DNA from: Gemmatimonadota bacterium
GTDB lineage: Bacteria; Gemmatimonadota; Gemmatimonadetes; Longimicrobiales; Gaopeijiaceae
Length of the DNA: 64,000 nt
Direction: 5' to 3'
Assembly: GCA_029262115.1 (NCBI GenBank)
Contig: JAJCZZ010000021.1
Coordinates: 1-64,000, forward strand
Of the stretch, positions 1 to 64,000 are shown piece by piece. Below the pieces are notes generated by a model. It was not told the DNA's origin. It was given only the letters and a program-made list of their open reading frames with translations, and searched no databases. The translations under genes and the position numbers were made by a program. How positions within the stretch are numbered: the first letter of the stretch is position 1; every line of letters starts with the position of its first letter.

Positions 1-205
1 GGTCCCGTGAGGTGGGTCCTCCCTGGCGCCCGAAGCCCGCGCCCGCGAACAGGGCGCCAGCGAAGCGCAGCCGCCCAGCGGACACCGCGACGAAAGACGT
101 ACGCCCGCGAACCCTGACCCACCGCGACTCCCGCCGTGAGCGAAGGGCGACGGGGAGGACCCGCCCCACGGGACACCCCCGGACACCAGCGGAACCCACC
201 GCACC

Positions 206-1255
206 TCACCCGAAAACGATCGACTTCCACCTCGGATACTGAACGTCCGCCCATATCCTCCGCTCGATCACGTCACGCGCGGCACGTCCCACACGCTCAC
301 GCTCCTCCCGCGACACCAACAGCCTCTCGAGTTCCCGCCCCCAAGTGTCCGGATCATCCGCGAACCGCACAGCGTCCGACCCTTCCACAAGCTCCTCGAC
401 GCCCCCTCCAGGAGACGCCACGACGGCAACCCCAGACGCCATGGAGAGAAGCACCGAAACCCTGCCACCACGCGCCCGACTCCACGGCTCGGGACCGAGC
501 GGTGACACGGCCACGTCGAACGCGGCTGCCGCCTCGAGTTCAGCGGCCTCCGACCAGGGAACGAAACGCATCCGCTGAAGGAGATCGGCCCCCAGATCCG
601 GCGGGCGTGACGAGCACACCATCAGCTCCGCCCCCGGATGGTGAGCGAACGCCTCCGTGAGCGTCGGCTCCAGTTCCTTGAGGTAGATCTGGCTCTGGTC
701 GTTTCCCACCCAACCCACCGTGATGACGTCAGGGTCGTGCGGGGGCCGTCGACGCCCCTCGAAGCGACCCCGAACCAGACTGGGATACACGACCTCGACA
801 TGATCCGCATGCTGGCGGGCGTAGTCGGCCAGAGGTGGCGAGCCCGCGATGACCATGTCGGCGTGATCCAGGACGATGTCGAGACGCTCCTTTCGCCGGG
901 CAGCCTCCGATTCGGTCTCGCCCCATAACGCCCGGTGGAAGAGCGCATCGTCGAAGTCGTACACGATCCGGGCGCCGCGCCTCCTCCACCGCCGGAGCAG
1001 GATGGCGGGTGGGAGGACCTTCTGGACGAGGATCACGTCGCGTCCCCGGCTCCGCGAGAATAGATCCCGGACAAAGCGGGCACGGTACAGCGCCGCGCGG
1101 AATCGGGACGGCTCGCGACCTCCGCCGTACTCGATCCAGTCGAGATCGACTCCGTCCAACTCCAGGAAGCGCCGGAAATTCCACAGGCGATGGCGGGTCG
1201 ACGCAGTGGTCCGCCTCCCGCCCGCAACCACGAGGAGGCCGGGTCGGCCGCTCAC
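206..1255 (-). CDS. GT4-like glycosyltransferase
   Basis: Predicted cytoplasmic GT-B glycosyltransferase of 349 aa that would transfer a nucleotide-activated sugar to a growing glycan. The N-terminal half carries the acceptor-side pattern ending in VYDFDDALF, common in GT4-type enzymes. The C-terminal half has a glycine-rich donor-side stretch near residue 266 (LSMASGVAVVASPGGG) followed by a Glu-Glu pair. The start is GTG and overlaps the stop of the upstream gene as GTGA, so the two are probably translationally coupled. It is the last recognisable gene of the minus-strand glycan operon before the window edge. Donor and acceptor cannot be told from sequence. Confidence 0.85.
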   Translation of the reverse strand: MSGRPGLLVVAGGRRTTASTRHRLWNFRRFLELDGVDLDWIEYGGGREPSRFRAALYRARFVRDLFSRSRGRDVILVQKVLPPAILLRRWRRRGARIVYDFDDALFHRALWGETESEAARRKERLDIVLDHADMVIAGSPPLADYARQHADHVEVVYPSLVRGRFEGRRRPPHDPDVITVGWVGNDQSQIYLKELEPTLTEAFAHHPGAELMVCSSRPPDLGADLLQRMRFVPWSEAAELEAAAAFDVAVSPLGPEPWSRARGGRVSVLLSMASGVAVVASPGGGVEELVEGSDAVRFADDPDTWGRELERLLVSREERERVGRAARDVIERRIWADVQYPRWKSIVFG

Positions 1256-2745
1256 GTTGGCGACGGGACTCGGGCGCCGGCGTTTCCTTCGAGGGGCACT
1301 CGGGCCTGCGACGGAGAAGGACCGGTCCTCCCGCCGCCGGCGGCATCAATCACGGCCTGCCCCACCCGCCGCCCGGCACACCCGTCCAGCTCTCCGCATT
1401 GCTCTCGAACCAGCCGCGCGCGCCCCGTGGCATGAAGCTCGGGGTCCGCGAGATAGGCCCGAACGGCGTCCACGAGCTCCTCAGGCGTCCGTGCTCGGAC
1501 CACCCCTCCCGATCGCACGATCGGTTGCTGGTGCGTGAAGTCGTAGAAGCGGGACACCGAACGGTGATAGGAAACGCCCTCCTCCGCGTCGAAGTCGACA
1601 CAGACGACTGGAGTGCCCAGAGCGGCCGCGTCGATCGAAATCGAGGAGGCGGCGTTCACCACGACGTCCGCGTGGTGGAGTGTGTCAGCGAGGTGCCTCA
1701 GCGCCGCCTCGTCGAAGTCACGATCGTGGTACGCCCCTACCTGCGGATTACCCGCGTGATCGACAACGACGCCAGGTCGACGAGCTACCTCGCCGTACCG
1801 CTCGACCGAATCGAGTTGGTGCACCCGTACGACCAACTGCAGGTCCGAACCGAGGTGACGCCGTAGCCCCTCCTCCATGCGTGCGACCACCTCGGGCTCC
1901 CTCGACACGGTGCCGGACGTCCCGGTGGCATAGACCACGACGGGCTTCTCCGGATCGAGGCCGAGGCCCCGCCAGAACTCGTCCCGCGGCCGGTACGGGG
2001 CCGCCGAGTAGGCATCGTGCTGCGGCGCGCCGGTCACGATCACCCGTGCGGCATCGAGACCATGGATGTCGACCGCCTGGTCCTTCATGATGTCGTTCCA
2101 AACCGTGATCCGGTCGACATCCACCGGAAAGAAGCCCGATGTGGTCAGGTTGTCCCAGGACGACACGAGGACCATCGTCCGCACGCCGTGCCGGGCCGCG
2201 GACAGCAGGAGGTGCCGATCCAGATATCTGGGACTCGAATGGGTGCGCGGCCCCGACATCGTCAGGACGCGCGTGCCGACGACCAGGTCGGGGCGGTAGC
2301 GTTCGAACGCCTTTCCGTAGAGATCGGGGGCGGTCCACCTCACGAGCCTCCGAAGCGCTGAGAGAACCGCGTCCTGACCTCTCCTCCCGATGCGTGAGAG
2401 GAACGACCGCACGAAGCGCGCGGGCAAGGACCGCTCGACCGTCGGCTCGACCATGATCCGCGCGGTGTCGCAGCGGAGCGACAGAATGGCCACCTGCAAC
2501 CGTAAGTTGATGCCGTCGACGAAGTCGAAGAGGGCCGCAGCGGGCAACTCGAGGGGGTGTACCTCGACACCATCTCCCGCGAACTCGGCCTGGAACTCCC
2601 CCACGCCCGAAGCCGGGGTGAAAAGGTGGACGCGCGCGCCCGACGCTCGGATCGTGGAGAACGCCTCCGTGCGCAGTATATCCCGAACGTTGATCGCCAT
2701 CGGGACTCCGATGAAGATTACCCGCTCGTTGGGGTCTACGGCCAT
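1252..2745 (-). CDS. GT-B-fold transferase, CDP-glycerol glycerophosphotransferase/epimerase-like
   Basis: Protein of 497 aa with the look of the UDP-GlcNAc 2-epimerase / CDP-glycerol glycerophosphotransferase GT-B group: an N-terminal Rossmann-like half, then a second half with a VVVNAASSISIDAAALGTP pattern near residue 370, where such families place the donor-binding Ser/Asp loop. I place the start at ATG 2745, just after the upstream gene stops at 2753; a longer frame exists but would overlap that gene by about 115 bases and its extra residues are low-complexity. The role is probably transfer of a sugar or phospho-polyol in capsule or O-antigen assembly. The exact family is uncertain. Confidence 0.75.
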   Translation of the reverse strand: MAVDPNERVIFIGVPMAINVRDILRTEAFSTIRASGARVHLFTPASGVGEFQAEFAGDGVEVHPLELPAAALFDFVDGINLRLQVAILSLRCDTARIMVEPTVERSLPARFVRSFLSRIGRRGQDAVLSALRRLVRWTAPDLYGKAFERYRPDLVVGTRVLTMSGPRTHSSPRYLDRHLLLSAARHGVRTMVLVSSWDNLTTSGFFPVDVDRITVWNDIMKDQAVDIHGLDAARVIVTGAPQHDAYSAAPYRPRDEFWRGLGLDPEKPVVVYATGTSGTVSREPEVVARMEEGLRRHLGSDLQLVVRVHQLDSVERYGEVARRPGVVVDHAGNPQVGAYHDRDFDEAALRHLADTLHHADVVVNAASSISIDAAALGTPVVCVDFDAEEGVSYHRSVSRFYDFTHQQPIVRSGGVVRARTPEELVDAVRAYLADPELHATGRARLVREQCGELDGCAGRRVGQAVIDAAGGGRTGPSPSQARVPLEGNAGARVPSPT

Positions 2746-2752
2746 GGGTATC

Positions 2753-3910
2753 TCACGCGTCCGACCTGACCGCTCGACCAAGGAGCCCGGAGGAAGCCAT
2801 CTCGTCGAGCGCGCCCTCGAGAGCGGACGCCGGGCGGTCGGACTCACGCACCCACTCCGCCAGCGCATCGAGTCCCACCTCCAACGGCTTCGGATCCGTC
2901 AGGCCCAGCCACTCGGCCATACGCGTGGTGTCGGCCACCGCGTGGCGGATATCTCCCATGCGGTACTCGCCCGTGACGTCGATCGCCTCGCGCGCCACGC
3001 CGTAGCGGTCCGCTAGACCTTCGGCCACCGCCAGTACACTCGTCGCCTGGCCCGAGCCGACATCGGTGACGAACACCGCCCCATCGGTCCCTTCCTGCGT
3101 ACCCGCTGCCAGGAAGGTCCGCACGACATCGTCGACGTAGACGAAGTCCCGCGACTCCTGGCCGTCCTCGAAGACCCGAACGCCCTGACCGGCGAGGAGT
3201 CGAACGCTGAAAATCGAAAGGATGCCTGTATAGGGATTGTGGAGCGACTGCCCGGGACCGTACACGTTTTGTAGCCGAAGCGCGGCCACGCTCACGCCGG
3301 CGGGCGGTAGCAGAAGCGTGAGCAGTTCCTCCTGATCGCGCTTGGTCATGCCGTACGTGGAGGTGGGTCGGGGTCGGGTGCTTGGCCCGACCGGTTCGAC
3401 CGCCAGATCCGCCCCGCACTCCGGACAGGGAAGCTCCCACCGACCGGCGGCGAGTCGCTCCGCGCTCCGTTCCTCCGGATAGACGACGCCGTGTTTCGAA
3501 CAGCGGTACGGACCTTCACCGTAGACGGCCCGGGACGAGGCGAGTACGACGCGAGACAGGGACGGTGCGGCCCCGGAGGCCACGAGGTCACACAGGAGCG
3601 CGGTCCCACCCACGTTCACGTCGACGTAGTGCCGTGCGCGGTACATCGACTCGCCGGTGCCCGTCTCCGCGGCCAGGTGGTAGACCGTACCCGCACCATC
3701 CAGCGCCTCACGCCAGGCGGCCTCGTCTCGGACATCCCCCTCGATGAAGCGAGCGCCTGAGATCTCGTCAGGCGGTCGGGCGTCGGAACCGTGAACCGCG
3801 GGGACGAGCGAGTCCAGCACCGTAACGTCGTCTCCCCGGGCAAGGAGTTGTCGGGTCAGCCGGCTCCCGATGAAGCCGGCGCCCCCCGTAACCAGAACCC
3901 GTTCAGGCAC
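2753..3910 (-). CDS. NAD-dependent sugar epimerase, dTDP-L-rhamnose 4-epimerase-like
   Basis: Extended SDR of 385 aa. The NAD-binding GGAGFIGS lies at residues 9-16 and the catalytic YGMTK (YxxxK) at 186-190. Between them sits an insertion (about 135-175) with Cys137, His140, Cys162 and Cys165 arranged like a zinc ribbon. That insertion is characteristic of the WbiB/Tll-type dTDP-L-rhamnose 4-epimerases that make dTDP-6-deoxy-L-talose, so this is the best functional guess. The start is GTG, inside the 3' end of wecB (8-base overlap). Substrate assignment rests on the insertion only. Confidence 0.8.
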   Translation of the reverse strand: MPERVLVTGGAGFIGSRLTRQLLARGDDVTVLDSLVPAVHGSDARPPDEISGARFIEGDVRDEAAWREALDGAGTVYHLAAETGTGESMYRARHYVDVNVGGTALLCDLVASGAAPSLSRVVLASSRAVYGEGPYRCSKHGVVYPEERSAERLAAGRWELPCPECGADLAVEPVGPSTRPRPTSTYGMTKRDQEELLTLLLPPAGVSVAALRLQNVYGPGQSLHNPYTGILSIFSVRLLAGQGVRVFEDGQESRDFVYVDDVVRTFLAAGTQEGTDGAVFVTDVGSGQATSVLAVAEGLADRYGVAREAIDVTGEYRMGDIRHAVADTTRMAEWLGLTDPKPLEVGLDALAEWVRESDRPASALEGALDEMASSGLLGRAVRSDA

Positions 3911-5027
3911 GCGCCGTCGAGACGCCCACTTCGCGCCCCGCCCACACCTCGAGAACGTCCGCGACCCGTTCCGCGGTCTTCCCGTCCCACCCTTCGGGCC
4001 GGCGCGGCTGCCCGCGCATTCCCCAGGAAGCCCTGAACGCAGCGAGAATCGAAGCGGTGGAGCGGTCGGGAACCAGGGTGTTGGTCCCCTCGGTGATCGT
4101 GATGGGCCGCTCCGTGTTCTCCCGCAACGTCAGGCACGGCACCCCCAGAACCGTCGTCTCCTCCTGCAATCCACCGGAGTCCGTGATGATCATGCCGGCT
4201 CGCGACTGCAGAGCAAGCATCTCGCGGTACCCCAATGGATCCATTACCTGCACCCTCTCGAACGAGAGACCGAACTCTTCCATTCGAGATCGCGTGCGGG
4301 GGTGGACGGGAAGGAAGACGGGAACGTTGGCGGCGATCGATTCGAGCGCCGCGACGATCCCGCTCAGCGTATCCCGGTCGTCGACGTTCGAGGGTCGGTG
4401 GAGCGTCACCCCGACGTAGCTCCCGTCCGGGAGTTCTCGGACCGCTTCCGGCTCGGCTCCGGCTACTCCCGGCAACATCCGCTCCAGGGTATCGATCATG
4501 ACGTTCCCCACGAAGTGGACGCGGGCGTCGTCGATCCCTTCCGCCGCCAGATTCTCGTTCCCGTCGCGGCTCGGGGTCAGACACAAGTCCGAGATCTGAT
4601 CCGTGAGGATCCGGTTGATCTCCTCGGGCATCGACCGGTCGCCACTCCGGAGGCCCGCCTCCAGATGAGCGACCGGAATCCCGAGCTTGGACGCCGCGAG
4701 GGCAGCCGAGAGTGTCGAGTTCACGTCGCCCACCACCAGGACGACGTCGGGGCGCTCCCGAACCATGACAGGTTCGATCTGCCGAAGGACGGCCGCCGTC
4801 TGCTCCGCGTGCGAGCCCGAGCCGACCCCCAGATGCACATCGGCCTCGCGGATCCCGAGGTCGTCGAAGAACGCCTGCGACATGGCGTCGTCGTAGTGCT
4901 GACCCGTGTGAACCAGAACGCTGCGTATTGCCTCGCGGGCGTCGAGCGCCCTCAACACCGGAGCGATCTTCATGAAGTTCGGACGGGCACCGACGACGTG
5001 CAGAACAGAAAGGGTGTCTGGGGTCAT
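3903..5027 (-). CDS. wecB: UDP-N-acetylglucosamine 2-epimerase (non-hydrolysing)
   Basis: Interconverts UDP-GlcNAc and UDP-ManNAc in the cytosol. The family landmarks are all present: VGARPNFMK at the N terminus, HTGQHYD near residue 40, GDVNSTLSAALAASKLGIPVAHLEAGLRS, PEEINRILTDQISD, and the C-terminal SDSGGLQEE. At 374 aa it matches the usual length. I chose ATG 5027 because it places the Rossmann strand right after the start; an in-frame ATG at 5081 would add 18 atypical residues. UDP-ManNAc could feed an N-acetylmannosamine residue or its uronic acid. The neuC homologue at 14417 is the separate, hydrolysing type. Confidence 0.95.
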   Translation of the reverse strand: MTPDTLSVLHVVGARPNFMKIAPVLRALDAREAIRSVLVHTGQHYDDAMSQAFFDDLGIREADVHLGVGSGSHAEQTAAVLRQIEPVMVRERPDVVLVVGDVNSTLSAALAASKLGIPVAHLEAGLRSGDRSMPEEINRILTDQISDLCLTPSRDGNENLAAEGIDDARVHFVGNVMIDTLERMLPGVAGAEPEAVRELPDGSYVGVTLHRPSNVDDRDTLSGIVAALESIAANVPVFLPVHPRTRSRMEEFGLSFERVQVMDPLGYREMLALQSRAGMIITDSGGLQEETTVLGVPCLTLRENTERPITITEGTNTLVPDRSTASILAAFRASWGMRGQPRRPEGWDGKTAERVADVLEVWAGREVGVSTARA

Positions 5028-5167
5028 TGGGTAGGCGAAGCGAACGGCGCCTGTCCGGCGCCAGGGACACCCCGACTTCATGGGGCGACGGTCATGGGGA
5101 AGCTAGGCGAAGCTGGCGCCGTGTTCCAGCCGACGCGGCGGACCGGAATTCCGGCCGTTGTTGCCCT

Positions 5168-6397
5168 TCAGGGCTTCCGCCGCACGGTCTCCAGGACCCC
5201 CCGAAGTACCTCCGCGTGCGCCTCCCGGTCGAACCGCCGGACCACGAAGTCACGCGCGTGCGCTCCCGCGGCACGGGCCGCCTCCGGATCGTCGAGGTAC
5301 GCGCGGATGGCAGACGCCATCGACGTGGGATCACCGGAGGGCACCCACACGCCCCCACCCGACTCCCCGAGCACGTCACGGATCACGCCGTCGATGGCCA
5401 GGACCGTGGGGCGTCCCGCGGCCATGTAGTCGAAGACCTTGTTCGGGTAGGTGGTGTCGAACAGCGGGATCGGCTTCAAGTGCGCGACGCACACGGAGGC
5501 AGCCGCCAGGACTTCGGGCATCCGATCCTTCGGCTGGGGCTCCACGAAGACGACGTTCGTCAGCGCCTCACCGCGCGCCCGTGCCTCCAGCCGCGCCTTG
5601 TCCCGTCCCCCACCCACCAGCACCATCCGCACCGAGGGGTCGTCCGCAAGGAACCGGGCCGCATCCAACAGCACGTCGAGGTCGTTGGGGATCCCGTGGG
5701 CACCGGTGTACAGCACGAGGCGATGGCGGTCCGGGTCCAACCCGATCTCGCGGGTGAAGCCGTGACCGTCTGCCGAGGGGTCGAAGGCAGCGGACTCCAC
5801 GCCGTTCGGAACCAGGGTGATCCGGTCCCGCCTTCCCCCGCGTGCCGCGACGTGATCGATGAAGCCGGGTGAGTTCACGATGACGTGGTCGGCTTGTGCA
5901 TAGAGAAAGCGCTCGAGCCACCGCGCCAGCCGGATTGCCGTGGTGTTCTTCAGCACGCCCAACTCCACCGCGAAGTCGGGCCACAGATCCCGCACCTCGA
6001 GAACGAAGGGGATCCCCCGCAGTCGCGCCACCTTCAGAGCCGCAATCGCCTGGAAAAGCGGGGGCGATGTGCCCCAGACGACGTCCGCCGCCGGCACCCG
6101 GAACAGCGCGGCCAGCGCGGAAGAGTAGCTGAAAGATACGAACGACAGGAGTCGCCCGAGGAATCCCCCACCTCTGGGTCGGAACGTCCAGGTGCGCAGG
6201 AGGCGCACGCCCGGCTCCTCCGTTCCGTCGGTGGAGTTGTGGGGCTGGCCGGTGAGGTAGGACACCGGACTCGCGACGACGGTGACCCGATGCCCGTGAC
6301 GAACCAGATGTCGTGCGAGCTCGACGTGCCGCGTCCCCCCAGCCTCCCGACCCAGGACGAAGAGCTGATGGATCAGGAGGACGTGGCGGGACGGCAT
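5168..6397 (-). CDS. GT4 glycosyltransferase, WbuB/WcaI-like
   Basis: GT-B glycosyltransferase of 409 aa. It begins HVLLIHQLFVLGREAGGTRHVELA, the acceptor-domain start typical of WbuB/WcaI glycosyltransferases of O-antigen and colanic-acid loci. The middle has the donor-domain start LVLYTGAHGIPNDLDVLL near residue 235, and the C-terminal half has the PIPLFDTTYPNKVFDYMAAGRPT pattern containing a conserved donor-binding region, followed by G(E)SGGGVWVPSGD. Start and stop overlap the neighbouring C5-epimerase-like gene (TGATG). It probably adds a sugar to the lipid-linked repeat unit made by this operon. Confidence 0.88.
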   Translation of the reverse strand: MPSRHVLLIHQLFVLGREAGGTRHVELARHLVRHGHRVTVVASPVSYLTGQPHNSTDGTEEPGVRLLRTWTFRPRGGGFLGRLLSFVSFSYSSALAALFRVPAADVVWGTSPPLFQAIAALKVARLRGIPFVLEVRDLWPDFAVELGVLKNTTAIRLARWLERFLYAQADHVIVNSPGFIDHVAARGGRRDRITLVPNGVESAAFDPSADGHGFTREIGLDPDRHRLVLYTGAHGIPNDLDVLLDAARFLADDPSVRMVLVGGGRDKARLEARARGEALTNVVFVEPQPKDRMPEVLAAASVCVAHLKPIPLFDTTYPNKVFDYMAAGRPTVLAIDGVIRDVLGESGGGVWVPSGDPTSMASAIRAYLDDPEAARAAGAHARDFVVRRFDREAHAEVLRGVLETVRRKP

Positions 6398-7443
6398 CAG
6401 TAGAAGAGCAGCTTGAACAGCGTCTTATGCGCCCAGGCGAGTCGACGCCGGACGGCACTCTGCTGGAACCGGTCCCAGCGGTCCGCCCTCTCGGCAAACA
6501 CGTCCATACCCGTCAGGCGGTGCGTAACCCGCAACTGTACGACATGGAGCGCATGATAGAAGCGAGAGGCAGCGTTCGGAAGCCATGTCCCGGCCTCGTC
6601 GTAGAGAGACCAGTACCCGATGTCGAAGCGGTCCAGCTCCGTGCTGAGCGTGGTGACCGCGCGGTTCCACACGCTCTCCGCGTCCGCTAGGCCGGTGTGC
6701 AGCCAGTAGTCGTAGATGCCCCAGGCGGCCCACAGGTAGCCATTCAGGATGTGGGTCGGCGGATCCACGATGGTCTCCTCGAACCAGAAGACCCCGTCCG
6801 AGTCCGTATGGACGACGCCTCCGTCCTCCATCTCCAGAAGAAACGAAGCGAAGGCGTCGTGCGCCGCCCGGAGGTAGCGATCGTCCTCGGTCGCACGGTG
6901 CGCGCGCACCAGAAGCGAGAGACCCTGCCCCTGGGAGAGGGCCGAGTACCATCCCGACGGCATGGGCGTGCGGTACTCCCAGTCGAAGTGGTGCTTCCAC
7001 ACCGGCACGCCCGCGTCGTTGGGCTCGAGGTTGTCGACCATCCAGTCCGCGGCCTCGAGAAAACGCGCCTTCCGATCCGGGTCGTCGTCCCAGAGCCAGC
7101 GGTTGTAGTTCCCGAGCCCGTACTGGGCGATGGCGATGGGGTTGTACTGGAGCCCGACGTGCCCGTGGTAGTCGAGCATGGGTATGCGGTGTTCGTCGAA
7201 GTGCCCCGGATAGTCGGCTTTGGCCGCGAACCGTTGCCAATACTCGCCGACCCGCCCCGGGACCGTGGCCTCGTTCACCTCCGGCGTGCCGTGCCAGAAG
7301 GTGAGGTGACTCTGCCCCCCGCCGAGGTAAGCGCTGAAGATCCGCTTCCAGTAGCGAAGCCGGTTGCCGACCCCGATACCGGCGCCCGGCACGCTCGACG
7401 GTACCTGGATCTTCCCGGACGTATCAGCCGGGGTGCCCGTCAC
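6397..7443 (-). CDS. D-glucuronyl C5-epimerase-like protein
   Basis: Protein of 348 aa resembling the C-terminal catalytic domain of heparan/heparosan D-glucuronyl C5-epimerases. Seen: NPIAIAQYGL near 101; GWYSALSQGQGLSLLVRA at 164-181, the alpha/alpha-toroid core motif; WFEE at 220; HILNGYLWAAWGIYDYW at 231-247; and FYHALHVVQL toward the end, matching the Tyr-His-x-Leu-His motif of the family's active site. The family converts D-glucuronate to L-iduronate within a polymer. No signal peptide is visible, unusual if the substrate is the finished extracellular chain, so it may act on lipid-linked repeats in the cytosol. GTG start overlaps the upstream gene (GTGA). Confidence 0.82.
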   Translation of the reverse strand: MTGTPADTSGKIQVPSSVPGAGIGVGNRLRYWKRIFSAYLGGGQSHLTFWHGTPEVNEATVPGRVGEYWQRFAAKADYPGHFDEHRIPMLDYHGHVGLQYNPIAIAQYGLGNYNRWLWDDDPDRKARFLEAADWMVDNLEPNDAGVPVWKHHFDWEYRTPMPSGWYSALSQGQGLSLLVRAHRATEDDRYLRAAHDAFASFLLEMEDGGVVHTDSDGVFWFEETIVDPPTHILNGYLWAAWGIYDYWLHTGLADAESVWNRAVTTLSTELDRFDIGYWSLYDEAGTWLPNAASRFYHALHVVQLRVTHRLTGMDVFAERADRWDRFQQSAVRRRLAWAHKTLFKLLFY

Positions 7444-9635
7444 GTGCCCTCGCGCACCTGTCCGATGAAGGCCGCCGCGTCGAGGTCGACCACGCCCCCG
7501 TCCCGAATCGAACGGACCGCTCCGAACGTCGCGAGGCTGGTCGCGACCAGCGACTCGAAGGCGATCGGAGCGTCGCCGCCCCCCTCGAGCACATCACGTA
7601 CGGCCTCCCACTCGCCCTTGTGACCTTTGTCCTGCCCGAGACGCGCCTTGTCGGTCTTCACGCTCCCTCCACTGTACAAGCGGAGCTCCCGATAGTCGTC
7701 GAGCACCGCCGATCGACCCGCGCCGAAGACTTCGAAGCGCTCCTTGCCGACCGCCTTGTCTCCGGCGGCGGTGTAGGTGATCGACGCGACGGACCCATCG
7801 GCCATGGCCAGAGTGATGGCTACGTTGTCCTCGGCATACCGGCCAAGATCCGGGAGGGCCGCGGCGTGCACCCGCACGGGCAGGGAATCGCAAAGGTAGG
7901 AGGCGAGGTCCACGAAGTGGCACCCTTCCCCGATGATGCGGCCACCACCGACGTCCGGGTCGTGGACCCAGTGATCGCCGGGAATGAAGCCCGCGTTGAC
8001 CCGCATCTGGACCATCAGGGGCTCACCGACCGAATCAAAGTGGCGGCGCATCGATCGCACCATGGGCGCGAAGCGGCGGTTGTAGCCGACCATCAACATC
8101 CGGCCGTCGCCCGCCTCGTACGTCCGCACGATGTCCGCGAGCTCCGTCTCGTCGAGGCATGGAGGCTTTTCGCAGAACACGTGCTTGTTCGCGTCCAGAG
8201 CAGCGATGATCTGAGGGGCGTGGAGATCGTGGCGGGTGACGATTGCCACCATGTCCGTGCCGTCATCCTGGAGAAGCTCGTCCCCGTCCGTGGCCGCGAA
8301 GGCGAAATCGAACTTCTCAGCCGCGTGGTGCGCCGACGGCCCACGCGCCGTGGCGACCCCGGTCAGGCGGAAGCCGCCCGCGTCCCGGATGGCCGGCAGG
8401 AGCGTGGCCGTCGCGAAGTTGCCCGCGCCGAGCATGGCCAGGCCAGGCTCGCCCGGCTTCCCTTGCTTTGCAACCCGGTCGACACGTCGAACGGGTTCGC
8501 CAGCCGCGTGCGGGTCGCCGTACGTGAGCAGGACGCCCAAGGACGGCTCTTCGTCATCGGTGATGAGCGTATACGCCCGCGCCCCGTCCTCGATCGGAAT
8601 CCGGTGCGTGAGGAGCGGCTCCAGATTCACCGAACCGTTTGCCAGAAGGTGGAGGAAGGCCTGCATGTTCCGGTTCTCGGTCCAGCGCACGTACGCGACC
8701 GGATAGTCGCTGCCACCCTCCTCGTAGGAGGGGTCGTAGCGGCCGGGCCCGTACGAACGGGAGACACGGAACGCGAGCTCCTTCTTGAAGTACGGCTCGC
8801 GCGGCATGTCGAGCCCGACCGCTCCGACGAGAACGACGCGGCCCCGGTCCCGAGCGAGGTCTGCGGACATCTCGATCGGCTGGTTGGACACCGTCCCCGC
8901 CGTGACGAGGACGGCGTCGGCGCCGATGCCACCGCTGACCGCCGAGGTGACGGCCGCCGGATCGCCCTGGCCCAGTGTAACGGCCTGATCGGCGCCGAGC
9001 TCGAGCGCCAGGGCCACCCGCGACGGGTCGAGGTCGATGCCCACCACGTTCGCCCCCGCGGCCTTGGCCATCTGCACGACCATGAGTCCGATCAGCCCCA
9101 GCCCCAGAACCACGACGGTCTCGCCGAGTTGGACCTCCGCGAGGCGGAACCCGTGCAGTCCGATCGCCCCGACCGTCGCGCACGCGGCGTGCTCGAGGGA
9201 CACTCCCTCGGGGGCGACCGCAACCAGATTCTTCGGGACACACACGATGTCCGCATGGGAGGCGTACCCACCCCCCGCGCAGGACACCAGGTCACCGACG
9301 CGCACACCGTCGACGCCGTTTCCAACCGCGAGCACGACACCGGCGGACGAATATCCAAGCGCCTGAGGCTGGTCGAGGCGGGTGAACGCCGCCTTCATCG
9401 CGGTCACGGGGCCGTCGGTCCGAGCCTTGTCCACCACCTTCTTCACCAGGTCCGGGCGGGACCGCGCTTTGGCGATGAGGCTCTTCTTCGCGAACTCGAC
9501 CGACGTGCGCTCGGTGCCGGCGGACACGAGGGAGGCGCCGTTGCGGACGAGAACGCACCCGGGTTGCACCTGGGGCGCGGGCACCTGGGCGACTTCCGCC
9601 TTGCCGGTGGCGGGAGACTGGATCAGCTGTTTCAT
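7440..9635 (-). CDS. bi-domain oxidoreductase: MDR dehydrogenase fused to Gfo/Idh/MocA
   Basis: A 731-aa fusion. Residues about 1-360 are a medium-chain dehydrogenase with SAGTERTSVEF in place of the usual zinc-ligand loop and a Rossmann motif in VVLGLGLIGLMVVQ. Residues about 390-731 are a Gfo/Idh/MocA oxidoreductase with GAGNFATA near 400 and the family EKP motif (VFCEKPPC). This architecture is known from bacterial surface-polysaccharide loci near WbuB-type glycosyltransferases and heparinase-like genes, but its substrate is not established to my knowledge. A two-step oxidation-reduction of a nucleotide sugar is inferred. ATG 9635 was chosen because family similarity begins there; a 66-base gap precedes it. 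Confidence 0.88.
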   Translation of the reverse strand: MKQLIQSPATGKAEVAQVPAPQVQPGCVLVRNGASLVSAGTERTSVEFAKKSLIAKARSRPDLVKKVVDKARTDGPVTAMKAAFTRLDQPQALGYSSAGVVLAVGNGVDGVRVGDLVSCAGGGYASHADIVCVPKNLVAVAPEGVSLEHAACATVGAIGLHGFRLAEVQLGETVVVLGLGLIGLMVVQMAKAAGANVVGIDLDPSRVALALELGADQAVTLGQGDPAAVTSAVSGGIGADAVLVTAGTVSNQPIEMSADLARDRGRVVLVGAVGLDMPREPYFKKELAFRVSRSYGPGRYDPSYEEGGSDYPVAYVRWTENRNMQAFLHLLANGSVNLEPLLTHRIPIEDGARAYTLITDDEEPSLGVLLTYGDPHAAGEPVRRVDRVAKQGKPGEPGLAMLGAGNFATATLLPAIRDAGGFRLTGVATARGPSAHHAAEKFDFAFAATDGDELLQDDGTDMVAIVTRHDLHAPQIIAALDANKHVFCEKPPCLDETELADIVRTYEAGDGRMLMVGYNRRFAPMVRSMRRHFDSVGEPLMVQMRVNAGFIPGDHWVHDPDVGGGRIIGEGCHFVDLASYLCDSLPVRVHAAALPDLGRYAEDNVAITLAMADGSVASITYTAAGDKAVGKERFEVFGAGRSAVLDDYRELRLYSGGSVKTDKARLGQDKGHKGEWEAVRDVLEGGGDAPIAFESLVATSLATFGAVRSIRDGGVVDLDAAAFIGQVREGT

Positions 9636-9701
9636 GACGATCGGTGACCGGGCGGGGCCGGTTGGAGCGAGGGGGACGGGCGTCGGCAAGATAGCCACCG
9701 C

Positions 9702-11639
9702 TCAAGCGTCTACGAAGGCCTGATGCCACAGCTCCAGGCTCAGGAGAAGCCACATAGGATAGGCCCAGTCACGCGTTCCGGACCGGTGCTCCCCGATCAT
9801 GGTCGTGACTCGCTCGGCGTCGAAGAGCCCGCGCCGGCGTGTCCGCTCCGGGGCCAGGAGGTCGTCAACCATTTCCGCGAGGTCGTTCACCAACCAGTGG
9901 TCGTGCGGGGCGCCGAAACCGGCCTTGGGTTGGCGAAGCACCTCGTCCGGAACGATACCGGTCATTGCCCGGCGGAGAATGTGTTTGGTGATGGGCCGGG
10001 GATGGCGGGTCAGCTTCAGGTCGGGGTCGATGGCTTGGAAGGAGTAGTCGACCAGGTCGCGATCGAGGAAGGGAACCCGAACCTCCAACGACGATGCCAT
10101 CGACATCTTGTCGTTGTACAGGAGGTTCAGGCTCGGCATGAACGTCCGCTGGTCGAGGTGAAGCATGCGGTTGACGAAGTCGGCGTGCTCGGTCCCGGCG
10201 AAGTGGGCGCGATGGACGTCGTAGGGGTCGGCGATGTCCGTGGCCTCGCGGAGCGCATCCGAGTACAGGGCGTTCTTCTGGTCGCCGTCGAGGTACGTGG
10301 CGTTCATCAGGAACGCCTCCTCGGGTGGGAGAGACCCCGAACGCGCCAGCTTCCGACCGAGGCGGGCGGCGCCCATCAACGGCGTTCCCCGGAGCATAGG
10401 GAGGGATCGAGCCGCCGGTTCGAGAACCCCCCGCCGGAGCGCCCACGGAATGCGCCGATACCGTTCGCTGATCCGGTGGGCTGCATGCTTCCGATACCCC
10501 GCGAAGACCTCATCCCCGCCCACGCCGCTCAGCAGGACGGTCACCGAGGGGCGCGCGGCCGCGCACACGAGATTCGCCGTCAGGATGGCCGGATCACCGA
10601 CCGGCTCGTCCATGTGCTCGATGAGCTTAGGCAGGAGGGTCGCAACGTCGGGCTCGACCACGATCTCATGGTGGACGCACCCGAAGCGTTCGGCGGTCCG
10701 CCGGGCGACCGCCGGGTCGTCCAGCGTCTTTTCGCCGACCCGGTGGTCCGCGGGGAACGTGATCGTGAACGTCCTGACCGACTTGTCGGACGTCTCCGCC
10801 ATCAGGGCGACGATGGCCGACGAATCCAGCCCCGCCGACAGAAAGGCACCGAGTGGTACGTCGGAGACCATCTGGGAGCGCACGGAGGCCCGCAGTCGCG
10901 CCCGCACCTGTTCGATGACCTCGGCCTCGGTGGCTGGAAAGTCGGCGTCCCGGTCGGGAAGCGTCGGCTCCCAGTACCGCCGCACCCGCAAATCGCCGCC
11001 CGACCACTCCGCGAGATGACCGGGCTCGAGCGCGCACACGCCCGCGAACAGCGTGTGGGGGTCCGGCACCCAGAGGAAGGTCAGGAGCCGGTTCAGCGCC
11101 AGCGGATCGACCGATGCCTGGAAGTCCCGCAGGGCCCGGAACGCCTTCACCTCCGACGCGAAGGAAAGCCGTCCGCCCTCGACTCGGTAGTACAGCGGCT
11201 TCACCCCGAACGGGTCGCGGGCGAGCAGGAGGGAGGGACGGTCGCGCAGGTCCACCGCCACGAACGCGAACATCCCCTCGAAGCGCGGCACGGCGTCGGC
11301 CCCCCACTCCTCGATGGCCCGGAGCAGCACCTCGGTGTCGGTGGTGGAGCGGAAGCTGTGGCCCCGGCCTTCGAGTTCGCTCCGCAGCGCCTCCGCGTTG
11401 TATAGCTCCCCGTTGTAGGCCAGCACCACCGACCCGTCTTCGTTCGCCATTGGCATGTGGCCGGCCGCCGACAGGTCGCGGATGGCCAGGCGGCGGGAGC
11501 CGAGCCCCACGAACGTTCCGTCCGGAAGGGTTCGGTGCCATGTGCCGCCGTCATCGGGGCCGCGGTGCCGCTGCGCCTCGGTCATTGCGGCGAGCGCGTC
11601 CGGGTCGCCCACGCCCCACAGGCCAGCCAGGCCGCACAT
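9702..11639 (-). CDS. asparagine synthase-type glutamine amidotransferase (first copy)
   Basis: Class II amidotransferase of 645 aa. Met-Cys-Gly at the start supplies the Ntn glutaminase nucleophile Cys2; HRGPDDGG follows, as does NGELYNAEALR. The synthetase half carries SAGLDSS, a variant of the usual PPi-loop SGGxDSS, and SGVGGDEVFAGYRK. In glycan loci such proteins usually amidate sugar carboxylates (for example uronic acids to uronamides) rather than free aspartate, and that is the inferred role here. The start overlaps the stop of the second copy by one base (TGATG), so the pair is co-translated. Confidence 0.9.
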   Translation of the reverse strand: MCGLAGLWGVGDPDALAAMTEAQRHRGPDDGGTWHRTLPDGTFVGLGSRRLAIRDLSAAGHMPMANEDGSVVLAYNGELYNAEALRSELEGRGHSFRSTTDTEVLLRAIEEWGADAVPRFEGMFAFVAVDLRDRPSLLLARDPFGVKPLYYRVEGGRLSFASEVKAFRALRDFQASVDPLALNRLLTFLWVPDPHTLFAGVCALEPGHLAEWSGGDLRVRRYWEPTLPDRDADFPATEAEVIEQVRARLRASVRSQMVSDVPLGAFLSAGLDSSAIVALMAETSDKSVRTFTITFPADHRVGEKTLDDPAVARRTAERFGCVHHEIVVEPDVATLLPKLIEHMDEPVGDPAILTANLVCAAARPSVTVLLSGVGGDEVFAGYRKHAAHRISERYRRIPWALRRGVLEPAARSLPMLRGTPLMGAARLGRKLARSGSLPPEEAFLMNATYLDGDQKNALYSDALREATDIADPYDVHRAHFAGTEHADFVNRMLHLDQRTFMPSLNLLYNDKMSMASSLEVRVPFLDRDLVDYSFQAIDPDLKLTRHPRPITKHILRRAMTGIVPDEVLRQPKAGFGAPHDHWLVNDLAEMVDDLLAPERTRRRGLFDAERVTTMIGEHRSGTRDWAYPMWLLLSLELWHQAFVDA

Positions 11640-13528
11640 CAGGCGACGCCCTCGGACGCCCCGGCAGCCACGCCTTCCGGTGCCGCCCCCCCCGCGTCGA
11701 CGAAGCGGCGGAACCACAGCTCGGTACCCACCCACTGCCAGACGAAGAACGCGTTGCTCCCCTCGCCGGCGCGGAAGCGCTGGAAGGCCGCGAGGCAGTC
11801 GTCCGGCCGGAAGAGCCCGCGCGATGCGAACGAATCGGACCGGAGCATGCGCTCGACGCCGTCCGCCAGCGGCCCACGCAACCACTCTCGTTGGGGTGTC
11901 ACCACCGCGCGCTTCGAGGCGGCCCGAACGGCCGGAGGCAGCCGATCCGCCATCGCCCTGCGAAGCAGTTCCTTGGAGCGTCCGCCGCGGATGCGCTGGT
12001 GGGCCGGCAGTCGAAACAGGAACTCGACCAGGCGATGATCGAGGTACGGTTCCCGCAGCTCCCGGCTGTGGGCCATCGACAGACGGTCGTTCATCCTGAG
12101 GACGCGCGGCAGCTTCGTGTGGCGGAGATCCCGGAACAGCACGTTCCGTAGCCGATCGTCGTAGGGGCGGGCGAAGGTCGGGTAGGCTCCGGCGCGCTCC
12201 ACGACCTCGCGGCTCAGCCCTCCTGGCGCGAGGAACGACGTGCCGTCCTGATAGACCGGGGCGGCCGACTCGAGAACAGCGCGCATCCGAGCGATGCCGA
12301 GCCGGCCCGACTCCTCTTCGACGCGACCCTCGTCACGAAGGGCGGCCCGAAGGTCGCGGCAACGCCCATCCTCCAGCAGGTCCAGATGGTGGTGCGGTCG
12401 GAAGTAGCGGTAGCCCGCCAACATCTCGTCGACCCCCTGCCCCTCCAGGAGGACGGTCACGCCCCGTTCGGCGGCCAGCGAATGCAGGTGATGGTACCCC
12501 AGCGTGCCCACCCCGCCGAACGGAGCCTCCTGATGCCAGGTCGCGGTCTCCGCGAGTGCCCAGACCTGCGCCGGGTCGAGCCGCTGGACATGTCGATTCC
12601 ACTCCCGGCGCCGGGGCACCTCGTCCGCGAAGGAGATCTCATCGTAGCGCGGATCGTCGAACGCCGCGGTGAAGGTCTGAAGCGCACCCGCATCGCCGCT
12701 TACGGCGTCCATCGTGGCGACCAGGGAGGCCGAGTCGAGTCCTCCCGACAGGTTGACGCCCAGCGGTACGTCGGCGTGCAGCCGCAGCCGGACGGCGTCC
12801 TCGAAGAGCTTGCGAAAGGTGGATTCGGCGTCGGCGTCCGACACGTCGACCGTGTCGCGCGTCCGGGCGCCGAGGTCCCAGTAGGAGCGGACGACGGATG
12901 GCTCCCCGGGCGCCACAGTCAGCGTGGAGCCCGCCGGGAGCGCGTGGACGCCCCGGAAGAAGGTGGCCTCCGAATGGTCGTAGACGCCGTGCGTCAGATA
13001 GGTCGCCCACGCGTGGAGGTCCGGCCGGGAGGCCACGCCGCCGGCGAGCAGACCTTTGATCTCCGAGGCGAACAGGAAGTCAGCACCGACCGTCGTCCAG
13101 TGGAAGGGTTTGATACCGAGCCGGTCACGGGCGCACAACAGGCGCTGTCGGTCCGCGTCCCAGAGCGCGAAGGCGAACATGCCGATGAAGCGCTCCAGAC
13201 ACGCCTCACCCCACCGCGCGTACGCCGCGAGGATGACCTCCGTATCGGTGCGGCTCCGGTACGGATAGTCGGCGAGTTCGGCGCGCAGCTCGCGGTAGTT
13301 GTAGATCTCGCCGTTGAACGTGAGGACGTGACGACCGTCCGCCGACACCATGGGCTCGTGCCCGGCCCCGGTCAGGTCGATGATGCTCAGGCGCCGGTGC
13401 CCGAGCGCCACCCCCGGCTCCGACCAGACGCCCTGGTCGTCCGGTCCACGATGCGCCTGGGCGTCCGCCATCCGGACCGCCCGCTCGGGCGTGGCGCCGG
13501 GGCCGACGACCCCGGCGATCCCGCACAT
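11639..13528 (-). CDS. asparagine synthase-type glutamine amidotransferase (second copy)
   Basis: Class II amidotransferase of 629 aa with N-terminal MCGIAGVVG giving Cys2, HRGPDDQG, and NGEIYNYRELR in the glutaminase half. The synthetase half has an intact SGGLDSA PPi loop and a divergent EGQGVDEMLAGYR where most relatives read SGxGGDE. It is clearly diverged from the neighbouring copy, so it is unlikely to be a recent duplication; different carboxylate substrates are plausible. It begins directly on the neuA stop (TGATG), tying amide formation to the nonulosonate genes. Confidence 0.9.
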   Translation of the reverse strand: MCGIAGVVGPGATPERAVRMADAQAHRGPDDQGVWSEPGVALGHRRLSIIDLTGAGHEPMVSADGRHVLTFNGEIYNYRELRAELADYPYRSRTDTEVILAAYARWGEACLERFIGMFAFALWDADRQRLLCARDRLGIKPFHWTTVGADFLFASEIKGLLAGGVASRPDLHAWATYLTHGVYDHSEATFFRGVHALPAGSTLTVAPGEPSVVRSYWDLGARTRDTVDVSDADAESTFRKLFEDAVRLRLHADVPLGVNLSGGLDSASLVATMDAVSGDAGALQTFTAAFDDPRYDEISFADEVPRRREWNRHVQRLDPAQVWALAETATWHQEAPFGGVGTLGYHHLHSLAAERGVTVLLEGQGVDEMLAGYRYFRPHHHLDLLEDGRCRDLRAALRDEGRVEEESGRLGIARMRAVLESAAPVYQDGTSFLAPGGLSREVVERAGAYPTFARPYDDRLRNVLFRDLRHTKLPRVLRMNDRLSMAHSRELREPYLDHRLVEFLFRLPAHQRIRGGRSKELLRRAMADRLPPAVRAASKRAVVTPQREWLRGPLADGVERMLRSDSFASRGLFRPDDCLAAFQRFRAGEGSNAFFVWQWVGTELWFRRFVDAGGAAPEGVAAGASEGVA

Positions 13529-14244
13529 CAGTCGGACTCCGGCCCTGAGGCCGACCGCTCGCGCAGCATCAGGTCGACCAGACGCACCTGCATTTCCGTG
13601 TCGATGCTCACGGAGCGGTCGTCCGGCATCACATACGGGCAGATGGAGTCACCCCAGATCGAGCCTCGCTGAATAAGCACGTCGCGCCGGGTCAGATAGA
13701 TGGCCCCGTTCCGCATGTACGCGGGCGGATCGTAGTCCTGCCGGCGCGTGCCTTCGACTTCCGGAACGCAGAACGGGGCCAGCCGCCCGTCCTCGATCCG
13801 CTTCATCAGGACCGGGTGCACGTCGAAGACGCGGACCATACTGATGACCGAATCGCAGTCGGTCCGCTCCGCCAGGGAGACGGCGGCCTCGATGTCTTCG
13901 ACGGTGCGCAAAGGGGCCGTGGGTTGCAGGAGGCACACCCAGTCGACGCGCTCCCCCTCCTCCGTTTCGACGGCGTCCACGGCGTGTTGCAGGACCGGAG
14001 CCATCGGCACCCGATCGCCGCCGAGGTCGGCGGGGCGCATGAAGGGGACGTCGGCGCCCAAGCGGCGTGCCACCTCCGCGATACTCGGGTCGTCGGTACT
14101 GACGACCGTTCGGTAGAGCGCCCGGGCGGACGCCGCCGCCTCAATCGACCACGCGATCAGCGGCGTGCCGCCCACCTCGCGCAGGTTCTTTCCCGGTACG
14201 CCCTTGGAGCCGCCCCGGGCTGGGATCACGCCGAGGACCCTCAC
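13528..14244 (-). CDS. neuA: acylneuraminate cytidylyltransferase
   Basis: Activates a nonulosonic acid with CTP to give the CMP-sugar donor. IPARGGSKGVPGKNL at residues 7-21 is the nucleotide-binding signature; LLQPTAPLRT follows in the middle. At 238 aa it is a single-domain NeuA/LegF/PseF-type enzyme. The start is GTG at 14244, and the first codons lie inside the 44-bp tandem repeat at 14228-14403, so translation initiation sits in repeated DNA; no convincing Shine-Dalgarno is visible upstream. Together with neuC and neuB nearby it defines a nonulosonic-acid pathway. Which acid is made cannot be decided. Confidence 0.93.
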   Translation of the reverse strand: MRVLGVIPARGGSKGVPGKNLREVGGTPLIAWSIEAAASARALYRTVVSTDDPSIAEVARRLGADVPFMRPADLGGDRVPMAPVLQHAVDAVETEEGERVDWVCLLQPTAPLRTVEDIEAAVSLAERTDCDSVISMVRVFDVHPVLMKRIEDGRLAPFCVPEVEGTRRQDYDPPAYMRNGAIYLTRRDVLIQRGSIWGDSICPYVMPDDRSVSIDTEMQVRLVDLMLRERSASGPESD

Positions 14245-14403
14245 GGGTGCGCCGCCCCGGGTGCGCTCATCACGCCGACGGCCCTCACGAGTGCGCCACT
14301 CACGGTGCTCTCATCACGCCAAGGACCCTCACGGGTGCGCCGCCCCGGGTGTGCTCATCACGCCGACGGCCCTCACGAGTGCGCCACTCACGGGTGCGCC
14401 ACT
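14228..14403. repeat. 44-bp imperfect tandem repeat, four copies, overlapping the neuA start
   Basis: Four head-to-tail units of exactly 44 bases begin at 14228, 14272, 14316 and 14360, each opening with acgcc(g/a)a followed by ggccctcacg or ggaccctcacg. Units 1 and 3 are nearly identical to each other, as are 2 and 4, so an 88-bp dimer was probably duplicated after a first 44-bp duplication. Unit 1 contains the GTG start and first codons of neuA (minus strand), so each unit carries a decoy copy of that start. Because 44 is not a multiple of three, the decoys fall in changing frames. Confidence 0.9.
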
Positions 14404-14416
14404 GGCGGTGCGCCCA

Positions 14417-15610
14417 TCAGTAGGTGAGGCGCTTCTTGATGTTCAATGGCTCTGAGGCGAGCAGGTCGGCGACCCTCTTGCCCGCGTCGCCCGTCCCGTA
14501 CAAGTCGCTCGACTCCGCCCGACCTCGCTCCAGATGTGCACGCACGGCGGAAACGATGGCCCCGGTGTCGTAGCCGACGTTGACGACGTTATCGGCGTGG
14601 TCCCTCCCTCCCTGTCGGTTGCCGACGTTCACGACCGGCAGCCCGAGGTACGCGCATTCGCGGATGCCCACACTCGAATTGCCGACCAGACAGCGGGCCC
14701 CGATGAGCAAGCGGAGGAAGTCCTCGGGCGCGAGGTTCTTGAAGAAGTACATGTGATCGACGTCGTGCGTCTCCCGAAAGTGCCGGATCCCCTTGGAAAT
14801 TCGATCCGAGCCGGCGTCGACGTTCGGCCAGAACCAGAACGTCGGCAGATCCAACTCGCGGACGGCCTCGAGCGTCGCCTCGATCTGGCGCGGTGAGTCC
14901 TGGTACTCCGTCGTCACGGGGTGCTGCATGACCACGATGTAGCCGGTCGACGGGTCGAACGCGTGGCCGACGCCCCCGTACGCCTCGAACGGGTTGAAGC
15001 CCTCGCCCGGTGTCGCCCCTTCCGCCCGCACACGAGCCGCGAGGTCCACCGACGGGCAGCCGGTCACGAACACGGTGTCGGGCTCCTCGCCCATGCGCAC
15101 CACACGCTCGCGGGCGAGGTCGTTCGACACGAAGTGGAGGTTCGACAGCTTGGTGACCGCGTGGCGGACCTTCTCGTCGATCGACCCCGTCACCTCCCCG
15201 CCCTGCAGGTGCGCCACGGGAATGTTCAGGTACGACGCCGCGATGGCGGTCGCGATGGTCTCGTACCGGTCCGCCACGGATACCACGACGTCGGGTGCGA
15301 GGTTGTCGAAGATGGTGGCCAGCTCGACCACGCCCATCCCCGTGGACTTGGCCGTGGTCACCAGGTTCTCGCCTTCCAGAACCATATAGACGACGGCGTC
15401 CGGCTCGAAGCCGTCGGAGCGGATGACGTCCACCACCGGGCCGTACCGTTCGAGAAGGGCGGACGCTCCGACCACCAGTTGAAGCTCGAGGTCCGGATGG
15501 TCACGGACCGCCTCCAGGACCGACTTGACCCGGGCGTACGACGGGCGCGCCGTGATGACGACGCACACCCGCCGCCGGCCTGTGGAATCGGATCGCTTGA
15601 GGAGACTCAT
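14417..15610 (-). CDS. neuC: UDP-N-acetylglucosamine 2-epimerase (hydrolysing), NeuC/LegG type
   Basis: Hydrolysing epimerase of 397 aa that releases ManNAc or a related 2,4-diamino sugar from its UDP form as the substrate for the NeuB synthase. Motifs: ITARPSYARVKSVL at the start, VSVADRYETIATAIAASYLNIPVAHLQGGEVTGSIDEKVRHAVTKLS, and NSSVGIRECAYLGLPVVNVGNRQGGRDH, all typical of NeuC/LegG/NnaA. The start is ATG 15610, preceded in frame by a TTG. The gene is separated from neuA by the repeat region. Sialic-acid versus legionaminic-acid pathway cannot be separated by eye; no LegB or LegC partner is seen beside it. Confidence 0.92.
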   Translation of the reverse strand: MSLLKRSDSTGRRRVCVVITARPSYARVKSVLEAVRDHPDLELQLVVGASALLERYGPVVDVIRSDGFEPDAVVYMVLEGENLVTTAKSTGMGVVELATIFDNLAPDVVVSVADRYETIATAIAASYLNIPVAHLQGGEVTGSIDEKVRHAVTKLSNLHFVSNDLARERVVRMGEEPDTVFVTGCPSVDLAARVRAEGATPGEGFNPFEAYGGVGHAFDPSTGYIVVMQHPVTTEYQDSPRQIEATLEAVRELDLPTFWFWPNVDAGSDRISKGIRHFRETHDVDHMYFFKNLAPEDFLRLLIGARCLVGNSSVGIRECAYLGLPVVNVGNRQGGRDHADNVVNVGYDTGAIVSAVRAHLERGRAESSDLYGTGDAGKRVADLLASEPLNIKKRLTY

Positions 15611-15661
15611 CAACGCGGGGTCAGGGGCGGACAGGGTGAGCGCGTCACACCGTGAAGCGCG

Positions 15662-16702
15662 TCACGGCGTAAAAGGAGGCACGGGCCTCACATAGCGCTT
15701 GGGACCGGCGTCCACACGGACGGGCGTGCCCGCAAGCCAACGGGCCAGCTTCTCGGCCATGAAGATCTCCGTGTTCTCCATCGATTCAAGGGTCGCCCCG
15801 CCGATGTGGGGCGTTACAAGGAGATGCTCGTGGTCCGCGGCGTACCGCAGTACCGGACTGCTCGCGACCCCGCCGGCATCCGTCTCGGAGGCCAGAACGT
15901 CGAGAGCGGCCCCACCCAAGCGGCCGCTACGGAGCCCGTCCAGGAGCGCGTCCTCGTCGAGGAGGCCGCCCCTGGCCGTGTTCACGACCAGAGCGCCCTG
16001 CGGAAGACGCGACAGCGCCGCTCGTCCGACGAGCCCCCGCGTGCTCTCGTTCAGAGGCGCATGGATCGACAGCACGTCCGCTCTCTCGGCCAGCACCTCA
16101 AGCGATGGCGCCCGGGTGACGCCGTCCGGCCACGGATCCCGGTCCGGGTCGTAGGCGGTGACGTGCATCCCGAAGGCGCGCGCGTACCGCGCCACCATGA
16201 TGCCGAGACGACCCACGCCGACCAACGCGAGCGTCTTGCCGGCCAACTCCCTGCCGCGGTAGGCGTCCCGGTCCCACCCGCCCCGCCGGGTGGACGCCAC
16301 CGCTTCCGGGAGCCTCCGGACCAACGCAAGCAGAAGCGCCCAGGTGTGCTCGGCGGTCGCGGTCACGGTCTCGAGGAAGTCCGTCTCTGCGCGGAGGGAG
16401 AGAACGGCCGTGTCCTGGGCGCTCGCGACGTCGAGCGCGATGTGATCCAGCCCCGTCGTCGGGCTGACCACCGCCAGGAGCTCCCGGTTGGCGTTCAGGA
16501 CGGAGCCGTCAACGCGGTTCCGGAGCCGTACGAACACGACGTCCGTGTGGGCGACCGCGTCCGCGAGACCTGCCTGCCCGACATCGCCCAGCGTGACATC
16601 TCCGAGGGACTCCAGGACCGAAAGCGCCCGCGGGCTGAAGTTCTCCGACTCGGCAATCAGGATGCGGAGACGATCCGGCGCGGGCGGGTTGGACGACGTC
16701 AC
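15662..16702 (-). CDS. D-2-hydroxyacid dehydrogenase family protein
   Basis: NAD(H)-dependent D-isomer 2-hydroxyacid dehydrogenase of 346 aa, phosphoglycerate-dehydrogenase type. The dinucleotide loop is GVGRLG, and the three catalytic positions are the Arg of NTARGGLLDED, the Glu of LDVLASE, and the His of TPHIGGATLES. Such dehydrogenases accompany neuB/neuC in some glycan loci, with unknown substrate. The GTG start lies on the far side of an inserted methyltransferase gene from neuB, and a fragment matching its N-terminal RILIAE persists beside neuB, suggesting the two genes once adjoined. A second dehydrogenase of the same family is at 42993. Confidence 0.88.
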   Translation of the reverse strand: MTSSNPPAPDRLRILIAESENFSPRALSVLESLGDVTLGDVGQAGLADAVAHTDVVFVRLRNRVDGSVLNANRELLAVVSPTTGLDHIALDVASAQDTAVLSLRAETDFLETVTATAEHTWALLLALVRRLPEAVASTRRGGWDRDAYRGRELAGKTLALVGVGRLGIMVARYARAFGMHVTAYDPDRDPWPDGVTRAPSLEVLAERADVLSIHAPLNESTRGLVGRAALSRLPQGALVVNTARGGLLDEDALLDGLRSGRLGGAALDVLASETDAGGVASSPVLRYAADHEHLLVTPHIGGATLESMENTEIFMAEKLARWLAGTPVRVDAGPKRYVRPVPPFTP

Positions 16703-16892
16703 CTGCCTCCGTACTCCGCGAACGCGTCGGCCGCGCCCGGAGACCTGTCACGGGCAGGGGCCCCATCGGCGATCATCAGGACAGAGTCCCGGTCAGGCAC
16801 GGTGTCGTTTCCTTTGCATGTCGAGTGTCGTCGGTGGCCGGAATCTAGTCGCCCTGCGGCGTCTCGACACCGCACGCCGTACATTGTCGCTT
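16703..16892. promoter_or_regulatory. divergent intergenic region with a candidate -10
   Basis: This gap separates the minus-strand dehydrogenase from the plus-strand methyltransferase and so should hold both promoters. On the minus strand a TAGATT hexamer (16842-16847) lies inside a 10-base string, ACTAGATTCC, that recurs upstream of neuB at 19034-19043. The shared string is a weak candidate -10 element; no matching -35 was found. The assignment is tentative. Confidence 0.3.
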
Positions 16893-17909
16893 ATGCACTC
16901 CATCTGGCCGTCTGACTTCGCGCGCGTTCCGGACGAACCCTGGGTCCACCAGCCGGTCGATGAACTGGCTGTGGGATACGATTCCGTCGAGAACCACGGC
17001 TGGTACGCGAATCTCGACAGCACCGTCGAGGACGTGGCGGCTTTCGCCTCGGCGGGAAGCGTGATCCTCGACTATTCCGGGGGCACGGGCATCCTGGCGG
17101 ACCGGCTCCTCAGCCAGGTGGACGCTTCGACCGGCATCCTGATCGTCGACTCGTCGCCGAAGTTCCTGCGGTTCGCTGTGGAGAAGCTGGGCGACAGCCC
17201 TCGAGTAGCGTTCCGGAGGATCCGGTACCTCCGGGACGAGAAGCGCCTGGAGCGGGTCGACGAGGTCCTTGGCCCGGGCCTCATGGAGCGCGGCGTGGAC
17301 GCGGTAGTGTCGACGAACGCGATCCATCTGTACTACGACCTGGCCGAAACCGCCCGGGCGTGGCGGAACGTCATGCGTCCGTCGGGGCGTTTGTTCGTCC
17401 AGTCCGGCAATATCCGTCACCCCGACATGCCCGCCGACGAGTGGATCATCGACGAGACGGTCCATGTCATCCATCGGGCCGCGGTCGACCTCGTTCGGAC
17501 CGACGAGCGACTTCGGCGGCACCGCGATCGTCTGGACGACGAAGCCTACATGTCCGCCCACGCCGAGCTCCGCTCGAAGTACTTCCTGCCCGTTCGACCC
17601 TTGGCGTTCTACGTGGACAAGCTGCGTGAATCGGGCTTCGAGGTCGAGTCGGTCCGGCGGCGGCGGATCGCCGCCGATGTGATGGAGTGGTTCGACTTCC
17701 TGCGCGTATACCATGAGGGGGTGCTGGGGTGGATTGGAGGAGCGGAGCGGATCACAGGTGCACCCGCCACACCCGAGGCCGTGGAGGCGCGCCTGGACGT
17801 CATGCTGCGGGCCATGCGCTCGGTATTCGGCGGCGCGGATGAATTTGGCGCCTCCTGGACGTACGTGACCTGCACTCCGGTCACCGGGGGATCGGAGAGC
17901 CCTGGATGA
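16893..17909 (+). CDS. class I SAM-dependent methyltransferase
   Basis: Methyltransferase-like protein of 338 aa. VILDYSGGTGILADRL near residue 55 is motif I of the Rossmann SAM site, followed by an acidic strand end (ILIVDSS) and DAVVSTNAIHLYYD as motif IV region. It is transcribed opposite to the surrounding glycan operon and separates neuB from the 2-hydroxyacid dehydrogenase, so it appears to have been inserted there. ATG 16893 is used as start; an in-frame ATG at 16818 is possible. A role in methylating a sugar or sugar acid is inferred from context only. Confidence 0.8.
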   Translation: MHSIWPSDFARVPDEPWVHQPVDELAVGYDSVENHGWYANLDSTVEDVAAFASAGSVILDYSGGTGILADRLLSQVDASTGILIVDSSPKFLRFAVEKLGDSPRVAFRRIRYLRDEKRLERVDEVLGPGLMERGVDAVVSTNAIHLYYDLAETARAWRNVMRPSGRLFVQSGNIRHPDMPADEWIIDETVHVIHRAAVDLVRTDERLRRHRDRLDDEAYMSAHAELRSKYFLPVRPLAFYVDKLRESGFEVESVRRRRIAADVMEWFDFLRVYHEGVLGWIGGAERITGAPATPEAVEARLDVMLRAMRSVFGGADEFGASWTYVTCTPVTGGSESPG

Positions 17910-17943
17910 GGGCCTGATCCTCTTCGGCAATCAGGATCCTCAC
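17881..17943 (-). pseudogene. possible 5' stub of a 2-hydroxyacid dehydrogenase gene
   Basis: Directly after neuB a GTG (17943) overlaps the neuB stop as GTGA, the same coupling used throughout this operon. It opens a frame of only 20 codons that begins VRILIAEE, matching the RILIAES near the start of the dehydrogenase at 15662-16702, and then diverges and stops. The shared DNA string tcggcaatcaggat occurs here (17922-17935) and in the dehydrogenase (16650-16663). I read it as a leftover of the original neuB-dehydrogenase junction, cut by insertion of the methyltransferase gene. A chance match over so few residues cannot be excluded. Confidence 0.4.
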
Positions 17944-18971
17944 CCGGACCCCGGATCCGGCGCGAGGTCGGCGTCGGTCAGGAGGGCATCGGCCTCGAGC
18001 GCCCGCACGAGCCTCCGTCCGATCAGGTCGGGAATCCGCTCGGCCGGGATGCCCGACCCCGGCTTCTTCGCGATCAGGTCGCCCTCCGAGAGGACGTGCC
18101 CGGCCGGGAGCGCTCGCCGAACCACCGTGCTCTTCATGAAGAGGGCGCGCATTTCCGAGAGCTCCTCCGCGACCGCATCCTTGTCCACCGGACGGGCGCG
18201 GGCACGCTCGAGCCAGCGCACTCCCTGAACCAGCCTCCCGAGGGACTCCGGCGTGAGCGACGACCCGACATCGGGCCCGAAGGCCTGGTCGGACAACGCG
18301 ATATGCACTTCGAGGACCGTGGCACCCAGCGCCACGGCCCCGAGCGAGGGCCAGATCGTACCCGAGTGATCCGACAGGCCGACGGGTAGCCCCCACCGCT
18401 CGCGGAAGTCCGGTATCAGGTTCAGACCCACCTTCTCGGGGGGGGTCGGATACATCGAGGTGCACTGGAGAACCGTCAGCGGCAGGCCGAGCGCCCTCAC
18501 GTGCGCAACGGCGGCATCGATCTCGGCGAGAGGGCTCATTCCCGTGGAGAGGTAGACCGGGAGGCCATCGCCTTGCACCGCCTCGATAAGCCCGAGGTTC
18601 CGGACTTCGCCCGACGCGATCTTCCACCCGCACACGCGGACGCGACGGAGCAACTCGACCGCCTCCAGACTGAAGGCGGAGCTCATGAAGCCGAGCCCGA
18701 CCTCGTCGGCGTGTGCCCGCAGCCCCTCCCACTGAGGCTCCGTGAACTCCATCCGCTTCCAGTAGTCGTACCGCGTCTCATCCTGAGGGCTGAACTTCAC
18801 CCGCCACGGTTCGTGGGGCGTCGATTCCGCCGAGGCGATGTGCGTCTGGAACTTCACGACATCGGCGCCCGCGTCGGCCACCGCGTCGATAAACGCGTGG
18901 GCGGTGCCCAGGGACCCGTCGTGGGCCTGTGCGACTTCGGCGATGATCCGTACGCGGTCGTCGGACGCCAA
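17940..18971 (-). CDS. neuB: N-acetylneuraminate synthase family protein with SAF domain
   Basis: Condenses phosphoenolpyruvate with a hexosamine to form a nonulosonic acid. The TIM-barrel domain runs from RIIAEVAQAHDG through AGADVVKFQTH, WKIASGEVRN, YLSTGMS and GLSDHSGT; the C-terminal SAF (antifreeze-like) domain covers about residues 270-343 (ALPAGHVLSEGDL). No ATG lies near the expected start, so I chose TTG 18971, six bases after AGAGAG, giving 343 aa; TTG 18977 is also possible. It heads the region A nonulosonate genes and is only distantly similar to the second synthase at 51902. Confidence 0.9.
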   Translation of the reverse strand: MASDDRVRIIAEVAQAHDGSLGTAHAFIDAVADAGADVVKFQTHIASAESTPHEPWRVKFSPQDETRYDYWKRMEFTEPQWEGLRAHADEVGLGFMSSAFSLEAVELLRRVRVCGWKIASGEVRNLGLIEAVQGDGLPVYLSTGMSPLAEIDAAVAHVRALGLPLTVLQCTSMYPTPPEKVGLNLIPDFRERWGLPVGLSDHSGTIWPSLGAVALGATVLEVHIALSDQAFGPDVGSSLTPESLGRLVQGVRWLERARARPVDKDAVAEELSEMRALFMKSTVVRRALPAGHVLSEGDLIAKKPGSGIPAERIPDLIGRRLVRALEADALLTDADLAPDPGSG

Positions 18972-19195
18972 CGGCAACTCTCTTCGTTTGTCGATTCCGG
19001 GGATGACGCCGGAGCGGGAACAGGATGACGACGGGAATCTAGTGTGCAGATGCGCGGGTGTCCTGAACGGGCCTCGCGACGCCGCGACCGGTCGCCTTCC
19101 GGGACGGTTCGAACTGCGTCCTTGTCGCCTCCGTCGCTTGATTGAACATTTCATGATATCCCCGCCCCGCTCCGCCCCCGCAGGAACCCCACCCC
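18972..19195. promoter_or_regulatory. divergent intergenic region between neuB and the DUF11 lipoprotein
   Basis: About 220 bases with no gene. On the minus strand TAGATT (19036-19041) within ACTAGATTCC is a candidate -10 for neuB, leaving a leader of roughly 60 bases. On the plus strand an AT-richer patch (ttgattgaacatttcatgat, 19138-19157) stands out from its surroundings and could be the promoter for the lipoprotein gene. Neither has a textbook -35. Confidence 0.35.
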
Positions 19196-22100
19196 ATGAT
19201 TCGATCCCGCCTCCGGTACGGCGCCGGCCTCCTGGTCGTCGCCTTTTTCGTGTCTTGCGTGGATGGCGAATCGCCATCCGTTCCTGTCACGTCAACCGCC
19301 TCGGTGGCGGTGGTTCCGGTCTTCCAGGCGATCGTAGGCGATGGCGCTCCGGCGCCGGGTGAGATCTCGCGGATCCGCGTCACCGCGCGACTGGCTTCGG
19401 ACGACTCCGTTCTGGAGACCTTCCTGCGGGAGGTGGATCCGTCGGCGACCGAGTGGACCCTGTCCTTGGAGATCCCGGTTCCGGACGGCGGGGGCGCGAC
19501 GCTCCTCACCATCGAACTCATCAGCGTCACCGACGGCGCCGAGACCGTCGAATGGAGCGGACGCTCCGCGCCGATCCAGCTCACCGCGGGTCCGTCCACC
19601 CAGCCCGTGACTGTGCCGGTGGTTCGGGGTCCCCCTGAGAACATCGGCGTGACCGCGATCTCGGTCACCCCGGATTCAGCACGGATTCCGGAAGGGGGTA
19701 CTGTTCAACTCGAAACGATCGTCTCGACCGACGGGACGGCCGGGACCCGAGCGTTCTGGACGGCGCTCGACCCGACGGTCGGGGTTGACGACAACGGGCT
19801 GGTGACGGGCATCGCGCCCGGCCTGGGCCGTGTCGCCGTGGGGGCCGGAGCGCACGCCGACACGGCCCGGATCTTCGTTGACGCGACGGCGAACGCCGTC
19901 GTCGTGACGCCCGACTCGGTCCTCGTGGACGGCCTGGGCGCTTCCGCGGGGTTCAGCGCATCGGTAGTGGACGCCCGTGGCGCGCCGGTAGCCGGGTACG
20001 ACGTCCAGTGGAGGAGCCTGGATCCGCTGGTTGCCGCCAGCCTCGGCGGTGGTGAGTTCACGTCCCGGTCCGCCGGAAGGGCGCGGGTCGTTGTCCGCGT
20101 CGTGCAGGACTCGACCTTGGCGGATACGGCGTTGGTCGTCGTCTCGCCTCCACCCTTCGACGTGATGGTGCGCAAGACGACACCGTCCGAGCAGGTGGTC
20201 CGCGGCGACACCATCCTGTTCGTGATTGAGGCCGCCAACCTCGGCGAGGGCCCCGCGGGCGAGGTGGTTGTCCGCGACCCCCTGCCGGAGGGCCTCGATT
20301 TCGTCGACGTGACCACCACGGCGGGTGACTACCGTCCGGCGGACGGCGCCTGGAGCGTCGGGCTGTTGTCGTCGGGAGCGACCCAGAGGCTGACGATTCG
20401 TGCGGTGGTGACGGCCGCGGCGGGTAGTCGGATCCTCAACGTCGCGCGTCTCGTCGGTGTGGCGGCGGACGCGGACCCCCTGCCGGACAACAACGAGGCC
20501 TCGGCGGCCGTCGAGGTGTTGGCGCGACGAGCCGATCTGGCCATCGCCAAGACGGTGGACCGAGGACGTGTGACACCCGGCGATACCGTGGTCTTCCGCG
20601 TAGGCCTGCGGAACCTCGGACCGCACACCGCTCGCTCGGTCCGGGTCCGGGACCTCCTTCCCGCCCGTCTCGACCTCCTGGAGGCCGCGGCCACGGGGGG
20701 CCGGCTGTCGGCGGATTCCCTCATCTGGAGGTTCGACTCCATCCGAGCGGGAGACGAATTCATACTCGAAGTGATCACGCGAGCGGGTGATTTCCGTCCC
20801 GACGAAGCGGGCACGGTCAATGTGGCCCGGATCGAGTCGAGCGGGACCACCGACCCGAACGCCGCCAATCAACGCGCGGAAGCCGAAGTGGTCATCGACC
20901 GGGTGCGAGCCGACATCGCGCTGTCGAAGACCGCCGACCGGTCGCAGGCGTCGGTCGGCGATACCGTCGGGTTCCGCGTGGTCGTGGTAAACCGTGGGCC
21001 GGGTCGAGCCACGGAGGTCCGGGTTCAGGAAGCGATCGACAGCACGGCGTTCATGGTCGTCTCCGGTCGCGTGACCGAGGGGCAGGTCGACACGGCCCGG
21101 GCCCTCTGGTCGATCGGTGTCATGGTTCCCGGTCAGGCCGACACGTTGGAGCTACTCGCCACGGTTGAGGCGGGCGCCAGCGGTCGGACGGTATTCAATC
21201 GTGCGTACAGCCTCGGACTGCGGGACGAGGTCGACCCGGACGCCAGCAACGACACGGCCACGGTGGCGGTATCGGCGGGAGCAAACACCACGGATCTACG
21301 GGTCCTGAAGACGGCGGACCGGTCGACTGCGTTCGAACGGGATACGGTCAAGTTCGTGGTCCTCGTCCAGAACGCGGGCCCCGCGCCCGTCGATAGTCTC
21401 GTGGTGCAGGACAGCCTATTCGCAGGACTGTCCTACCTGTCCCACAGCCTCCGTCGGGGGACGTTCGACCCGCAGACCGGCCGGTGGAATCTCGGAGCGA
21501 TGGCTGTCGGCCGGCTGGACACGCTCGAACTCTTGGCCACCGTGCAGTCGGGACGCGCAGGGTCCACGGTGCACAATACGGCGTTCCTGAGGAGTTGGAC
21601 TGGAGCGTCGGATTCCGACACCCAGGACAATGGCCAGACCGCGTCCGTTTCGATCCAAGGAGTGGATCTCTCCGTCGTGAAGTCGGCCGCCGACACCGTC
21701 GTGTCCGAGGGAGACACAGTCCGGTTCACGGTCCGCCTTACGAATCATTCGTCACGCACGGTGACCAACGTCGTCGTGCGGGATACGGTCCCGCAGGGCC
21801 TGGTGTTCGTCAAGGACTCGCTCAGTTCCGGCATCTTCACTTCGGGAACGGGTCAATGGTCGGTGCCGTCGGTGGCTTCGGGGGCGACGGAGGAACTTCG
21901 AACGGTGTACGTCGTCTCGTCCGGCCAGGGAGGTCGCCAGATCCGCAACGAAGCGAGGCGCGAGGCGGGCGACCAGACCGATACGCAGCCGTCGAACGAC
22001 GTCTCCACCGCCGAGGTCCGCGTCCGGCCCGCGAACGCGGACGTGCAGATTTCGAAGTCGGCCGGGTCGAGCACGGCGTTCGAGACGGATACCCTCGACT

Positions 22101-22924
22101 TCACCATCGTGGCGAAGAACGTCGGGCCGGCATCCGTCGACAGCCTTGTGGTTCGTGACTCTCTGTCGGCCGGCCTGAGCTACGTATCGCATCAGGGGCC
22201 CGGATCGTTCGACGCCGGCACCGGCCGGTGGACAGTCGGCTCGCTGGCCGCCGGAAAAGCAGACACGATTCGTCTCCGCTATCGAGTGCATATCGGTCAG
22301 GCGAACAAGACAGTTTCCAACTCCGCGCTCGCAGTGGGTCGGTCGTCCGGGACCGTCGACCCTGACTCCAGCAACGATCAAGCCTCCACCTCCGTGAGCA
22401 TCCAGGGGATCGACCTGGCCATGCACAAGGAGGCGAGCCATTCGTTCGCCGCCGTGGGCGATACAGTCCGATTCGTCGTCCGCGCCGAGAACAAGTCGAA
22501 CAAGCGGCTGACGAACGTGGTCATCCGGGATACGATCCCGGCCGCGCTCATGTTCGTGGATTCGATCGTCGGGAACGGCTCCTACGATCGCAGCACTGGA
22601 CTTTGGACGATGCCCTCGATGGCTCCGCTTGCGTCGGACAGCCTGGTCGTCCGAGTCGTCGTTCCATCGGCACCGCCCGGCACGCGGTTCAGGAACGAGG
22701 CCCAGCGCGTGTCCACGGATCAGACCGACACGAACCCGGAGAATGATGTCGCAACCGTCGAGGTCGAGGTGTACAGCAACGTCAACACGCTTTCACCGAG
22801 TTCCGGCCCCCTCCCTCAAGAGGATCGCTCCGTCTCACTCCCCAGGGTCGACCACTTCCCGCGCCCGATCACCACGTGGTCGAGGACGGGGATCCCCAGG
22901 GCCCGGCCGGCCGACGCCAACTGA
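19196..22924 (+). CDS. surface lipoprotein with Big-like and seven DUF11-type repeats
   Basis: A 1242-aa secreted protein. The N terminus has basic residues, a hydrophobic run and VVAFFVSC, a plausible lipobox ending at Cys21. Two Ig-like (Big_2-type) segments follow near 157 and 236 (each starting VTPDS). Then seven DUF11-type beta-sandwich repeats start near residues 321, 446, 572, 699, 823, 948 and 1072, each with an opening like ADLAIAKT, a GDTVxF strand and an NxGP motif or degenerate form. No C-terminal anchor or sorting signal is seen. The last ~36 codons run antisense into radC. It is probably an outer-surface structural or adhesive protein; no enzymatic motif is visible. Confidence 0.85.
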   Translation: MIRSRLRYGAGLLVVAFFVSCVDGESPSVPVTSTASVAVVPVFQAIVGDGAPAPGEISRIRVTARLASDDSVLETFLREVDPSATEWTLSLEIPVPDGGGATLLTIELISVTDGAETVEWSGRSAPIQLTAGPSTQPVTVPVVRGPPENIGVTAISVTPDSARIPEGGTVQLETIVSTDGTAGTRAFWTALDPTVGVDDNGLVTGIAPGLGRVAVGAGAHADTARIFVDATANAVVVTPDSVLVDGLGASAGFSASVVDARGAPVAGYDVQWRSLDPLVAASLGGGEFTSRSAGRARVVVRVVQDSTLADTALVVVSPPPFDVMVRKTTPSEQVVRGDTILFVIEAANLGEGPAGEVVVRDPLPEGLDFVDVTTTAGDYRPADGAWSVGLLSSGATQRLTIRAVVTAAAGSRILNVARLVGVAADADPLPDNNEASAAVEVLARRADLAIAKTVDRGRVTPGDTVVFRVGLRNLGPHTARSVRVRDLLPARLDLLEAAATGGRLSADSLIWRFDSIRAGDEFILEVITRAGDFRPDEAGTVNVARIESSGTTDPNAANQRAEAEVVIDRVRADIALSKTADRSQASVGDTVGFRVVVVNRGPGRATEVRVQEAIDSTAFMVVSGRVTEGQVDTARALWSIGVMVPGQADTLELLATVEAGASGRTVFNRAYSLGLRDEVDPDASNDTATVAVSAGANTTDLRVLKTADRSTAFERDTVKFVVLVQNAGPAPVDSLVVQDSLFAGLSYLSHSLRRGTFDPQTGRWNLGAMAVGRLDTLELLATVQSGRAGSTVHNTAFLRSWTGASDSDTQDNGQTASVSIQGVDLSVVKSAADTVVSEGDTVRFTVRLTNHSSRTVTNVVVRDTVPQGLVFVKDSLSSGIFTSGTGQWSVPSVASGATEELRTVYVVSSGQGGRQIRNEARREAGDQTDTQPSNDVSTAEVRVRPANADVQISKSAGSSTAFETDTLDFTIVAKNVGPASVDSLVVRDSLSAGLSYVSHQGPGSFDAGTGRWTVGSLAAGKADTIRLRYRVHIGQANKTVSNSALAVGRSSGTVDPDSSNDQASTSVSIQGIDLAMHKEASHSFAAVGDTVRFVVRAENKSNKRLTNVVIRDTIPAALMFVDSIVGNGSYDRSTGLWTMPSMAPLASDSLVVRVVVPSAPPGTRFRNEAQRVSTDQTDTNPENDVATVEVEVYSNVNTLSPSSGPLPQEDRSVSLPRVDHFPRPITTWSRTGIPRARPADAN

Positions 22925-23514
22925 CGGGTGACCGCCCGGTCCTCGGCGGAGGGGGTCGGGTCGCCGGAAGGGTGGTTGTGGACGAGGATGACCGCAGCCG
23001 CCCCCTCGGACACCGCAGCGCGGAAGACCTCGCGTGGGTGGATGAGGGACGCGTCCAGGATCCCCCGCGTCACGGCCACCTCACGCACGACCCGGTGGCG
23101 TGTGTTCAGAAGGAGCGCATGAAACTCCTCCTGTTGCAGGTCACGCATCCGCGACGCCATGCGTCGGTAGACATCCTCCGGCCCTCGAATCGGAGCCTCC
23201 TCCGCGTCCGCCGGTTCGTGCGCCGCTCGTCGCCCCAGTTCGAGCGCCGCGAGCACCCGCGCGGCCGTCGCGCTTCCCACGCCGTCCGCCTGCTCCATCG
23301 TCCCGCCGTCCATAGCGGCCAGGCGCTCCAGTGATCCGTCCACGAGATCCAGGAGCGCTTCGGCCACGCTGAAGGCCGAGCCGCCTGGGCCGCCACTCCC
23401 GACGAGGATCGTGAGGAGTTCTCGCACGGACAGATGCCGGGCGCCGAGCGTACGAAGTCGTTCGCGTGGTCGGTCGGACAAGCGCCATGCGTGGATCGGG
23501 CGGGTGGGCGGCAT
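22816..23514 (-). CDS. radC: RadC/JAB-domain protein
   Basis: MPN/JAB (JAMM) family protein of 232 aa. The N-terminal half has helix-hairpin-helix-like sequence (LAAMDGGTMEQADGVGSATAARVLAALELG), and the C-terminal half has the metal site HNHPSGDPTPSAED preceded by the conserved Glu region. Despite the name, a direct DNA-repair role for RadC is doubtful in the literature. Its 3' end overlaps the end of the convergent lipoprotein gene by 109 bases, so no terminator fits between them. It is the last gene of a minus-strand run from tsaE. Confidence 0.93.
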   Translation of the reverse strand: MPPTRPIHAWRLSDRPRERLRTLGARHLSVRELLTILVGSGGPGGSAFSVAEALLDLVDGSLERLAAMDGGTMEQADGVGSATAARVLAALELGRRAAHEPADAEEAPIRGPEDVYRRMASRMRDLQQEEFHALLLNTRHRVVREVAVTRGILDASLIHPREVFRAAVSEGAAAVILVHNHPSGDPTPSAEDRAVTRQLASAGRALGIPVLDHVVIGRGKWSTLGSETERSS

Positions 23515-23572
23515 TACGGAGGATGCCCCCGGGCGACGGCCCGGGACATGGACGGTTGGGGCCGGGGGCCGG

Positions 23573-24070
23573 TCAGGTCGCCGGTGGATCCTCCAAATCG
23601 TTTATTTCCTGCGTACTACCGAGCGTCGCTTGCATGAGGATCGCGTCCTCCGGCGGATCGTCGTAGTAGCCCTTCCGCCGGCCCAGCTCCTCGAACCCGA
23701 AGTCCTGGTAGAGCGCGCGCGCGACGCTATTGGAGACCCGAACTTCGAGGAAGAGGTGGCGGACGCCCCGTGCGCCGGCGACTTCGATGACACGCTTCAG
23801 AAGCCGCCGCCCGAGTCCCTTGCGCCGATGCGACGGCGCCACCGCGACGTTGGAGAGTTCTCCCTGGTCGAGGATGCACCAGACGACGGCGTACCCCACC
23901 ACCGTGCTTCCTTCGACCGCCGTCAGGAGTTCGACGGCGTCCCGCGCAAGCAGCGCATGAAAGGTGTCCTCCCGCCAGGGACTGCTGAACGAAGCCACTT
24001 CGATGGCCGCCACCTGGGCGACATCGGCTGCGATCATCGACCGGATTTCGAGCACGTCGGTCGCGGCCAC
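23573..24070 (-). CDS. rimI: ribosomal-protein-S18-alanine N-acetyltransferase
   Basis: GNAT acetyltransferase of 165 aa with the acetyl-CoA pyrophosphate loop RRKGLGRRLL near residue 85 and the RimI-type ending (FEELGRRKGYYDDPPEDAILMQ). It acetylates the N-terminal alanine of ribosomal protein S18. The GTG start touches the stop of tsaB, the usual rimI-tsaB linkage, which supports the assignment. Confidence 0.92.
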   Translation of the reverse strand: MAATDVLEIRSMIAADVAQVAAIEVASFSSPWREDTFHALLARDAVELLTAVEGSTVVGYAVVWCILDQGELSNVAVAPSHRRKGLGRRLLKRVIEVAGARGVRHLFLEVRVSNSVARALYQDFGFEELGRRKGYYDDPPEDAILMQATLGSTQEINDLEDPPAT

Positions 24071-24792
24071 TATCCCGCCCGCGCCCGCTCGGCGTTCGAG
24101 GGGCGGACGTACCGAGGCTCCCAGGTGCTCAGATCGGTGACCGGGGCCGCGTCTTCGGCGAGTTGATATGCGCGGAACAGCCCTGCCGCGGTGACGGTCC
24201 CGGACGGGACACCCACCACTTCATGACCGGCCGCTTCGAGACGCACGCGGTGCCGGACCGCGCCGTCGCCCATGAACACGACGCTGGCCGGGAGCGTGCA
24301 CGCCAGGACGTCGTCGACGGTGCCGCCGTGGGTCTGGATCAGGGTCGTCAGGCGCGTACCCTCGTCCACCCGGTAGCAGGCGCCGTACACACGGTCGCCA
24401 CGGGCATCGAACAGGACGTAGCGCGGGGTATCGGGGCCGCCTGTTCGCTCGGACACGATCGCACCACCGGCGTCCCCCGCCGTGCTATCCGTAGTCACGG
24501 CCGCCGCCGCCAACGAACAGATCGGCCAGATCGGGATGCCCAGCGCGTGGGCAAGTCCCTTCGCGGTGGCCGCGGCGATACGGACCCCGGTGAAGGAACC
24601 GGGACCCTCGCCGACGAGGATCGCGGTCAGGTCGAACGGAGTAAGGCCGACCGCCTCGAGCATGCGCGCCAGATCGGGAAGGAGCCGGCTGGCCTGAACC
24701 CGCCGGCCGACGTCGACCTGCGCGACGAGGACGCCTTCGGAGAAGACGGCCGCTACCCCACCATCGCCGGAGGCGTCGAACGCGACGATCAC
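24070..24792 (-). CDS. tsaB: tRNA threonylcarbamoyladenosine modification protein TsaB
   Basis: ASKHA-fold partner of TsaD in t6A37 tRNA modification, 240 aa. The N-terminal VIVAFDASG strand and GPGSFTGVRIAAATAKGLAHALGIP near residue 60 are diagnostic. I set the start at GTG 24792, two bases past the stop of the Wzz-like gene, because family similarity begins exactly there. Upstream in-frame sequence up to 24855 would overlap that gene. The tsaE partner is at 28417. Confidence 0.94.
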   Translation of the reverse strand: MIVAFDASGDGGVAAVFSEGVLVAQVDVGRRVQASRLLPDLARMLEAVGLTPFDLTAILVGEGPGSFTGVRIAAATAKGLAHALGIPIWPICSLAAAAVTTDSTAGDAGGAIVSERTGGPDTPRYVLFDARGDRVYGACYRVDEGTRLTTLIQTHGGTVDDVLACTLPASVVFMGDGAVRHRVRLEAAGHEVVGVPSGTVTAAGLFRAYQLAEDAAPVTDLSTWEPRYVRPSNAERARAG

Positions 24793-24794
24793 GT

Positions 24795-25862
24795 TCAGGA
24801 GTCGTTCGGTCCCCGCCCAAAGACACGTCCGAAGTCCCCACGGGTATCCCGCCACGCACGACGCAGTTCGGCGCGTGACTCCGGATCGCCGGCGAATGCG
24901 CCATTCCGGACGAGGACAACCGCCGTACCCGCGGCGACACCCAGCAGCAAGCCGACGAGTCCCTTGAGAATCGTGTTTCGGGCCTCCCGGCGGGAAGGAA
25001 CCACGGGGTGCTCGACGACCGTGACCACGGGCGTGTTCCGCACCTCCTGGAGGCGCGCCTGCTCATACGCTTCGACGAGGCCGGTGTATACCTGCTGGCG
25101 CATCTCCAACTCGCGGTCGAGGCGCTCGTACTCGAACGTCAACTCAGGCGAATCACGGAACTGGCGATTCTGTTGAAGGAAAGTTTGGAGTCCTCGTTCC
25201 GCGGTGAACAGGGTCTCCTTCGCGTCCTCGACGCGAGTCTCGAGGAACGCGCGTTCGGCGCGGGCATCCGTCTGTCGAGACTCTACGTTGAATTCGTGAA
25301 CCCGATCAAGGATCGCCTGAGCGACGCGTTGCGACACCTGCGGCCATGCCGTGGTCACAGACACCGTCACCATGGACGTCTGGATGTCCACCCCGACCCC
25401 TAGAGCGGCCTGGCGGAACCATCGGAGAGCCTCCTCCAATCGCTCCCCCTCCGTCTCGCCACTCACGCCGCTGAGCTCTACCAAGGTCACCGAGTCGGAG
25501 CCTTCGGGATCGTCGAGTGGGAGTACCATCACGGGCTCCAGGATCTCCCGGGAGCGTACGAGTTCGCCGTAGAACTCCGGACTGTTTCCACCCGACATCG
25601 CGCCACCGAGTTGGACGCCGAATCGACCCGCCAACCCTGCGAAGTTCCCGATCGGGTTCTGGGACGCTTGCTGCGGCGTGAAGGACGCGACCGACTGAAA
25701 GCGGGGCGCCGGGACTCTCGCCACGACAACGCCCAGGACGAGCCCCGCGATACCGAGACCCGCCAGCACGTATCGACTGCGGAGCAACGCCGCCACAATA
25801 CGCGACAGGGAGAGGTCGTCCGGAGACCGGGTGGACGGAGGCGGGTCCATGGACGGGCTCAT
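24795..25862 (-). CDS. Wzz-type polysaccharide chain-length determinant
   Basis: Inner-membrane polysaccharide co-polymerase of 355 aa. It has a first transmembrane helix at about 31-49 (YVLAGLGIAGLVLGVVVAR), a periplasmic domain with long predicted helices around residues 200-280, and a second helix at about 297-317 ahead of a short cytoplasmic tail. There is no kinase domain, so it is the Wzz rather than Wzc type. It overlaps the wza-like gene (ATGA), and the two would together set chain length and export. Confidence 0.88.
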   Translation of the reverse strand: MSPSMDPPPSTRSPDDLSLSRIVAALLRSRYVLAGLGIAGLVLGVVVARVPAPRFQSVASFTPQQASQNPIGNFAGLAGRFGVQLGGAMSGGNSPEFYGELVRSREILEPVMVLPLDDPEGSDSVTLVELSGVSGETEGERLEEALRWFRQAALGVGVDIQTSMVTVSVTTAWPQVSQRVAQAILDRVHEFNVESRQTDARAERAFLETRVEDAKETLFTAERGLQTFLQQNRQFRDSPELTFEYERLDRELEMRQQVYTGLVEAYEQARLQEVRNTPVVTVVEHPVVPSRREARNTILKGLVGLLLGVAAGTAVVLVRNGAFAGDPESRAELRRAWRDTRGDFGRVFGRGPNDS

Positions 25863-28321
25863 CTCAGCGCGATAACCAGTGTGGCCAGCGTGCCGAGCAC
25901 GGCCGTCGCTCTGGTGAGAGCCGAGTCGAGGTCGAAACCACGATCCTCTTGTGCTTCAGGAACGAAAACTGTGCTACCCGGCCGGATCTCGGGCTCGCTC
26001 ACGTTGATGCCAAGTACACGCCGCACCGTTCGACGCGTCCCATTGGCGTACTCGACGCTGATTCTTCCCTTGTCCGCATCCGCGGACACTCCGCCCGCCT
26101 CGGAGATGGCATCGCCGAGCGCCATTCCTTCGCGGTAGACGATTCGCGTCTCGAAGACGACGGCCCCCGCGACCAGAACCGTATTGTCCACCACCGGGAC
26201 GACCAGCCGATCTCCATCTCTGAGTGCCGGGTCGAATGTCCCATCCTGGCCCGTCAAGGCCTCATCGAGGTCAACTCCGACCGTGATCCCATCCCGAATC
26301 AGTCGAAAGCCGCGAGCCGAGGCGCGGGATGTCAGCCCGCCCGCCCGTCTGACCAAGGACGATACTGTCTCATCCATGCGCTCGAGGACGTACGTGCCGG
26401 GCGTAACCACCTCACCGGTGATCTCTACGCGACGAGGTCGTCGGTATTGAGGTACCTGGCGAACGTAGACCTCGTCCCCCTCCGCCAGCACCACATCGAC
26501 CGACGGTAGGACATCGGAATCCAACGCCGGGAGCTCCGCGCGGGTCGCGGGACCCGGGTAGGGAACCTCATTCGAAAGGCCCACCTCGATCGTGGTGCTC
26601 ACCGATACGCCGTCGGTTGTCGTCGAGACCAGGCGTGTGACCTCCGCTCGGCGGGGGTCGGCGCCGAATGCGAGGCCGCCGGCGAGAAGGATGGCGTCCT
26701 CAGGACTGGCGCCAACGGCGAGCGGGTACCGTCCCGGGCGCCGTACGAACCCGTAGACACCCACGGAATCGGGTGTGAGGAGGGAGTCGCGCCCGAAGAG
26801 CGTCACTCGGTCGAACTCGATCAACGAGACGGCCGCGGCGACCGACATGGGCACGCGCGCCAGACGTCTGCTGCCGTCGGTGATGTCGAGACTGTTCACG
26901 TGGACGGTGGCGTCCAGCGCATCCGGCAGGGCTCCACCTGCCCGGTCCACCAGGGAGCCGACCGTCGAACCGTCCCGAAGCTCGTACCGTCCGGGCTTGT
27001 AAACGGCGCCATCGATCTCGACCCACCCCCGTCTCTCCTCTAGAACTGGATAGACCTCGATCCGGTCGCCGGCCCGCACGGAGAGGGTGTCCCGCCCTTC
27101 CGCCACGGCGTCGAAGTCGGCGTCCAGCACGATACGCTCGCGTCCCATCACCCGTTGAGAGCGAGGGACGATCCGCTCAATGCGGATCATGTCGGTCCGA
27201 GCCGTCGGTCTCAGGCCCCCCGCATACGTGATCAGTTCCGGCAGGCCCTCCCCGGATTGGGCCTCGTAGATGGCGGGCCGCAGGACTTCACCGTCGATCC
27301 AGACCTGCGCCCCCACCGGCGGAACGAACACGACGTCGCCTTCCTGGAGTCGTGGAATGCCGGCCGTCTCCCCCGCAGTGAGATAGCGGTAGAGGTCGAA
27401 CGCGCCGACCAGGAGCCCGTTTGAACGCCGGACCAATACGGTCCGGAAGCTTCCGGTCTCCCGGGGGCCCCCCGCCTCGTACAGCGCCTCCAGAAGCGTT
27501 CCGACCGAGCTGATGCGGTACGAGCCCGGACGAGTGACCTCACCCACCACGTAAATCTGGTTCGTCCGGAGACGTCCCAGCGAGAGATCGAACTGCGTGG
27601 TTCCGCGGCGAAGCCCCGAGTAGACCCCGCTGAGGCGATTCGACAGGGTCCGCTCGAGCTGTCCGACCGTCAGGCCGTTCACCGAGACCTGGCCCACCTC
27701 GGGAATGACGAGGACGCCCTCGCGCGTGACACCGAGCCGATACGCCTCCTGAACGTCGCCCGTCAGCACGAGGATGAGTTCGTCGCCCGGTCCCACCGGG
27801 TAGTTCGGACCCACGGGACCCGTGGGACTGGCCTCGAATTGATTGGTCCTCCGCCGAAAGACGTCGAGTCCGAACACGGTCAGAGCGGTGTCGGGCTCCT
27901 CCGTGTCCAGAGAGTCGACCTCGAAGGTGACCAGTGTATCTCCGGGCATCCTCAACGTGTCTTGCACGATCAGGTCGATCCCCACGGACTGCAGGATCTG
28001 CAGGAACTCCTGATCGGCCGGACCGGTCTCATCGAGCTCGTCGGTCCCCACTTCGTCGAAGTACCGGTCGGCCAGCGCGGGGTCATACCCGGCCTGTCGC
28101 AAGCGGTCGCGGATCTGGGCTTCAGTCAATCCCGACGCTCGCATACGGCGCAGGATCTCCTCCCTGGACAGATTGCGCAGGGCCTCCTGAGCTTCACGGA
28201 CCTGCTGCCCACTCCCGGAATTCTGGGCAGAAAGACCCTCGGACGCGCCGACGATGGTCAGCGAGCCTACGACCAGCCAGAGGCTCGAGCGAAGGAGTTC
28301 CGACCTGGAGCGTGCGCGCAT
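25859..28321 (-). CDS. SLBB-domain polysaccharide export protein, Wza-like
   Basis: Outer-membrane/periplasmic export protein of 820 aa. It has a signal peptide (RSSLWLVVGSLTIVGASEGLSAQ), a polysaccharide-export (PES) domain starting at GPGDELILVL near residue 175, and then a long series of SLBB repeats recognisable by GEVxxPGxY variants (VVGEVTRPGSYRI, ITGEVVTPGTYVL). That is more repeats than Wza itself, as in the large Wza-like proteins of several Gram-negative phyla. No lipobox is seen. ATG 28321 is chosen because it starts the signal peptide and avoids running into tsaE. Confidence 0.9.
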   Translation of the reverse strand: MRARSRSELLRSSLWLVVGSLTIVGASEGLSAQNSGSGQQVREAQEALRNLSREEILRRMRASGLTEAQIRDRLRQAGYDPALADRYFDEVGTDELDETGPADQEFLQILQSVGIDLIVQDTLRMPGDTLVTFEVDSLDTEEPDTALTVFGLDVFRRRTNQFEASPTGPVGPNYPVGPGDELILVLTGDVQEAYRLGVTREGVLVIPEVGQVSVNGLTVGQLERTLSNRLSGVYSGLRRGTTQFDLSLGRLRTNQIYVVGEVTRPGSYRISSVGTLLEALYEAGGPRETGSFRTVLVRRSNGLLVGAFDLYRYLTAGETAGIPRLQEGDVVFVPPVGAQVWIDGEVLRPAIYEAQSGEGLPELITYAGGLRPTARTDMIRIERIVPRSQRVMGRERIVLDADFDAVAEGRDTLSVRAGDRIEVYPVLEERRGWVEIDGAVYKPGRYELRDGSTVGSLVDRAGGALPDALDATVHVNSLDITDGSRRLARVPMSVAAAVSLIEFDRVTLFGRDSLLTPDSVGVYGFVRRPGRYPLAVGASPEDAILLAGGLAFGADPRRAEVTRLVSTTTDGVSVSTTIEVGLSNEVPYPGPATRAELPALDSDVLPSVDVVLAEGDEVYVRQVPQYRRPRRVEITGEVVTPGTYVLERMDETVSSLVRRAGGLTSRASARGFRLIRDGITVGVDLDEALTGQDGTFDPALRDGDRLVVPVVDNTVLVAGAVVFETRIVYREGMALGDAISEAGGVSADADKGRISVEYANGTRRTVRRVLGINVSEPEIRPGSTVFVPEAQEDRGFDLDSALTRATAVLGTLATLVIALR

Positions 28322-28416
28322 TGGGACGGGGCGACCGGATGCGGATGAAGCCCGCCCATGGGGCGTGCGGGACCGGTGGGAGAAGACGCGGAAGGGTAAC
28401 GCGTAGCGCGTCGTGC

Positions 28417-28926
28417 TCACAAGCATGGCAACGCCTGGGGAAGAAGGATCAACGGCGGGTCGCCACGCGCCTCGACCGAGACGCTGCGGAGTCCGGGGCT
28501 TTGTGGCACGGGCGCGAGATTGACCTCCCACCGATCGACCGGGAGAAGGCCCAACGCGCGGCTCGCCCACTCTACCAGCACCAGCTCACCCGGGGCCCCA
28601 AGCTGCTCCCACCCCAGCTCCCACAGCTCGTCCGGAGACTCCAATCTGTACAGGTCGAGGTGGACGACCTTGCCTCGCTCAATCTCATACGTATGCGAAA
28701 GGGCATAGGACGGGGAAGGAAGCCACCCCGACGCCCCAGCGCCTCTCGCCACCGATCGGGCCAGAACCGACTTGCCCGCCCCGAGGGGACCGTCAAGGCA
28801 TAAGAACACAGGTAGAGAGACCCGACGCCCGACCTCCCGGCCCCACGCCGTCATGCCGGCCTCGTCGACGCGAACCCCCTCCCCATGGGGGTGATCTACC
28901 GCAGAGACGGGGTCCTCTCGAACCAC
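28417..28926 (-). CDS. tsaE: tRNA threonylcarbamoyladenosine biosynthesis ATPase TsaE
   Basis: P-loop ATPase of 169 aa that assists TsaB-TsaD in t6A synthesis. Walker A is GPLGAGKS near residue 46; SPSYALSHTYE and HLDLYRLESPDELWELGWEQL are the family motifs, and LVEWASR follows. GTG 28926 overlaps the end of the preceding epimerase gene by 31 bases; a later ATG at 28854 would remove residues that align with the family, so the longer form is kept. Confidence 0.92.
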   Translation of the reverse strand: MVREDPVSAVDHPHGEGVRVDEAGMTAWGREVGRRVSLPVFLCLDGPLGAGKSVLARSVARGAGASGWLPSPSYALSHTYEIERGKVVHLDLYRLESPDELWELGWEQLGAPGELVLVEWASRALGLLPVDRWEVNLAPVPQSPGLRSVSVEARGDPPLILLPQALPCL

Positions 28927-29858
28927 TTGACCGTTCGCCTAAGTCCCTCGTCGAGCGGAACAACCGTCTCATAGCCGAGGCGTTCGCGGATCTTGTCGAG
29001 TCCGGCCAGAGAGTCGCGGACATCACCCGGGCGTGGAGGGCCTTCGACTGGCTCGAGGTCGACCCCCATAACGGCGCAGATCTTGTCCCAAAGTTGCCCG
29101 ACGCTTATCCGGTCTCCGCATCCGACGTTGAAGACCTCGCCCGCAACCCCTTCCGCCGGCTGCAAACACGCCAGGAAATTGGCCTCGACGACATTGTCGA
29201 TGTAGGTAAAATCGCGTGTCTGGCCCCCGTCACCATTGACCGTGGGTGCTCGCCCCTCCTGCGCCGCGGTGATGAAGAGTGGAATGACGGCGGAGTAGGA
29301 CGACCCGGGGTCCTGTCGGGGGCCGAAGACGTTGAAGTACCGGAGCACCACGGTCTCCAGCCCGTACAGGTCGTAGAAGACGGCGGCGTACCGCTCGGCC
29401 GCGAGCTTCGCCACCGCGTAGGGCGATCGCGGGCTCGGCGACATCGACTCGACCTTGGGAAGGACCGGTGTGTCGCCGTACGCCGAGGAGGAACCGGCGA
29501 ACACGAAACGCGTGACCCCAGCGTCCTTGGCCGCGATCAGCATGTTCAGCGTACCGGTTGCCGTAACGTCGTGGCTCGGCCGAGGGTCGTTTACGGAGCG
29601 GAGGACCGAGGGAAGCGCAGCTTGATGCAGAACATAGTCCACGCCCTCGCACGCCCGTGCGCAGGCGCGCTGCTCGGTGACCGAAGCCTCGAACAACTCG
29701 ATGCGGTCCGCGAATTCGTCGAGGTTGGATCGACGACCCGTGGAAAAATCATCCAGGACTCGTACAGCCGTTCCTTCTTCGAGTAACGCCGCCACGAGGT
29801 TCGAACCCACGAATCCGGCGCCACCGGTCACGAGCACGGTCTTGTCTTTGAATCTCAT
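28896..29858 (-). CDS. UDP-sugar 4-epimerase-like SDR
   Basis: Extended SDR of 320 aa of the GalE/WbpP/TviC type, probably making UDP-GalNAc, UDP-Gal or the matching uronate. The NAD motif GGAGFVGSNL is near residue 11, AGSSSAYG is the active-site serine strand, and SPYAVAKLAAERY holds the YxxxK pair. RDFTYIDNVVEANFLA is the substrate-side motif. ATG 29858 is used; the 5' extension above it has no family similarity. It lies between nadD and tsaE, outside the main glycan islands. Confidence 0.9.
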   Translation of the reverse strand: MRFKDKTVLVTGGAGFVGSNLVAALLEEGTAVRVLDDFSTGRRSNLDEFADRIELFEASVTEQRACARACEGVDYVLHQAALPSVLRSVNDPRPSHDVTATGTLNMLIAAKDAGVTRFVFAGSSSAYGDTPVLPKVESMSPSPRSPYAVAKLAAERYAAVFYDLYGLETVVLRYFNVFGPRQDPGSSYSAVIPLFITAAQEGRAPTVNGDGGQTRDFTYIDNVVEANFLACLQPAEGVAGEVFNVGCGDRISVGQLWDKICAVMGVDLEPVEGPPRPGDVRDSLAGLDKIRERLGYETVVPLDEGLRRTVKWFERTPSLR

Positions 29859-29859
29859 A

Positions 29860-30492
29860 TCAAACCAAATCCCCCGCCGCGGCGGAGGATGGTGGAGTGT
29901 ACAGGGCGTGGTGCCGAATCGCGTTGAGAACCGCTGGCGGGAGACAGTCACTGACATCCCCGCCGCGCCGAACCCTCTCACGCACGTCGGAAGACGAGAC
30001 GTCGACGCGACGGACGCTCACACGTTCGAACGTTCCTACCTCGGAATCAATCCCTGCACCTTCGGTGCCATCTCGGCCGACCACCGCCAACGTCGCCAGA
30101 CGCAGGATCTCCTCCGCCTCCCGCCACTCGCCGAAGCGATCCGCCTGATCCGCGCCCAAGATCAGAAAAAATTCGGTGTCCGGCTCCTCGTCCCGGAACG
30201 CCCGAATCGTATCGACGGTGTAGGAGACTCCCCCGCGCCGGATCTCATCGTCCCGCACCACGAACCGAGGGTCGTCCGCGATCGCCGCCCGCACCATCTC
30301 CAGTCGGATCTCAGCGGGCGTGAGGGTGTCCTCGACCTTGAAGGGCGATCGGGCGGCCGGAACCCACCATACCTCGTCCAACTCAAGGGCGTCCGCTACG
30401 TCTCCTGCGACGGTCAGATGCCCGATGTGGGGGGGATCGAACGAGCCGCCGAAGACGCCGACACGTCGCGGCTCAGCCGGCACCGCTCCCAT
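29860..30492 (-). CDS. nadD: nicotinate-nucleotide adenylyltransferase
   Basis: Makes deamido-NAD from nicotinate mononucleotide and ATP. GVFGGSFDPPHIGHL at residues 12-26 is the nucleotidyltransferase signature with the HxGH motif, LILGADQADRFGEWREAEEIL follows, and VSSSDVRERVR corresponds to the ISSTxIR motif. At 210 aa it has the normal length. The start overlaps the bamD 3' end by 20 bases. Confidence 0.95.
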   Translation of the reverse strand: MGAVPAEPRRVGVFGGSFDPPHIGHLTVAGDVADALELDEVWWVPAARSPFKVEDTLTPAEIRLEMVRAAIADDPRFVVRDDEIRRGGVSYTVDTIRAFRDEEPDTEFFLILGADQADRFGEWREAEEILRLATLAVVGRDGTEGAGIDSEVGTFERVSVRRVDVSSSDVRERVRRGGDVSDCLPPAVLNAIRHHALYTPPSSAAAGDLV

Positions 30493-31216
30493 TCCCGGTC
30501 GCGACGATCCGGGCCGCCGAGGAGTCGGGGTAGCGTGCGATCAACTGATCTCTGGCCTCTTCGGCCAGATCGTCGTACCCGATGGCAAGGTTCGACCGGT
30601 AGATGCCGAGCAACGCGGAGGGCGCCCACTCGGTATCTCCATACGATTCCACCACGAACTCGTAGTACTTGATCGCGGAGTCGTACAACTCCCGGTTGAA
30701 GTAGAACTCCGCGTTGAGGAAGTCCTTTTCAGCGAGTTTCAGACGCATGGCATTGGCAATCTGAGCCGCTTCCGTCGCCTGCGGGGTCCCAGCGTAGTCG
30801 GAAACGACGTTACGGCAGACGCTTCCGGCGTCCTGCGTGAACGTCTGGTCCCGCTGAGGAATCGGAGACAGCGCCGCCAGCGACTTGCAGATGCCGAGAG
30901 CCGCAACGGGGGCGTCGGAGTGGACCGGGTGACGGTCGAGGAAGCGGGTGTACTCGGCCTGAGAAGACAGGTAGTCCTCTTCGGCGAAGTGGGCGTGCGC
31001 AAGCAGCAAACGGGCCTCGGCCGTTTGCGCGAAGCCGGCGAACGAGAGAAAGAGGCGATCCAAAGCCTGGATGGCGTTCTCGTAGTCCCCCTCTTCGTAC
31101 TCGCGCACGGCGATCTCGTACACCTGATCGGCCGTAAGGCCCTGATAGGGCTGGGCTGAACCGCACGCTGCCGACCCGACCATCAGAGCGCACAGGGTCA
31201 CACGGAGTTGTTTCAT
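30473..31216 (-). CDS. bamD: outer membrane protein assembly lipoprotein BamD
   Basis: TPR lipoprotein of the BAM complex, 247 aa. The signal peptide ends with a lipobox at VGSAAC (Cys18). TPR-type helices follow, with AVREYEEGDYENAIQALDRLFLSF and ARLLLAHAHFAEEDYLSSQAEYTRFLDRHP as the first two, and a C-terminal helical pair with SAIKYYEFVVESYGDTEWAPSALLGIYRS, a characteristic BamD ending. ATG 31216 begins the signal peptide; upstream in-frame sequence is not leader-like. Confidence 0.93.
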   Translation of the reverse strand: MKQLRVTLCALMVGSAACGSAQPYQGLTADQVYEIAVREYEEGDYENAIQALDRLFLSFAGFAQTAEARLLLAHAHFAEEDYLSSQAEYTRFLDRHPVHSDAPVAALGICKSLAALSPIPQRDQTFTQDAGSVCRNVVSDYAGTPQATEAAQIANAMRLKLAEKDFLNAEFYFNRELYDSAIKYYEFVVESYGDTEWAPSALLGIYRSNLAIGYDDLAEEARDQLIARYPDSSAARIVATGNGSGAG

Positions 31217-31277
31217 GAAAGCATCAACAGGGATTGCAAAAAAGGATACGGGCGGCTCCAGGGAGTCCCCGTTCGGC

Positions 31278-32252
31278 TCAGCGGCAACGGCCGCCGCGGA
31301 GTGATTCCAGGCCACGTCCGAACCGGATCTCATCGAATCGGTCCTGGGCCCGATCGACCAACGCCCCCGACGTGTCCACCTCCCTCACCTGAGCGTACGC
31401 GGACATCGCCTCATCACAACGCCCGAGCGCCGAAAGGATCTCACCCTTCTCGAACCACGCCTGCCCCAGGATGTTCCTCGGCTCCCCTACAGTAAGCGTG
31501 CGATCCACCAGCTGGAGCGCCTCACTGAGCGCGCCGCGCTCGGCTTCAGACGACATGCCCACCTCGGACGAGAGCCGAGCCTCACGTGCCAGCGCGAAGG
31601 CACACGACCCCAGGTACCAGTCCACCTCACCGCGGCCAGATCTCGGGACCATCGTCCGGAACCGTTCGAAGAACACCAGGGCATGCCCGCAGTCGCCGAT
31701 CTCCTCGTACGCCTGCCCGACCTCGAAGACGATGTCAGGGGCGGAATCGGTTGCCTCGCCCATCGCCTTCTGGTAGAACGGCAGCGCCCGACCGTACTGG
31801 CCGCTCCCGAAGTAGTGGCGCGCCAGGTCCAGTGACATGTCCCCTACACCCAGACCCGGCCGGATACCGAGCGCGGTTTCGACCGCCGTCGCCATCGCAA
31901 AGCGATCGTTTCGCCCCCGTGCGTCGAACGCCATGCGCATGAGTTCCGCCACCGCCTGATCGGTCAACGACGGGTCAAGCGCCACGGCTCGCGAGTAGCT
32001 GTTTCCCGCGTCGTCGACCCGACCCAGCACGGCATACGTCTGGGCCACGCGGGCGACCGTCTGCGCGTCGTCCTCTCCCTGCCGCACGGCCAGTCGATAT
32101 TCTGCGAGCGCCTCGTCATACCGCTCCTGCGCGAACGCGATATCGCCGCGGTGGACCGCGCTGACGTCGCCCGCACCGCCGGTGCAGGCCGCCACGAGGA
32201 GGAGAAGGGAGAGCGCCCCCGCGAAGAGGGAAAGGCTTCGACTCGAATTCAT
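31278..32252 (-). CDS. tetratricopeptide-repeat lipoprotein
   Basis: 324-aa TPR protein with signal peptide and lipobox LLVAAC (Cys23). TPR units include AFAQERYDEALAEYRLAVRQG, VARVAQTYAVLGRVDDAGNSYSRAVALDP and YFGSGQYGRALPFYQKAM. It is presumably anchored in the envelope as a scaffold beside BamD; no enzymatic motif. A TATATT hexamer lies 8 bases ahead of the ATG, so the mRNA may be leaderless or nearly so. Confidence 0.85.
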   Translation of the reverse strand: MNSSRSLSLFAGALSLLLLVAACTGGAGDVSAVHRGDIAFAQERYDEALAEYRLAVRQGEDDAQTVARVAQTYAVLGRVDDAGNSYSRAVALDPSLTDQAVAELMRMAFDARGRNDRFAMATAVETALGIRPGLGVGDMSLDLARHYFGSGQYGRALPFYQKAMGEATDSAPDIVFEVGQAYEEIGDCGHALVFFERFRTMVPRSGRGEVDWYLGSCAFALAREARLSSEVGMSSEAERGALSEALQLVDRTLTVGEPRNILGQAWFEKGEILSALGRCDEAMSAYAQVREVDTSGALVDRAQDRFDEIRFGRGLESLRGGRCR

Positions 32253-32259
32253 TCGTTCA

Positions 32260-32286
32260 ATATAGCTTCAACCTGGAAGACCCAAC
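32260..32286 (-). promoter_or_regulatory. candidate promoter of the TPR lipoprotein gene
   Basis: On the minus strand TTGGGT (32281-32286) is followed after 15 bases by TATATT (32260-32265), the latter within GCTATATT. The spacing is short for a sigma-70 promoter. The -10 ends eight bases before the ATG at 32252, so transcription would begin at or next to the start codon. Confidence 0.4.
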
Positions 32287-32296
32287 TGGGCAGCGT

Positions 32297-32485
32297 CTAT
32301 CCGGATCGGTGGCATGCCCGTACATCCTGAACATCTGAAGGGAATGCCCGCTCCTTCAGTTCCCGGACGGCGCGCAGGCGCTCCTCAGGCGTCATGGACA
32401 GCTGTTGCTCCACATCCCAACGACGCGCGTCATCATGCCCGTGGGAAATGTGGACAACCCTCTCGATTGTACGTCCGGTATCCAT
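32297..32485 (-). CDS. small hypothetical protein (62 aa)
   Basis: A short acidic/basic soluble protein. Its pattern RVVHISHGHDDARRWDVEQQLSMTPEERLRAVRELKERAF resembles a widespread family of 60-110-residue bacterial proteins of unknown role with the core LTPEERLxxxxELxER, sometimes found next to nucleotidyltransferase genes. No such partner is present here; neighbours are TPR proteins. The gene has its own TATATT element immediately upstream and no visible Shine-Dalgarno. Family assignment is from memory of the motif and is moderate at best. Confidence 0.6.
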   Translation of the reverse strand: MDTGRTIERVVHISHGHDDARRWDVEQQLSMTPEERLRAVRELKERAFPSDVQDVRACHRSG

Positions 32486-32490
32486 CCATA

Positions 32491-32496
32491 AATATA
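32491..32496 (-). promoter_or_regulatory. candidate -10 hexamer of the small-protein gene
   Basis: TATATT on the minus strand, inside GGCTATATT, ends five bases before the ATG at 32485. The same GCTATATT string precedes the TPR lipoprotein ATG at a similar distance (32260-32267). Upstream is GC-rich and offers no clear -35. Confidence 0.4.
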
Positions 32497-32505
32497 GCCA
32501 CTCCG

Positions 32506-32528
32506 GCCGCGCCCGGCCGGGGCGCGGC
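32506..32528. terminator. perfect 9-bp inverted repeat at a gene end
   Basis: GCCGCGCCC and GGGCGCGGC flank a five-base loop, giving a very stable hairpin that begins at the last base of the TPR gene stop codon (minus strand). No T-run follows, so it is not a classical intrinsic terminator. It could act as a Rho-assisted or T-less terminator, or simply protect the mRNA end. It isolates the small-protein gene, which has its own -10 right after it. Confidence 0.5.
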
Positions 32529-33268
32529 TACGGCCCCTTCGCCGCAGTCGGCTCGCCCTCTGCCGTCCGGAGCGTGGCGATATAGGCCCGAGGGCGCATG
32601 TCCGTCGGGTCGTTCGTCGCCGCCCGCTCCCACGCCCTGCGCGCCCCCTCACGGTCGCCCACGCGCCGGAGGACAAGCCCCAACCGCAGGCGAGCCCCGA
32701 CAAAGTCCGGGCGGTCCGCGAGGATCGATTCGAGTTCCTGCCGGGCCTGCCGATAGTCTCCAATCTGAATGAGCGCCTCGGCGTACTTGGTCCGGATATC
32801 CGCGAAGCGGGGCCGGACGTCAAGGGCCTCGCGGTAGTGCGCGGCGGCCCGCTCGGGGAAGTCCGCGACAAGGTAGATGTCGCCGAGTTGCGCGTGCGTG
32901 ACCGCCAGCCGATTCCCCAGGTCCGAGGGAAACGTCGTCGAGTCCCGCGTGTCGAGATCCTCGGCCAGGCGCAACGCGGCCCGCGCTTCCTCGGACCGGC
33001 CGACGTCGTTCAGCACGATCCCCCGGTTCAGGTGGGCCTCGGCGTAGCCGCCGTTGATGGCCAGAGCCGCGTCGAAGTGTCGGAGTGCCTCTTCCGGGCG
33101 ACCCAGCATGGCCAGGCACAGGCCCGCCTTGTTGTGTACGTCCGCGAACGAGGGGTTGGATTCGAGCACGGATTCGAACCGGTCGAGCGCTTCCTCGTAC
33201 TCCTCATGCTCCCAGGCGCTCACGCCCTTCGCGACGGTCAGCCTGACCCGATCTCGGTCGGATGACAT
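32528..33268 (-). CDS. tetratricopeptide-repeat protein
   Basis: Soluble TPR protein of 246 aa without a signal peptide, so probably cytoplasmic. Repeats run through most of its length: WEHEEYEEALDRFESVLESNP, AGLCLAMLGRPEEALRHFDAALAIN, AHLNRGIVLNDVGRSEEARAAL, and further units to RLGLVLRRVGDREGARRAWERA. ATG 33268 is preferred over the TTG two codons earlier. It follows the UDP-glucuronate decarboxylase gene closely (six bases) and ends at a strong hairpin. No specific partner can be named. Confidence 0.85.
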   Translation of the reverse strand: MSSDRDRVRLTVAKGVSAWEHEEYEEALDRFESVLESNPSFADVHNKAGLCLAMLGRPEEALRHFDAALAINGGYAEAHLNRGIVLNDVGRSEEARAALRLAEDLDTRDSTTFPSDLGNRLAVTHAQLGDIYLVADFPERAAAHYREALDVRPRFADIRTKYAEALIQIGDYRQARQELESILADRPDFVGARLRLGLVLRRVGDREGARRAWERAATNDPTDMRPRAYIATLRTAEGEPTAAKGP

Positions 33269-33274
33269 CGACAA

Positions 33275-34240
33275 CTATGGCAGCGTGCGCGCGGTCACGC
33301 CGTCCGAGGCGGCAATCCGCTCTCGGAAGAACGGAATCGTCCGGCGGATACCCTCCCGGAGATCAATGGTCGGCTCCCAGCCGAGGAGCGACCGAGCGAC
33401 CGAAATGTCGGGGCAACGCACCTTCGGATCATCCTCAGGGAGCGGGCGCGTCTCGAGTGAAGACTGGCTGCCGGTTTCTTCGAGCACGGCCTCGGCCAAC
33501 TCCCGGATCGTGAACTCGTTCGGGTTGCCGATGTTGGTCGGATCCGTGCGGTCGGAATGGAAGAGCCTGACGATGCCCTCGACCTCGTCGTCCACGTAGC
33601 AGAACGAACGGGTTTGGAGCCCTTCGCCGTAGATGGTGAGCGGGTCTCCCCGAAGCGCCTGCACGATGAAGTTCGACACCACCCTCCCGTCGCCCGGACG
33701 CATCCGGGGACCGTAGGTGTTGAAGATGCGAACGATGCGCGTGTCTACCTTATGATGGCGATGATAGGCCATGGTCATGGCTTCCGCGAAGCGCTTGGCC
33801 TCGTCGTAGACGCCCCGCGGGCCCACGGGGTTCACGTGGCCCCAATACTCCTCATGCTGAGGATGCACCTGGGGATCTCCATAGACTTCGGACGTCGAGG
33901 CGAGGAGAAACCGGGCGCCCTTGGCCAGCGCGATGCCCAAAGAGTTGTGGGTCCCGAGGCTTCCCACCTTGAGCGTCTGGATCGGGAACTCCAGATAGTC
34001 GACGGGGCTGGCTGGCGACGCGAAGTGGAGGACACCGTCCAGGGGCCCGTCGATGTCGATCGGGCGAGAAATGTCGTGCTCGATGAATTCGAATCCGTCC
34101 ATCGCCCGGAGCAACTCGATGTTCGACCGGGCGCCGGTGATGAAATTGTCGAGTCCGACGACCCGATTCCCTTCACGGAGCAGCCGCTCCGCCAGGTGGC
34201 CCCCGAGAAAGCCGGCGGCACCCGTGACGAGGATCCTCAT
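33275..34240 (-). CDS. uxs: UDP-glucuronate decarboxylase (UDP-xylose synthase)
   Basis: Extended SDR of 321 aa converting UDP-glucuronate to UDP-xylose. [10 protein letters not shown] near residue 7 binds [25 protein letters not shown] is the UXS hallmark; STSEVYGDP gives the active-site strand; and [12 protein letters not shown] gives the catalytic Yxxx[15 protein letters not shown] is a further UXS motif. It overlaps the ugd gene (ATGA), so UDP-glucose would be taken to UDP-xylose by two coupled genes. Confidence 0.95.
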
Positions 34241-35556
34241 CGGGCAGCAGGCGTGTGAGGCCGGCCGATACACCAGTATTCGAAGCCCCGCTCCGCCATC
34301 GCCGCCGGATCCCAGAGGTTTCGTCCATCCACGATCAGCGGTCGGCTCATCTCACTCCGGATGCGTTCGAAGTCGGGACGCCGGTACGGGTGCCACTCCG
34401 TGTGAATTGCGAGCGCGGAGGCGCCGCCGAGGGCATCGTAATAGTTGTCGACATACTCGACGCGGTCGCCGAGGACGCGCCGGGCCTCGTCCACCGCCAC
34501 CGGGTCGTGCGCAACCACCCGGGCGCCCCGATCGAGGAGCCCATCGATGGTGACGAGGCTCGGAGCTTCTCGCATGTCATCCGTGTTCGGTTTGAACGCC
34601 AGTCCCCAGACGGCCACGGTATGGCCCGACAGATCTTCGCCGAGCTCGCTCACGAGCCGATCGATCAGTACCCTCTTCTGCCGGTCGTTCACGCTCTCGA
34701 CCGCGTGCAGAATCGACGCGTCGGCCCCCACGTCCTCCATCGTGCGGGCCAGGGCCTTCACATCCTTTGGAAAGCACGACCCCCCGTACCCTGCTCCGGG
34801 GAACAGGAAGCTGGGGCCGATCCTTCCGTCGCTCCCGATGCCACGGCGGACCGCGTCGATGTCGGCGCCGGCTCGCTCACAGAGTCCTGCAATGGCGTTC
34901 ATAAACGAGATCCGCGTGGCGAGCATCGCGTTGGCCGCGTACTTGGTGATCTCGGCGGACGGGACGTCCATGATCAGAATCGACGCTCCGGTCCGGACGA
35001 ACGGGCTGTACAGATCGGTCAGCACCTCGGCCGCGTACTCCGAATCGACCCCGAGGACCACCCGGTCCGGCTTCATGAAGTCGTCGACCGCAGCCCCTTC
35101 CTTGAGGAATTCAGGGTTGGAGCACACATGGACCGGGTGCTGAGCTACCGCCTCGATCGCCTCCCGGACCTTCTCGGCCGTGCCGACCGGCACCGTGCTC
35201 TTCGTGATCACGATCTTTTCGCCGTCCATGGCCTCGCCGATGGAGCGTGCCACCGAAAGTACATGCCGGAGATCCGCCGAACCATCTTCCTCGGGGGGCG
35301 TGCCGACCGCGATGAAGATGATATCCGAGGCCCGCACGGTATCCGCTACGTCCGTCGCATACCTGAGCCGGCCGGCCTCGAGGTTGCTCCTGATCAGGGG
35401 CTCGAGTCCGGGTTCATAGATCGGGATCTCTCCCCGCTGGAGACGCGCGACCTTGTCCTCGTCGATGTCGGCGGAGATCACGTCGTTCCCCGACTCGGCC
35501 AGGCAGGCGCCCACGACCAGGCCGACATACCCCGAACCGATGACGCCGATCTTCAT
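34237..35556 (-). CDS. ugd: UDP-glucose 6-dehydrogenase
   Basis: Four-electron oxidation of UDP-glucose to UDP-glucuronate, cytosolic, 439 aa. The NAD site is GSGYVGLV at the N terminus, [11 protein letters not shown] and [23 protein letters not shown] mark the core, and the catalytic Cys is in [12 protein letters not shown]. Supplies UDP-glucuronate both to the adjacent decarboxylase and potentially to the glucuronate-based polymer implied by the C5-epimerase-like gene at 6397. Confidence 0.96.
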
Positions 35557-35565
35557 GCGAAGCCT

Positions 35566-36681
35566 CTACTCAGACGAATAGCCGTAGAACTCCCGGACCG
35601 CTTCCGCAACCCGGCTCACCCGCTCTTCTCCCAACTCGGGAAAAATCGGGAGGCTGAGCACATCCGAAGTCAGCGACTCCGTCACGGGTAAGTCGCCCGG
35701 CCGATACCCGAGCGACGAGAAGCAGTCCTGCAGATGAAGGCCGAGCGGATAGTAGACGCCGCTACCGATCCCTCGCTCCGTCAGGAAGGCCCGAAGCTCG
35801 TCCCTTCGCTCGGCACGAATGGTGAACTGGTTGTAGGCGTGGGTGTGGCCGTCCGCGACAAACGGGAGACTGATCTCCCCCACGTCGGCGAGCAGGTCGG
35901 CGTAGCGGTCGGCGTTCCCTCGCCGGGCCTGGATCCACTCGTCCAGGTGATGAAGCTTGACCCGAAGCACGGCGGCCTGGAGTGCATCCAGACGGGAGTT
36001 GGTCCCGACCATCTCGTGGTGATACATCTTCTTGCCACCGTGGACGCGCATCTTACGCACGCGATCGGCGACGAGGGAATCGCTGAACGTGGTGAGGCCC
36101 CCGTCTCCAAACCCTCCCAGGTTCTTCGTGGGAAAGAAGCTGAACGACCCGGCGTCGCCCACCGACCCGGCACGACCCTCCGGGCTGTCGGCTCCGATCG
36201 ACTGAGCGCAGTCCTCGAGCACGAAGGCGCCGTGCGCCCTCGCCAACTCCATGATCCCTGACATCTCGGCCATCTGGCCGTACAGATGAACGGGAACAAT
36301 GGCGACGGTGCGCTCGGTTACGTGGGGAGCAATCGTCTCGGCAGTCACGTTGTACGTGCGCGGATCCACGTCGCAGAAGACGGGCCTCAGCCCGGCATTC
36401 CACACGGCCCCCGCGGTCGCGAAAAATGTGAAGGCGGGTATGATCACCTCTGCGCCGGGATCGGCTTCGAGGGCCTTCAACGGCAGGAGAAGCGCGTCGG
36501 TCCCACTCGCAACCGCGACGGCGTGGTCGGCCCCTACGTATTGTCCGAGCTCCTCTTCGAGTGCGGCCACCTCCGGCCCCATGATGAACGTCTGGGTGGA
36601 CAGAACCCGCCCGATCGCCTCGTGCACCTCGTCCGCAATAGAGACGTACTGGTCGACAAGGTCGAAAAACGTGACACTCAT
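35566..36681 (-). CDS. DegT/DnrJ/EryC1/StrS sugar aminotransferase
   Basis: PLP-dependent sugar aminotransferase of 371 aa. [12 protein letters not shown] near residue 60 is the cofactor phosphate region, [10 protein letters not shown] and EDCAQSIGA flank the PLP ring-stacking site, and [15 protein letters not shown] contains the internal aldimine Lys. Closest in look to WbpE/WecE/PglE enzymes acting on 3- or 4-keto nucleotide sugars. It overlaps uvrB (ATGA) and is ten bases from ugd, so it may act on a UDP-3-keto-glucuronate derivative; that is inference. Confidence 0.92.
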
Positions 36682-38693
36682 GATCGTCTCTGCTTTCCCT
36701 TTGACGCGGTCGAGGCGCCTGCCTTCAACTCGAACAGTTGATCCCTCAGAAGCGCGGCGCGCTCGAAGTCGAGCGCCTCCGCGGCACCTTCCATCTCCTG
36801 TTCCAGGATCTTGATGTACTCCTCCTGGTTCACCTCGTCGGCGTAGCTCGACGGTTCCTCGGCCACAACGGCCGGCGCGTCACGCGCATCCGCCACCCGC
36901 GTGCTGAACTCGATCTCCTCGACGCTCTTTCGAATGGTCTCGGGCGTGATCCCGTGCTCCAGATTGTGCGCGAGCTGAATGTCACGCCGGCGCCCCGTCT
37001 CGTCGATGCACCGCTTCATGGAGGCCGTGATCTTGTCCGCATACATGATGGCCCGACCATCGACATTCCGGGCGGCGCGCCCGATCGTCTGGATCAACGA
37101 GCGTCCGTCGCGCAGAAAGCCCTCCTTGTCCGCGTCGAGGATGGCGACGAGCGACACTTCGGGCAAATCAAGCCCCTCGCGAAGCAGGTTGATACCGACC
37201 AGGACGTCTATCTTCCCGAGTCGCAGGCTCCTCAGGATGGCCATGCGCTCGATCGTGTCGACTTCGGAGTGCATGTACCGTACGCGGACACCCACGGACG
37301 CGAGATACTCCGACAGATCTTCGGCCATGCGCTTGGTGAGCGTGGTCACGAGAACCCGCTCCCCCCTTCGCTCGCGTTCGCGGATTTCGGCGAGCAGATC
37401 ATCGACCTGCCCCTTCACCGGCCGGACGTCGATCAGTGGATCCACGAGCCCGGTAGGCCGGATGATCTGTTCGACGACAACGCCGCCCGACTGCGTCAGC
37501 TCCCAGTCTCCCGGCGTCGCGGACAGATAGATCACTTTGTCGACCACGGTGCGCCACTCCTCGAACTTCAGCGGCCGGTTGTCCAGCGCGGACGGGAGAC
37601 GAAAACCGTGCTCGAGGAGGGTCATCTTCCGAGCGCGATCCCCATTGTACATTCCGTTGATCTGGGGGATCGACGCGTGGGACTCGTCGACCACGACGAG
37701 GAAGTCCTCCGGGAAGTAGTCCAGAAGACACGCGGGCCGCTCGCCGGTACGCCGTCCGCTCGTGTACAAGGAGTAGTTCTCGATGCCCGGACACGTGCCG
37801 ATCTCGAGCATCATCTCGATGTCGAAGTGGGTGCGCTGCTCGAGCCGCTGTGCCTCGAGGAGCTTCCCGCTGTCGCGGAACAGCGCGAGCCGCTCTTCCA
37901 ACTCGGCCCGAATCGCGGGAACCATCTTCTCCACGGTCGAGCGACGTGTGACGTAGTGGCTGGCCGGATACACCGCCGTGCGCTCCAGTTGGGCGATGTG
38001 CTCCCCGGTCAGGGGATCGAACCGTGTGATCCGTTCGATCTCGTCCCCCCACAGCTCGATCCGCACCGCCTGCTCTTCGTACGCCGGGAAGATCTCGACC
38101 GTATCGCCGCGGACGCGAAAGGTCCCGCGTTCGAAGAGGTAGTCGTTGCGCTTGTACTGGATGTCGACGAGCCCGCGCAGGATGTCCTTGCGCGGCTTCT
38201 CATCGCCGACCGTGAGATGCAGCATCAGTTCCCGGTAGTCCCGGGGATTTCCGAGTCCGTAGATGCAGGATACGGACGCGACCACGATGACATCGTCCCG
38301 CTCCATCAGGGACGACGTGGCGCGGAGGCGGAGGCGTTCGATGTCCTCGTTGATCGAGGAATCCTTTTCGATGTACGTATCGGTCGAGGGGACGTACGCC
38401 TCGGGCTGATAGTAGTCGTAGTACGAGACGAAGTACTCGACGGCGTTGTGCGGGAAGAGGCTCTTCAACTCGCCGTAGAGCTGGGCCGCGAGCGTCTTGT
38501 TGTGGGACATGACCAGCGTCGGCCGCCCGTACTTCTGGATCACGTGGGCAATCGTGAAGGTCTTGCCGGTTCCGGTGGCGCCGAGGAGGACCTGCGCATC
38601 GTCGCCACGTCGGAGGCCGGCTGTCAGCTCCTCGATGGCGCCGGGTTGGTCGCCGGCGGCTTCATGGGGGGAGAGGAGATCGAAGGCGGTCAT
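36678..38693 (-). CDS. uvrB: excinuclease ABC subunit B
   Basis: Damage-verification helicase of nucleotide excision repair, 671 aa. Walker A is [10 protein letters not shown], the beta-hairpin region has [16 protein letters not shown], motif DESH occurs in [12 protein letters not shown], the helicase C-domain carries [17 protein letters not shown] and QTIGRAARN, and the C-terminal UVR domain is [23 protein letters not shown]. Start ATG 38693 overlaps the rel stop as ATGA; a GTG two codons earlier is less likely. Confidence 0.97.
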
Positions 38694-40933
38694 GCCCACC
38701 CCATGTCCTCGTCGTCAAAGTGCTCTCGTCTCTCCACCGAAATTACACCTTTCACCCGAGCGATGGCCTTGCGGACTTTTTCCAGGTGGGCGAGGTCCCG
38801 GACTTCGACGACGAATTCCCCGTTCATGCCGTGTTCGGCCGCCCGCATGTCCGCGTGCTGGATGTCGGTCCCCGTGTCGGAGATCGCTTTGGCGACATCG
38901 GACAGCAGCGCTCGCCGGTCGCTCCCCTTCATGTACAGCCGGACGAAGAACCGCTCGCCCTTCTCCGCGGCCCACTCGATCTCCACGCGGCGCTCCGGAT
39001 CTCGCGATAGGTCGAGCACGTTCGGACAGTCCTTCCTGTGGATGGAGACTCCCCGACCGCGGGTGACGAAGCCGATCACGTCGTCGCCGGGCACCGGCTG
39101 ACAACACCTCGAGTATCGCACCATCAGGTTGTCCACGCCCTGGATGCGAACCCCGTGGTTGGAGATCCGCAGCCTCCGGGCGATCCGCTCGAGGGTCGTG
39201 GGCTGTTTGCGAACGACCTCCTTCACGTCCTGATCGGGCACCACCGCCTTGATCACGGCCGTGGGCCCGAGGTCACCTCGACCGAGAGCCGCATACACCT
39301 GGTCCATGTCCGAATACCCGAGCGAGACAGCCGCCTGCAGCAAGCCGTGAGGGTCATCCGGAACGGTGATTCGAGATCGTCGGACCTCACGGTCGAAGAA
39401 CTCCCTGCCCAGCTTACGGGCGGAGTCGAACTCCTCCTTTCGGATCCACCCACGGATCCGCTGGCGCGCACGGGAAGTACGGACGAACGCCAGCCAGTCG
39501 CGGTTCGGCCACTGTTTCGGATTGGTGATGATCTCGACCGTGTCACCATTCCGGAGCTGTCGCGACAGCGGAGCGATCCGGCCGTTGACTTTCGCTCCTC
39601 CGCAGTGGAGGCCGATCTCGGTGTGGACGCTGAACGCGAAGTCGATCGGAGTGGAGCCGGCCGGCAACGGCTTGACCTCACCTCCGGGGGTGAACACGAA
39701 GATTTCCCCCTGAAACAGGTCCATCCGGAGGAACTCCATGAACTCCTCCGGCTCCTTCGTGTCCTGCTGCCACTCCAGGACCTGCCGAAACCACGTCAGC
39801 GCCTCGTCGACCTCGTCGCCTCCCCCGCTCCCCGCTCCTACCCCCCCTTCCTTGTACCGCCAGTGGGCCGCGATGCCCAACTCCGCCGTCCGGTGCATTT
39901 CCTCGGTGCGGATCTGGATCTCGTAGCGTCGCCCCCCGGGTCCGAACACCGTCGTGTGGAGGGACTGGTACATGTTCGACTTCGGCGTCGCGATGTAGTC
40001 GTGGAAGCGCTCCGGAATGGGCGTCCAGAGCGAGTGGATGATCCCGAGCGCGGCATAACAGTTTTGCACCGTGTCCGTGGTTACCCGCATCGCCATGAGG
40101 TCGTAGATCTCCTCATATGGCTTGTCCCGCTTGGCCATCTTCCGGTGAATCGAGAAGAGGTGCTTCGGTCGCCCATTCACTTCGGAGGGGACCTCGGCCT
40201 TGTCCAGCGCCTCTTTCAAGGGGCGCTGAAGCTCGAGAATTTGCCGTTCACGCTCCCGGCGACGCTGCCGGACCTTCTTCGTCAGGTCGTCGTACGCCTC
40301 GGGCTCCAGGAACTTGAAGGCCAGGTCCTCCATTTCCCACTTGATGGCCGCGACCCCCAACCGGTGCGCCAGTGGTGAGTAGATTTCCCGCGTTTCCATG
40401 GCGATGCGCCGACGCTTGTCCGGGCGGAGGTGCTCCAGCGTTCTCATGTTGTGTAACCGATCCGCCAGCTTCACGAGGATGACCCGCGCGTCCTCCGCCA
40501 TGGAAAGAAGCAGCTTTCGATAGTTCTCGACTTGCTGTTCGGAGTTTGACCGGAACTCGACTTTTCCGAGCTTGGTCACGCCGTCCACTATCGTGGCCAC
40601 CTCCGCACCGAACTGCGCCTCGACATCGGGCAGCGAAATGAGGGTGTCCTCCACCGTGTCGTGGATGAGCCCGGAAACGATGGAAGCCGTATCGAGGCGC
40701 AGTCCCGCCAGGATGGTGGCCACCTCGACGGTGTGGGTAACGTACTCCTCGCCCGAGGCCCGCTTCTGACCGGCGTGGGCCTCCACGGCCACGTTGTAGG
40801 CCTCGCGGATCTGGTCGATGTCCAGGCGGTCGGCGTACGCCTCCAGGGCCCGCGCCAACGGGCGCGGGAGGCCGCGGATGGTGGGCGTGGGGGAAGGGGT
40901 AGGCGACTCCGGCGTGGGGAGATCAGACAACAT
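38690..40933 (-). CDS. rel: bifunctional (p)ppGpp synthetase/hydrolase, RelA/SpoT family
   Basis: Long RSH stringent-response enzyme, 747 aa. The N-terminal HD hydrolase has LIHDTVEDT and [11 protein letters not shown]; the synthetase has [13 protein letters not shown] and [17 protein letters not shown]; then come the TGS domain ([29 protein letters not shown]), a zinc-finger-type CC region ([11 protein letters not shown]) and a C-terminal ACT domain. The discriminating synthetase motif reads RFHD where bifunctional enzymes usually have RxKD and RelA has ExDD, so the intact HD domain and the Arg suggest a bifunctional enzyme. ATG 40933 is preferred over an upstream TTG. Confidence 0.95.
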
Positions 40934-41038
40934 GGTCAATCAGCCATGCGTAGCCGCCACACCGTCCTTCGAGAGCGAGATTAGCGACGTCGGCGTCACG
41001 TCGAGAGTTCAGCACGTCTCGGGGATATGACAACTGCC

Positions 41039-43009
41039 TTACCCGCACCCCCCCGACTCGCCGGCGACCTCCATGGTCGGCGAGCGAGTCGCACGACCGT
41101 GTTCGGGCATGACCTCCAAAATCACCTTAGGCACAGATCCCGCCCTAGTTAGTTCCCAGGCGCGATGGTACTCCTTGAGTGGAACGGTATTCTTCAAGAG
41201 GCCCTGCACGGAGAGCGAGGCAAGGGCTTCGAGTGCCGCTCGGAAGTCGCGGCTTCCGCTCCCCACAGATCCAACGACCGTCAAATCAGCCGACACAATG
41301 GATTCGAAACTGAACGGCTGGCGCCCATATGGCAGTCCCAAGGCCAACACACAGGTGCCCGGCCGTACCCGTTCCAAAAGTTCGGCCAAGACCGTCGCAT
41401 TTCCAGTAGCCTCAACCACAAATCCCTGCCCACGGTAACCTTCGAGCGATTCAGAAACGGCGATCCTCGACTCTACAGCGTGGGCACGCCGGGTAGCTTG
41501 CTTCTCGGCTATCGTTACTTCGATCCCGCGGGCCCGGAGTAGAATTGCAGCAAGAAATCCGATCGTGCCCCCCCCTACGATCAACGCCTCTCGGGAACTG
41601 CGGGACCAAGGTTCAGATCTGCGTAATCCCTTGAGCACAACTGCGGTGGGTTCGCAAAGGCATGCTCGGAGAAGATCCAACTCGTCCGGGACGACTTGAG
41701 CATATTCCGATCGCGTCAGCAAGAACGGGCCATACCCTCCGTCCATGCCAAAGACACCCATCTCCTTCCGCTTGGTACATGCGATCGCATCGTCCGCCGC
41801 ACAGGCCGAGCAAGTTCCGCACCCCTGGATCGGTTCGATGACGACCCGATCTCCTTCCGCCACATTGGTGACGTTTACACCCAGCGAAGCCACCCGCCCG
41901 GACACTTCGTGGCCCGGCACGATGGGAAAACCCGCTCGGCCGTCCTGAAAATACGCCAGCGCTCCATCCCGGACCTCCAAGTCCGTGCCACAGACTCCGA
42001 CATAAGCGACTTCCACAAGAATTTCGCCGGGCCTCACTGTCGGGATCGTGCGTTCCTCTAGCCTCGCGCGCCCCGGTCCGGTGACGACCACAGCCGAGTA
42101 CCGGCGGTCGAAGAAAAGCTCTTCCCTGGTGCGGGGCGTAGGGGCAGACTGCCCCTCGCCTAGGCCCCTGATCGTCCCGCGGGCCTTCTCATAGCGGAAT
42201 CGTATTACGTCTACGAGACGGTCGGTCGAGACTCTCTCTTTAGGGAAGGCGATGAGGTCCGTCGCTAGGTACTGCAACTCGGCCAATGCGGCGCTCACCC
42301 CCGACGTCCCCGCAAGTCCCATTGCACGCATCGCCAGGGCCTCGCGGTAGTACCGGTGCCGCACCTGCCGCCAGCTCTCACGGTGAATGTGATAGATGGC
42401 TGCGTCGGCCCGATATGTCACCTTCCGTCCACGGCGGAGCCAATGTCGCGCCCACTCGATGTCCTCCAACCCCGTCAAGGCCTCATCGAAGGGGTGGTCC
42501 TCCCAGTCCCGGCGACGGATAGCTGCATTGGCATTGTTGGCGAAGAAGTGAGGAGGCTCTAGAACCTCCGATTTGCCCGGGAACGTCCGTAGAAAGTCCT
42601 GGCGTTCCGCGAATTTGGACTCCTCATTCCCAAGCTGGCGACCGTAGGCCATGGCAACCGAAGGGTCAGCGAAGCTCTCCACCAGATTCGCAAGCCAGTG
42701 CTCGCCGATAGGAACAGTGTGAGCGGACACGATGACCACCACGTCGGCCCGGGATTGCCGCACGCCCACGTTCAAAGAATAGCCGAATGTGAAATCCCGA
42801 GAATCGATCCTCACGATGCGGGCTCCGGCAGCCTCGGCAATTTCACGGGTGCGATCCTGGGATCCGCTATCCACGACCACAACCTCATGATCCACAAGCG
42901 ACTGCCCAGCGATCGCCTCGAGAAGCGCCGGTAGATCGCGCTCCTCATTGAACGTGCGGATCAGAACCGAGGCAAGCGGCCGGATCGACACGTCACCTCC
43001 GATCGCCAT
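41039..43009 (-). CDS. glycosyltransferase family 2 fused to zinc alcohol dehydrogenase
   Basis: A 656-aa fusion. Residues about 12-245 are a GT-A glycosyltransferase of family GT2: SVLIRTFNEERDL, VVVDSGSQDRT at 45-54 with the metal-site Asp, and LEDIEWARHWLRRG at 181-194 as the catalytic/acceptor region. Residues about 303-645 are a medium-chain dehydrogenase: catalytic zinc ligands Cys340 and His367 (PGHE), structural zinc Cys397, Cys400, Cys403 and Cys411, and a Rossmann GGGTIG at 479-484. Both halves look intact. The start is ATG 43009, or GTG 42991. The enzyme may oxidise or reduce a sugar and attach the same or a related sugar, an inference from fusion. Confidence 0.85.
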   Translation of the reverse strand: MAIGGDVSIRPLASVLIRTFNEERDLPALLEAIAGQSLVDHEVVVVDSGSQDRTREIAEAAGARIVRIDSRDFTFGYSLNVGVRQSRADVVVIVSAHTVPIGEHWLANLVESFADPSVAMAYGRQLGNEESKFAERQDFLRTFPGKSEVLEPPHFFANNANAAIRRRDWEDHPFDEALTGLEDIEWARHWLRRGRKVTYRADAAIYHIHRESWRQVRHRYYREALAMRAMGLAGTSGVSAALAELQYLATDLIAFPKERVSTDRLVDVIRFRYEKARGTIRGLGEGQSAPTPRTREELFFDRRYSAVVVTGPGRARLEERTIPTVRPGEILVEVAYVGVCGTDLEVRDGALAYFQDGRAGFPIVPGHEVSGRVASLGVNVTNVAEGDRVVIEPIQGCGTCSACAADDAIACTKRKEMGVFGMDGGYGPFLLTRSEYAQVVPDELDLLRACLCEPTAVVLKGLRRSEPWSRSSREALIVGGGTIGFLAAILLRARGIEVTIAEKQATRRAHAVESRIAVSESLEGYRGQGFVVEATGNATVLAELLERVRPGTCVLALGLPYGRQPFSFESIVSADLTVVGSVGSGSRDFRAALEALASLSVQGLLKNTVPLKEYHRAWELTRAGSVPKVILEVMPEHGRATRSPTMEVAGESGGCG

Positions 43010-43940
43010 CGCGAACGTCCAGGCCTCGCAGCAGGTTCTCAATGGATCTGATGTGGACGTTTTCCCACGCTTTGGGCGACGAATTCGCATTGTGAGGCGC
43101 GAGCAACACGTTGGGCATGTTTCTCAGTGGACTGTCCTGCGGCAATGGCTCGTCCTCAAATACGTCGAGACCCGCGCCGCGAAGACGACCCTCGGCGAGA
43201 GCTTTTACCAACTCCGCCTCGTCGACCACAGGACCGCGGGACGTATTGATGAGCAAAGCCGAGGACTTCATGAGACTCAGACTACGCGCGTCAACCAGGT
43301 GGTGGCTTGAGGGATTTAAGTCCGGATGGAGGGTCACGACATCAGCGCTTGCGAACACTTCGTCAGCCGTAGCTTCGCGGATACCGGGCACGGAAAGCAG
43401 GTCGGGCTCGACGCCCTTGCGGTCGCACAGGAGCGTTGGCATACCGAACGCCATCGCCCGCCGAGCCACGGCTTTCCCTATATCCCCGACCCCGATGATC
43501 CCGAGCGTCTGTTCGGCCAGCGTGTATCCGGGCAATTTCTCCCATCCACCGTTGCGCATGTGGGCAACCGTTTCCGGAAGACGGCGGGCGAACGCGAGGA
43601 GGTACGCGAACACTGAATCAGCCACGGGTTCGGAGAACGCGTTAGGAGTCCGACAGATCACGACTCCATGCGCGGCCGCCGCGGCCACGTCGATGGAGTC
43701 GATCCCCGTTCCCCACTTCGAGATAACCCGGAGATCCTCAGCAGCCTCGAAAACGGCGGACGTAAACCGATCGTCACCGCAGATCACACCATGGACGCCG
43801 GGCATGATTTCGAGGAGCTGCTCCTCTTCCAGGCGTTCCGTGACCGGAGGTACCACCACGGACAGTCCATGCCGCTCGAGTATTCCGCGAAACTCATGGA
43901 TACGGGGCATCATGTACGGCGCTGAAATCATGACACGCAT
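42993..43940 (-). CDS. D-2-hydroxyacid dehydrogenase, SerA-like
   Basis: NAD-dependent dehydrogenase of 315 aa. GVGDIG is the dinucleotide loop; catalytic Arg is in NTSRGPVVDEAEL, Glu in LDVFEDEPLP and His in APHNANSS. It lacks the C-terminal ACT or ASB domains of long SerA proteins, so serine synthesis is not implied. It lies four bases after the KdsB-like gene and overlaps the fusion gene by about 17 bases; context suggests reduction or oxidation at an alpha-keto acid or sugar-acid carbon. It is similar in family to the enzyme at 15662 but clearly diverged. Confidence 0.9.
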   Translation of the reverse strand: MRVMISAPYMMPRIHEFRGILERHGLSVVVPPVTERLEEEQLLEIMPGVHGVICGDDRFTSAVFEAAEDLRVISKWGTGIDSIDVAAAAAHGVVICRTPNAFSEPVADSVFAYLLAFARRLPETVAHMRNGGWEKLPGYTLAEQTLGIIGVGDIGKAVARRAMAFGMPTLLCDRKGVEPDLLSVPGIREATADEVFASADVVTLHPDLNPSSHHLVDARSLSLMKSSALLINTSRGPVVDEAELVKALAEGRLRGAGLDVFEDEPLPQDSPLRNMPNVLLAPHNANSSPKAWENVHIRSIENLLRGLDVRDGDRR

Positions 43941-43944
43941 GCGG

Positions 43945-44676
43945 TCAGGCCCCCGAAGTCATGAGGGCGCGCACGCGTTCGAGATCCTCGGGAGTGTCTA
44001 CAGCCTGCACGTCGACGGCGGTCGGGACCATTAGCACCTCGACGCCATGCTCCAGGAAGCGGAGCATGTCGATGGACTCGGCGCACTCCAGTCGTCCTTC
44101 CGGAAGTGAGGCGAACAAGCGAAGTGCATCAGCACGAAACGGGATGACGCAGACCTGTTTGCCCACTCCCTCTGGCACAACACCGTCCTTCGAGGTGGGA
44201 ATCGGCTGGCGTGACATGTATAACGCCTGCGACCGATCACCGATTACAACCTTTATCGTGTTCACGTCGCGAAGGTCCGGCGTCTCGATCGCGCCCAAGA
44301 GATTCACGCATTGGACCGCAGGATCGGAGAACGGAGCCAACGCCTCGCTGATCATCTCTGGGCGGATCAACGGCTCATCACCCTGCACCATGACCACAAT
44401 ATCAACGTCCGGTAGCGTCTCCGCCGCCTCAGCAATCCGGTCGGACGCCCGCTCGTGAGTGGACGACGTCATTATGACGTGGGCGCCGAATGCCTCGGAT
44501 GCATCCCGAATCTCGTCGTCGCAAGTCGCGATGTACACCTCGTCGAGGTCGGGGCAACAACGCGTCCGCTCCCACACGTGTTGGATCATGGGCAAGCCCC
44601 CAATGGGAACCAATGGCTTGCCGGGGAAGCGACTGGACCCCAGGCGGGCAGGAATGATGGCGATGACTCGTGACAT
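43945..44676 (-). CDS. KdsB-like CMP-sugar synthetase
   Basis: 243-aa nucleotidyltransferase of the 3-deoxy-manno-octulosonate cytidylyltransferase family: IPARLGSSRFPGKPL at the N terminus, HERASDRIAEAAETL and VMVQGDEPLI in the core, and a C-terminal VDTPEDLERVRAL. True KdsB activates Kdo for lipid A, but this gene lies in an accessory glycan locus, and no other Kdo gene (kdsA, kdsC, waaA) is in the window. It more likely activates an unusual ulosonic or other 2-keto acid sugar. Substrate unknown. Confidence 0.88.
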   Translation of the reverse strand: MSRVIAIIPARLGSSRFPGKPLVPIGGLPMIQHVWERTRCCPDLDEVYIATCDDEIRDASEAFGAHVIMTSSTHERASDRIAEAAETLPDVDIVVMVQGDEPLIRPEMISEALAPFSDPAVQCVNLLGAIETPDLRDVNTIKVVIGDRSQALYMSRQPIPTSKDGVVPEGVGKQVCVIPFRADALRLFASLPEGRLECAESIDMLRFLEHGVEVLMVPTAVDVQAVDTPEDLERVRALMTSGA

Positions 44677-44701
44677 GTGCAGTGGACAAGTGGTTCGGTG
44701 A

Positions 44702-45340
44702 TCAGGAAGGCCGGATCAGCACCCGGCACGGAGCTCCGTCGGCGCCCGGAACCAGCAGAGGCAGACATATCAACTCGTAGTCGCCGTCAGATACCTTATT
44801 GAGGTCCAAGCCCTCAACGATATGAATACCGGCCATGAGCAAGGAGGTGTGCACAACCGGCGTTGGGTCGCTAAAGGGCTGGACAGAGAGATAGTCGATC
44901 CCGAGCAGTCGAATACCTCGCCAAATCAACCACCTTGCCCCGGCTTCGGAAAGTCCGATGAAGTCGGCCCGGAATTCCTGAGCGGTCGCGCCCCATGACT
45001 CCCGATTCTTCGTGCGGAGCAAGAGGCGCTCACAGCCATCCGTCACCGCGACGGCGAGGTCATGCGGCTCAATCGCCCCATCGGTGTCGATCGTGGCCAC
45101 ACGGCAGGGGCCCATCAACACGGCAAGGGATAGGGATTCTACACCAGCACCCTCAGACAGGAAGTGAATAGGAGCGTCTACATGGGTGCCGGTGTGCGCC
45201 CCAAGGACTAGCTCGGTCACGTTGACGCCGTCCGGATCGATTCGCTTGGATCGGTATACGCGAGGTTCGGTTTCACCGGGCCAAGTGGTCATCCCCTCCC
45301 GGAGCGGAACCGTTACGTCGATCCATGTGAACGAGCCCAT
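44702..45340 (-). CDS. cyclase-family metal hydrolase (kynurenine formamidase-like)
   Basis: 212-aa member of the cyclase / kynurenine-formamidase family. HTGTHVDAPIHF is the family's HxGTHxDxPxH metal site. LREGMTTWPGE near the start and GIDYLSVQPFS are also typical. Known relatives hydrolyse formamides and cyclic amides. ATG 45340 follows a purine-rich GGAGGAAGCGGAG and overlaps the stop of the orphan gene (TGATG). The function in a glycan locus is unknown; removal of an N-formyl group or opening of a lactone/lactam are speculations. Confidence 0.85.
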   Translation of the reverse strand: MGSFTWIDVTVPLREGMTTWPGETEPRVYRSKRIDPDGVNVTELVLGAHTGTHVDAPIHFLSEGAGVESLSLAVLMGPCRVATIDTDGAIEPHDLAVAVTDGCERLLLRTKNRESWGATAQEFRADFIGLSEAGARWLIWRGIRLLGIDYLSVQPFSDPTPVVHTSLLMAGIHIVEGLDLNKVSDGDYELICLPLLVPGADGAPCRVLIRPS

Positions 45341-45666
45341 CACTCCGCTTCCTCCAAACAACTCGGCGAGCTGTTCTCGACACTTCCGCTCGAGTGAGTG
45401 AGCCACGCGTACTCCAAGTGGCGCTTCCCGTCCTGCAACTGGGCCCGGCCCTGCTCTGGCTCGGCAGTCTGCTTCTTGATGTCGGCCTCGAACTCAGTGG
45501 TCTCGGCCTCGACCTCGTCGTCGGACAGCGACGGGGAACCCTCGTAGATGTCGTGGATGGTAGGGTAGAGCTTCTTTGCTCCGCGCTTGTGCGGGGCACG
45601 GAGAAGGGACTTCAGGGCTACGCATGATCGTTCGAGGGTGTCGGGCCATAGGGAAATGGCAAGCAT
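45340..45666 (-). CDS. orphan hypothetical protein (108 aa)
   Basis: Not recognised. The protein is acidic in the middle (EGSPSLSDDEVEAETTEFEAD), has a basic N-terminal third and a Ser-rich end, with no signal peptide or membrane segment. Its support is positional: its ATG directly follows the stop of the sugar-transferase gene and its stop overlaps the ATG of the cyclase gene, exactly filling the gap in a tightly packed operon. Amino-acid composition is poor for a folded enzyme, so it may be a degenerate gene remnant. Confidence 0.45.
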   Translation of the reverse strand: MLAISLWPDTLERSCVALKSLLRAPHKRGAKKLYPTIHDIYEGSPSLSDDEVEAETTEFEADIKKQTAEPEQGRAQLQDGKRHLEYAWLTHSSGSVENSSPSCLEEAE

Positions 45667-46503
45667 TCAGCTACCTGTCTCCACACCGATTGTTTCGACC
45701 GACTGAATAGTAGAAGAAGGCAACTGATGCAGATCCCTAGCGAGTACAGGACGAGAGGCGCCGGGGGGCGCCGCAGGCTCTAGGGACTGCGAACGGGACG
45801 CGACTGCCCGAAGATTTTCTGTCGCTCCCTGAAGCCGAAGAATACGTGAGACGCCGCTCAACGCTAGGCGTCGCCAGACGACGTTGACTCCGGTCAGCAA
45901 CAAGAGGGACATGTCCGTCCCCAACGTCGCATTCCTCACGTAATGGAGGCCGAGTCGGCTCTTCCACGGCCGGACATATTGATTGTATCCCAGATTCGGA
46001 TCCACTCCCTCGGGAATCGCTTCGGATAAGTCCGAGAAGACCACGGAAGCGAGATCCGTGATCCCCGGCCGGATCGAAATCAAACCGCGCTCCACCTCCG
46101 TGTACCGCGCCACTTCCCTCGGTACGTTAGGGCGGGGTCCAACCAACGACATGTCTCCACAAAGGACGTTCAGGAACTGCGGGAGTTCATCGAGCTTAAG
46201 CGCGCGCAGTGGTCCCGCGCAGGGGAGGAGCCGCGGATCCCCGCTGACGGTCGTGTCGATCCCGCTCTTTGCTGCATCCACGACCATCGTTCTGATCTTG
46301 AATAGCTCGAACGGCCGCCCGCCTCGGCCCACCCGGCGGGACCTGAAGATCGGATCTCGACGGTCGCACAAGAACACAACAGCCGCACAGGCGACGATGA
46401 TGGGCGCGGCGAGAAGCAACGCCAATGCAGACAGAACGATGTCGACGAATCGCTTGAGATTCCCACTTAGATACCGCCGCGATTGATCACGCGCCTCAGT
46501 CAT
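45667..46503 (-). CDS. monotopic phosphoglycosyl transferase (bacterial sugar transferase)
   Basis: Transfers a sugar-1-phosphate from a UDP-sugar to undecaprenyl phosphate, starting lipid-linked glycan assembly. The N-terminal re-entrant membrane helix is at about 18-46 with Pro34 breaking it; FKIRTM at 68-73 and the catalytic Asp105-Glu106 in KLDELPQFLNVL precede GDMSLVGPRP. It is the small PglC/WcaJ-core type. The C terminus (about residues 200-278) extends beyond PglC and is unlike the family. No fused kinase or NAD-binding domain is present. Its neighbours suggest that the first sugar is made or modified by this same locus. Confidence 0.92.
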   Translation of the reverse strand: MTEARDQSRRYLSGNLKRFVDIVLSALALLLAAPIIVACAAVVFLCDRRDPIFRSRRVGRGGRPFELFKIRTMVVDAAKSGIDTTVSGDPRLLPCAGPLRALKLDELPQFLNVLCGDMSLVGPRPNVPREVARYTEVERGLISIRPGITDLASVVFSDLSEAIPEGVDPNLGYNQYVRPWKSRLGLHYVRNATLGTDMSLLLLTGVNVVWRRLALSGVSRILRLQGATENLRAVASRSQSLEPAAPPGASRPVLARDLHQLPSSTIQSVETIGVETGS

Positions 46504-47437
46504 CGAGGACCGCTCCTAGCAGCCGCATTGTGACATCTTCCGGAAGATCCAGAACGGAGCCTTCCGCCGCTTCCGTCAGCTGACGACTCGACTTGATGCC
46601 AACCAGTGGAAGGCAGCGTGGAATCATCTTGCGCGTCCAGGCGATAGCCAGTTGTGCGGGTGATGCATTGAGATCCCGCGCGCAGGCACGTAGGGTCTCC
46701 ATCATCCGCATTCCGCGCCGGAGCCCAGCAGGCGTGAAATGGCGGTAGCGCGGGTCGGATCGCCTGTCATCGGACCCGAACCTCGTCTCGATGTCGTACT
46801 TGCCAGAGAGTAGGCCCTGGGCTAGCACGCCATACGGCATGAACCATCCGCCGAACGCGACAGCCCTGCGCGCCGAGTCTTCATGCTCCCGATTCAGCAG
46901 GCTATACTCCATGGAGTAGGTGCTCAGTCCGGCCCAGATTGACGACGGCACGGACTCCCAGGCAGTGTTGCTGAGTCCATACGCGCGAATGAGCCCCTTA
47001 CTTCGCAGGCGTTCCAAGGCTGCAACCGTGTCATCAAGAGGGGTGACGCCGTCCCAATAGTGAATTTGATAGAGATCGATCCAGTCGGTTCCGAGCCGCT
47101 CTAGCGAGGCCAATAGTGCCACCTCGCACCACTCCGGACTTGAGTCATAGAACACTCCGCCCCGGGCATTGAAGCGGACCCCGAACTTCGTGGAAATCGT
47201 CGCTGAGTCTCGCCCCGATCCCAGAGCCCGACCCAGTCTCGATTCGGAGACGCCGCGCCCATAACAGTCGGCCGTGTCGAACAGCCGGACTCCCAACTCG
47301 ACCGCTTCGGCGATGGCGAGCCGGATTTCCCCGATGTCCACCTCACCCCATTCGTAACCGCCCAACTGTTCACATCCAAAGACGACTGGTAGAGCGGTAG
47401 GCGACCCCTCCCCTAGCAGTGATCCGAGAAAATCCAT
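46496..47437 (-). CDS. aldo/keto reductase
   Basis: NADPH-dependent reductase of 313 aa, TIM-barrel type. The catalytic tetrad is visible: Asp and Tyr in FDTADCYG, Lys in STKFGVR and His in YQIHYWDG. The cofactor end GIKSSRQLTEA is typical. It overlaps the phosphoglycosyl transferase start by eight bases. In glycan loci such enzymes often reduce keto-sugars; a second, more distant aldo/keto reductase lies at 56183. Confidence 0.92.
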   Translation of the reverse strand: MDFLGSLLGEGSPTALPVVFGCEQLGGYEWGEVDIGEIRLAIAEAVELGVRLFDTADCYGRGVSESRLGRALGSGRDSATISTKFGVRFNARGGVFYDSSPEWCEVALLASLERLGTDWIDLYQIHYWDGVTPLDDTVAALERLRSKGLIRAYGLSNTAWESVPSSIWAGLSTYSMEYSLLNREHEDSARRAVAFGGWFMPYGVLAQGLLSGKYDIETRFGSDDRRSDPRYRHFTPAGLRRGMRMMETLRACARDLNASPAQLAIAWTRKMIPRCLPLVGIKSSRQLTEAAEGSVLDLPEDVTMRLLGAVLDD

Positions 47438-47485
47438 AATACCCCTACTTGGCCGCCGTGGGAGTCACCGCCGGTCGTCGTTGGC

Positions 47486-48511
47486 TCACCGCGCGGGGGA
47501 GGCGGCCATCCGCGGCGTGTCTGGCGATTGTAGCCTCAGGCTCCGGACGGCGGCGAGCACCTCACCGGAGTCCGGATAGTAGACTGCCTCAAGCGGCCCG
47601 CTGGTGGGAGCCGGAACATCTTGAAGGGTCACACGCCGGGGCGATGCCTTGAACGCCGTAGGCGGCAACCGCTCAGCCAGCCGGGCGACCACCTCTCCGG
47701 CCAGACCGCAGTTCGTCCACCCGCCGTCCACCGCCACCACCCGACCGGTCTTTCGAACACTCTCGACCAGGGTCTCGGCGTCGAGCGGATTGATGATTCG
47801 GAGGTCAACGACCTCGACGTCGATTCCCTCGCGGGCAGCCTCCTCGGCCGCGTCCATCGCCACCAACACGGAGTGCCCAGCCGCCACCAAAGTTACATCG
47901 GAACCCGTCCGCCTTACGACGGGTCCCTCAAAAATGGCGTCGAGGTTGGGCGTATCCGGCACGTCCGCCTCGAGTTCGTACAGCCAGCGATCGTCAATGT
48001 AGAGCACCGGGTCATCGCACAGAGTGGCCGAGACGAGCAGATCACGCGCGTCGGCCACGGAGGCCGGCATCACGACTCTTAGGCCTGGGATGTGGGCGAA
48101 CCAAGAATGCAGAGCCTGAGAATGTTGTGCCCCCTGCTGCCCCCCGCGATTGATGATCGCCCGCACGACGACCGGCACTGAACCTCGCTGCCCGAACATC
48201 GACGACCACTTGGCAGCCTGAGTTACCACCTGGTCGACCGCAAGGAGCATGAAGTCCATCCGGGGGTGCACGACGATCGGCCGGCTTCCAGCCAGAGCGG
48301 CACCGACAGCAGCACCCGTGGTCGCTTGCTCGGACACCGGCGAATCGAGAACCCGTTCCCGTCCAAACTCAATATCTAGATCCGTCATCGAGCTACCGAC
48401 GTACCATGGGCTCCAGAGGCCCTGCCCGAGGACACATACCTCGGCGTGATTGCGGAGAAGATAGGCGAACCCCTCCCGAATGGCCGTGCCGTACGTCAGG
48501 CGAATAGTCAT
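47486..48511 (-). CDS. TPP-dependent dehydrogenase E1 beta / transketolase C-half-like
   Basis: 341 aa, E1-beta type. TYGTAIREGFAYLL at the start, GAAVGAALAGSRPIV in the pyrimidine-binding domain, and VVDLRIINPLDAETLVESVRKTGRVVAVDGGW in the transketolase C-terminal domain. With the adjacent E1 alpha (ATGA overlap) it forms a complete thiamine-diphosphate heterotetramer. No lipoyl E2 or dihydrolipoamide dehydrogenase gene lies nearby, so oxidative decarboxylation through a multienzyme complex is unlikely as the local role. Confidence 0.9.
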   Translation of the reverse strand: MTIRLTYGTAIREGFAYLLRNHAEVCVLGQGLWSPWYVGSSMTDLDIEFGRERVLDSPVSEQATTGAAVGAALAGSRPIVVHPRMDFMLLAVDQVVTQAAKWSSMFGQRGSVPVVVRAIINRGGQQGAQHSQALHSWFAHIPGLRVVMPASVADARDLLVSATLCDDPVLYIDDRWLYELEADVPDTPNLDAIFEGPVVRRTGSDVTLVAAGHSVLVAMDAAEEAAREGIDVEVVDLRIINPLDAETLVESVRKTGRVVAVDGGWTNCGLAGEVVARLAERLPPTAFKASPRRVTLQDVPAPTSGPLEAVYYPDSGEVLAAVRSLRLQSPDTPRMAASPAR

Positions 48512-49575
48512 GGTGAAGCGGTCGCCCTCTGATCTGAATACAGATACGCCCCGGCGGCGTCGAGGGGCGGGTAGTCTGCCGCCCGAGCTCGATCCAGGGC
48601 CGCCGCCACCGATTTCCTGGTGTCCAGTAGCACCCCGTGCAACTCCGAGTTCGAAACACCGGAGTTCTCAAGGCCACGGCACATGCGCCGCAGCGGATCC
48701 CTGCCCTTCCAAAGGGGGAGATCGCCACTACGCCTGACGCCCACATCGACGTCCTCGCGGTAACCGACGTGCCCCCTCCACCTGTAGGTAACGAGCTCTA
48801 GAAAGGAGGGCCCGTCCCCGGCCCTGGCGCGCTGGACAGCTCGCACCGTGGCGTGATACGTGGCAATGACGTCGTTTCCATCCAACGTCACGGCATCAAT
48901 GCCGTGTGCCTCCGCGTACCGAGCCTGGCGACTCCCTCTTTGTCTGAGGTCGATGTGCAGGTGACTACTGAAGAGGTTGTTCTCGCAGACAAACAGGACG
49001 GGCAACTCGTGCACCGCCGCCAGATTCATCGCCTCCTGAACGACGCCCTCCTCGACAGCACCATCTCCGAAAAAAGAGACAGCGACCCCCGGACTTCCCA
49101 GGAGTCGGGCGGAGAGCGCCGCACCCGCGGCCATCGGAACCGTGGCGCCCACGATCGGCACGGTTCCCACGAGACCCCGGTCAGGGGCCGTGAGGTGCAT
49201 TGATCCGCCCATCCCTTTAGAGCATCCATCGATTCGTCCCAAGATCTCGGCAAGCAAACCGAAGACGTCCCCGCCGAGACCGAGGTAGTGGCCGTGGGAC
49301 CTGTGGGCGCCGAATACCTTATCGATTGATCCGTCCAGTGCGGCGGTGACCCCTACCGCGCACGCCTCCTGGCCGACCGCCAAGTGGCATGGGCACACCG
49401 CCTCTCCCGCTTCTACAAGATCACCAATCACCTCTTCAGCCACCCGGACGAGCGTCATCCGGCGCAAGAACTCCAGAGCGAGCCCTGCCGAGACACTGGA
49501 CACGTCGATCGGGCTGTGCAGCGCGGAGGGGTCCGCCAACTCCCGCAGGTTCATCGGTAGGATCGGTGTCGCCAT
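48508..49575 (-). CDS. TPP-dependent dehydrogenase E1 alpha subunit-like
   Basis: 355 aa, E1-alpha type. HRSHGHYLGLG near 91-100, GGSMHL near 123, and the thiamine-diphosphate/magnesium motif GDGAVEEG at 170-177 with Asn199-Asn200 about 28 residues on. It overlaps the E1 beta start as ATGA and heads the minus-strand region C operon. In sugar biosynthesis such pairs can transfer two-carbon units: AviB1/AviB2 of avilamycin are the known precedent. Confidence 0.9.
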   Translation of the reverse strand: MATPILPMNLRELADPSALHSPIDVSSVSAGLALEFLRRMTLVRVAEEVIGDLVEAGEAVCPCHLAVGQEACAVGVTAALDGSIDKVFGAHRSHGHYLGLGGDVFGLLAEILGRIDGCSKGMGGSMHLTAPDRGLVGTVPIVGATVPMAAGAALSARLLGSPGVAVSFFGDGAVEEGVVQEAMNLAAVHELPVLFVCENNLFSSHLHIDLRQRGSRQARYAEAHGIDAVTLDGNDVIATYHATVRAVQRARAGDGPSFLELVTYRWRGHVGYREDVDVGVRRSGDLPLWKGRDPLRRMCRGLENSGVSNSELHGVLLDTRKSVAAALDRARAADYPPLDAAGAYLYSDQRATASP

Positions 49576-49604
49576 CTAGGAAAACGGGGGAGAGCAGAGG
49601 AGGT

Positions 49605-49627
49605 GTCGAGCGCCGGCCTGGCTCGAC
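49605..49627. other. 7-bp inverted repeat upstream of the E1 operon
   Basis: gtcgagc and gctcgac flank a nine-base loop. On the minus strand it lies between the GNAT gene and the E1 alpha ATG, ahead of a pyrimidine-rich run (tcccccgttttcc). It could be an operator or a weak terminator for the upstream gene; no T-run directly follows. The rest of the 49576-49709 gap holds nothing recognisable. Confidence 0.35.
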
Positions 49628-49709
49628 GGGCCACAAGATCCACCGATCCCACCTTCGCCGCAATCCTCCCGGGCTCACGAAGGCCTGTCCGCCGCCCCTA
49701 AGTCACCGT

Positions 49710-50261
49710 CTACATGGCGCCAAGGTCGTACTCGTGGGCAAGAAGACCATATTCAACCACATCGATCCACGAGCCTCGCTTCCAGACGGCCTCCCGTCTC
49801 CTCCCTTCTTCGGTCATCCCCAGCTTCCTGGCCACGGCACGCATGGCGGTGTTGTGCTCGAAAGTCCCGAGATATATCCGGTGAAGGTTTAGTTCGGAGA
49901 AGCCATGAGCCACGATCAACCTTGCCGCTTCAAACGAGAGCCCCTTCCCCCAGCAGTCCTTGGCACCGACCAGTATGGCGAACTCGGCGCTACGTGAAAC
50001 GGGATCGATCTGCTGCAGACTGATGTTACCGATATGCCGATCGGTGTCCTTCAGCGCTATCGCGAGCACGAGGCTCGAACGGTCGTCCCTGAGGTAACGG
50101 ATGTGGGCCAGTGCCTGCGGGCGGGAATACCCGAAACGGTGGTGGCTGTTGCCGCTGCAGACCTCAGCATCGTTCAACCAGTTCGGGTACTCGCCGGTCT
50201 CGGCGTCGGCCTCCGTCAAAGACCTCAAGTAAACGCGCTCACCCGTCAAAAACGGTACCAT
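49710..50261 (-). CDS. GNAT N-acetyltransferase, RimJ/PseH-like
   Basis: 183-aa acetyltransferase. GERVYLRSLTEADAE is the RimJ/RimL-type start, and the acetyl-CoA region is GAKDCWGKGLSFEAARLI, followed by LHRIYLGTFEHNTAMRAVARKLGM. In nonulosonate loci a protein of this class (PseH) acetylates the 4-amino group of the UDP-sugar, a plausible role given the pseB and synthase genes on the other side of the divergent region. ATG 50261 follows GGGAGAGCGAGGA. Confidence 0.88.
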   Translation of the reverse strand: MVPFLTGERVYLRSLTEADAETGEYPNWLNDAEVCSGNSHHRFGYSRPQALAHIRYLRDDRSSLVLAIALKDTDRHIGNISLQQIDPVSRSAEFAILVGAKDCWGKGLSFEAARLIVAHGFSELNLHRIYLGTFEHNTAMRAVARKLGMTEEGRRREAVWKRGSWIDVVEYGLLAHEYDLGAM

Positions 50262-50341
50262 CGGTCCTCGCTCTCCCGACAGGGTTTCGGAAGTCGCCGG
50301 ACAGCGATTCCGCTTGGGAATAACTGCACCCGCCGAATCCG

Positions 50342-50944
50342 TCACGGCAAGAGCCCCGACGACCGGAACTCGCGGGCAAGTTCGGCAGCGCCCACGAAGC
50401 GTAGCGCACTCCACCCCGCAGCTCGAGCCCGTGCGACGTTCTCGGGTCGATCATCCACCAGAAGCAAATCTCTCGACTCGGCACCAATACGCTTCGCGGT
50501 AGCCTCGAAGCATCCAGCGTCGGACTTGAGGAGACCGATCTCGTGCGAGCGCACGACACGGCGGGCGTAGCGATCCAGATCCACGAATCGGCGCTCGACT
50601 GCCGTTTGCCACTCGTTTGTGTCGGTAAGCACTACCACAGCCCGGCGATCGAGGCGGCTCAGCAAGTCTAGTACCTGTGGAACACACCCTGTAATGTGCG
50701 CGTCGTGCGCGGCCTTCAAAACCTCGTCAGTCAGCGACGGCAACCCAAGCCGGGTTCGCAACGAACCGCAGAACACGGCGGCAGTGGTCCGCCCTCGAGA
50801 GAACTGCGCGAAGTCCTCTCCCTGGAAGAAGCGGTTGGCCGATTCCGGAGAGACCCCTAGCCCGATCAAACGATGCACGGTGTACCGTTGGTCAGCGGTC
50901 AGCAAGACATTGCCGATGTCGAAGACAGTGATCACCACGCTCAT
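50342..50944 (-). CDS. HAD-superfamily hydrolase-like protein
   Basis: 200 aa with a HAD fold: motif I FDIGNVLL has the nucleophile Asp8 but Gly instead of the second Asp that serves as acid/base in phosphatases; motif II is VVLTDTN; motif III Lys is in GLLKSDAG; motif IV is LLLVDDRPENVARA. This DxGN pattern is common in YihX-like HAD-IA proteins. It is likely a sugar-phosphate or nucleotide phosphatase serving the nonulosonate pathway, with the missing Asp making phosphatase activity uncertain. Confidence 0.85.
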   Translation of the reverse strand: MSVVITVFDIGNVLLTADQRYTVHRLIGLGVSPESANRFFQGEDFAQFSRGRTTAAVFCGSLRTRLGLPSLTDEVLKAAHDAHITGCVPQVLDLLSRLDRRAVVVLTDTNEWQTAVERRFVDLDRYARRVVRSHEIGLLKSDAGCFEATAKRIGAESRDLLLVDDRPENVARARAAGWSALRFVGAAELAREFRSSGLLP

Positions 50945-51215
50945 CCTATTCGTCCGGCGCGGGCTTCACCCGGTCGATTTAGGGGCTGCACCGCGGTTGG
51001 AACGTCAACGCCCCGGAACTGTGGGCGGCGGCTTGTCCAGCCACAAAGGAGAGCATACCCTCCTGTGTCGTTGCGTGCCATCCCAAGCCTACGCCACAGG
51101 ACGGTCCGACGAAACGACCGGAAGTTCTCATGGACACGAAGGGGCGATCAGCAGCTTGTCGGACGTTTCCTCATCCGGGCGCCTAGGGTGGACGATCATA
51201 GCAGAGAAGGACGAC
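50945..51215. promoter_or_regulatory. divergent intergenic hub of region D
   Basis: 271 bases separate the minus-strand HAD/GNAT genes from the plus-strand Nudix-synthase operon, so both directions must be promoted from here. No clear -35/-10 pair or operator palindrome was found. The plus side ends with agagaagga, a good ribosome binding site for the Nudix gene at 51216. Confidence 0.4.
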
Positions 51216-51905
51216 ATGAGGGTGGAGGTCGTTGGCGCTCCGCCGCCCCTGTCCCCATCAGTTCGCGACTCTGTTTCGCGTTTATGGGAGTCCGCCAAAC
51301 AGGCCAACCCCTCGATCACAGACGGTCGTGTGTTGTGCTACCGAGATCACGTGATCCTGGCGGGCGCGGTGACTGTCCGATGCTTCGTTACCCGCTATTC
51401 GCGGTTCGTGGCACGGCTCGCCGACCCGACGCTAGAGATCTCGGCCGACCCCCTCGGGGTATGCGGTGCGATCCGCGACAGAAACGGTTGGACGCTAGTC
51501 GGGCGCCGTGGCAAGGCCACGACCGAGTACTCCGGCCACTTCGAATTCGTCCCCGCGGGAAGCGTGACCCCGCCATCGGCTCGCAACGGTCGCATCGACT
51601 TCGTAGCACAACTCATGCTCGAACTTGAGGAGGAGGTCGGGATCGGCAGAGAGTTCGTCACCGGAGTGACGCCTGTCGCTCTGATTTTGGACCCTGAGGA
51701 CCGTGTGTACAATGTATTTTGCGACATCGGCTTCGGCGGAGACCTACGTGCGTTCGAACGTGCGGCGGGTTGGCGTGGGACGGACGAGTACGACGATGTC
51801 CGGGCGATACCGTGGGACAGAGTTGAGGACTTCATTCGCAACGAACGCTGCGTGCCCAGCATGAGGTTGGGCCTATCACTCATTTCGGCAAGGAACCGAA
51901 CATGA
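51216..51905 (+). CDS. Nudix-hydrolase-like protein
   Basis: 229 aa. The stretch FEFVPAGSV followed by LMLELEEEVGIG resembles the Nudix box GX5EX7REUXEEXGU, with the box Arg apparently replaced and the spacing longer than usual, so it may be a degenerate or variant site. RVYNVFCDIGF and AIPWDRVEDFI look like normal Nudix strands and the C-terminal helix. AGAAGGA lies seven bases before ATG 51216. Its stop overlaps the NeuB-type gene as ATGA, tying it to nonulosonate synthesis, perhaps as a nucleotide-sugar pyrophosphatase. The N-terminal ~90 residues are unassigned. Confidence 0.72.
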   Translation: MRVEVVGAPPPLSPSVRDSVSRLWESAKQANPSITDGRVLCYRDHVILAGAVTVRCFVTRYSRFVARLADPTLEISADPLGVCGAIRDRNGWTLVGRRGKATTEYSGHFEFVPAGSVTPPSARNGRIDFVAQLMLELEEEVGIGREFVTGVTPVALILDPEDRVYNVFCDIGFGGDLRAFERAAGWRGTDEYDDVRAIPWDRVEDFIRNERCVPSMRLGLSLISARNRT

Positions 51906-52972
51906 AGTCGTTCAGCATCGCGGGTCGCCAAGTCGGTGGCAGCGCGCCCACCTATTTTATCGCGGACATTGCGGCGAACCACGACGGAGAGCTCGCGCGC
52001 GCCAAGACGCTCATTCACCTGGCCAAGGAGGCCGGTGCCGACGCCGCCAAGTTCCAACATTTCCGAGCCGAGCACATTGTTAGCAAGGAAGGCTTTGAGG
52101 CTCTTGGGTCCCGACTGTCCCACCAGTCGAAGTGGCAGAAGTCGGTCTACGAGGTCTACCAGGACGCGTCCGTCCCCTTCAACTGGACGCCGGTGCTGAA
52201 AGAAGAGTGCGACGAGGCAGGAATTCACTTCTTCACGTCACCGTATGATCTCGACATGGTCGACCTGGTGGACCCGTTCGTTCCTGCCTACAAGATCGGA
52301 TCCGGTGACGTGAACTGGCTCGCCATCGTAAGAAAGATCGCTGAAAAAGGAAAACCGGTCATTCTCGCGACTGGTGCCGCAACGATGGCGCAAGTGGATC
52401 GAGCCGTGGCGACGGTGCTGGAGGCGAATCCGCAGCTGCTCGTTATGCAGTGCAACACCAATTATACCGCAGACGACCGCGCGAACTTGCCACACATCAA
52501 TCTCGCGGTTCTCGACACCTATCGGCGCAGGTTCGACGGTATCCTCCTGGGACTATCTGATCATACGCGGAGCCTCCCGGTGGTTCTCGGAGCCGTCGCC
52601 AAGGGCGCCAGGGCCGTGGAGCGTCACTTCACCGACGATCGTAAGAGGGAAGGCCCGGACCACAAGTTTGCGATGGATCCGGAGGGATTTCAGGAGATGG
52701 TCGAGTCCGTCCGGGAACTTGAAGTGGCGCTTGGAGACGGAGTGAAGAAGGTAGAGGCCAACGAAGCGAATACGGTTGTGATTCAACAGAGGTGCATACG
52801 TGCCAACTGCGAACTTTCTCCTGGCACGACGGTGTCGGAAGACATGTTGGGATTTCAGCGGCCGGCACCGAGTGGATCGTTCGAGCCGTGGCAACGCAGT
52901 GAAGTCGTGGGCAGGACGCTGACGCGGCCGATCGGTCAGGGGCAACACTTTTCCCCGGCCCACTTCGAGTGA
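51902..52972 (+). CDS. N-acetylneuraminate synthase-family enzyme (second copy)
   Basis: 356-aa PEP-condensing synthase of the NeuB/PseI/SpsE group: YFIADIAANHDGELARAKTLIHLAKEAGADAAKFQ at the start, KIGSGDVNWL in the barrel core, LLGLSDHTRSL, and ERHFTDDRKREGPDHKFAMDP near the end of the barrel. The last ~60 residues (IRANCELSPGTTVSEDML) match an antifreeze-like SAF domain. It differs throughout from the synthase at 17940 (for example IADIAANHDG versus IAEVAQAHDG), so the window probably makes two nonulosonic acids. Confidence 0.92.
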   Translation: MKSFSIAGRQVGGSAPTYFIADIAANHDGELARAKTLIHLAKEAGADAAKFQHFRAEHIVSKEGFEALGSRLSHQSKWQKSVYEVYQDASVPFNWTPVLKEECDEAGIHFFTSPYDLDMVDLVDPFVPAYKIGSGDVNWLAIVRKIAEKGKPVILATGAATMAQVDRAVATVLEANPQLLVMQCNTNYTADDRANLPHINLAVLDTYRRRFDGILLGLSDHTRSLPVVLGAVAKGARAVERHFTDDRKREGPDHKFAMDPEGFQEMVESVRELEVALGDGVKKVEANEANTVVIQQRCIRANCELSPGTTVSEDMLGFQRPAPSGSFEPWQRSEVVGRTLTRPIGQGQHFSPAHFE

Positions 52973-53378
52973 TGTGCTCACTCACCCCACACGGATACAC
53001 GGCGGGAACCCGGTCAGATGAACCCTGATTTAATTCGGCTGGACCCCAACTGGGCGTGCCAGTAGCTTTCGGTTCTCTTCCGCTCGATCCGCCTTCGCTC
53101 GATCCGCCTTAAAGGTACGATGGACACGCGCTGATAATGCCCCACAATACCGCCACGGCGCCACGGCGCTTGGCCAAGCAGATCGCGGCCACGGTGCGTT
53201 ACTCGTGTTGCGAAGCGCGGGCCGGGAGTGCTCGAGTTTCGATGCCTCATCCGGGAGACTTTGGGCCCGCTTCGCCGCACCGCATGTTGGTGACCGTGCG
53301 GATCTCTGACGCATTTGTACCGACCCTGGGACTCCGCAGCGATATGCGCGCAGCCCGTGAGGCCCCGCTAACGCTCCG
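52973..53378. other. 406-bp non-coding gap before the ABC transporter
   Basis: No gene is supported here; short open frames on both strands have no recognisable sequence. The gap contains one exact 15-bp tandem duplication (53081-53110) and an eight-base doublet cgccacgg near 53152. It probably holds the promoter of the transporter gene, but no clear hexamers were found. Confidence 0.5.
53081..53110. repeat. exact 15-bp tandem duplication
   Basis: cgctcgatccgcctt occurs twice head to tail, at 53081-53095 and 53096-53110, in the gap between the synthase and ABC transporter genes. It could be a recent slippage event or a paired protein-binding site. Confidence 0.85.
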
Positions 53379-55133
53379 TTGACCACCCTCACTCAACTCT
53401 GGACACTGCTGTCCTCCGATCAGAAGCGGTCGGCCGTCAGCCTATTGGCACTGATGCTCGTCAGCATGGTTCTCGAGACGCTGAGCGTGGGCGCCGTGAT
53501 CCCTGCCCTCGCGGTCATGACCCAGGAGAACCTGGCCGAGCGGTATCAATTCGCCGGCCCTGTCCTCGAGGCGATCGGTAATCCTAGCCGCGAGCGGCTG
53601 ATCGTCCTCGGCATGCTGCTGATGGTCTGTCTCTATGCTGTCAAGTCGGTGTTTCTCGGCGTCCTAGCGTGGTTTCAGGCCCGCCTAGTCGCACACATCG
53701 AGGCGGACGTTTCCGTGCGCCTGTACGCCGGGTACCTCCATCAGCCGTACGCCTTCCACCTCCGCAGAAACTCCGCGCAACTTCTGACCTACGTGGGCCA
53801 GGTAAGCCAATTCGCCGGCGTCGTGACAGAAGGATCGAAGCTGTTCGCCGAGTCGTTCGTCATCGCCGGGATAGCCGCTCTCCTTCTCTGGGTAGAGCCG
53901 CTGGGAGCGGTGGTCGTAGTCGGGACGCTCGGTGTTGCGAGTTGGGCGTTTCACGGTCTCACGCGGCGTCGCATCCTCCACTGGGGTGAAGCGCGCCTGG
54001 CTCACAACGAGTCATCGATTCAACAACTCCAGCAAGGGTTGGGCGGCGTTAAGGAGGTGCAGCTCCTAGGGAGGGAAGCCGAGTTCGTGGCACAATTCCG
54101 GGATCACGTTATCCCGTTTGCGAACGCCAACCAGCATCAGACGACGCTGCGGGCGTTGCCCAAACTCTGGTTGGAGTTGCTGGCGGTCGGGGGACTGGCC
54201 GCGCTCGTGGCCGTCATGGTCGCCAAGGGACGCCCTCTCGACACGCTCCTCCCAACCGTGGGCCTGTTCGCCGCGGCGGCGTTTCGCCTGATGCCGTCCG
54301 CGAATCGGGTGCTGGGCGCCGTCCAGGGCATCCGCTATCTCGTTCCCGTTGTGGGTACGTTGTACTCGGAGGTGCAGGAGGTCGAGCCATGGACGCCCCG
54401 TTCGTCGGCTCGCCCGGTGCACCTCGCTAGCCAAATCACCCTCAAGGATATCGGCTTTCGGTACGGCGGCGCGGATCAACCGGCCCTGAGTGGTGTCAAC
54501 CTGACGATCACCCGGGGGCAAGCCGTGGGCTTCGTCGGACGAAGTGGGTCAGGAAAGACGACGCTGATCGACATCGTGCTGGGCCTGCTTCGCCCCGACG
54601 CCGGAGGGGTGCGGGTCGACGGTCACGATATCTGGGACAACATCCGCGGCTGGCAGGACCAGATCGGCTATGTACCTCAGTCCATCTTCTTGACGGACGA
54701 GTCGATCCGGAACAACATCGCGTTTGGCTTGCCCGCAGACACTATTGACGACGCGGCCGTGGGGCGGGCGGTCGAAGCCGCCCAGTTGGGCGAATTTGTT
54801 TCGCAACTGCCGTCGAAGCTCGAGACGGTGGTAGGCGAACGAGGCGTACGCCTGTCCGGTGGGCAACGCCAGCGCATTGGGATCGCACGGGCCCTCTACC
54901 ACGACCCAGACGTGTTGGTCCTTGATGAAGCGACCAGTGCGCTCGACACGACCACTGAACAGGACGTCATGGCCGCCGTGCGGGACCTTCACGGCAAGAA
55001 GACCATCCTGATTGTTGCCCATCGGTTGAGCACCGTGGACTATTGCGACCGGGTCTTCCGCCTGGACCAAGGGTGTCTGGTACCCGGCGGAACGATCGAA
55101 CCCGGCGCCCCCTCGGCTCTCCGCCTGCGGTAG
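53379..55133 (+). CDS. ABC exporter/flippase, PglK/MsbA type
   Basis: 584-aa half-transporter with a fused permease and ATPase. Six membrane helices occupy about residues 15-320. The nucleotide-binding domain has Walker A GRSGSGKTT near 387, signature LSGGQRQRIGIARAL near 493 and Walker B VLVLDEATSALD near 511. Position in a glycan operon with pseB suggests a lipid-linked oligosaccharide flippase like PglK of Campylobacter, though lipid or lipopolysaccharide export is also possible. The start codon is TTG at 53379, with no strong ribosome site. Confidence 0.9.
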   Translation: MTTLTQLWTLLSSDQKRSAVSLLALMLVSMVLETLSVGAVIPALAVMTQENLAERYQFAGPVLEAIGNPSRERLIVLGMLLMVCLYAVKSVFLGVLAWFQARLVAHIEADVSVRLYAGYLHQPYAFHLRRNSAQLLTYVGQVSQFAGVVTEGSKLFAESFVIAGIAALLLWVEPLGAVVVVGTLGVASWAFHGLTRRRILHWGEARLAHNESSIQQLQQGLGGVKEVQLLGREAEFVAQFRDHVIPFANANQHQTTLRALPKLWLELLAVGGLAALVAVMVAKGRPLDTLLPTVGLFAAAAFRLMPSANRVLGAVQGIRYLVPVVGTLYSEVQEVEPWTPRSSARPVHLASQITLKDIGFRYGGADQPALSGVNLTITRGQAVGFVGRSGSGKTTLIDIVLGLLRPDAGGVRVDGHDIWDNIRGWQDQIGYVPQSIFLTDESIRNNIAFGLPADTIDDAAVGRAVEAAQLGEFVSQLPSKLETVVGERGVRLSGGQRQRIGIARALYHDPDVLVLDEATSALDTTTEQDVMAAVRDLHGKKTILIVAHRLSTVDYCDRVFRLDQGCLVPGGTIEPGAPSALRLR

Positions 55134-57060
<1,927 letters not shown>

Positions 57061-57064
<4 letters not shown>

Positions 57065-59088
57065 CCGTCGTAGCGATCGTCCAAGCGAGGATGGAATCGT
57101 CCAGATTCCCGGGGAAGGTACTTCACGAGGTCGGGGGCCGGCCGTTGATCGCGATCCTTCTGGAGCGCCTCCAGCGTGCTGCCAGCGTGGACGCCATCGT
57201 GGTCGCGACCCCGGCAACGCCGGCCAATCGGGAGTTGGGCGCCAGGACGAAGGCCGTGGGGCACCGGGTCTACCGCGGAAGCGAGGATGACGTGCTTGAC
57301 CGCTACTATCGAGCGGCGGTCAAGGTGGGCGCGGACACAGTTGTGCGAATCACCGGAGACTGTCCCCTTGTCGACCCGGAGGTCGTTGACGCGGTTGTGG
57401 CCCGCTTCTTCGACTCGGGGGCGGACTACGCGTCCAACACCATCCCGCCTACCTTTCCCGACGGGCTCGACACCGAAGTGTTCACCTTTAACGCCCTTGA
57501 GCGATCGTGGCGGGAAGCGACCGATCCGGTCCACCGCGAGCACGTGACGCTGTACATGAAGGAGTCGGGCGCGTTCAGTCTCGAGAATGTGAGGCACGAA
57601 ATCGATTGGTCAGCGGAGCGGTGGACCGTGGATCAACCCGAAGACCTCGAGGTGATTCGACGGGTGATCGAGCACTTCGCGCCGGACACCGACTTTTCCT
57701 GGCGATGCATCTTGGACCTGCGGGTCCGTCATCCGGACTGGTTCACATTCAACGATCACTTAGCACGGGACGAAGGCCTTCATATGAGTCAGGGACAGAA
57801 GCTCTGGAGGCGGGCGAAAGCCGTTATACCTGGCGGGAACATGCTGCTGTCCAAGCGCGCGGAAATGTTCCTACCGGACCAATGGCCGGCCTACTACAAC
57901 CGGGCCGCAGGATGCACCGTGTGGGATCTAGACGAACGCCCCTTCGTCGACATGAGTCTCATGGGCATCGGCACCAACACCCTGGGTTACGCGCACCCGG
58001 AGGTCGACGAAGCTGCCCAACGTGCAATATCACTGGGCAACATGTCCACATTGAACTGCCCCGAGGAAGTGCGGCTCGCCGAGCGTTTGGTTGAGTTGCA
58101 CCCCTGGAGCGATATGGTGCGGCTGGCCCGGACCGGCGGGGAGGCCAACGCCATCGCTATCCGCATCGGGAGAGCCGCGTCCGGACGCGACAAGGTCGCG
58201 TTCTGTGGATATCACGGCTGGCACGACTGGTATCTTTCTGCCAACCTCGGCGACTCGGCCAACCTCGCCGGGCACCTTCTTCCCGGGCTCGATCCGCTGG
58301 GCGTGCCCTCGGCGCTTCGGGGGACGGCTATCCCGTTCTCTTACAACAACTTTGACCAGCTGAAGAAGATCGTCGAGGCCGGTGATGTGGGGGTTATCAA
58401 GATGGAGGTTTCGCGGAATATCGAGCCAGAACCCGGCTTCCTTAAGGAGGTCCGCGCGCTCGCCAGTAGGCACAAAATCGTGCTCGTCTTCGACGAGTGC
58501 TCATCCGGCTTCAGACAGAGTTTCGGCGGCCTGCACAAGGCCTACGGCGTCGAGCCGGACCTTGCGGTGTTCGGCAAGACGCTGGGGAACGGATATGCCA
58601 TCACAGCCGTAATCGGTACCCGTGCCGTCATGGACTCCGTCCAGGATACATTCATCAGCAGCACGTTTTGGACGGAGAGAATCGGACCCTCGGCGGCGCT
58701 CGCCACCCTTGCCGTCATGAAGCGCGAGAGGTCCTGGGAGGTCATCACCGAAATCGGCCGGAGGGTGGGACATCGTTGGTCGGAGTTGGCTACCCGGCAC
58801 GGCCTCACACTCACCCTCAGCGGACTTCCAGCCATGCTTAGCTTCGCGATCCGATCCGAACGCATGCGGGAGTATCGGACGCTGATCACCCAGGAGATGC
58901 TAAAGGCGGGGTATCTCGCGACCAACACTCTATACGCCTGCACCCAGCACAGCGACTCCGTCGTCGATAGGTACTTCGACGCCCTCGATCCGATTTTTTC
59001 CACCATCAAGGAGTGCGAGGATGGACTCGACGTGACGACGCTCCTCGAGGGTCCGCTCTGTCACGTCGGATTCCGGCGGCTCAATTGA
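57061..59088 (+). CDS. SpsF-like cytidylyltransferase fused to class III aminotransferase
   Basis: 675-aa two-domain protein. Residues about 1-240 are a CMP-sugar-synthetase-like domain (VQARMESSRFPGKVL, RITGDCPLVDPE, REHVTLYM). Residues about 243-675 are a fold-type I, class III aminotransferase of the glutamate-1-semialdehyde type: ARTGGEANAIAIRIGRA binds PLP phosphate, Asp478 in FDECSSGFR binds the pyridine nitrogen, and Lys506 in FGKTLGNG forms the aldimine. Start TTG 57061 overlaps the reductase stop as TTGA; GTG 57049 is the alternative. It may aminate a sugar and activate the finished acid with CTP. Confidence 0.88.
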
Positions 59089-60002
59089 AGAACTCGACCG
59101 ATACGCCCCGTACCGACCGCGTCTTGGTCACCGGGGCAACTGGATTGGTCGGGTGTACACTCGTCCCCCATTTGCGTCGCGCCGGATACGACGTGGTCGC
59201 CAGCGGCCGTTCCGGGGCAGACGTCTCGATCGATCTGACGCTCCGCGTTCCGACCCTCCGTGCGCTCGACGAGGTCCGACCCGACGTCGTGGTCAACCTT
59301 GCTGCGAACACGAGTGTGGATGGATGCGAACGCGAACCGCATCAGGCCTTTATGGGGAACGTCCACGTCGTGGAGAATATCGCGGAGTGGATTCGGAGCC
59401 GCGCGCCGGCCACACACCTCATCCAGATTTCGACCGACCAGGTCTACGACGGGCCGGGGCCGCATCCCGAAGGGACGGTGTGCATCGTAAACACATACGC
59501 ATTCTCCAAGTATGCTGGAGAACTCGCCGCCGCAAACGTGGACGCAACCATCCTTCGGACAAACCTGTTCGGCCGGAGCCGGTGCGCACATCGGACCACC
59601 ATCAGCGACTGGATCGCCCGGTCGATCAGCGCGGGTGACTCGATCACGGTCTTTGAGGATGTCCTCTTCAGTCCGGTGAGCCTGGAGGGGTTGGCGCAGG
59701 CGATCACGCTGGCGGTCGAGCGCAGGACTCCCGGCCTGTTCAACGTCGGAGCGAGGGAGGGCATGAGCAAGGCGGAGTTCGCGTTCGCCCTCGCAGCGAC
59801 CCTGGAATTATCGACGGAAGGCATACGTGTCGGCACAACGCAGGACGTTTCCCTGGTCGCGCGCCGTCCGTCGGACATGCGCATGGATTGTGCACGATTT
59901 GAAGAGGCCTTTGGCGTTCGAATGCCAGCTCTCCGCGACGAGATTGAAGCGGTCGTGGAGGAGTACGTCGAGCACTCCATTCCACGGGCCCCGGGCACCT
60001 GA
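59085..60002 (+). CDS. RmlD-like NAD(P)-dependent sugar reductase
   Basis: 305-aa SDR of the dTDP-4-dehydrorhamnose reductase type: GATGLVGCTL binds NADPH, ISTDQVYDG is the active-site strand, and NTYAFSKYAGE contains the YxxxK pair. SPVSLEGLAQAITLAVERRTPGLFNVG is typical of RmlD relatives. The start is TTG 59085, overlapping the preceding stop as TTGA. No rmlA, rmlB or rmlC is nearby, so rhamnose is not implied; it likely reduces another keto-sugar. Confidence 0.87.
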   Translation: MKNSTDTPRTDRVLVTGATGLVGCTLVPHLRRAGYDVVASGRSGADVSIDLTLRVPTLRALDEVRPDVVVNLAANTSVDGCEREPHQAFMGNVHVVENIAEWIRSRAPATHLIQISTDQVYDGPGPHPEGTVCIVNTYAFSKYAGELAAANVDATILRTNLFGRSRCAHRTTISDWIARSISAGDSITVFEDVLFSPVSLEGLAQAITLAVERRTPGLFNVGAREGMSKAEFAFALAATLELSTEGIRVGTTQDVSLVARRPSDMRMDCARFEEAFGVRMPALRDEIEAVVEEYVEHSIPRAPGT

Positions 60003-60022
60003 GGCACGGAGCACCAACGCCG

Positions 60023-60757
60023 ATGAAGATCGTAGCCACAATCGAAGCACGAATGACGTCCACGAGGTTTCCAGGAAAGGTCATGGCCGAGTCGTACGGC
60101 CGGCCGATGCTCGGATATCTCATCCGTCGACTGGAGGCCGTCCCCTCCCTGCATGGGATCGTGGTGGCGACCACCACCAACGCCGACGACGACGTGATTC
60201 AGGCCTTTGCCGAGAAGGTGGGGGTGTTGTGCTTTCGCGGAAGTGAGAGTGATGTGATGGGGCGAGTCCTGGGCGCCGCGACCGCCCACGACGCAGATGT
60301 TATAGTCGAAATCACGGGCGACTGCCCGATCATCGACCCCGACATCGTTGAACAGGTCGTTCGAATCTTCCTTGCCAACGACGCGGCTTATGTGGGAAAC
60401 GCGCATCGACGCAGCTATCCCGACGGAATGGATACTCAGGTGTTCGCGCGCCAGACACTCGCGACCTCCGCGTCGATAACGACCCGACCCCTGGACCGCG
60501 AGCACGTCACGCTCCACATCCGGGACAACCCGGAGCTGTTTCCGCCGATTCACCTAGTCGCGCCTCCTTCTCTGCACTGGCCAGATCTCGGCCTGACGCT
60601 CGACGAGCGGCAAGATTTCGAATTGCTCGACCGAATCATCGGGCACTTTGGCCCGGCCACTCCACTCTTCGGGTGCCTCGATGTGGTGCGTCTTCTCCGG
60701 CGGAATCCGGACTGGGTGTCGCTGAACGCAGACGTGCATCGAAAAGGCGACACATGA
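60023..60757 (+). CDS. SpsF-like cytidylyltransferase
   Basis: 244-aa stand-alone relative of the N-terminal domain at 57061: IEARMTSTRFPGKVMAES at the start, EITGDCPIIDPDIVEQVV in the middle, and LDREHVTLHIRD. It lacks an aminotransferase partner domain. Two such enzymes in one operon suggest two activation steps or two products. It overlaps the next gene as ATGA. Confidence 0.9.
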   Translation: MKIVATIEARMTSTRFPGKVMAESYGRPMLGYLIRRLEAVPSLHGIVVATTTNADDDVIQAFAEKVGVLCFRGSESDVMGRVLGAATAHDADVIVEITGDCPIIDPDIVEQVVRIFLANDAAYVGNAHRRSYPDGMDTQVFARQTLATSASITTRPLDREHVTLHIRDNPELFPPIHLVAPPSLHWPDLGLTLDERQDFELLDRIIGHFGPATPLFGCLDVVRLLRRNPDWVSLNADVHRKGDT

Positions 60758-61719
60758 GATGGCGGGCCATCGTGGCCGGGCTAGGCCAAATCGGGATGGG
60801 GTACGATCTGGGTGCGCCGGCCTACGGTCCGATCACCACGCACGCCCGAGCCCTGTCGGCGCACTCCGCCTTCGACCTCGTCGGGGCGGTGGACCCGGAT
60901 GCGAACCGCCGGGGCGCGTTCGAACAACACTACGGAGCGAAGGCGTATGCCGAACTGCCGGACGCCCTCGCGACGCATACGCCGGATGTCGTCGTGGTCG
61001 CCGGTCCGACGCCGCTCCACGGGCCACTCATGGCACAGGTTCTCGATCACTCCGCGCCTCGGGCCGTGATCTGTGAGAAACCACTCTCGCAGGATTTAGA
61101 AGAGGCGCGGGGGATGGTCGAGGCATGCGAGCTGGCAGGTGTCAGCCTGTTCGTGAACTACATGCGGCGCTCGGATCCCGCCGTCATCGAGTGCAAAGGG
61201 CGGTTGGATAACGGCGCGATCGAGGCGCCTGTCAAGGGAGTTCTATGGTACTCGAAGGGCCTCTTCCACAATGGCTCGCACTTCGTGAACCTGCTTGAGT
61301 ACTGGTTGGGTCGGGTTAGGGGTTCCGACCTATTGAACCGTGGCCGGCTGTGGGACGACCACGACCCTGAGCCCGACCTCCGCGTGACGTTTGACCGTGG
61401 CGTCGTCGTCTTTCTCGCCGCCCGTGAAGAAGCGTTCTCCCACTATACCGTCGAATTGATTGCTGAGAACGGACGGTTGCGATACGACCGCGGCGGCGAA
61501 CTGGTTGTCTGGCAACCGGCCGAGCCCGACCGGGACTTCGAGGGATATACGGTTCTCTCGACCGGGGGCGAACGGATCCGGTCGGCCCTAGCGCGCTATC
61601 AGTGGTCTGTAACCAACGAGCTCGCCAAGTCCCTTGCCGGAGAGCCGTTCCATCTCTGTTCGGGCCGGGAGGCCTTGGGTACGTTGGAGTCCATTCACAC
61701 GATGCTGGAAGGCATATGA
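60754..61719 (+). CDS. Gfo/Idh/MocA family oxidoreductase
   Basis: 321 aa. Rossmann region VAGLGQIGMGYD, the family EKP motif in AVICEKPLSQDLEEA, and a C-terminal beta-sheet domain with SKGLFHNGSHFVNLLEYWLG, containing the conserved HxxH-like His pair near the substrate. Such enzymes oxidise or reduce nucleotide-sugar carbons using a tightly bound NAD. ATGA overlaps on both sides put it in one transcript with the SpsF-like and DegT genes, a combination seen in nonulosonate loci. Confidence 0.9.
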   Translation: MRWRAIVAGLGQIGMGYDLGAPAYGPITTHARALSAHSAFDLVGAVDPDANRRGAFEQHYGAKAYAELPDALATHTPDVVVVAGPTPLHGPLMAQVLDHSAPRAVICEKPLSQDLEEARGMVEACELAGVSLFVNYMRRSDPAVIECKGRLDNGAIEAPVKGVLWYSKGLFHNGSHFVNLLEYWLGRVRGSDLLNRGRLWDDHDPEPDLRVTFDRGVVVFLAAREEAFSHYTVELIAENGRLRYDRGGELVVWQPAEPDRDFEGYTVLSTGGERIRSALARYQWSVTNELAKSLAGEPFHLCSGREALGTLESIHTMLEGI

Positions 61720-62987
61720 CTTCATTGGCGATTCACGGCGGTCCGAAGGCGGTGACCCGGACGTTCAAGCGGGCCAACCCGATCGGGAAGGAAGAGGTCG
61801 AGGCCGCGACGCAGGTCATACAGAGCGGGACGCTTTCACAGTTCCTGGGCTCTTGGGGACCAGATTTCTACGGGGGGCCCAAGGTGCAGGAGTTCGAGCG
61901 CGCGTGCGAATCGTACTTCGGCGTGCGTCACGCGGTCAGCGTGAACTCATGGACTTCCGGGCTCATCGCGGCCGTGGGCGCCCTGGGCATCGAACCCGGT
62001 GACGAGGTGATTGTTACCCCCTGGACGATGTGCGCGAGCGCGACCGCGATTCTTCACTGGAACGCGATTCCTGTCTTTGCCGATATCGAGCCGGACACGT
62101 TTTGCATAGACCCGGCTTCCGTGGAGGCGAACATTTCGTCTCGAACTCGTGCCATCATGTCGGTCGATATCTTTGGGCAGTCAGCGGATATGGACGCGTT
62201 ACGCCGCATCGCGGAGCGTCACGACCTGAAGATCATCTCTGACTCGGCTCAGGCACCAAGTGCTCGGTATCATGGCCGCCCGGCCGGCACGCTGGCCCAC
62301 ATCGGTGGGTTCAGCCTCAACTATCACAAACACATCCACACCGGTGAGGGTGGCATTCTGGTCACGAATGACGACCATTTGGCCGATCGGATGCATCTCA
62401 TCCGAAATCACGCCGAGGCGGTGGTCGGAGCGAAGGGCGTTACCGATCTCAGCAATATGGTCGGATACAATTTCCGGCTGGGAGAGATCGAAGCGGCCAT
62501 GGGAATCGAGCAACTCAAGAAGCTCGCGGGAATCGTGGCGTGCCGGCGAGAAAGCGCACGCCGCCTGACCGAGGGCCTCGAAGGTCTTCGGGGCCTGCGC
62601 ACCCCGGTCGTCCGCTCCAGATGTGACCACGTCTTCTACATGTATCCGATGGTAGTGGACACCGCTGTCGTCGGGGTCGGCCGGGGCCGTATCATTGAGG
62701 CCCTCGAAGCGGAAGGGGTGGTGGGCCTGACCGCCGGCTACGTACTGACCCATCTGTTGCCGATGTACCAGGAGCGGATCGCATTCGGTTCCCGCGGCTT
62801 TCCGTGGACATCGGACTTATGCACCCGAGACGCCAAGTACGACCGGGGCATCTGCCCAGTCGCCGAGGAACTGCACGAGTCAAGCTATCTGGGATACGAG
62901 ATCTGCCTTCACGAGTTGGACTCGGACGACTGCGCGGAATTGGTTGCCGCCTTCCGCAAGGTCTGGGCGCATCTCGACGCGCTCTGA
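61716..62987 (+). CDS. DegT/DnrJ/EryC1 sugar aminotransferase
   Basis: 423-aa PLP enzyme, somewhat longer than usual. VNSWTSGLIAAVGALGIEPGDEVIVTPWTMCASA is the fold-type I start, ISDSAQAPSARYHG holds the PLP-binding Asp, and LNYHKHIHTGEGG the Schiff-base Lys. It could be the PseC-like aminotransferase that uses the PseB product, or work on the product of the adjacent Gfo/Idh/MocA enzyme. Start ATG 61716 overlaps the previous gene as ATGA. Confidence 0.92.
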   Translation: MTSLAIHGGPKAVTRTFKRANPIGKEEVEAATQVIQSGTLSQFLGSWGPDFYGGPKVQEFERACESYFGVRHAVSVNSWTSGLIAAVGALGIEPGDEVIVTPWTMCASATAILHWNAIPVFADIEPDTFCIDPASVEANISSRTRAIMSVDIFGQSADMDALRRIAERHDLKIISDSAQAPSARYHGRPAGTLAHIGGFSLNYHKHIHTGEGGILVTNDDHLADRMHLIRNHAEAVVGAKGVTDLSNMVGYNFRLGEIEAAMGIEQLKKLAGIVACRRESARRLTEGLEGLRGLRTPVVRSRCDHVFYMYPMVVDTAVVGVGRGRIIEALEAEGVVGLTAGYVLTHLLPMYQERIAFGSRGFPWTSDLCTRDAKYDRGICPVAEELHESSYLGYEICLHELDSDDCAELVAAFRKVWAHLDAL

Positions 62988-62997
62988 TGCCACCCTG

Positions 62998-63903
62998 ATG
63001 TCGTTTTTCAATGATCAGCTCTCGACCGCTAGTGGATGGATCGGGGTTGTCTGCCATGACGCCGGTGGAGCCGAGGTCGTAAGCAGCCTGGTACGCCGTC
63101 GGACGGGCACCTTCCGGTTCGCCCTTGACGGGCCGGCGGAGTCCATCTTCGAACGCAAGATGGGACGGGTCGAGTCAGTCCCCTTGGCTCGGGCCGTGAT
63201 GGGCGCCTCCGGCATCATCTGCGGAACGAGTTGGCAATCAGATCTGGAGGTCGAGGCGATTTGTCTTGCCCGGGACGCAGGTGTTCGCTCCATCGCGTTC
63301 CTGGATCACTGGACGAACTACGCGGAGCGTTTCGATCGGAATGGGGCGACCTCACTCCCGGACGAAATCTGGGTTGGAGACGAGATCGCCCAAACCCTGG
63401 CGGGAGCCGCTTTCCCACGAGCGGACATCAAACTTCGGTCCAATCCCTATCTTGAGGATGTTCTGGTCGACCTGGCGACCGAGGAAGTCGCTCTACGCCG
63501 AGAAGGTGAGGGCCTCCGTGTGCTCTATGTATGCGAGCCGGTCGCCGAACACGCCTTGCGATCTCATGGGGATCCCAGATTCTTCGGCTATGTGGAGGAA
63601 GATGCGCTCCGTTTTTTTATGGAGCGCCTGGACGCGCTGGGAGGACCCGTAGACCGAATCGTCGTACGACGCCACCCTTCCGAGTCGGAGAAAAAGTGGG
63701 CTTGGGCTCGGGAACTCTCCCCGGCCATCCGGCTCGGAGGCGCCTCTCCGTTGACCCGCGAGATTGCCGAAGCGGACGTGGTGGTGGGGTGCGAGTCGAT
63801 GGCCTTGGTCGTCGCACTGATGGCGGGAAAGCGGGTTTTAAGTTGTATTCCGCCAGGCGGCCGCGCTTGTGGCCTTCCCCACCCCGGCATCGAACATCTG
63901 TAG
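62998..63903 (+). CDS. unrecognised glycan-locus protein
   Basis: 301 aa without a family I can name. The start IGVVCHDAGGAEVVSSLVRR looks like a Rossmann-type strand-loop-helix, YVCEPVAEHA and VVRRHPSESEKKW in the middle resemble the start of a second GT-B half, and VVVGCESMALVVALMAGKRVLSCIPPGG near the end resembles GT-B donor loops of glycosyltransferase/CDP-glycerol-type enzymes. A GT-B-fold enzyme is therefore likely, activity unknown. It could fill the missing PseG-like hydrolase step, but typical PseG motifs are not seen. Confidence 0.75.
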   Translation: MSFFNDQLSTASGWIGVVCHDAGGAEVVSSLVRRRTGTFRFALDGPAESIFERKMGRVESVPLARAVMGASGIICGTSWQSDLEVEAICLARDAGVRSIAFLDHWTNYAERFDRNGATSLPDEIWVGDEIAQTLAGAAFPRADIKLRSNPYLEDVLVDLATEEVALRREGEGLRVLYVCEPVAEHALRSHGDPRFFGYVEEDALRFFMERLDALGGPVDRIVVRRHPSESEKKWAWARELSPAIRLGGASPLTREIAEADVVVGCESMALVVALMAGKRVLSCIPPGGRACGLPHPGIEHL

Positions 63904-63950
63904 GCGGGCTAACCCGGCTTTCCTGTAAGCTCACTCCTTGCGACTCCACG

Positions 63951-64000
63951 ATGAATCTTCCCATTCACCCGACTCCGTCCATCCATCCGGATCGCTCCTT
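63951..64000 (+). CDS. possible 5' end of the next gene (cut by the window edge)
   Basis: An ATG 47 bases after the preceding stop opens a frame to the edge beginning MNLPIHPTPSIHPDRS. The spacing and direction fit the operon. The IHPxxSI start is reminiscent of CBS-domain nucleotidyltransferases found in nonulosonate loci (PtmE-like), but 16 codons are too few to decide. Confidence 0.35.
   Translation, partial: MNLPIHPTPSIHPDRS

Follow-up and report, generated by a model that had tools for sequence, protein, structure and literature searches.

The stretch of DNA analyzed here (the window, 64,000 nucleotides of a Gemmatimonadota contig) contains a run of minus-strand genes that is best explained as part of a surface-polysaccharide locus holding two functional units, A and B. 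Unit A, which comprises E1-alpha, E1-beta, an aldo/keto reductase (AKR), and a phosphoglycosyl transferase (PGT), is a recurrent unit. Unit B comprises a KdsB-like protein, a D-2-hydroxyacid dehydrogenase (HADH), and a GT2 protein, and four alphaproteobacterial plasmids carry a similar triad. Judging from the sequences, unit A probably makes a C2-branched sugar with which it starts a glycan, and unit B would provide a second, cytidylyl-activated residue. The preliminary description had read nine of the genes as one pathway to a CMP-activated sugar acid. The glycan context that it proposed was supported, and its suggestion that the E1 pair may add a two-carbon branch agrees well with the separate clade of the pair, its replacement by a split transketolase, and published precedents. 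The full set of nine genes did not recur, and the single pathway was rejected as a recurrent unit, since units A and B recur separately.

Genes of the locus

The nine minus-strand ORFs of the preliminary description are present, and Pfam and NCBIfam gave clear assignments to the families that it had named for eight of them, the exception being ORF108. From upstream to downstream, the genes of the run are as follows.

50342 to 50944, minus strand: HAD-type hydrolase (PF00702), upstream part of the run, uncertain member
49710 to about 50261, minus strand: GNAT acetyltransferase (Acetyltransf_3), upstream part of the run, uncertain member
48508 to 49575, minus strand: E1-alpha-like subunit, unit A (E1_dh, E = 5e-54), predicted to be one half (alpha) of a ThDP carboligase
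47486 to 48511, minus strand: E1-beta-like subunit, unit A (Transket_pyr and Transketolase_C, transketolase type)
46496 to 47437, minus strand: AKR, unit A (Aldo_ket_red, E = 1e-51), predicted to reduce a branch ketone
45667 to 46503, minus strand: PglC-like small PGT, unit A (Bac_transf)
45340 to 45666, minus strand: ORF108, no match in Pfam or NCBIfam
44702 to 45340, minus strand: cyclase/kynurenine-formamidase-like hydrolase (PF04199), placed in neither unit
43945 to 44676, minus strand: KdsB/KpsU-like CMP-ulosonate synthetase, unit B (CTP_transf_3; PRK13368 above the cut-off)
42993 to 43940, minus strand: HADH, unit B (2-Hacid_dh and 2-Hacid_dh_C)
41039 to 43090, minus strand: GT2 fused to a zinc-type dehydrogenase (MDR), unit B (GT2 with ADH_N and Glu_dehyd_C, Pfam)

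The cyclase probably starts at 45340, where it overlaps the stop of ORF108, and the probable start of the GT2-MDR gene is 43009. With the upstream GNAT and HAD genes counted, the operon-like run has 11 genes; relatives of these two were found in none of the E1-clade loci searched. No gene for forming a 4-keto-sugar was found inside the operon. Candidates for this function lie outside it, namely, a PglF/PseB-like gene at 55188 and CDP-glucose dehydratase-like genes near 72 kb of the contig.

The cyclase scored 170.1 bits with TIGR03035 (arylformamidase/KynB), below the cut-off of 223.05, and its closest solved structures are kynurenine formamidases. It was dropped as the anchor of a conserved neighborhood because no window gene was found next to any of the 29 homologues that matched it best within the phylum. 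The cyclase was absent from the E1-clade loci, and a search beyond the window and the best-homologue loci gave two weak matches, both outside the E1 clade.

The E1 pair and the recurrence of unit A

E1-alpha and E1-beta lie side by side without E2 or E3. The highest NCBIfam matches of the pair were to pyruvate dehydrogenase (PDH) E1 subunits, which would suit an ordinary dehydrogenase (pyruvate, branched-chain, or acetoin) standing in a glycan locus by chance, but all of these matches were below the curated cut-offs. In the trees, which leave out the antibiotic enzymes AviB1/2, Pau11/12, and KbDH, the E1-alpha protein fell in a 24-row clade (support, 100/100) outside the PDH and acetoin groups and separate from the PDH of its own genome; the clade excluded own_C79 and own_C59 from the same genome as well as a Rhizobium PDH, and it was regained with a support of 99 in a FastTree analysis of 111 rows. 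In the latter tree, a Streptomyces plasmid E1 (L232) was placed within the wider E1 clade. The GDG...NN ThDP motif is invariant across the E1-alpha clade. The E1-beta protein is 52 to 73% identical to the E1-beta proteins of the clade, and its residues R84, R122, and R175 are invariant in the clade and in glycan relatives, whereas they are rare or absent in PDH-type rows. The genome carries six E1_dh genes and only two E2 genes, both of which adjoin other E1 genes, so that the pair lacks a free E2 partner, in line with the preliminary description. Given this location of the E2 genes and the placement in the trees, we rejected the pair as a PDH or branched-chain dehydrogenase; together with the close association with the PGT described below, these results make an ordinary dehydrogenase highly improbable. 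The E1s found in a sample of actinomycete genomes were mostly of other kinds, and viral contigs gave a single distant E1 match.

The loci of the E1 clade (n = 25) are spread over many phyla, and 22 of them have a PGT within 5 kb; none of the 57 other E1 loci do. Of the three clade loci that lack it at this distance, two consist of contigs approximately 3 kb long, and the third has its PGT elsewhere on the same contig. In the reciprocal test with 349 Pseudomonadota genomes, a clade E1 was present in three genomes, each time with an adjacent PGT (3/3), and all three PGT loci that lacked an E1 had a split transketolase instead; DegT or AKR was visible next to two of these three. The PGT loci L166 and L170 are on short contigs and give no information on this point. 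The PGT of the window belongs to a 16-row clade of E1-locus PGTs (support, 100/100), its closest solved structure is PglC, and the catalytic Asp-Glu (DE) and PRP residues are invariant. With Bac_transf, Asp-Glu, and PRP and without a large N-terminal membrane domain, it has the features of a PglC-type small monotopic PGT. The PGTs of the clade loci L014, L024, L033, and L034 belong to a neighboring subgroup, and that of L030 is unrelated.

A second alternation was seen in the partner gene, which is an AKR in 8 of the 25 clade loci and a module DegT in 16, the two being nearly exclusive. The module DegTs form one aminotransferase subfamily (about 48 to 90% identity) that includes the split-transketolase-adjacent member, and DegTs elsewhere in the same loci fall outside it. 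Peristeroidobacter agariperforans KA5-B (locus L025) is one carrier of the module with DegT. A methyltransferase that accompanies the AKR variant in other loci is also present on the window contig (64% identity).

Since several loci have the gene order DegT-E1A-E1B-PGT-PglF and the PGT is closest to PglC, we considered whether the product of unit A is an N-acylated, bacillosamine-like sugar, for which PglF and DegT would form a 4-amino sugar and the E1 pair would supply the acyl group in place of PglD. This is quite unlikely: an AKR stands in for DegT in about a third of the loci, leaving no amine to acylate; the split transketolase that replaces E1 transfers ketol units, not acyl groups; and the module encodes neither an electron acceptor nor an E2. 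Another reading is that the ThDP enzyme extends a sugar end-on, with an aldehyde as the acceptor, to give a higher-carbon sugar without a branch. Transketolases naturally extend aldoses in this way, and the alternation with the split transketolase fits extension as well as it fits branching, but the published E1-type sugar enzymes use ring ketones, and no recurrent gene for forming an aldehyde was seen in the module; we give end-on extension only a small chance.

Unit B and its separation from unit A

The KdsB-like protein scored 291.6 bits with PRK13368 (cut-off, 255) and stayed below the equivalog cut-offs of TIGR00466 and PRK05450.1-1. Among structures, it is closest to 1gq9, a CMP-Kdo synthetase, as would befit a KpsU-type capsule Kdo pathway, but no KdsA, KdsC, or KdsD was recognized in the window cluster, where it is accompanied by a HADH and a GT2. 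It is a second copy, as another contig of the genome carries a housekeeping-looking KdsA-PyrG-KdsB set. KdsB homologues in Gemmatimonadota are accompanied by HpcH/HpaI aldolase, SIS, HAD, Gfo/Idh, and AroB-related genes; because the window operon does not have these genes, the acid made here cannot be read from those loci. Relatives of the HADH adjoin a cytidylyltransferase and a GT2 in the four alphaproteobacterial plasmids, where the cytidylyltransferases are PseF-like, not KdsB-like, and they occur with KdsB in four Gemmatimonadota loci. No second example of the GT2-MDR fusion turned up, either on plasmids, where nothing matched over 80% of its length, or among 58 relatives.

These neighborhoods bear on the chain proposed earlier, in which oxidation or reduction would turn the E1 product into a sugar acid for activation with CMP and transfer. 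All of the genes are tightly packed on the same strand with overlaps, and KdsB, HADH, and GT2 do group together elsewhere. However, the genes of unit B are essentially absent from other E1-clade loci, where relatives of KdsB, HADH, GT2, and MDR amounted to two weak single matches, and E1 was not seen in unit B loci (KdsB with HADH and GT2 with HADH both recur without it). Units A and B were together in no other locus examined, and the PGT already gives unit A a likely carrier step of its own; known relatives of this PGT take UDP-sugars, not CMP-sugars. The chain is thus not supported, and a single nine-gene pathway is unlikely.

Proposed function and known systems

The gene families, the clades, the association within unit A, the two alternations, and the unit B triad come from the computation; the reactions, their substrates, and the sequence in which E1, AKR, and PGT act are inferred. 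Under the two-unit explanation, the E1 pair would be an E2-less carboligase of the alpha-keto-acid-dehydrogenase type (aKADH2) that works through ThDP: it would remove CO2 from pyruvate (or a related keto acid) and pass the two-carbon acetyl unit to a keto-sugar, which is probably nucleotide-bound. The AKR would then reduce the ketone of the new branch, leaving a 1-hydroxyethyl group, and in the sister loci the DegT enzyme would aminate this ketone instead. The preliminary description had the reductases make the keto-sugar ahead of E1, but the AKR is more likely to follow E1 and to act on the branch ketone. The PglC-like PGT would transfer the branched sugar 1-phosphate to polyprenyl phosphate and so start the chain. 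Unit B would make and transfer a second residue, which would be cytidylyl-activated and is probably an ulosonic acid.

In antibiotics, E1-alpha/beta enzymes and split transketolases have been reported or proposed to catalyze the addition of C2 branches to keto-sugars; because both types alternate in the module, unit A may be taken to make a C2-branched sugar. KbDH-alpha/beta from the kibdelomycin pathway coupled pyruvate with ketones in vitro, and it resembles the pair described here, as do AviB1/AviB2 and Pau11/Pau12, in being a two-gene E1-alpha/beta enzyme of a sugar pathway. The branch ketone is later reduced or transaminated in these pathways, by a ketone reductase (Pau7, an AKR) or as in kibdelomycin, in parallel with AKR and DegT here. 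The likeness is one of type and context, and unit A differs in that it occurs in surface-glycan loci of many phyla and adjoins a dedicated PGT. The role of split-gene transketolases in forming hydroxyacetyl branches is proposed and unproven, and all 13 of those in a review are from Streptomycetes. The two-gene transketolases of miharamycin and amipurimycin resemble those that stand in for E1 at three module loci, although the latter are in Pseudomonadota glycan loci and the window has none. Thus far, sugar C2-branching by both enzyme types has been a matter of secondary metabolites, mostly actinomycete (mainly Streptomyces) antibiotics.

In lipopolysaccharide, C2-branching is credited to YerE-type enzymes. 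The yersiniose pathway (YerE/YerF) likewise places a pyruvate-derived C2 branch on a keto-sugar and then reduces the ketone; however, YerE is a single-chain flavoenzyme of the decarboxylase/acetolactate synthase type, which is another ThDP enzyme group. The bacillosamine pathway (PglF, PglE, PglD, and PglC) shares a 4,6-dehydratase, a DegT, and a PglC-type PGT with the DegT variant, but the module has a ThDP pair where the acetyltransferase stands, and AKR can replace DegT. We found no relevant literature on E1 or transketolase genes in O-antigen or PGT loci, and some of the enzymes may have been listed earlier.

More tentatively, and with the balance slightly against it, unit A could stand for an undescribed glycan type that is widespread among bacteria. 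Its first residue would receive a C2 branch from either of two exchangeable ThDP carboligases (E1 type or split transketolase), AKR or DegT would complete it, and a PGT subfamily of its own would recognize it; the branch would be 1-hydroxyethyl, 1-aminoethyl, or dihydroxyethyl, and the range would extend from SAR11 and Prochlorococcus to Gemmatimonadota. An E1 or split transketolase, an AKR or DegT, and a member of the PGT subfamily make up a marker set for finding such glycans. If the proposal is true, these enzymes would add new carboligases to those available for the synthesis of tertiary alcohols, the PGT would be specialized for starting chains with branched sugars, and such sugars would be in general use in the building of bacterial surface glycans, including those of abundant marine bacteria.

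Gene content at 41039-49575 and neighboring sugar genes

The nine minus-strand ORFs claimed at 41039-49575 were all present, spaced by short gaps or overlapping, and family searches upheld the families given for eight of them; the remaining one, ORF108 (45340-45666), had zero matches in those searches. The cyclase probably begins at 45340 and the GT2 at about 43009, which corrects the starts first given, and two extra genes, GNAT and HAD hydrolase, were found upstream of E1-alpha on the same strand. The window covers bases 1-64000 of an 82.5-kb contig, and the run is surrounded by further polysaccharide genes, two sialic-acid-type sets among them:

7440-9698, minus strand: zinc-type dehydrogenase fused to a Gfo/Idh/MocA oxidoreductase
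13528-19277, minus strand: sialic-acid-type set with PseF/NeuA-like, NeuC (above the TIGR03568 cutoff) and NeuB genes
15662-16702, minus strand: second 2-hydroxyacid dehydrogenase, between NeuC and NeuB
51902-62774, plus strand: second nonulosonic-type set, with NeuB, ABC transporter, PseB-like dehydratase, aldo/keto reductase (AKR), RmlD-like, another cytidylyltransferase, Gfo/Idh and DegT-like genes
57049-59088, plus strand: cytidylyltransferase fused to a class-III (GSA-aminomutase-like) aminotransferase

Next to the fusion at 7440-9698 are one gene resembling a glucuronyl C5-epimerase and two resembling asparagine synthases, and the dehydrogenase at 15662-16702 recalls the KdsB-dehydrogenase pairing described below.

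The KdsB-like protein, 2-hydroxyacid dehydrogenase and GT2

The KdsB-like protein of the run is the genome's second copy, a housekeeping-looking kdsA-pyrG-kdsB set being located on contig C39. A 2-hydroxyacid dehydrogenase lies near KdsB in four of its five best relatives within the phylum (L144-L148). These loci carry a KpsU-like KdsB and varying subsets of an HpcH/HpaI aldolase, a GmhA-like SIS protein, HAD, Gfo/Idh, the dehydrogenase and an AroB-related cyclase above the TIGR04425 cutoff, a set that resembles the Kdo pathway but has the aldolase in the place of KdsA. The aldolase, SIS, Gfo/Idh and AroB-related cyclase genes were all absent from the window operon, and the upstream HAD is the sole possible counterpart of these extra genes, a relation that is uncertain.

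The GT2 domain had six relatives in a plasmid collection at the threshold used. In all four of the alphaproteobacterial plasmids, a cytidylyltransferase and a 2-hydroxyacid dehydrogenase (35-37% identical to that of the window) were found within about 5 kb of the GT2, immediately adjoining it in three; the two cyanobacterial relatives lacked this arrangement. The plasmid cytidylyltransferases and the KdsB-like protein belong to different subfamilies, and no second example of the GT2-zinc-type dehydrogenase fusion was found beyond the window, whether in the plasmids (80% coverage required) or in 58 relatives. Thus, judged from these neighborhoods, the KdsB-like protein, the dehydrogenase and the GT2 are plausible partners in handling a cytidylyl-activated acid. 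These three genes were treated as one unit of the run (unit B) and the E1 pair, its AKR and the phosphoglycosyl transferase as another (unit A), the cyclase and ORF108 being assigned to neither.

Recurrence of the E1 pair with a phosphoglycosyl transferase

With E1-alpha as the query, 80 loci were retrieved from 84,980 species genomes, and about 24 of them held close relatives (42-61% identical). Their hosts were Gemmatimonadota, Planctomycetota, Verrucomicrobiota, Bacteroidota, several proteobacterial groups, Bdellovibrionota, Margulisiibacteriota, SAR11 and Prochlorococcus; the nearest E1 pair found was in a Gemmatimonadetes MAG (L014), and the window's own genome probably belongs to Gemmatimonadota too. 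Flanking genes (up to 10 kb, mostly from MAGs) were grouped by clustering. With the window counted, a PglC-like phosphoglycosyl transferase (PGT) lay within 5 kb of E1 in 22 of 25 clade loci, an AKR was present in 8 and one DegT aminotransferase subfamily in 16, the last two together only in L034. Neither the PGT nor the AKR group occurred in any of the 57 other E1 loci (Fisher P = 4.5e-17, indicative only, as loci are related and the PGT and AKR queries were drawn from clade loci). The three loci lacking a PGT were two on contigs of about 3 kb (L019 and L036) and Prochlorococcus, which has a PGT elsewhere on the same contig, adjoining a DegT gene of this subfamily.

The E1-alpha rows, none of them an antibiotic reference enzyme, formed one clade (support 100/100, PMSF mixture model; 99 in a FastTree of 111 rows). 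This clade is nested in a 35-row clade (100/99), some other members of which also adjoin DegT genes, and is placed apart from the E1 genes that are E2-linked in this genome (C79 and C59) and from a Rhizobium PDH E1. In E1-beta, R84, R122 and R175 are invariant in the clade and its larger-clade relatives and rare or absent in PDH-type rows. PGTs from 20 of 21 E1 loci (the exception being L030) fell on the same side of a 100/98 branch, and a 100/100 clade held 16 of the 20, including that of the window; two PGTs from Gemmatimonadota for which no E1 is known also fell on this side. In host genomes, most E1-linked PGTs scored about 276-416 bits and most others below 150, a gap that is partly by construction, since the profile was made from E1-linked PGTs, and some intermediate scores were seen.

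Reciprocally, the PGT subfamily was found in 5 of 349 Pseudomonadota genomes (six loci) and the E1 clade in three, all of which also hold the PGT 2-3 kb away; these numbers are small. In the three PGT loci without E1 (L224, L225 and L226), a two-gene transketolase identified by Pfam immediately adjoins the PGT; L224 has the DegT and L225 an AKR, while the 3.2-kb contig of L226 is too short to show a partner. The recurring pattern is one slot for a ThDP enzyme (E1 pair or split transketolase) and one for a ketone-processing enzyme (AKR or DegT).

Sister E1 pairs in an Azospirillum oryzae plasmid (L142, which also has kinase/SIS heptose-type genes) and in Omnitrophota (L038 and L039) adjoin DegT without the PGT, and in L015 an additional ORF, transposase-like by eye (3332-4081), separates E1-beta from the PGT. 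The linear Streptomyces albogriseolus plasmid pSALBX2 (L232, 12001-12801) carries an E1-alpha of the wider glycan-type clade, possibly a natural-product carboligase, whose neighbors appeared by eye P450-like, acyl-CoA dehydrogenase-like and TrpA-like.

Proposed two-carbon branching

The interchange of two differing ThDP enzymes suggests carboligation rather than oxidative decarboxylation, and that of two differing ketone-using enzymes suggests a ketone-bearing product. The same logic, a ThDP carboligase followed by ketone reduction or transamination, has been published for branched antibiotic sugars. The E1-type pairs AviB1/2 and Pau11/12 are proposed to put a pyruvate-derived acetyl branch on such sugars, acetyl addition from pyruvate to ketones was shown in vitro for KbDH-alpha/beta, and split-gene transketolases are proposed to attach hydroxyacetyl branches. 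The branch ketone is later reduced in paulomycin (by Pau7, an AKR) or transaminated in kibdelomycin. A methyltransferase at about 81.2-82.0 kb of the window's contig is 64% identical to one frequently found alongside the AKR variant in other loci.

The preliminary description had tentatively read all nine genes as one route to a CMP-activated sugar acid with an E1-added branch. That single pathway found no support, whereas its two-carbon addition by the E1 pair is well supported as a prediction from comparative evidence and precedent. From the enzyme interchange and the antibiotic sugars, we infer that the window genes would make a 1-hydroxyethyl-branched sugar, which the PGT would receive, with branching either before or after lipid loading.
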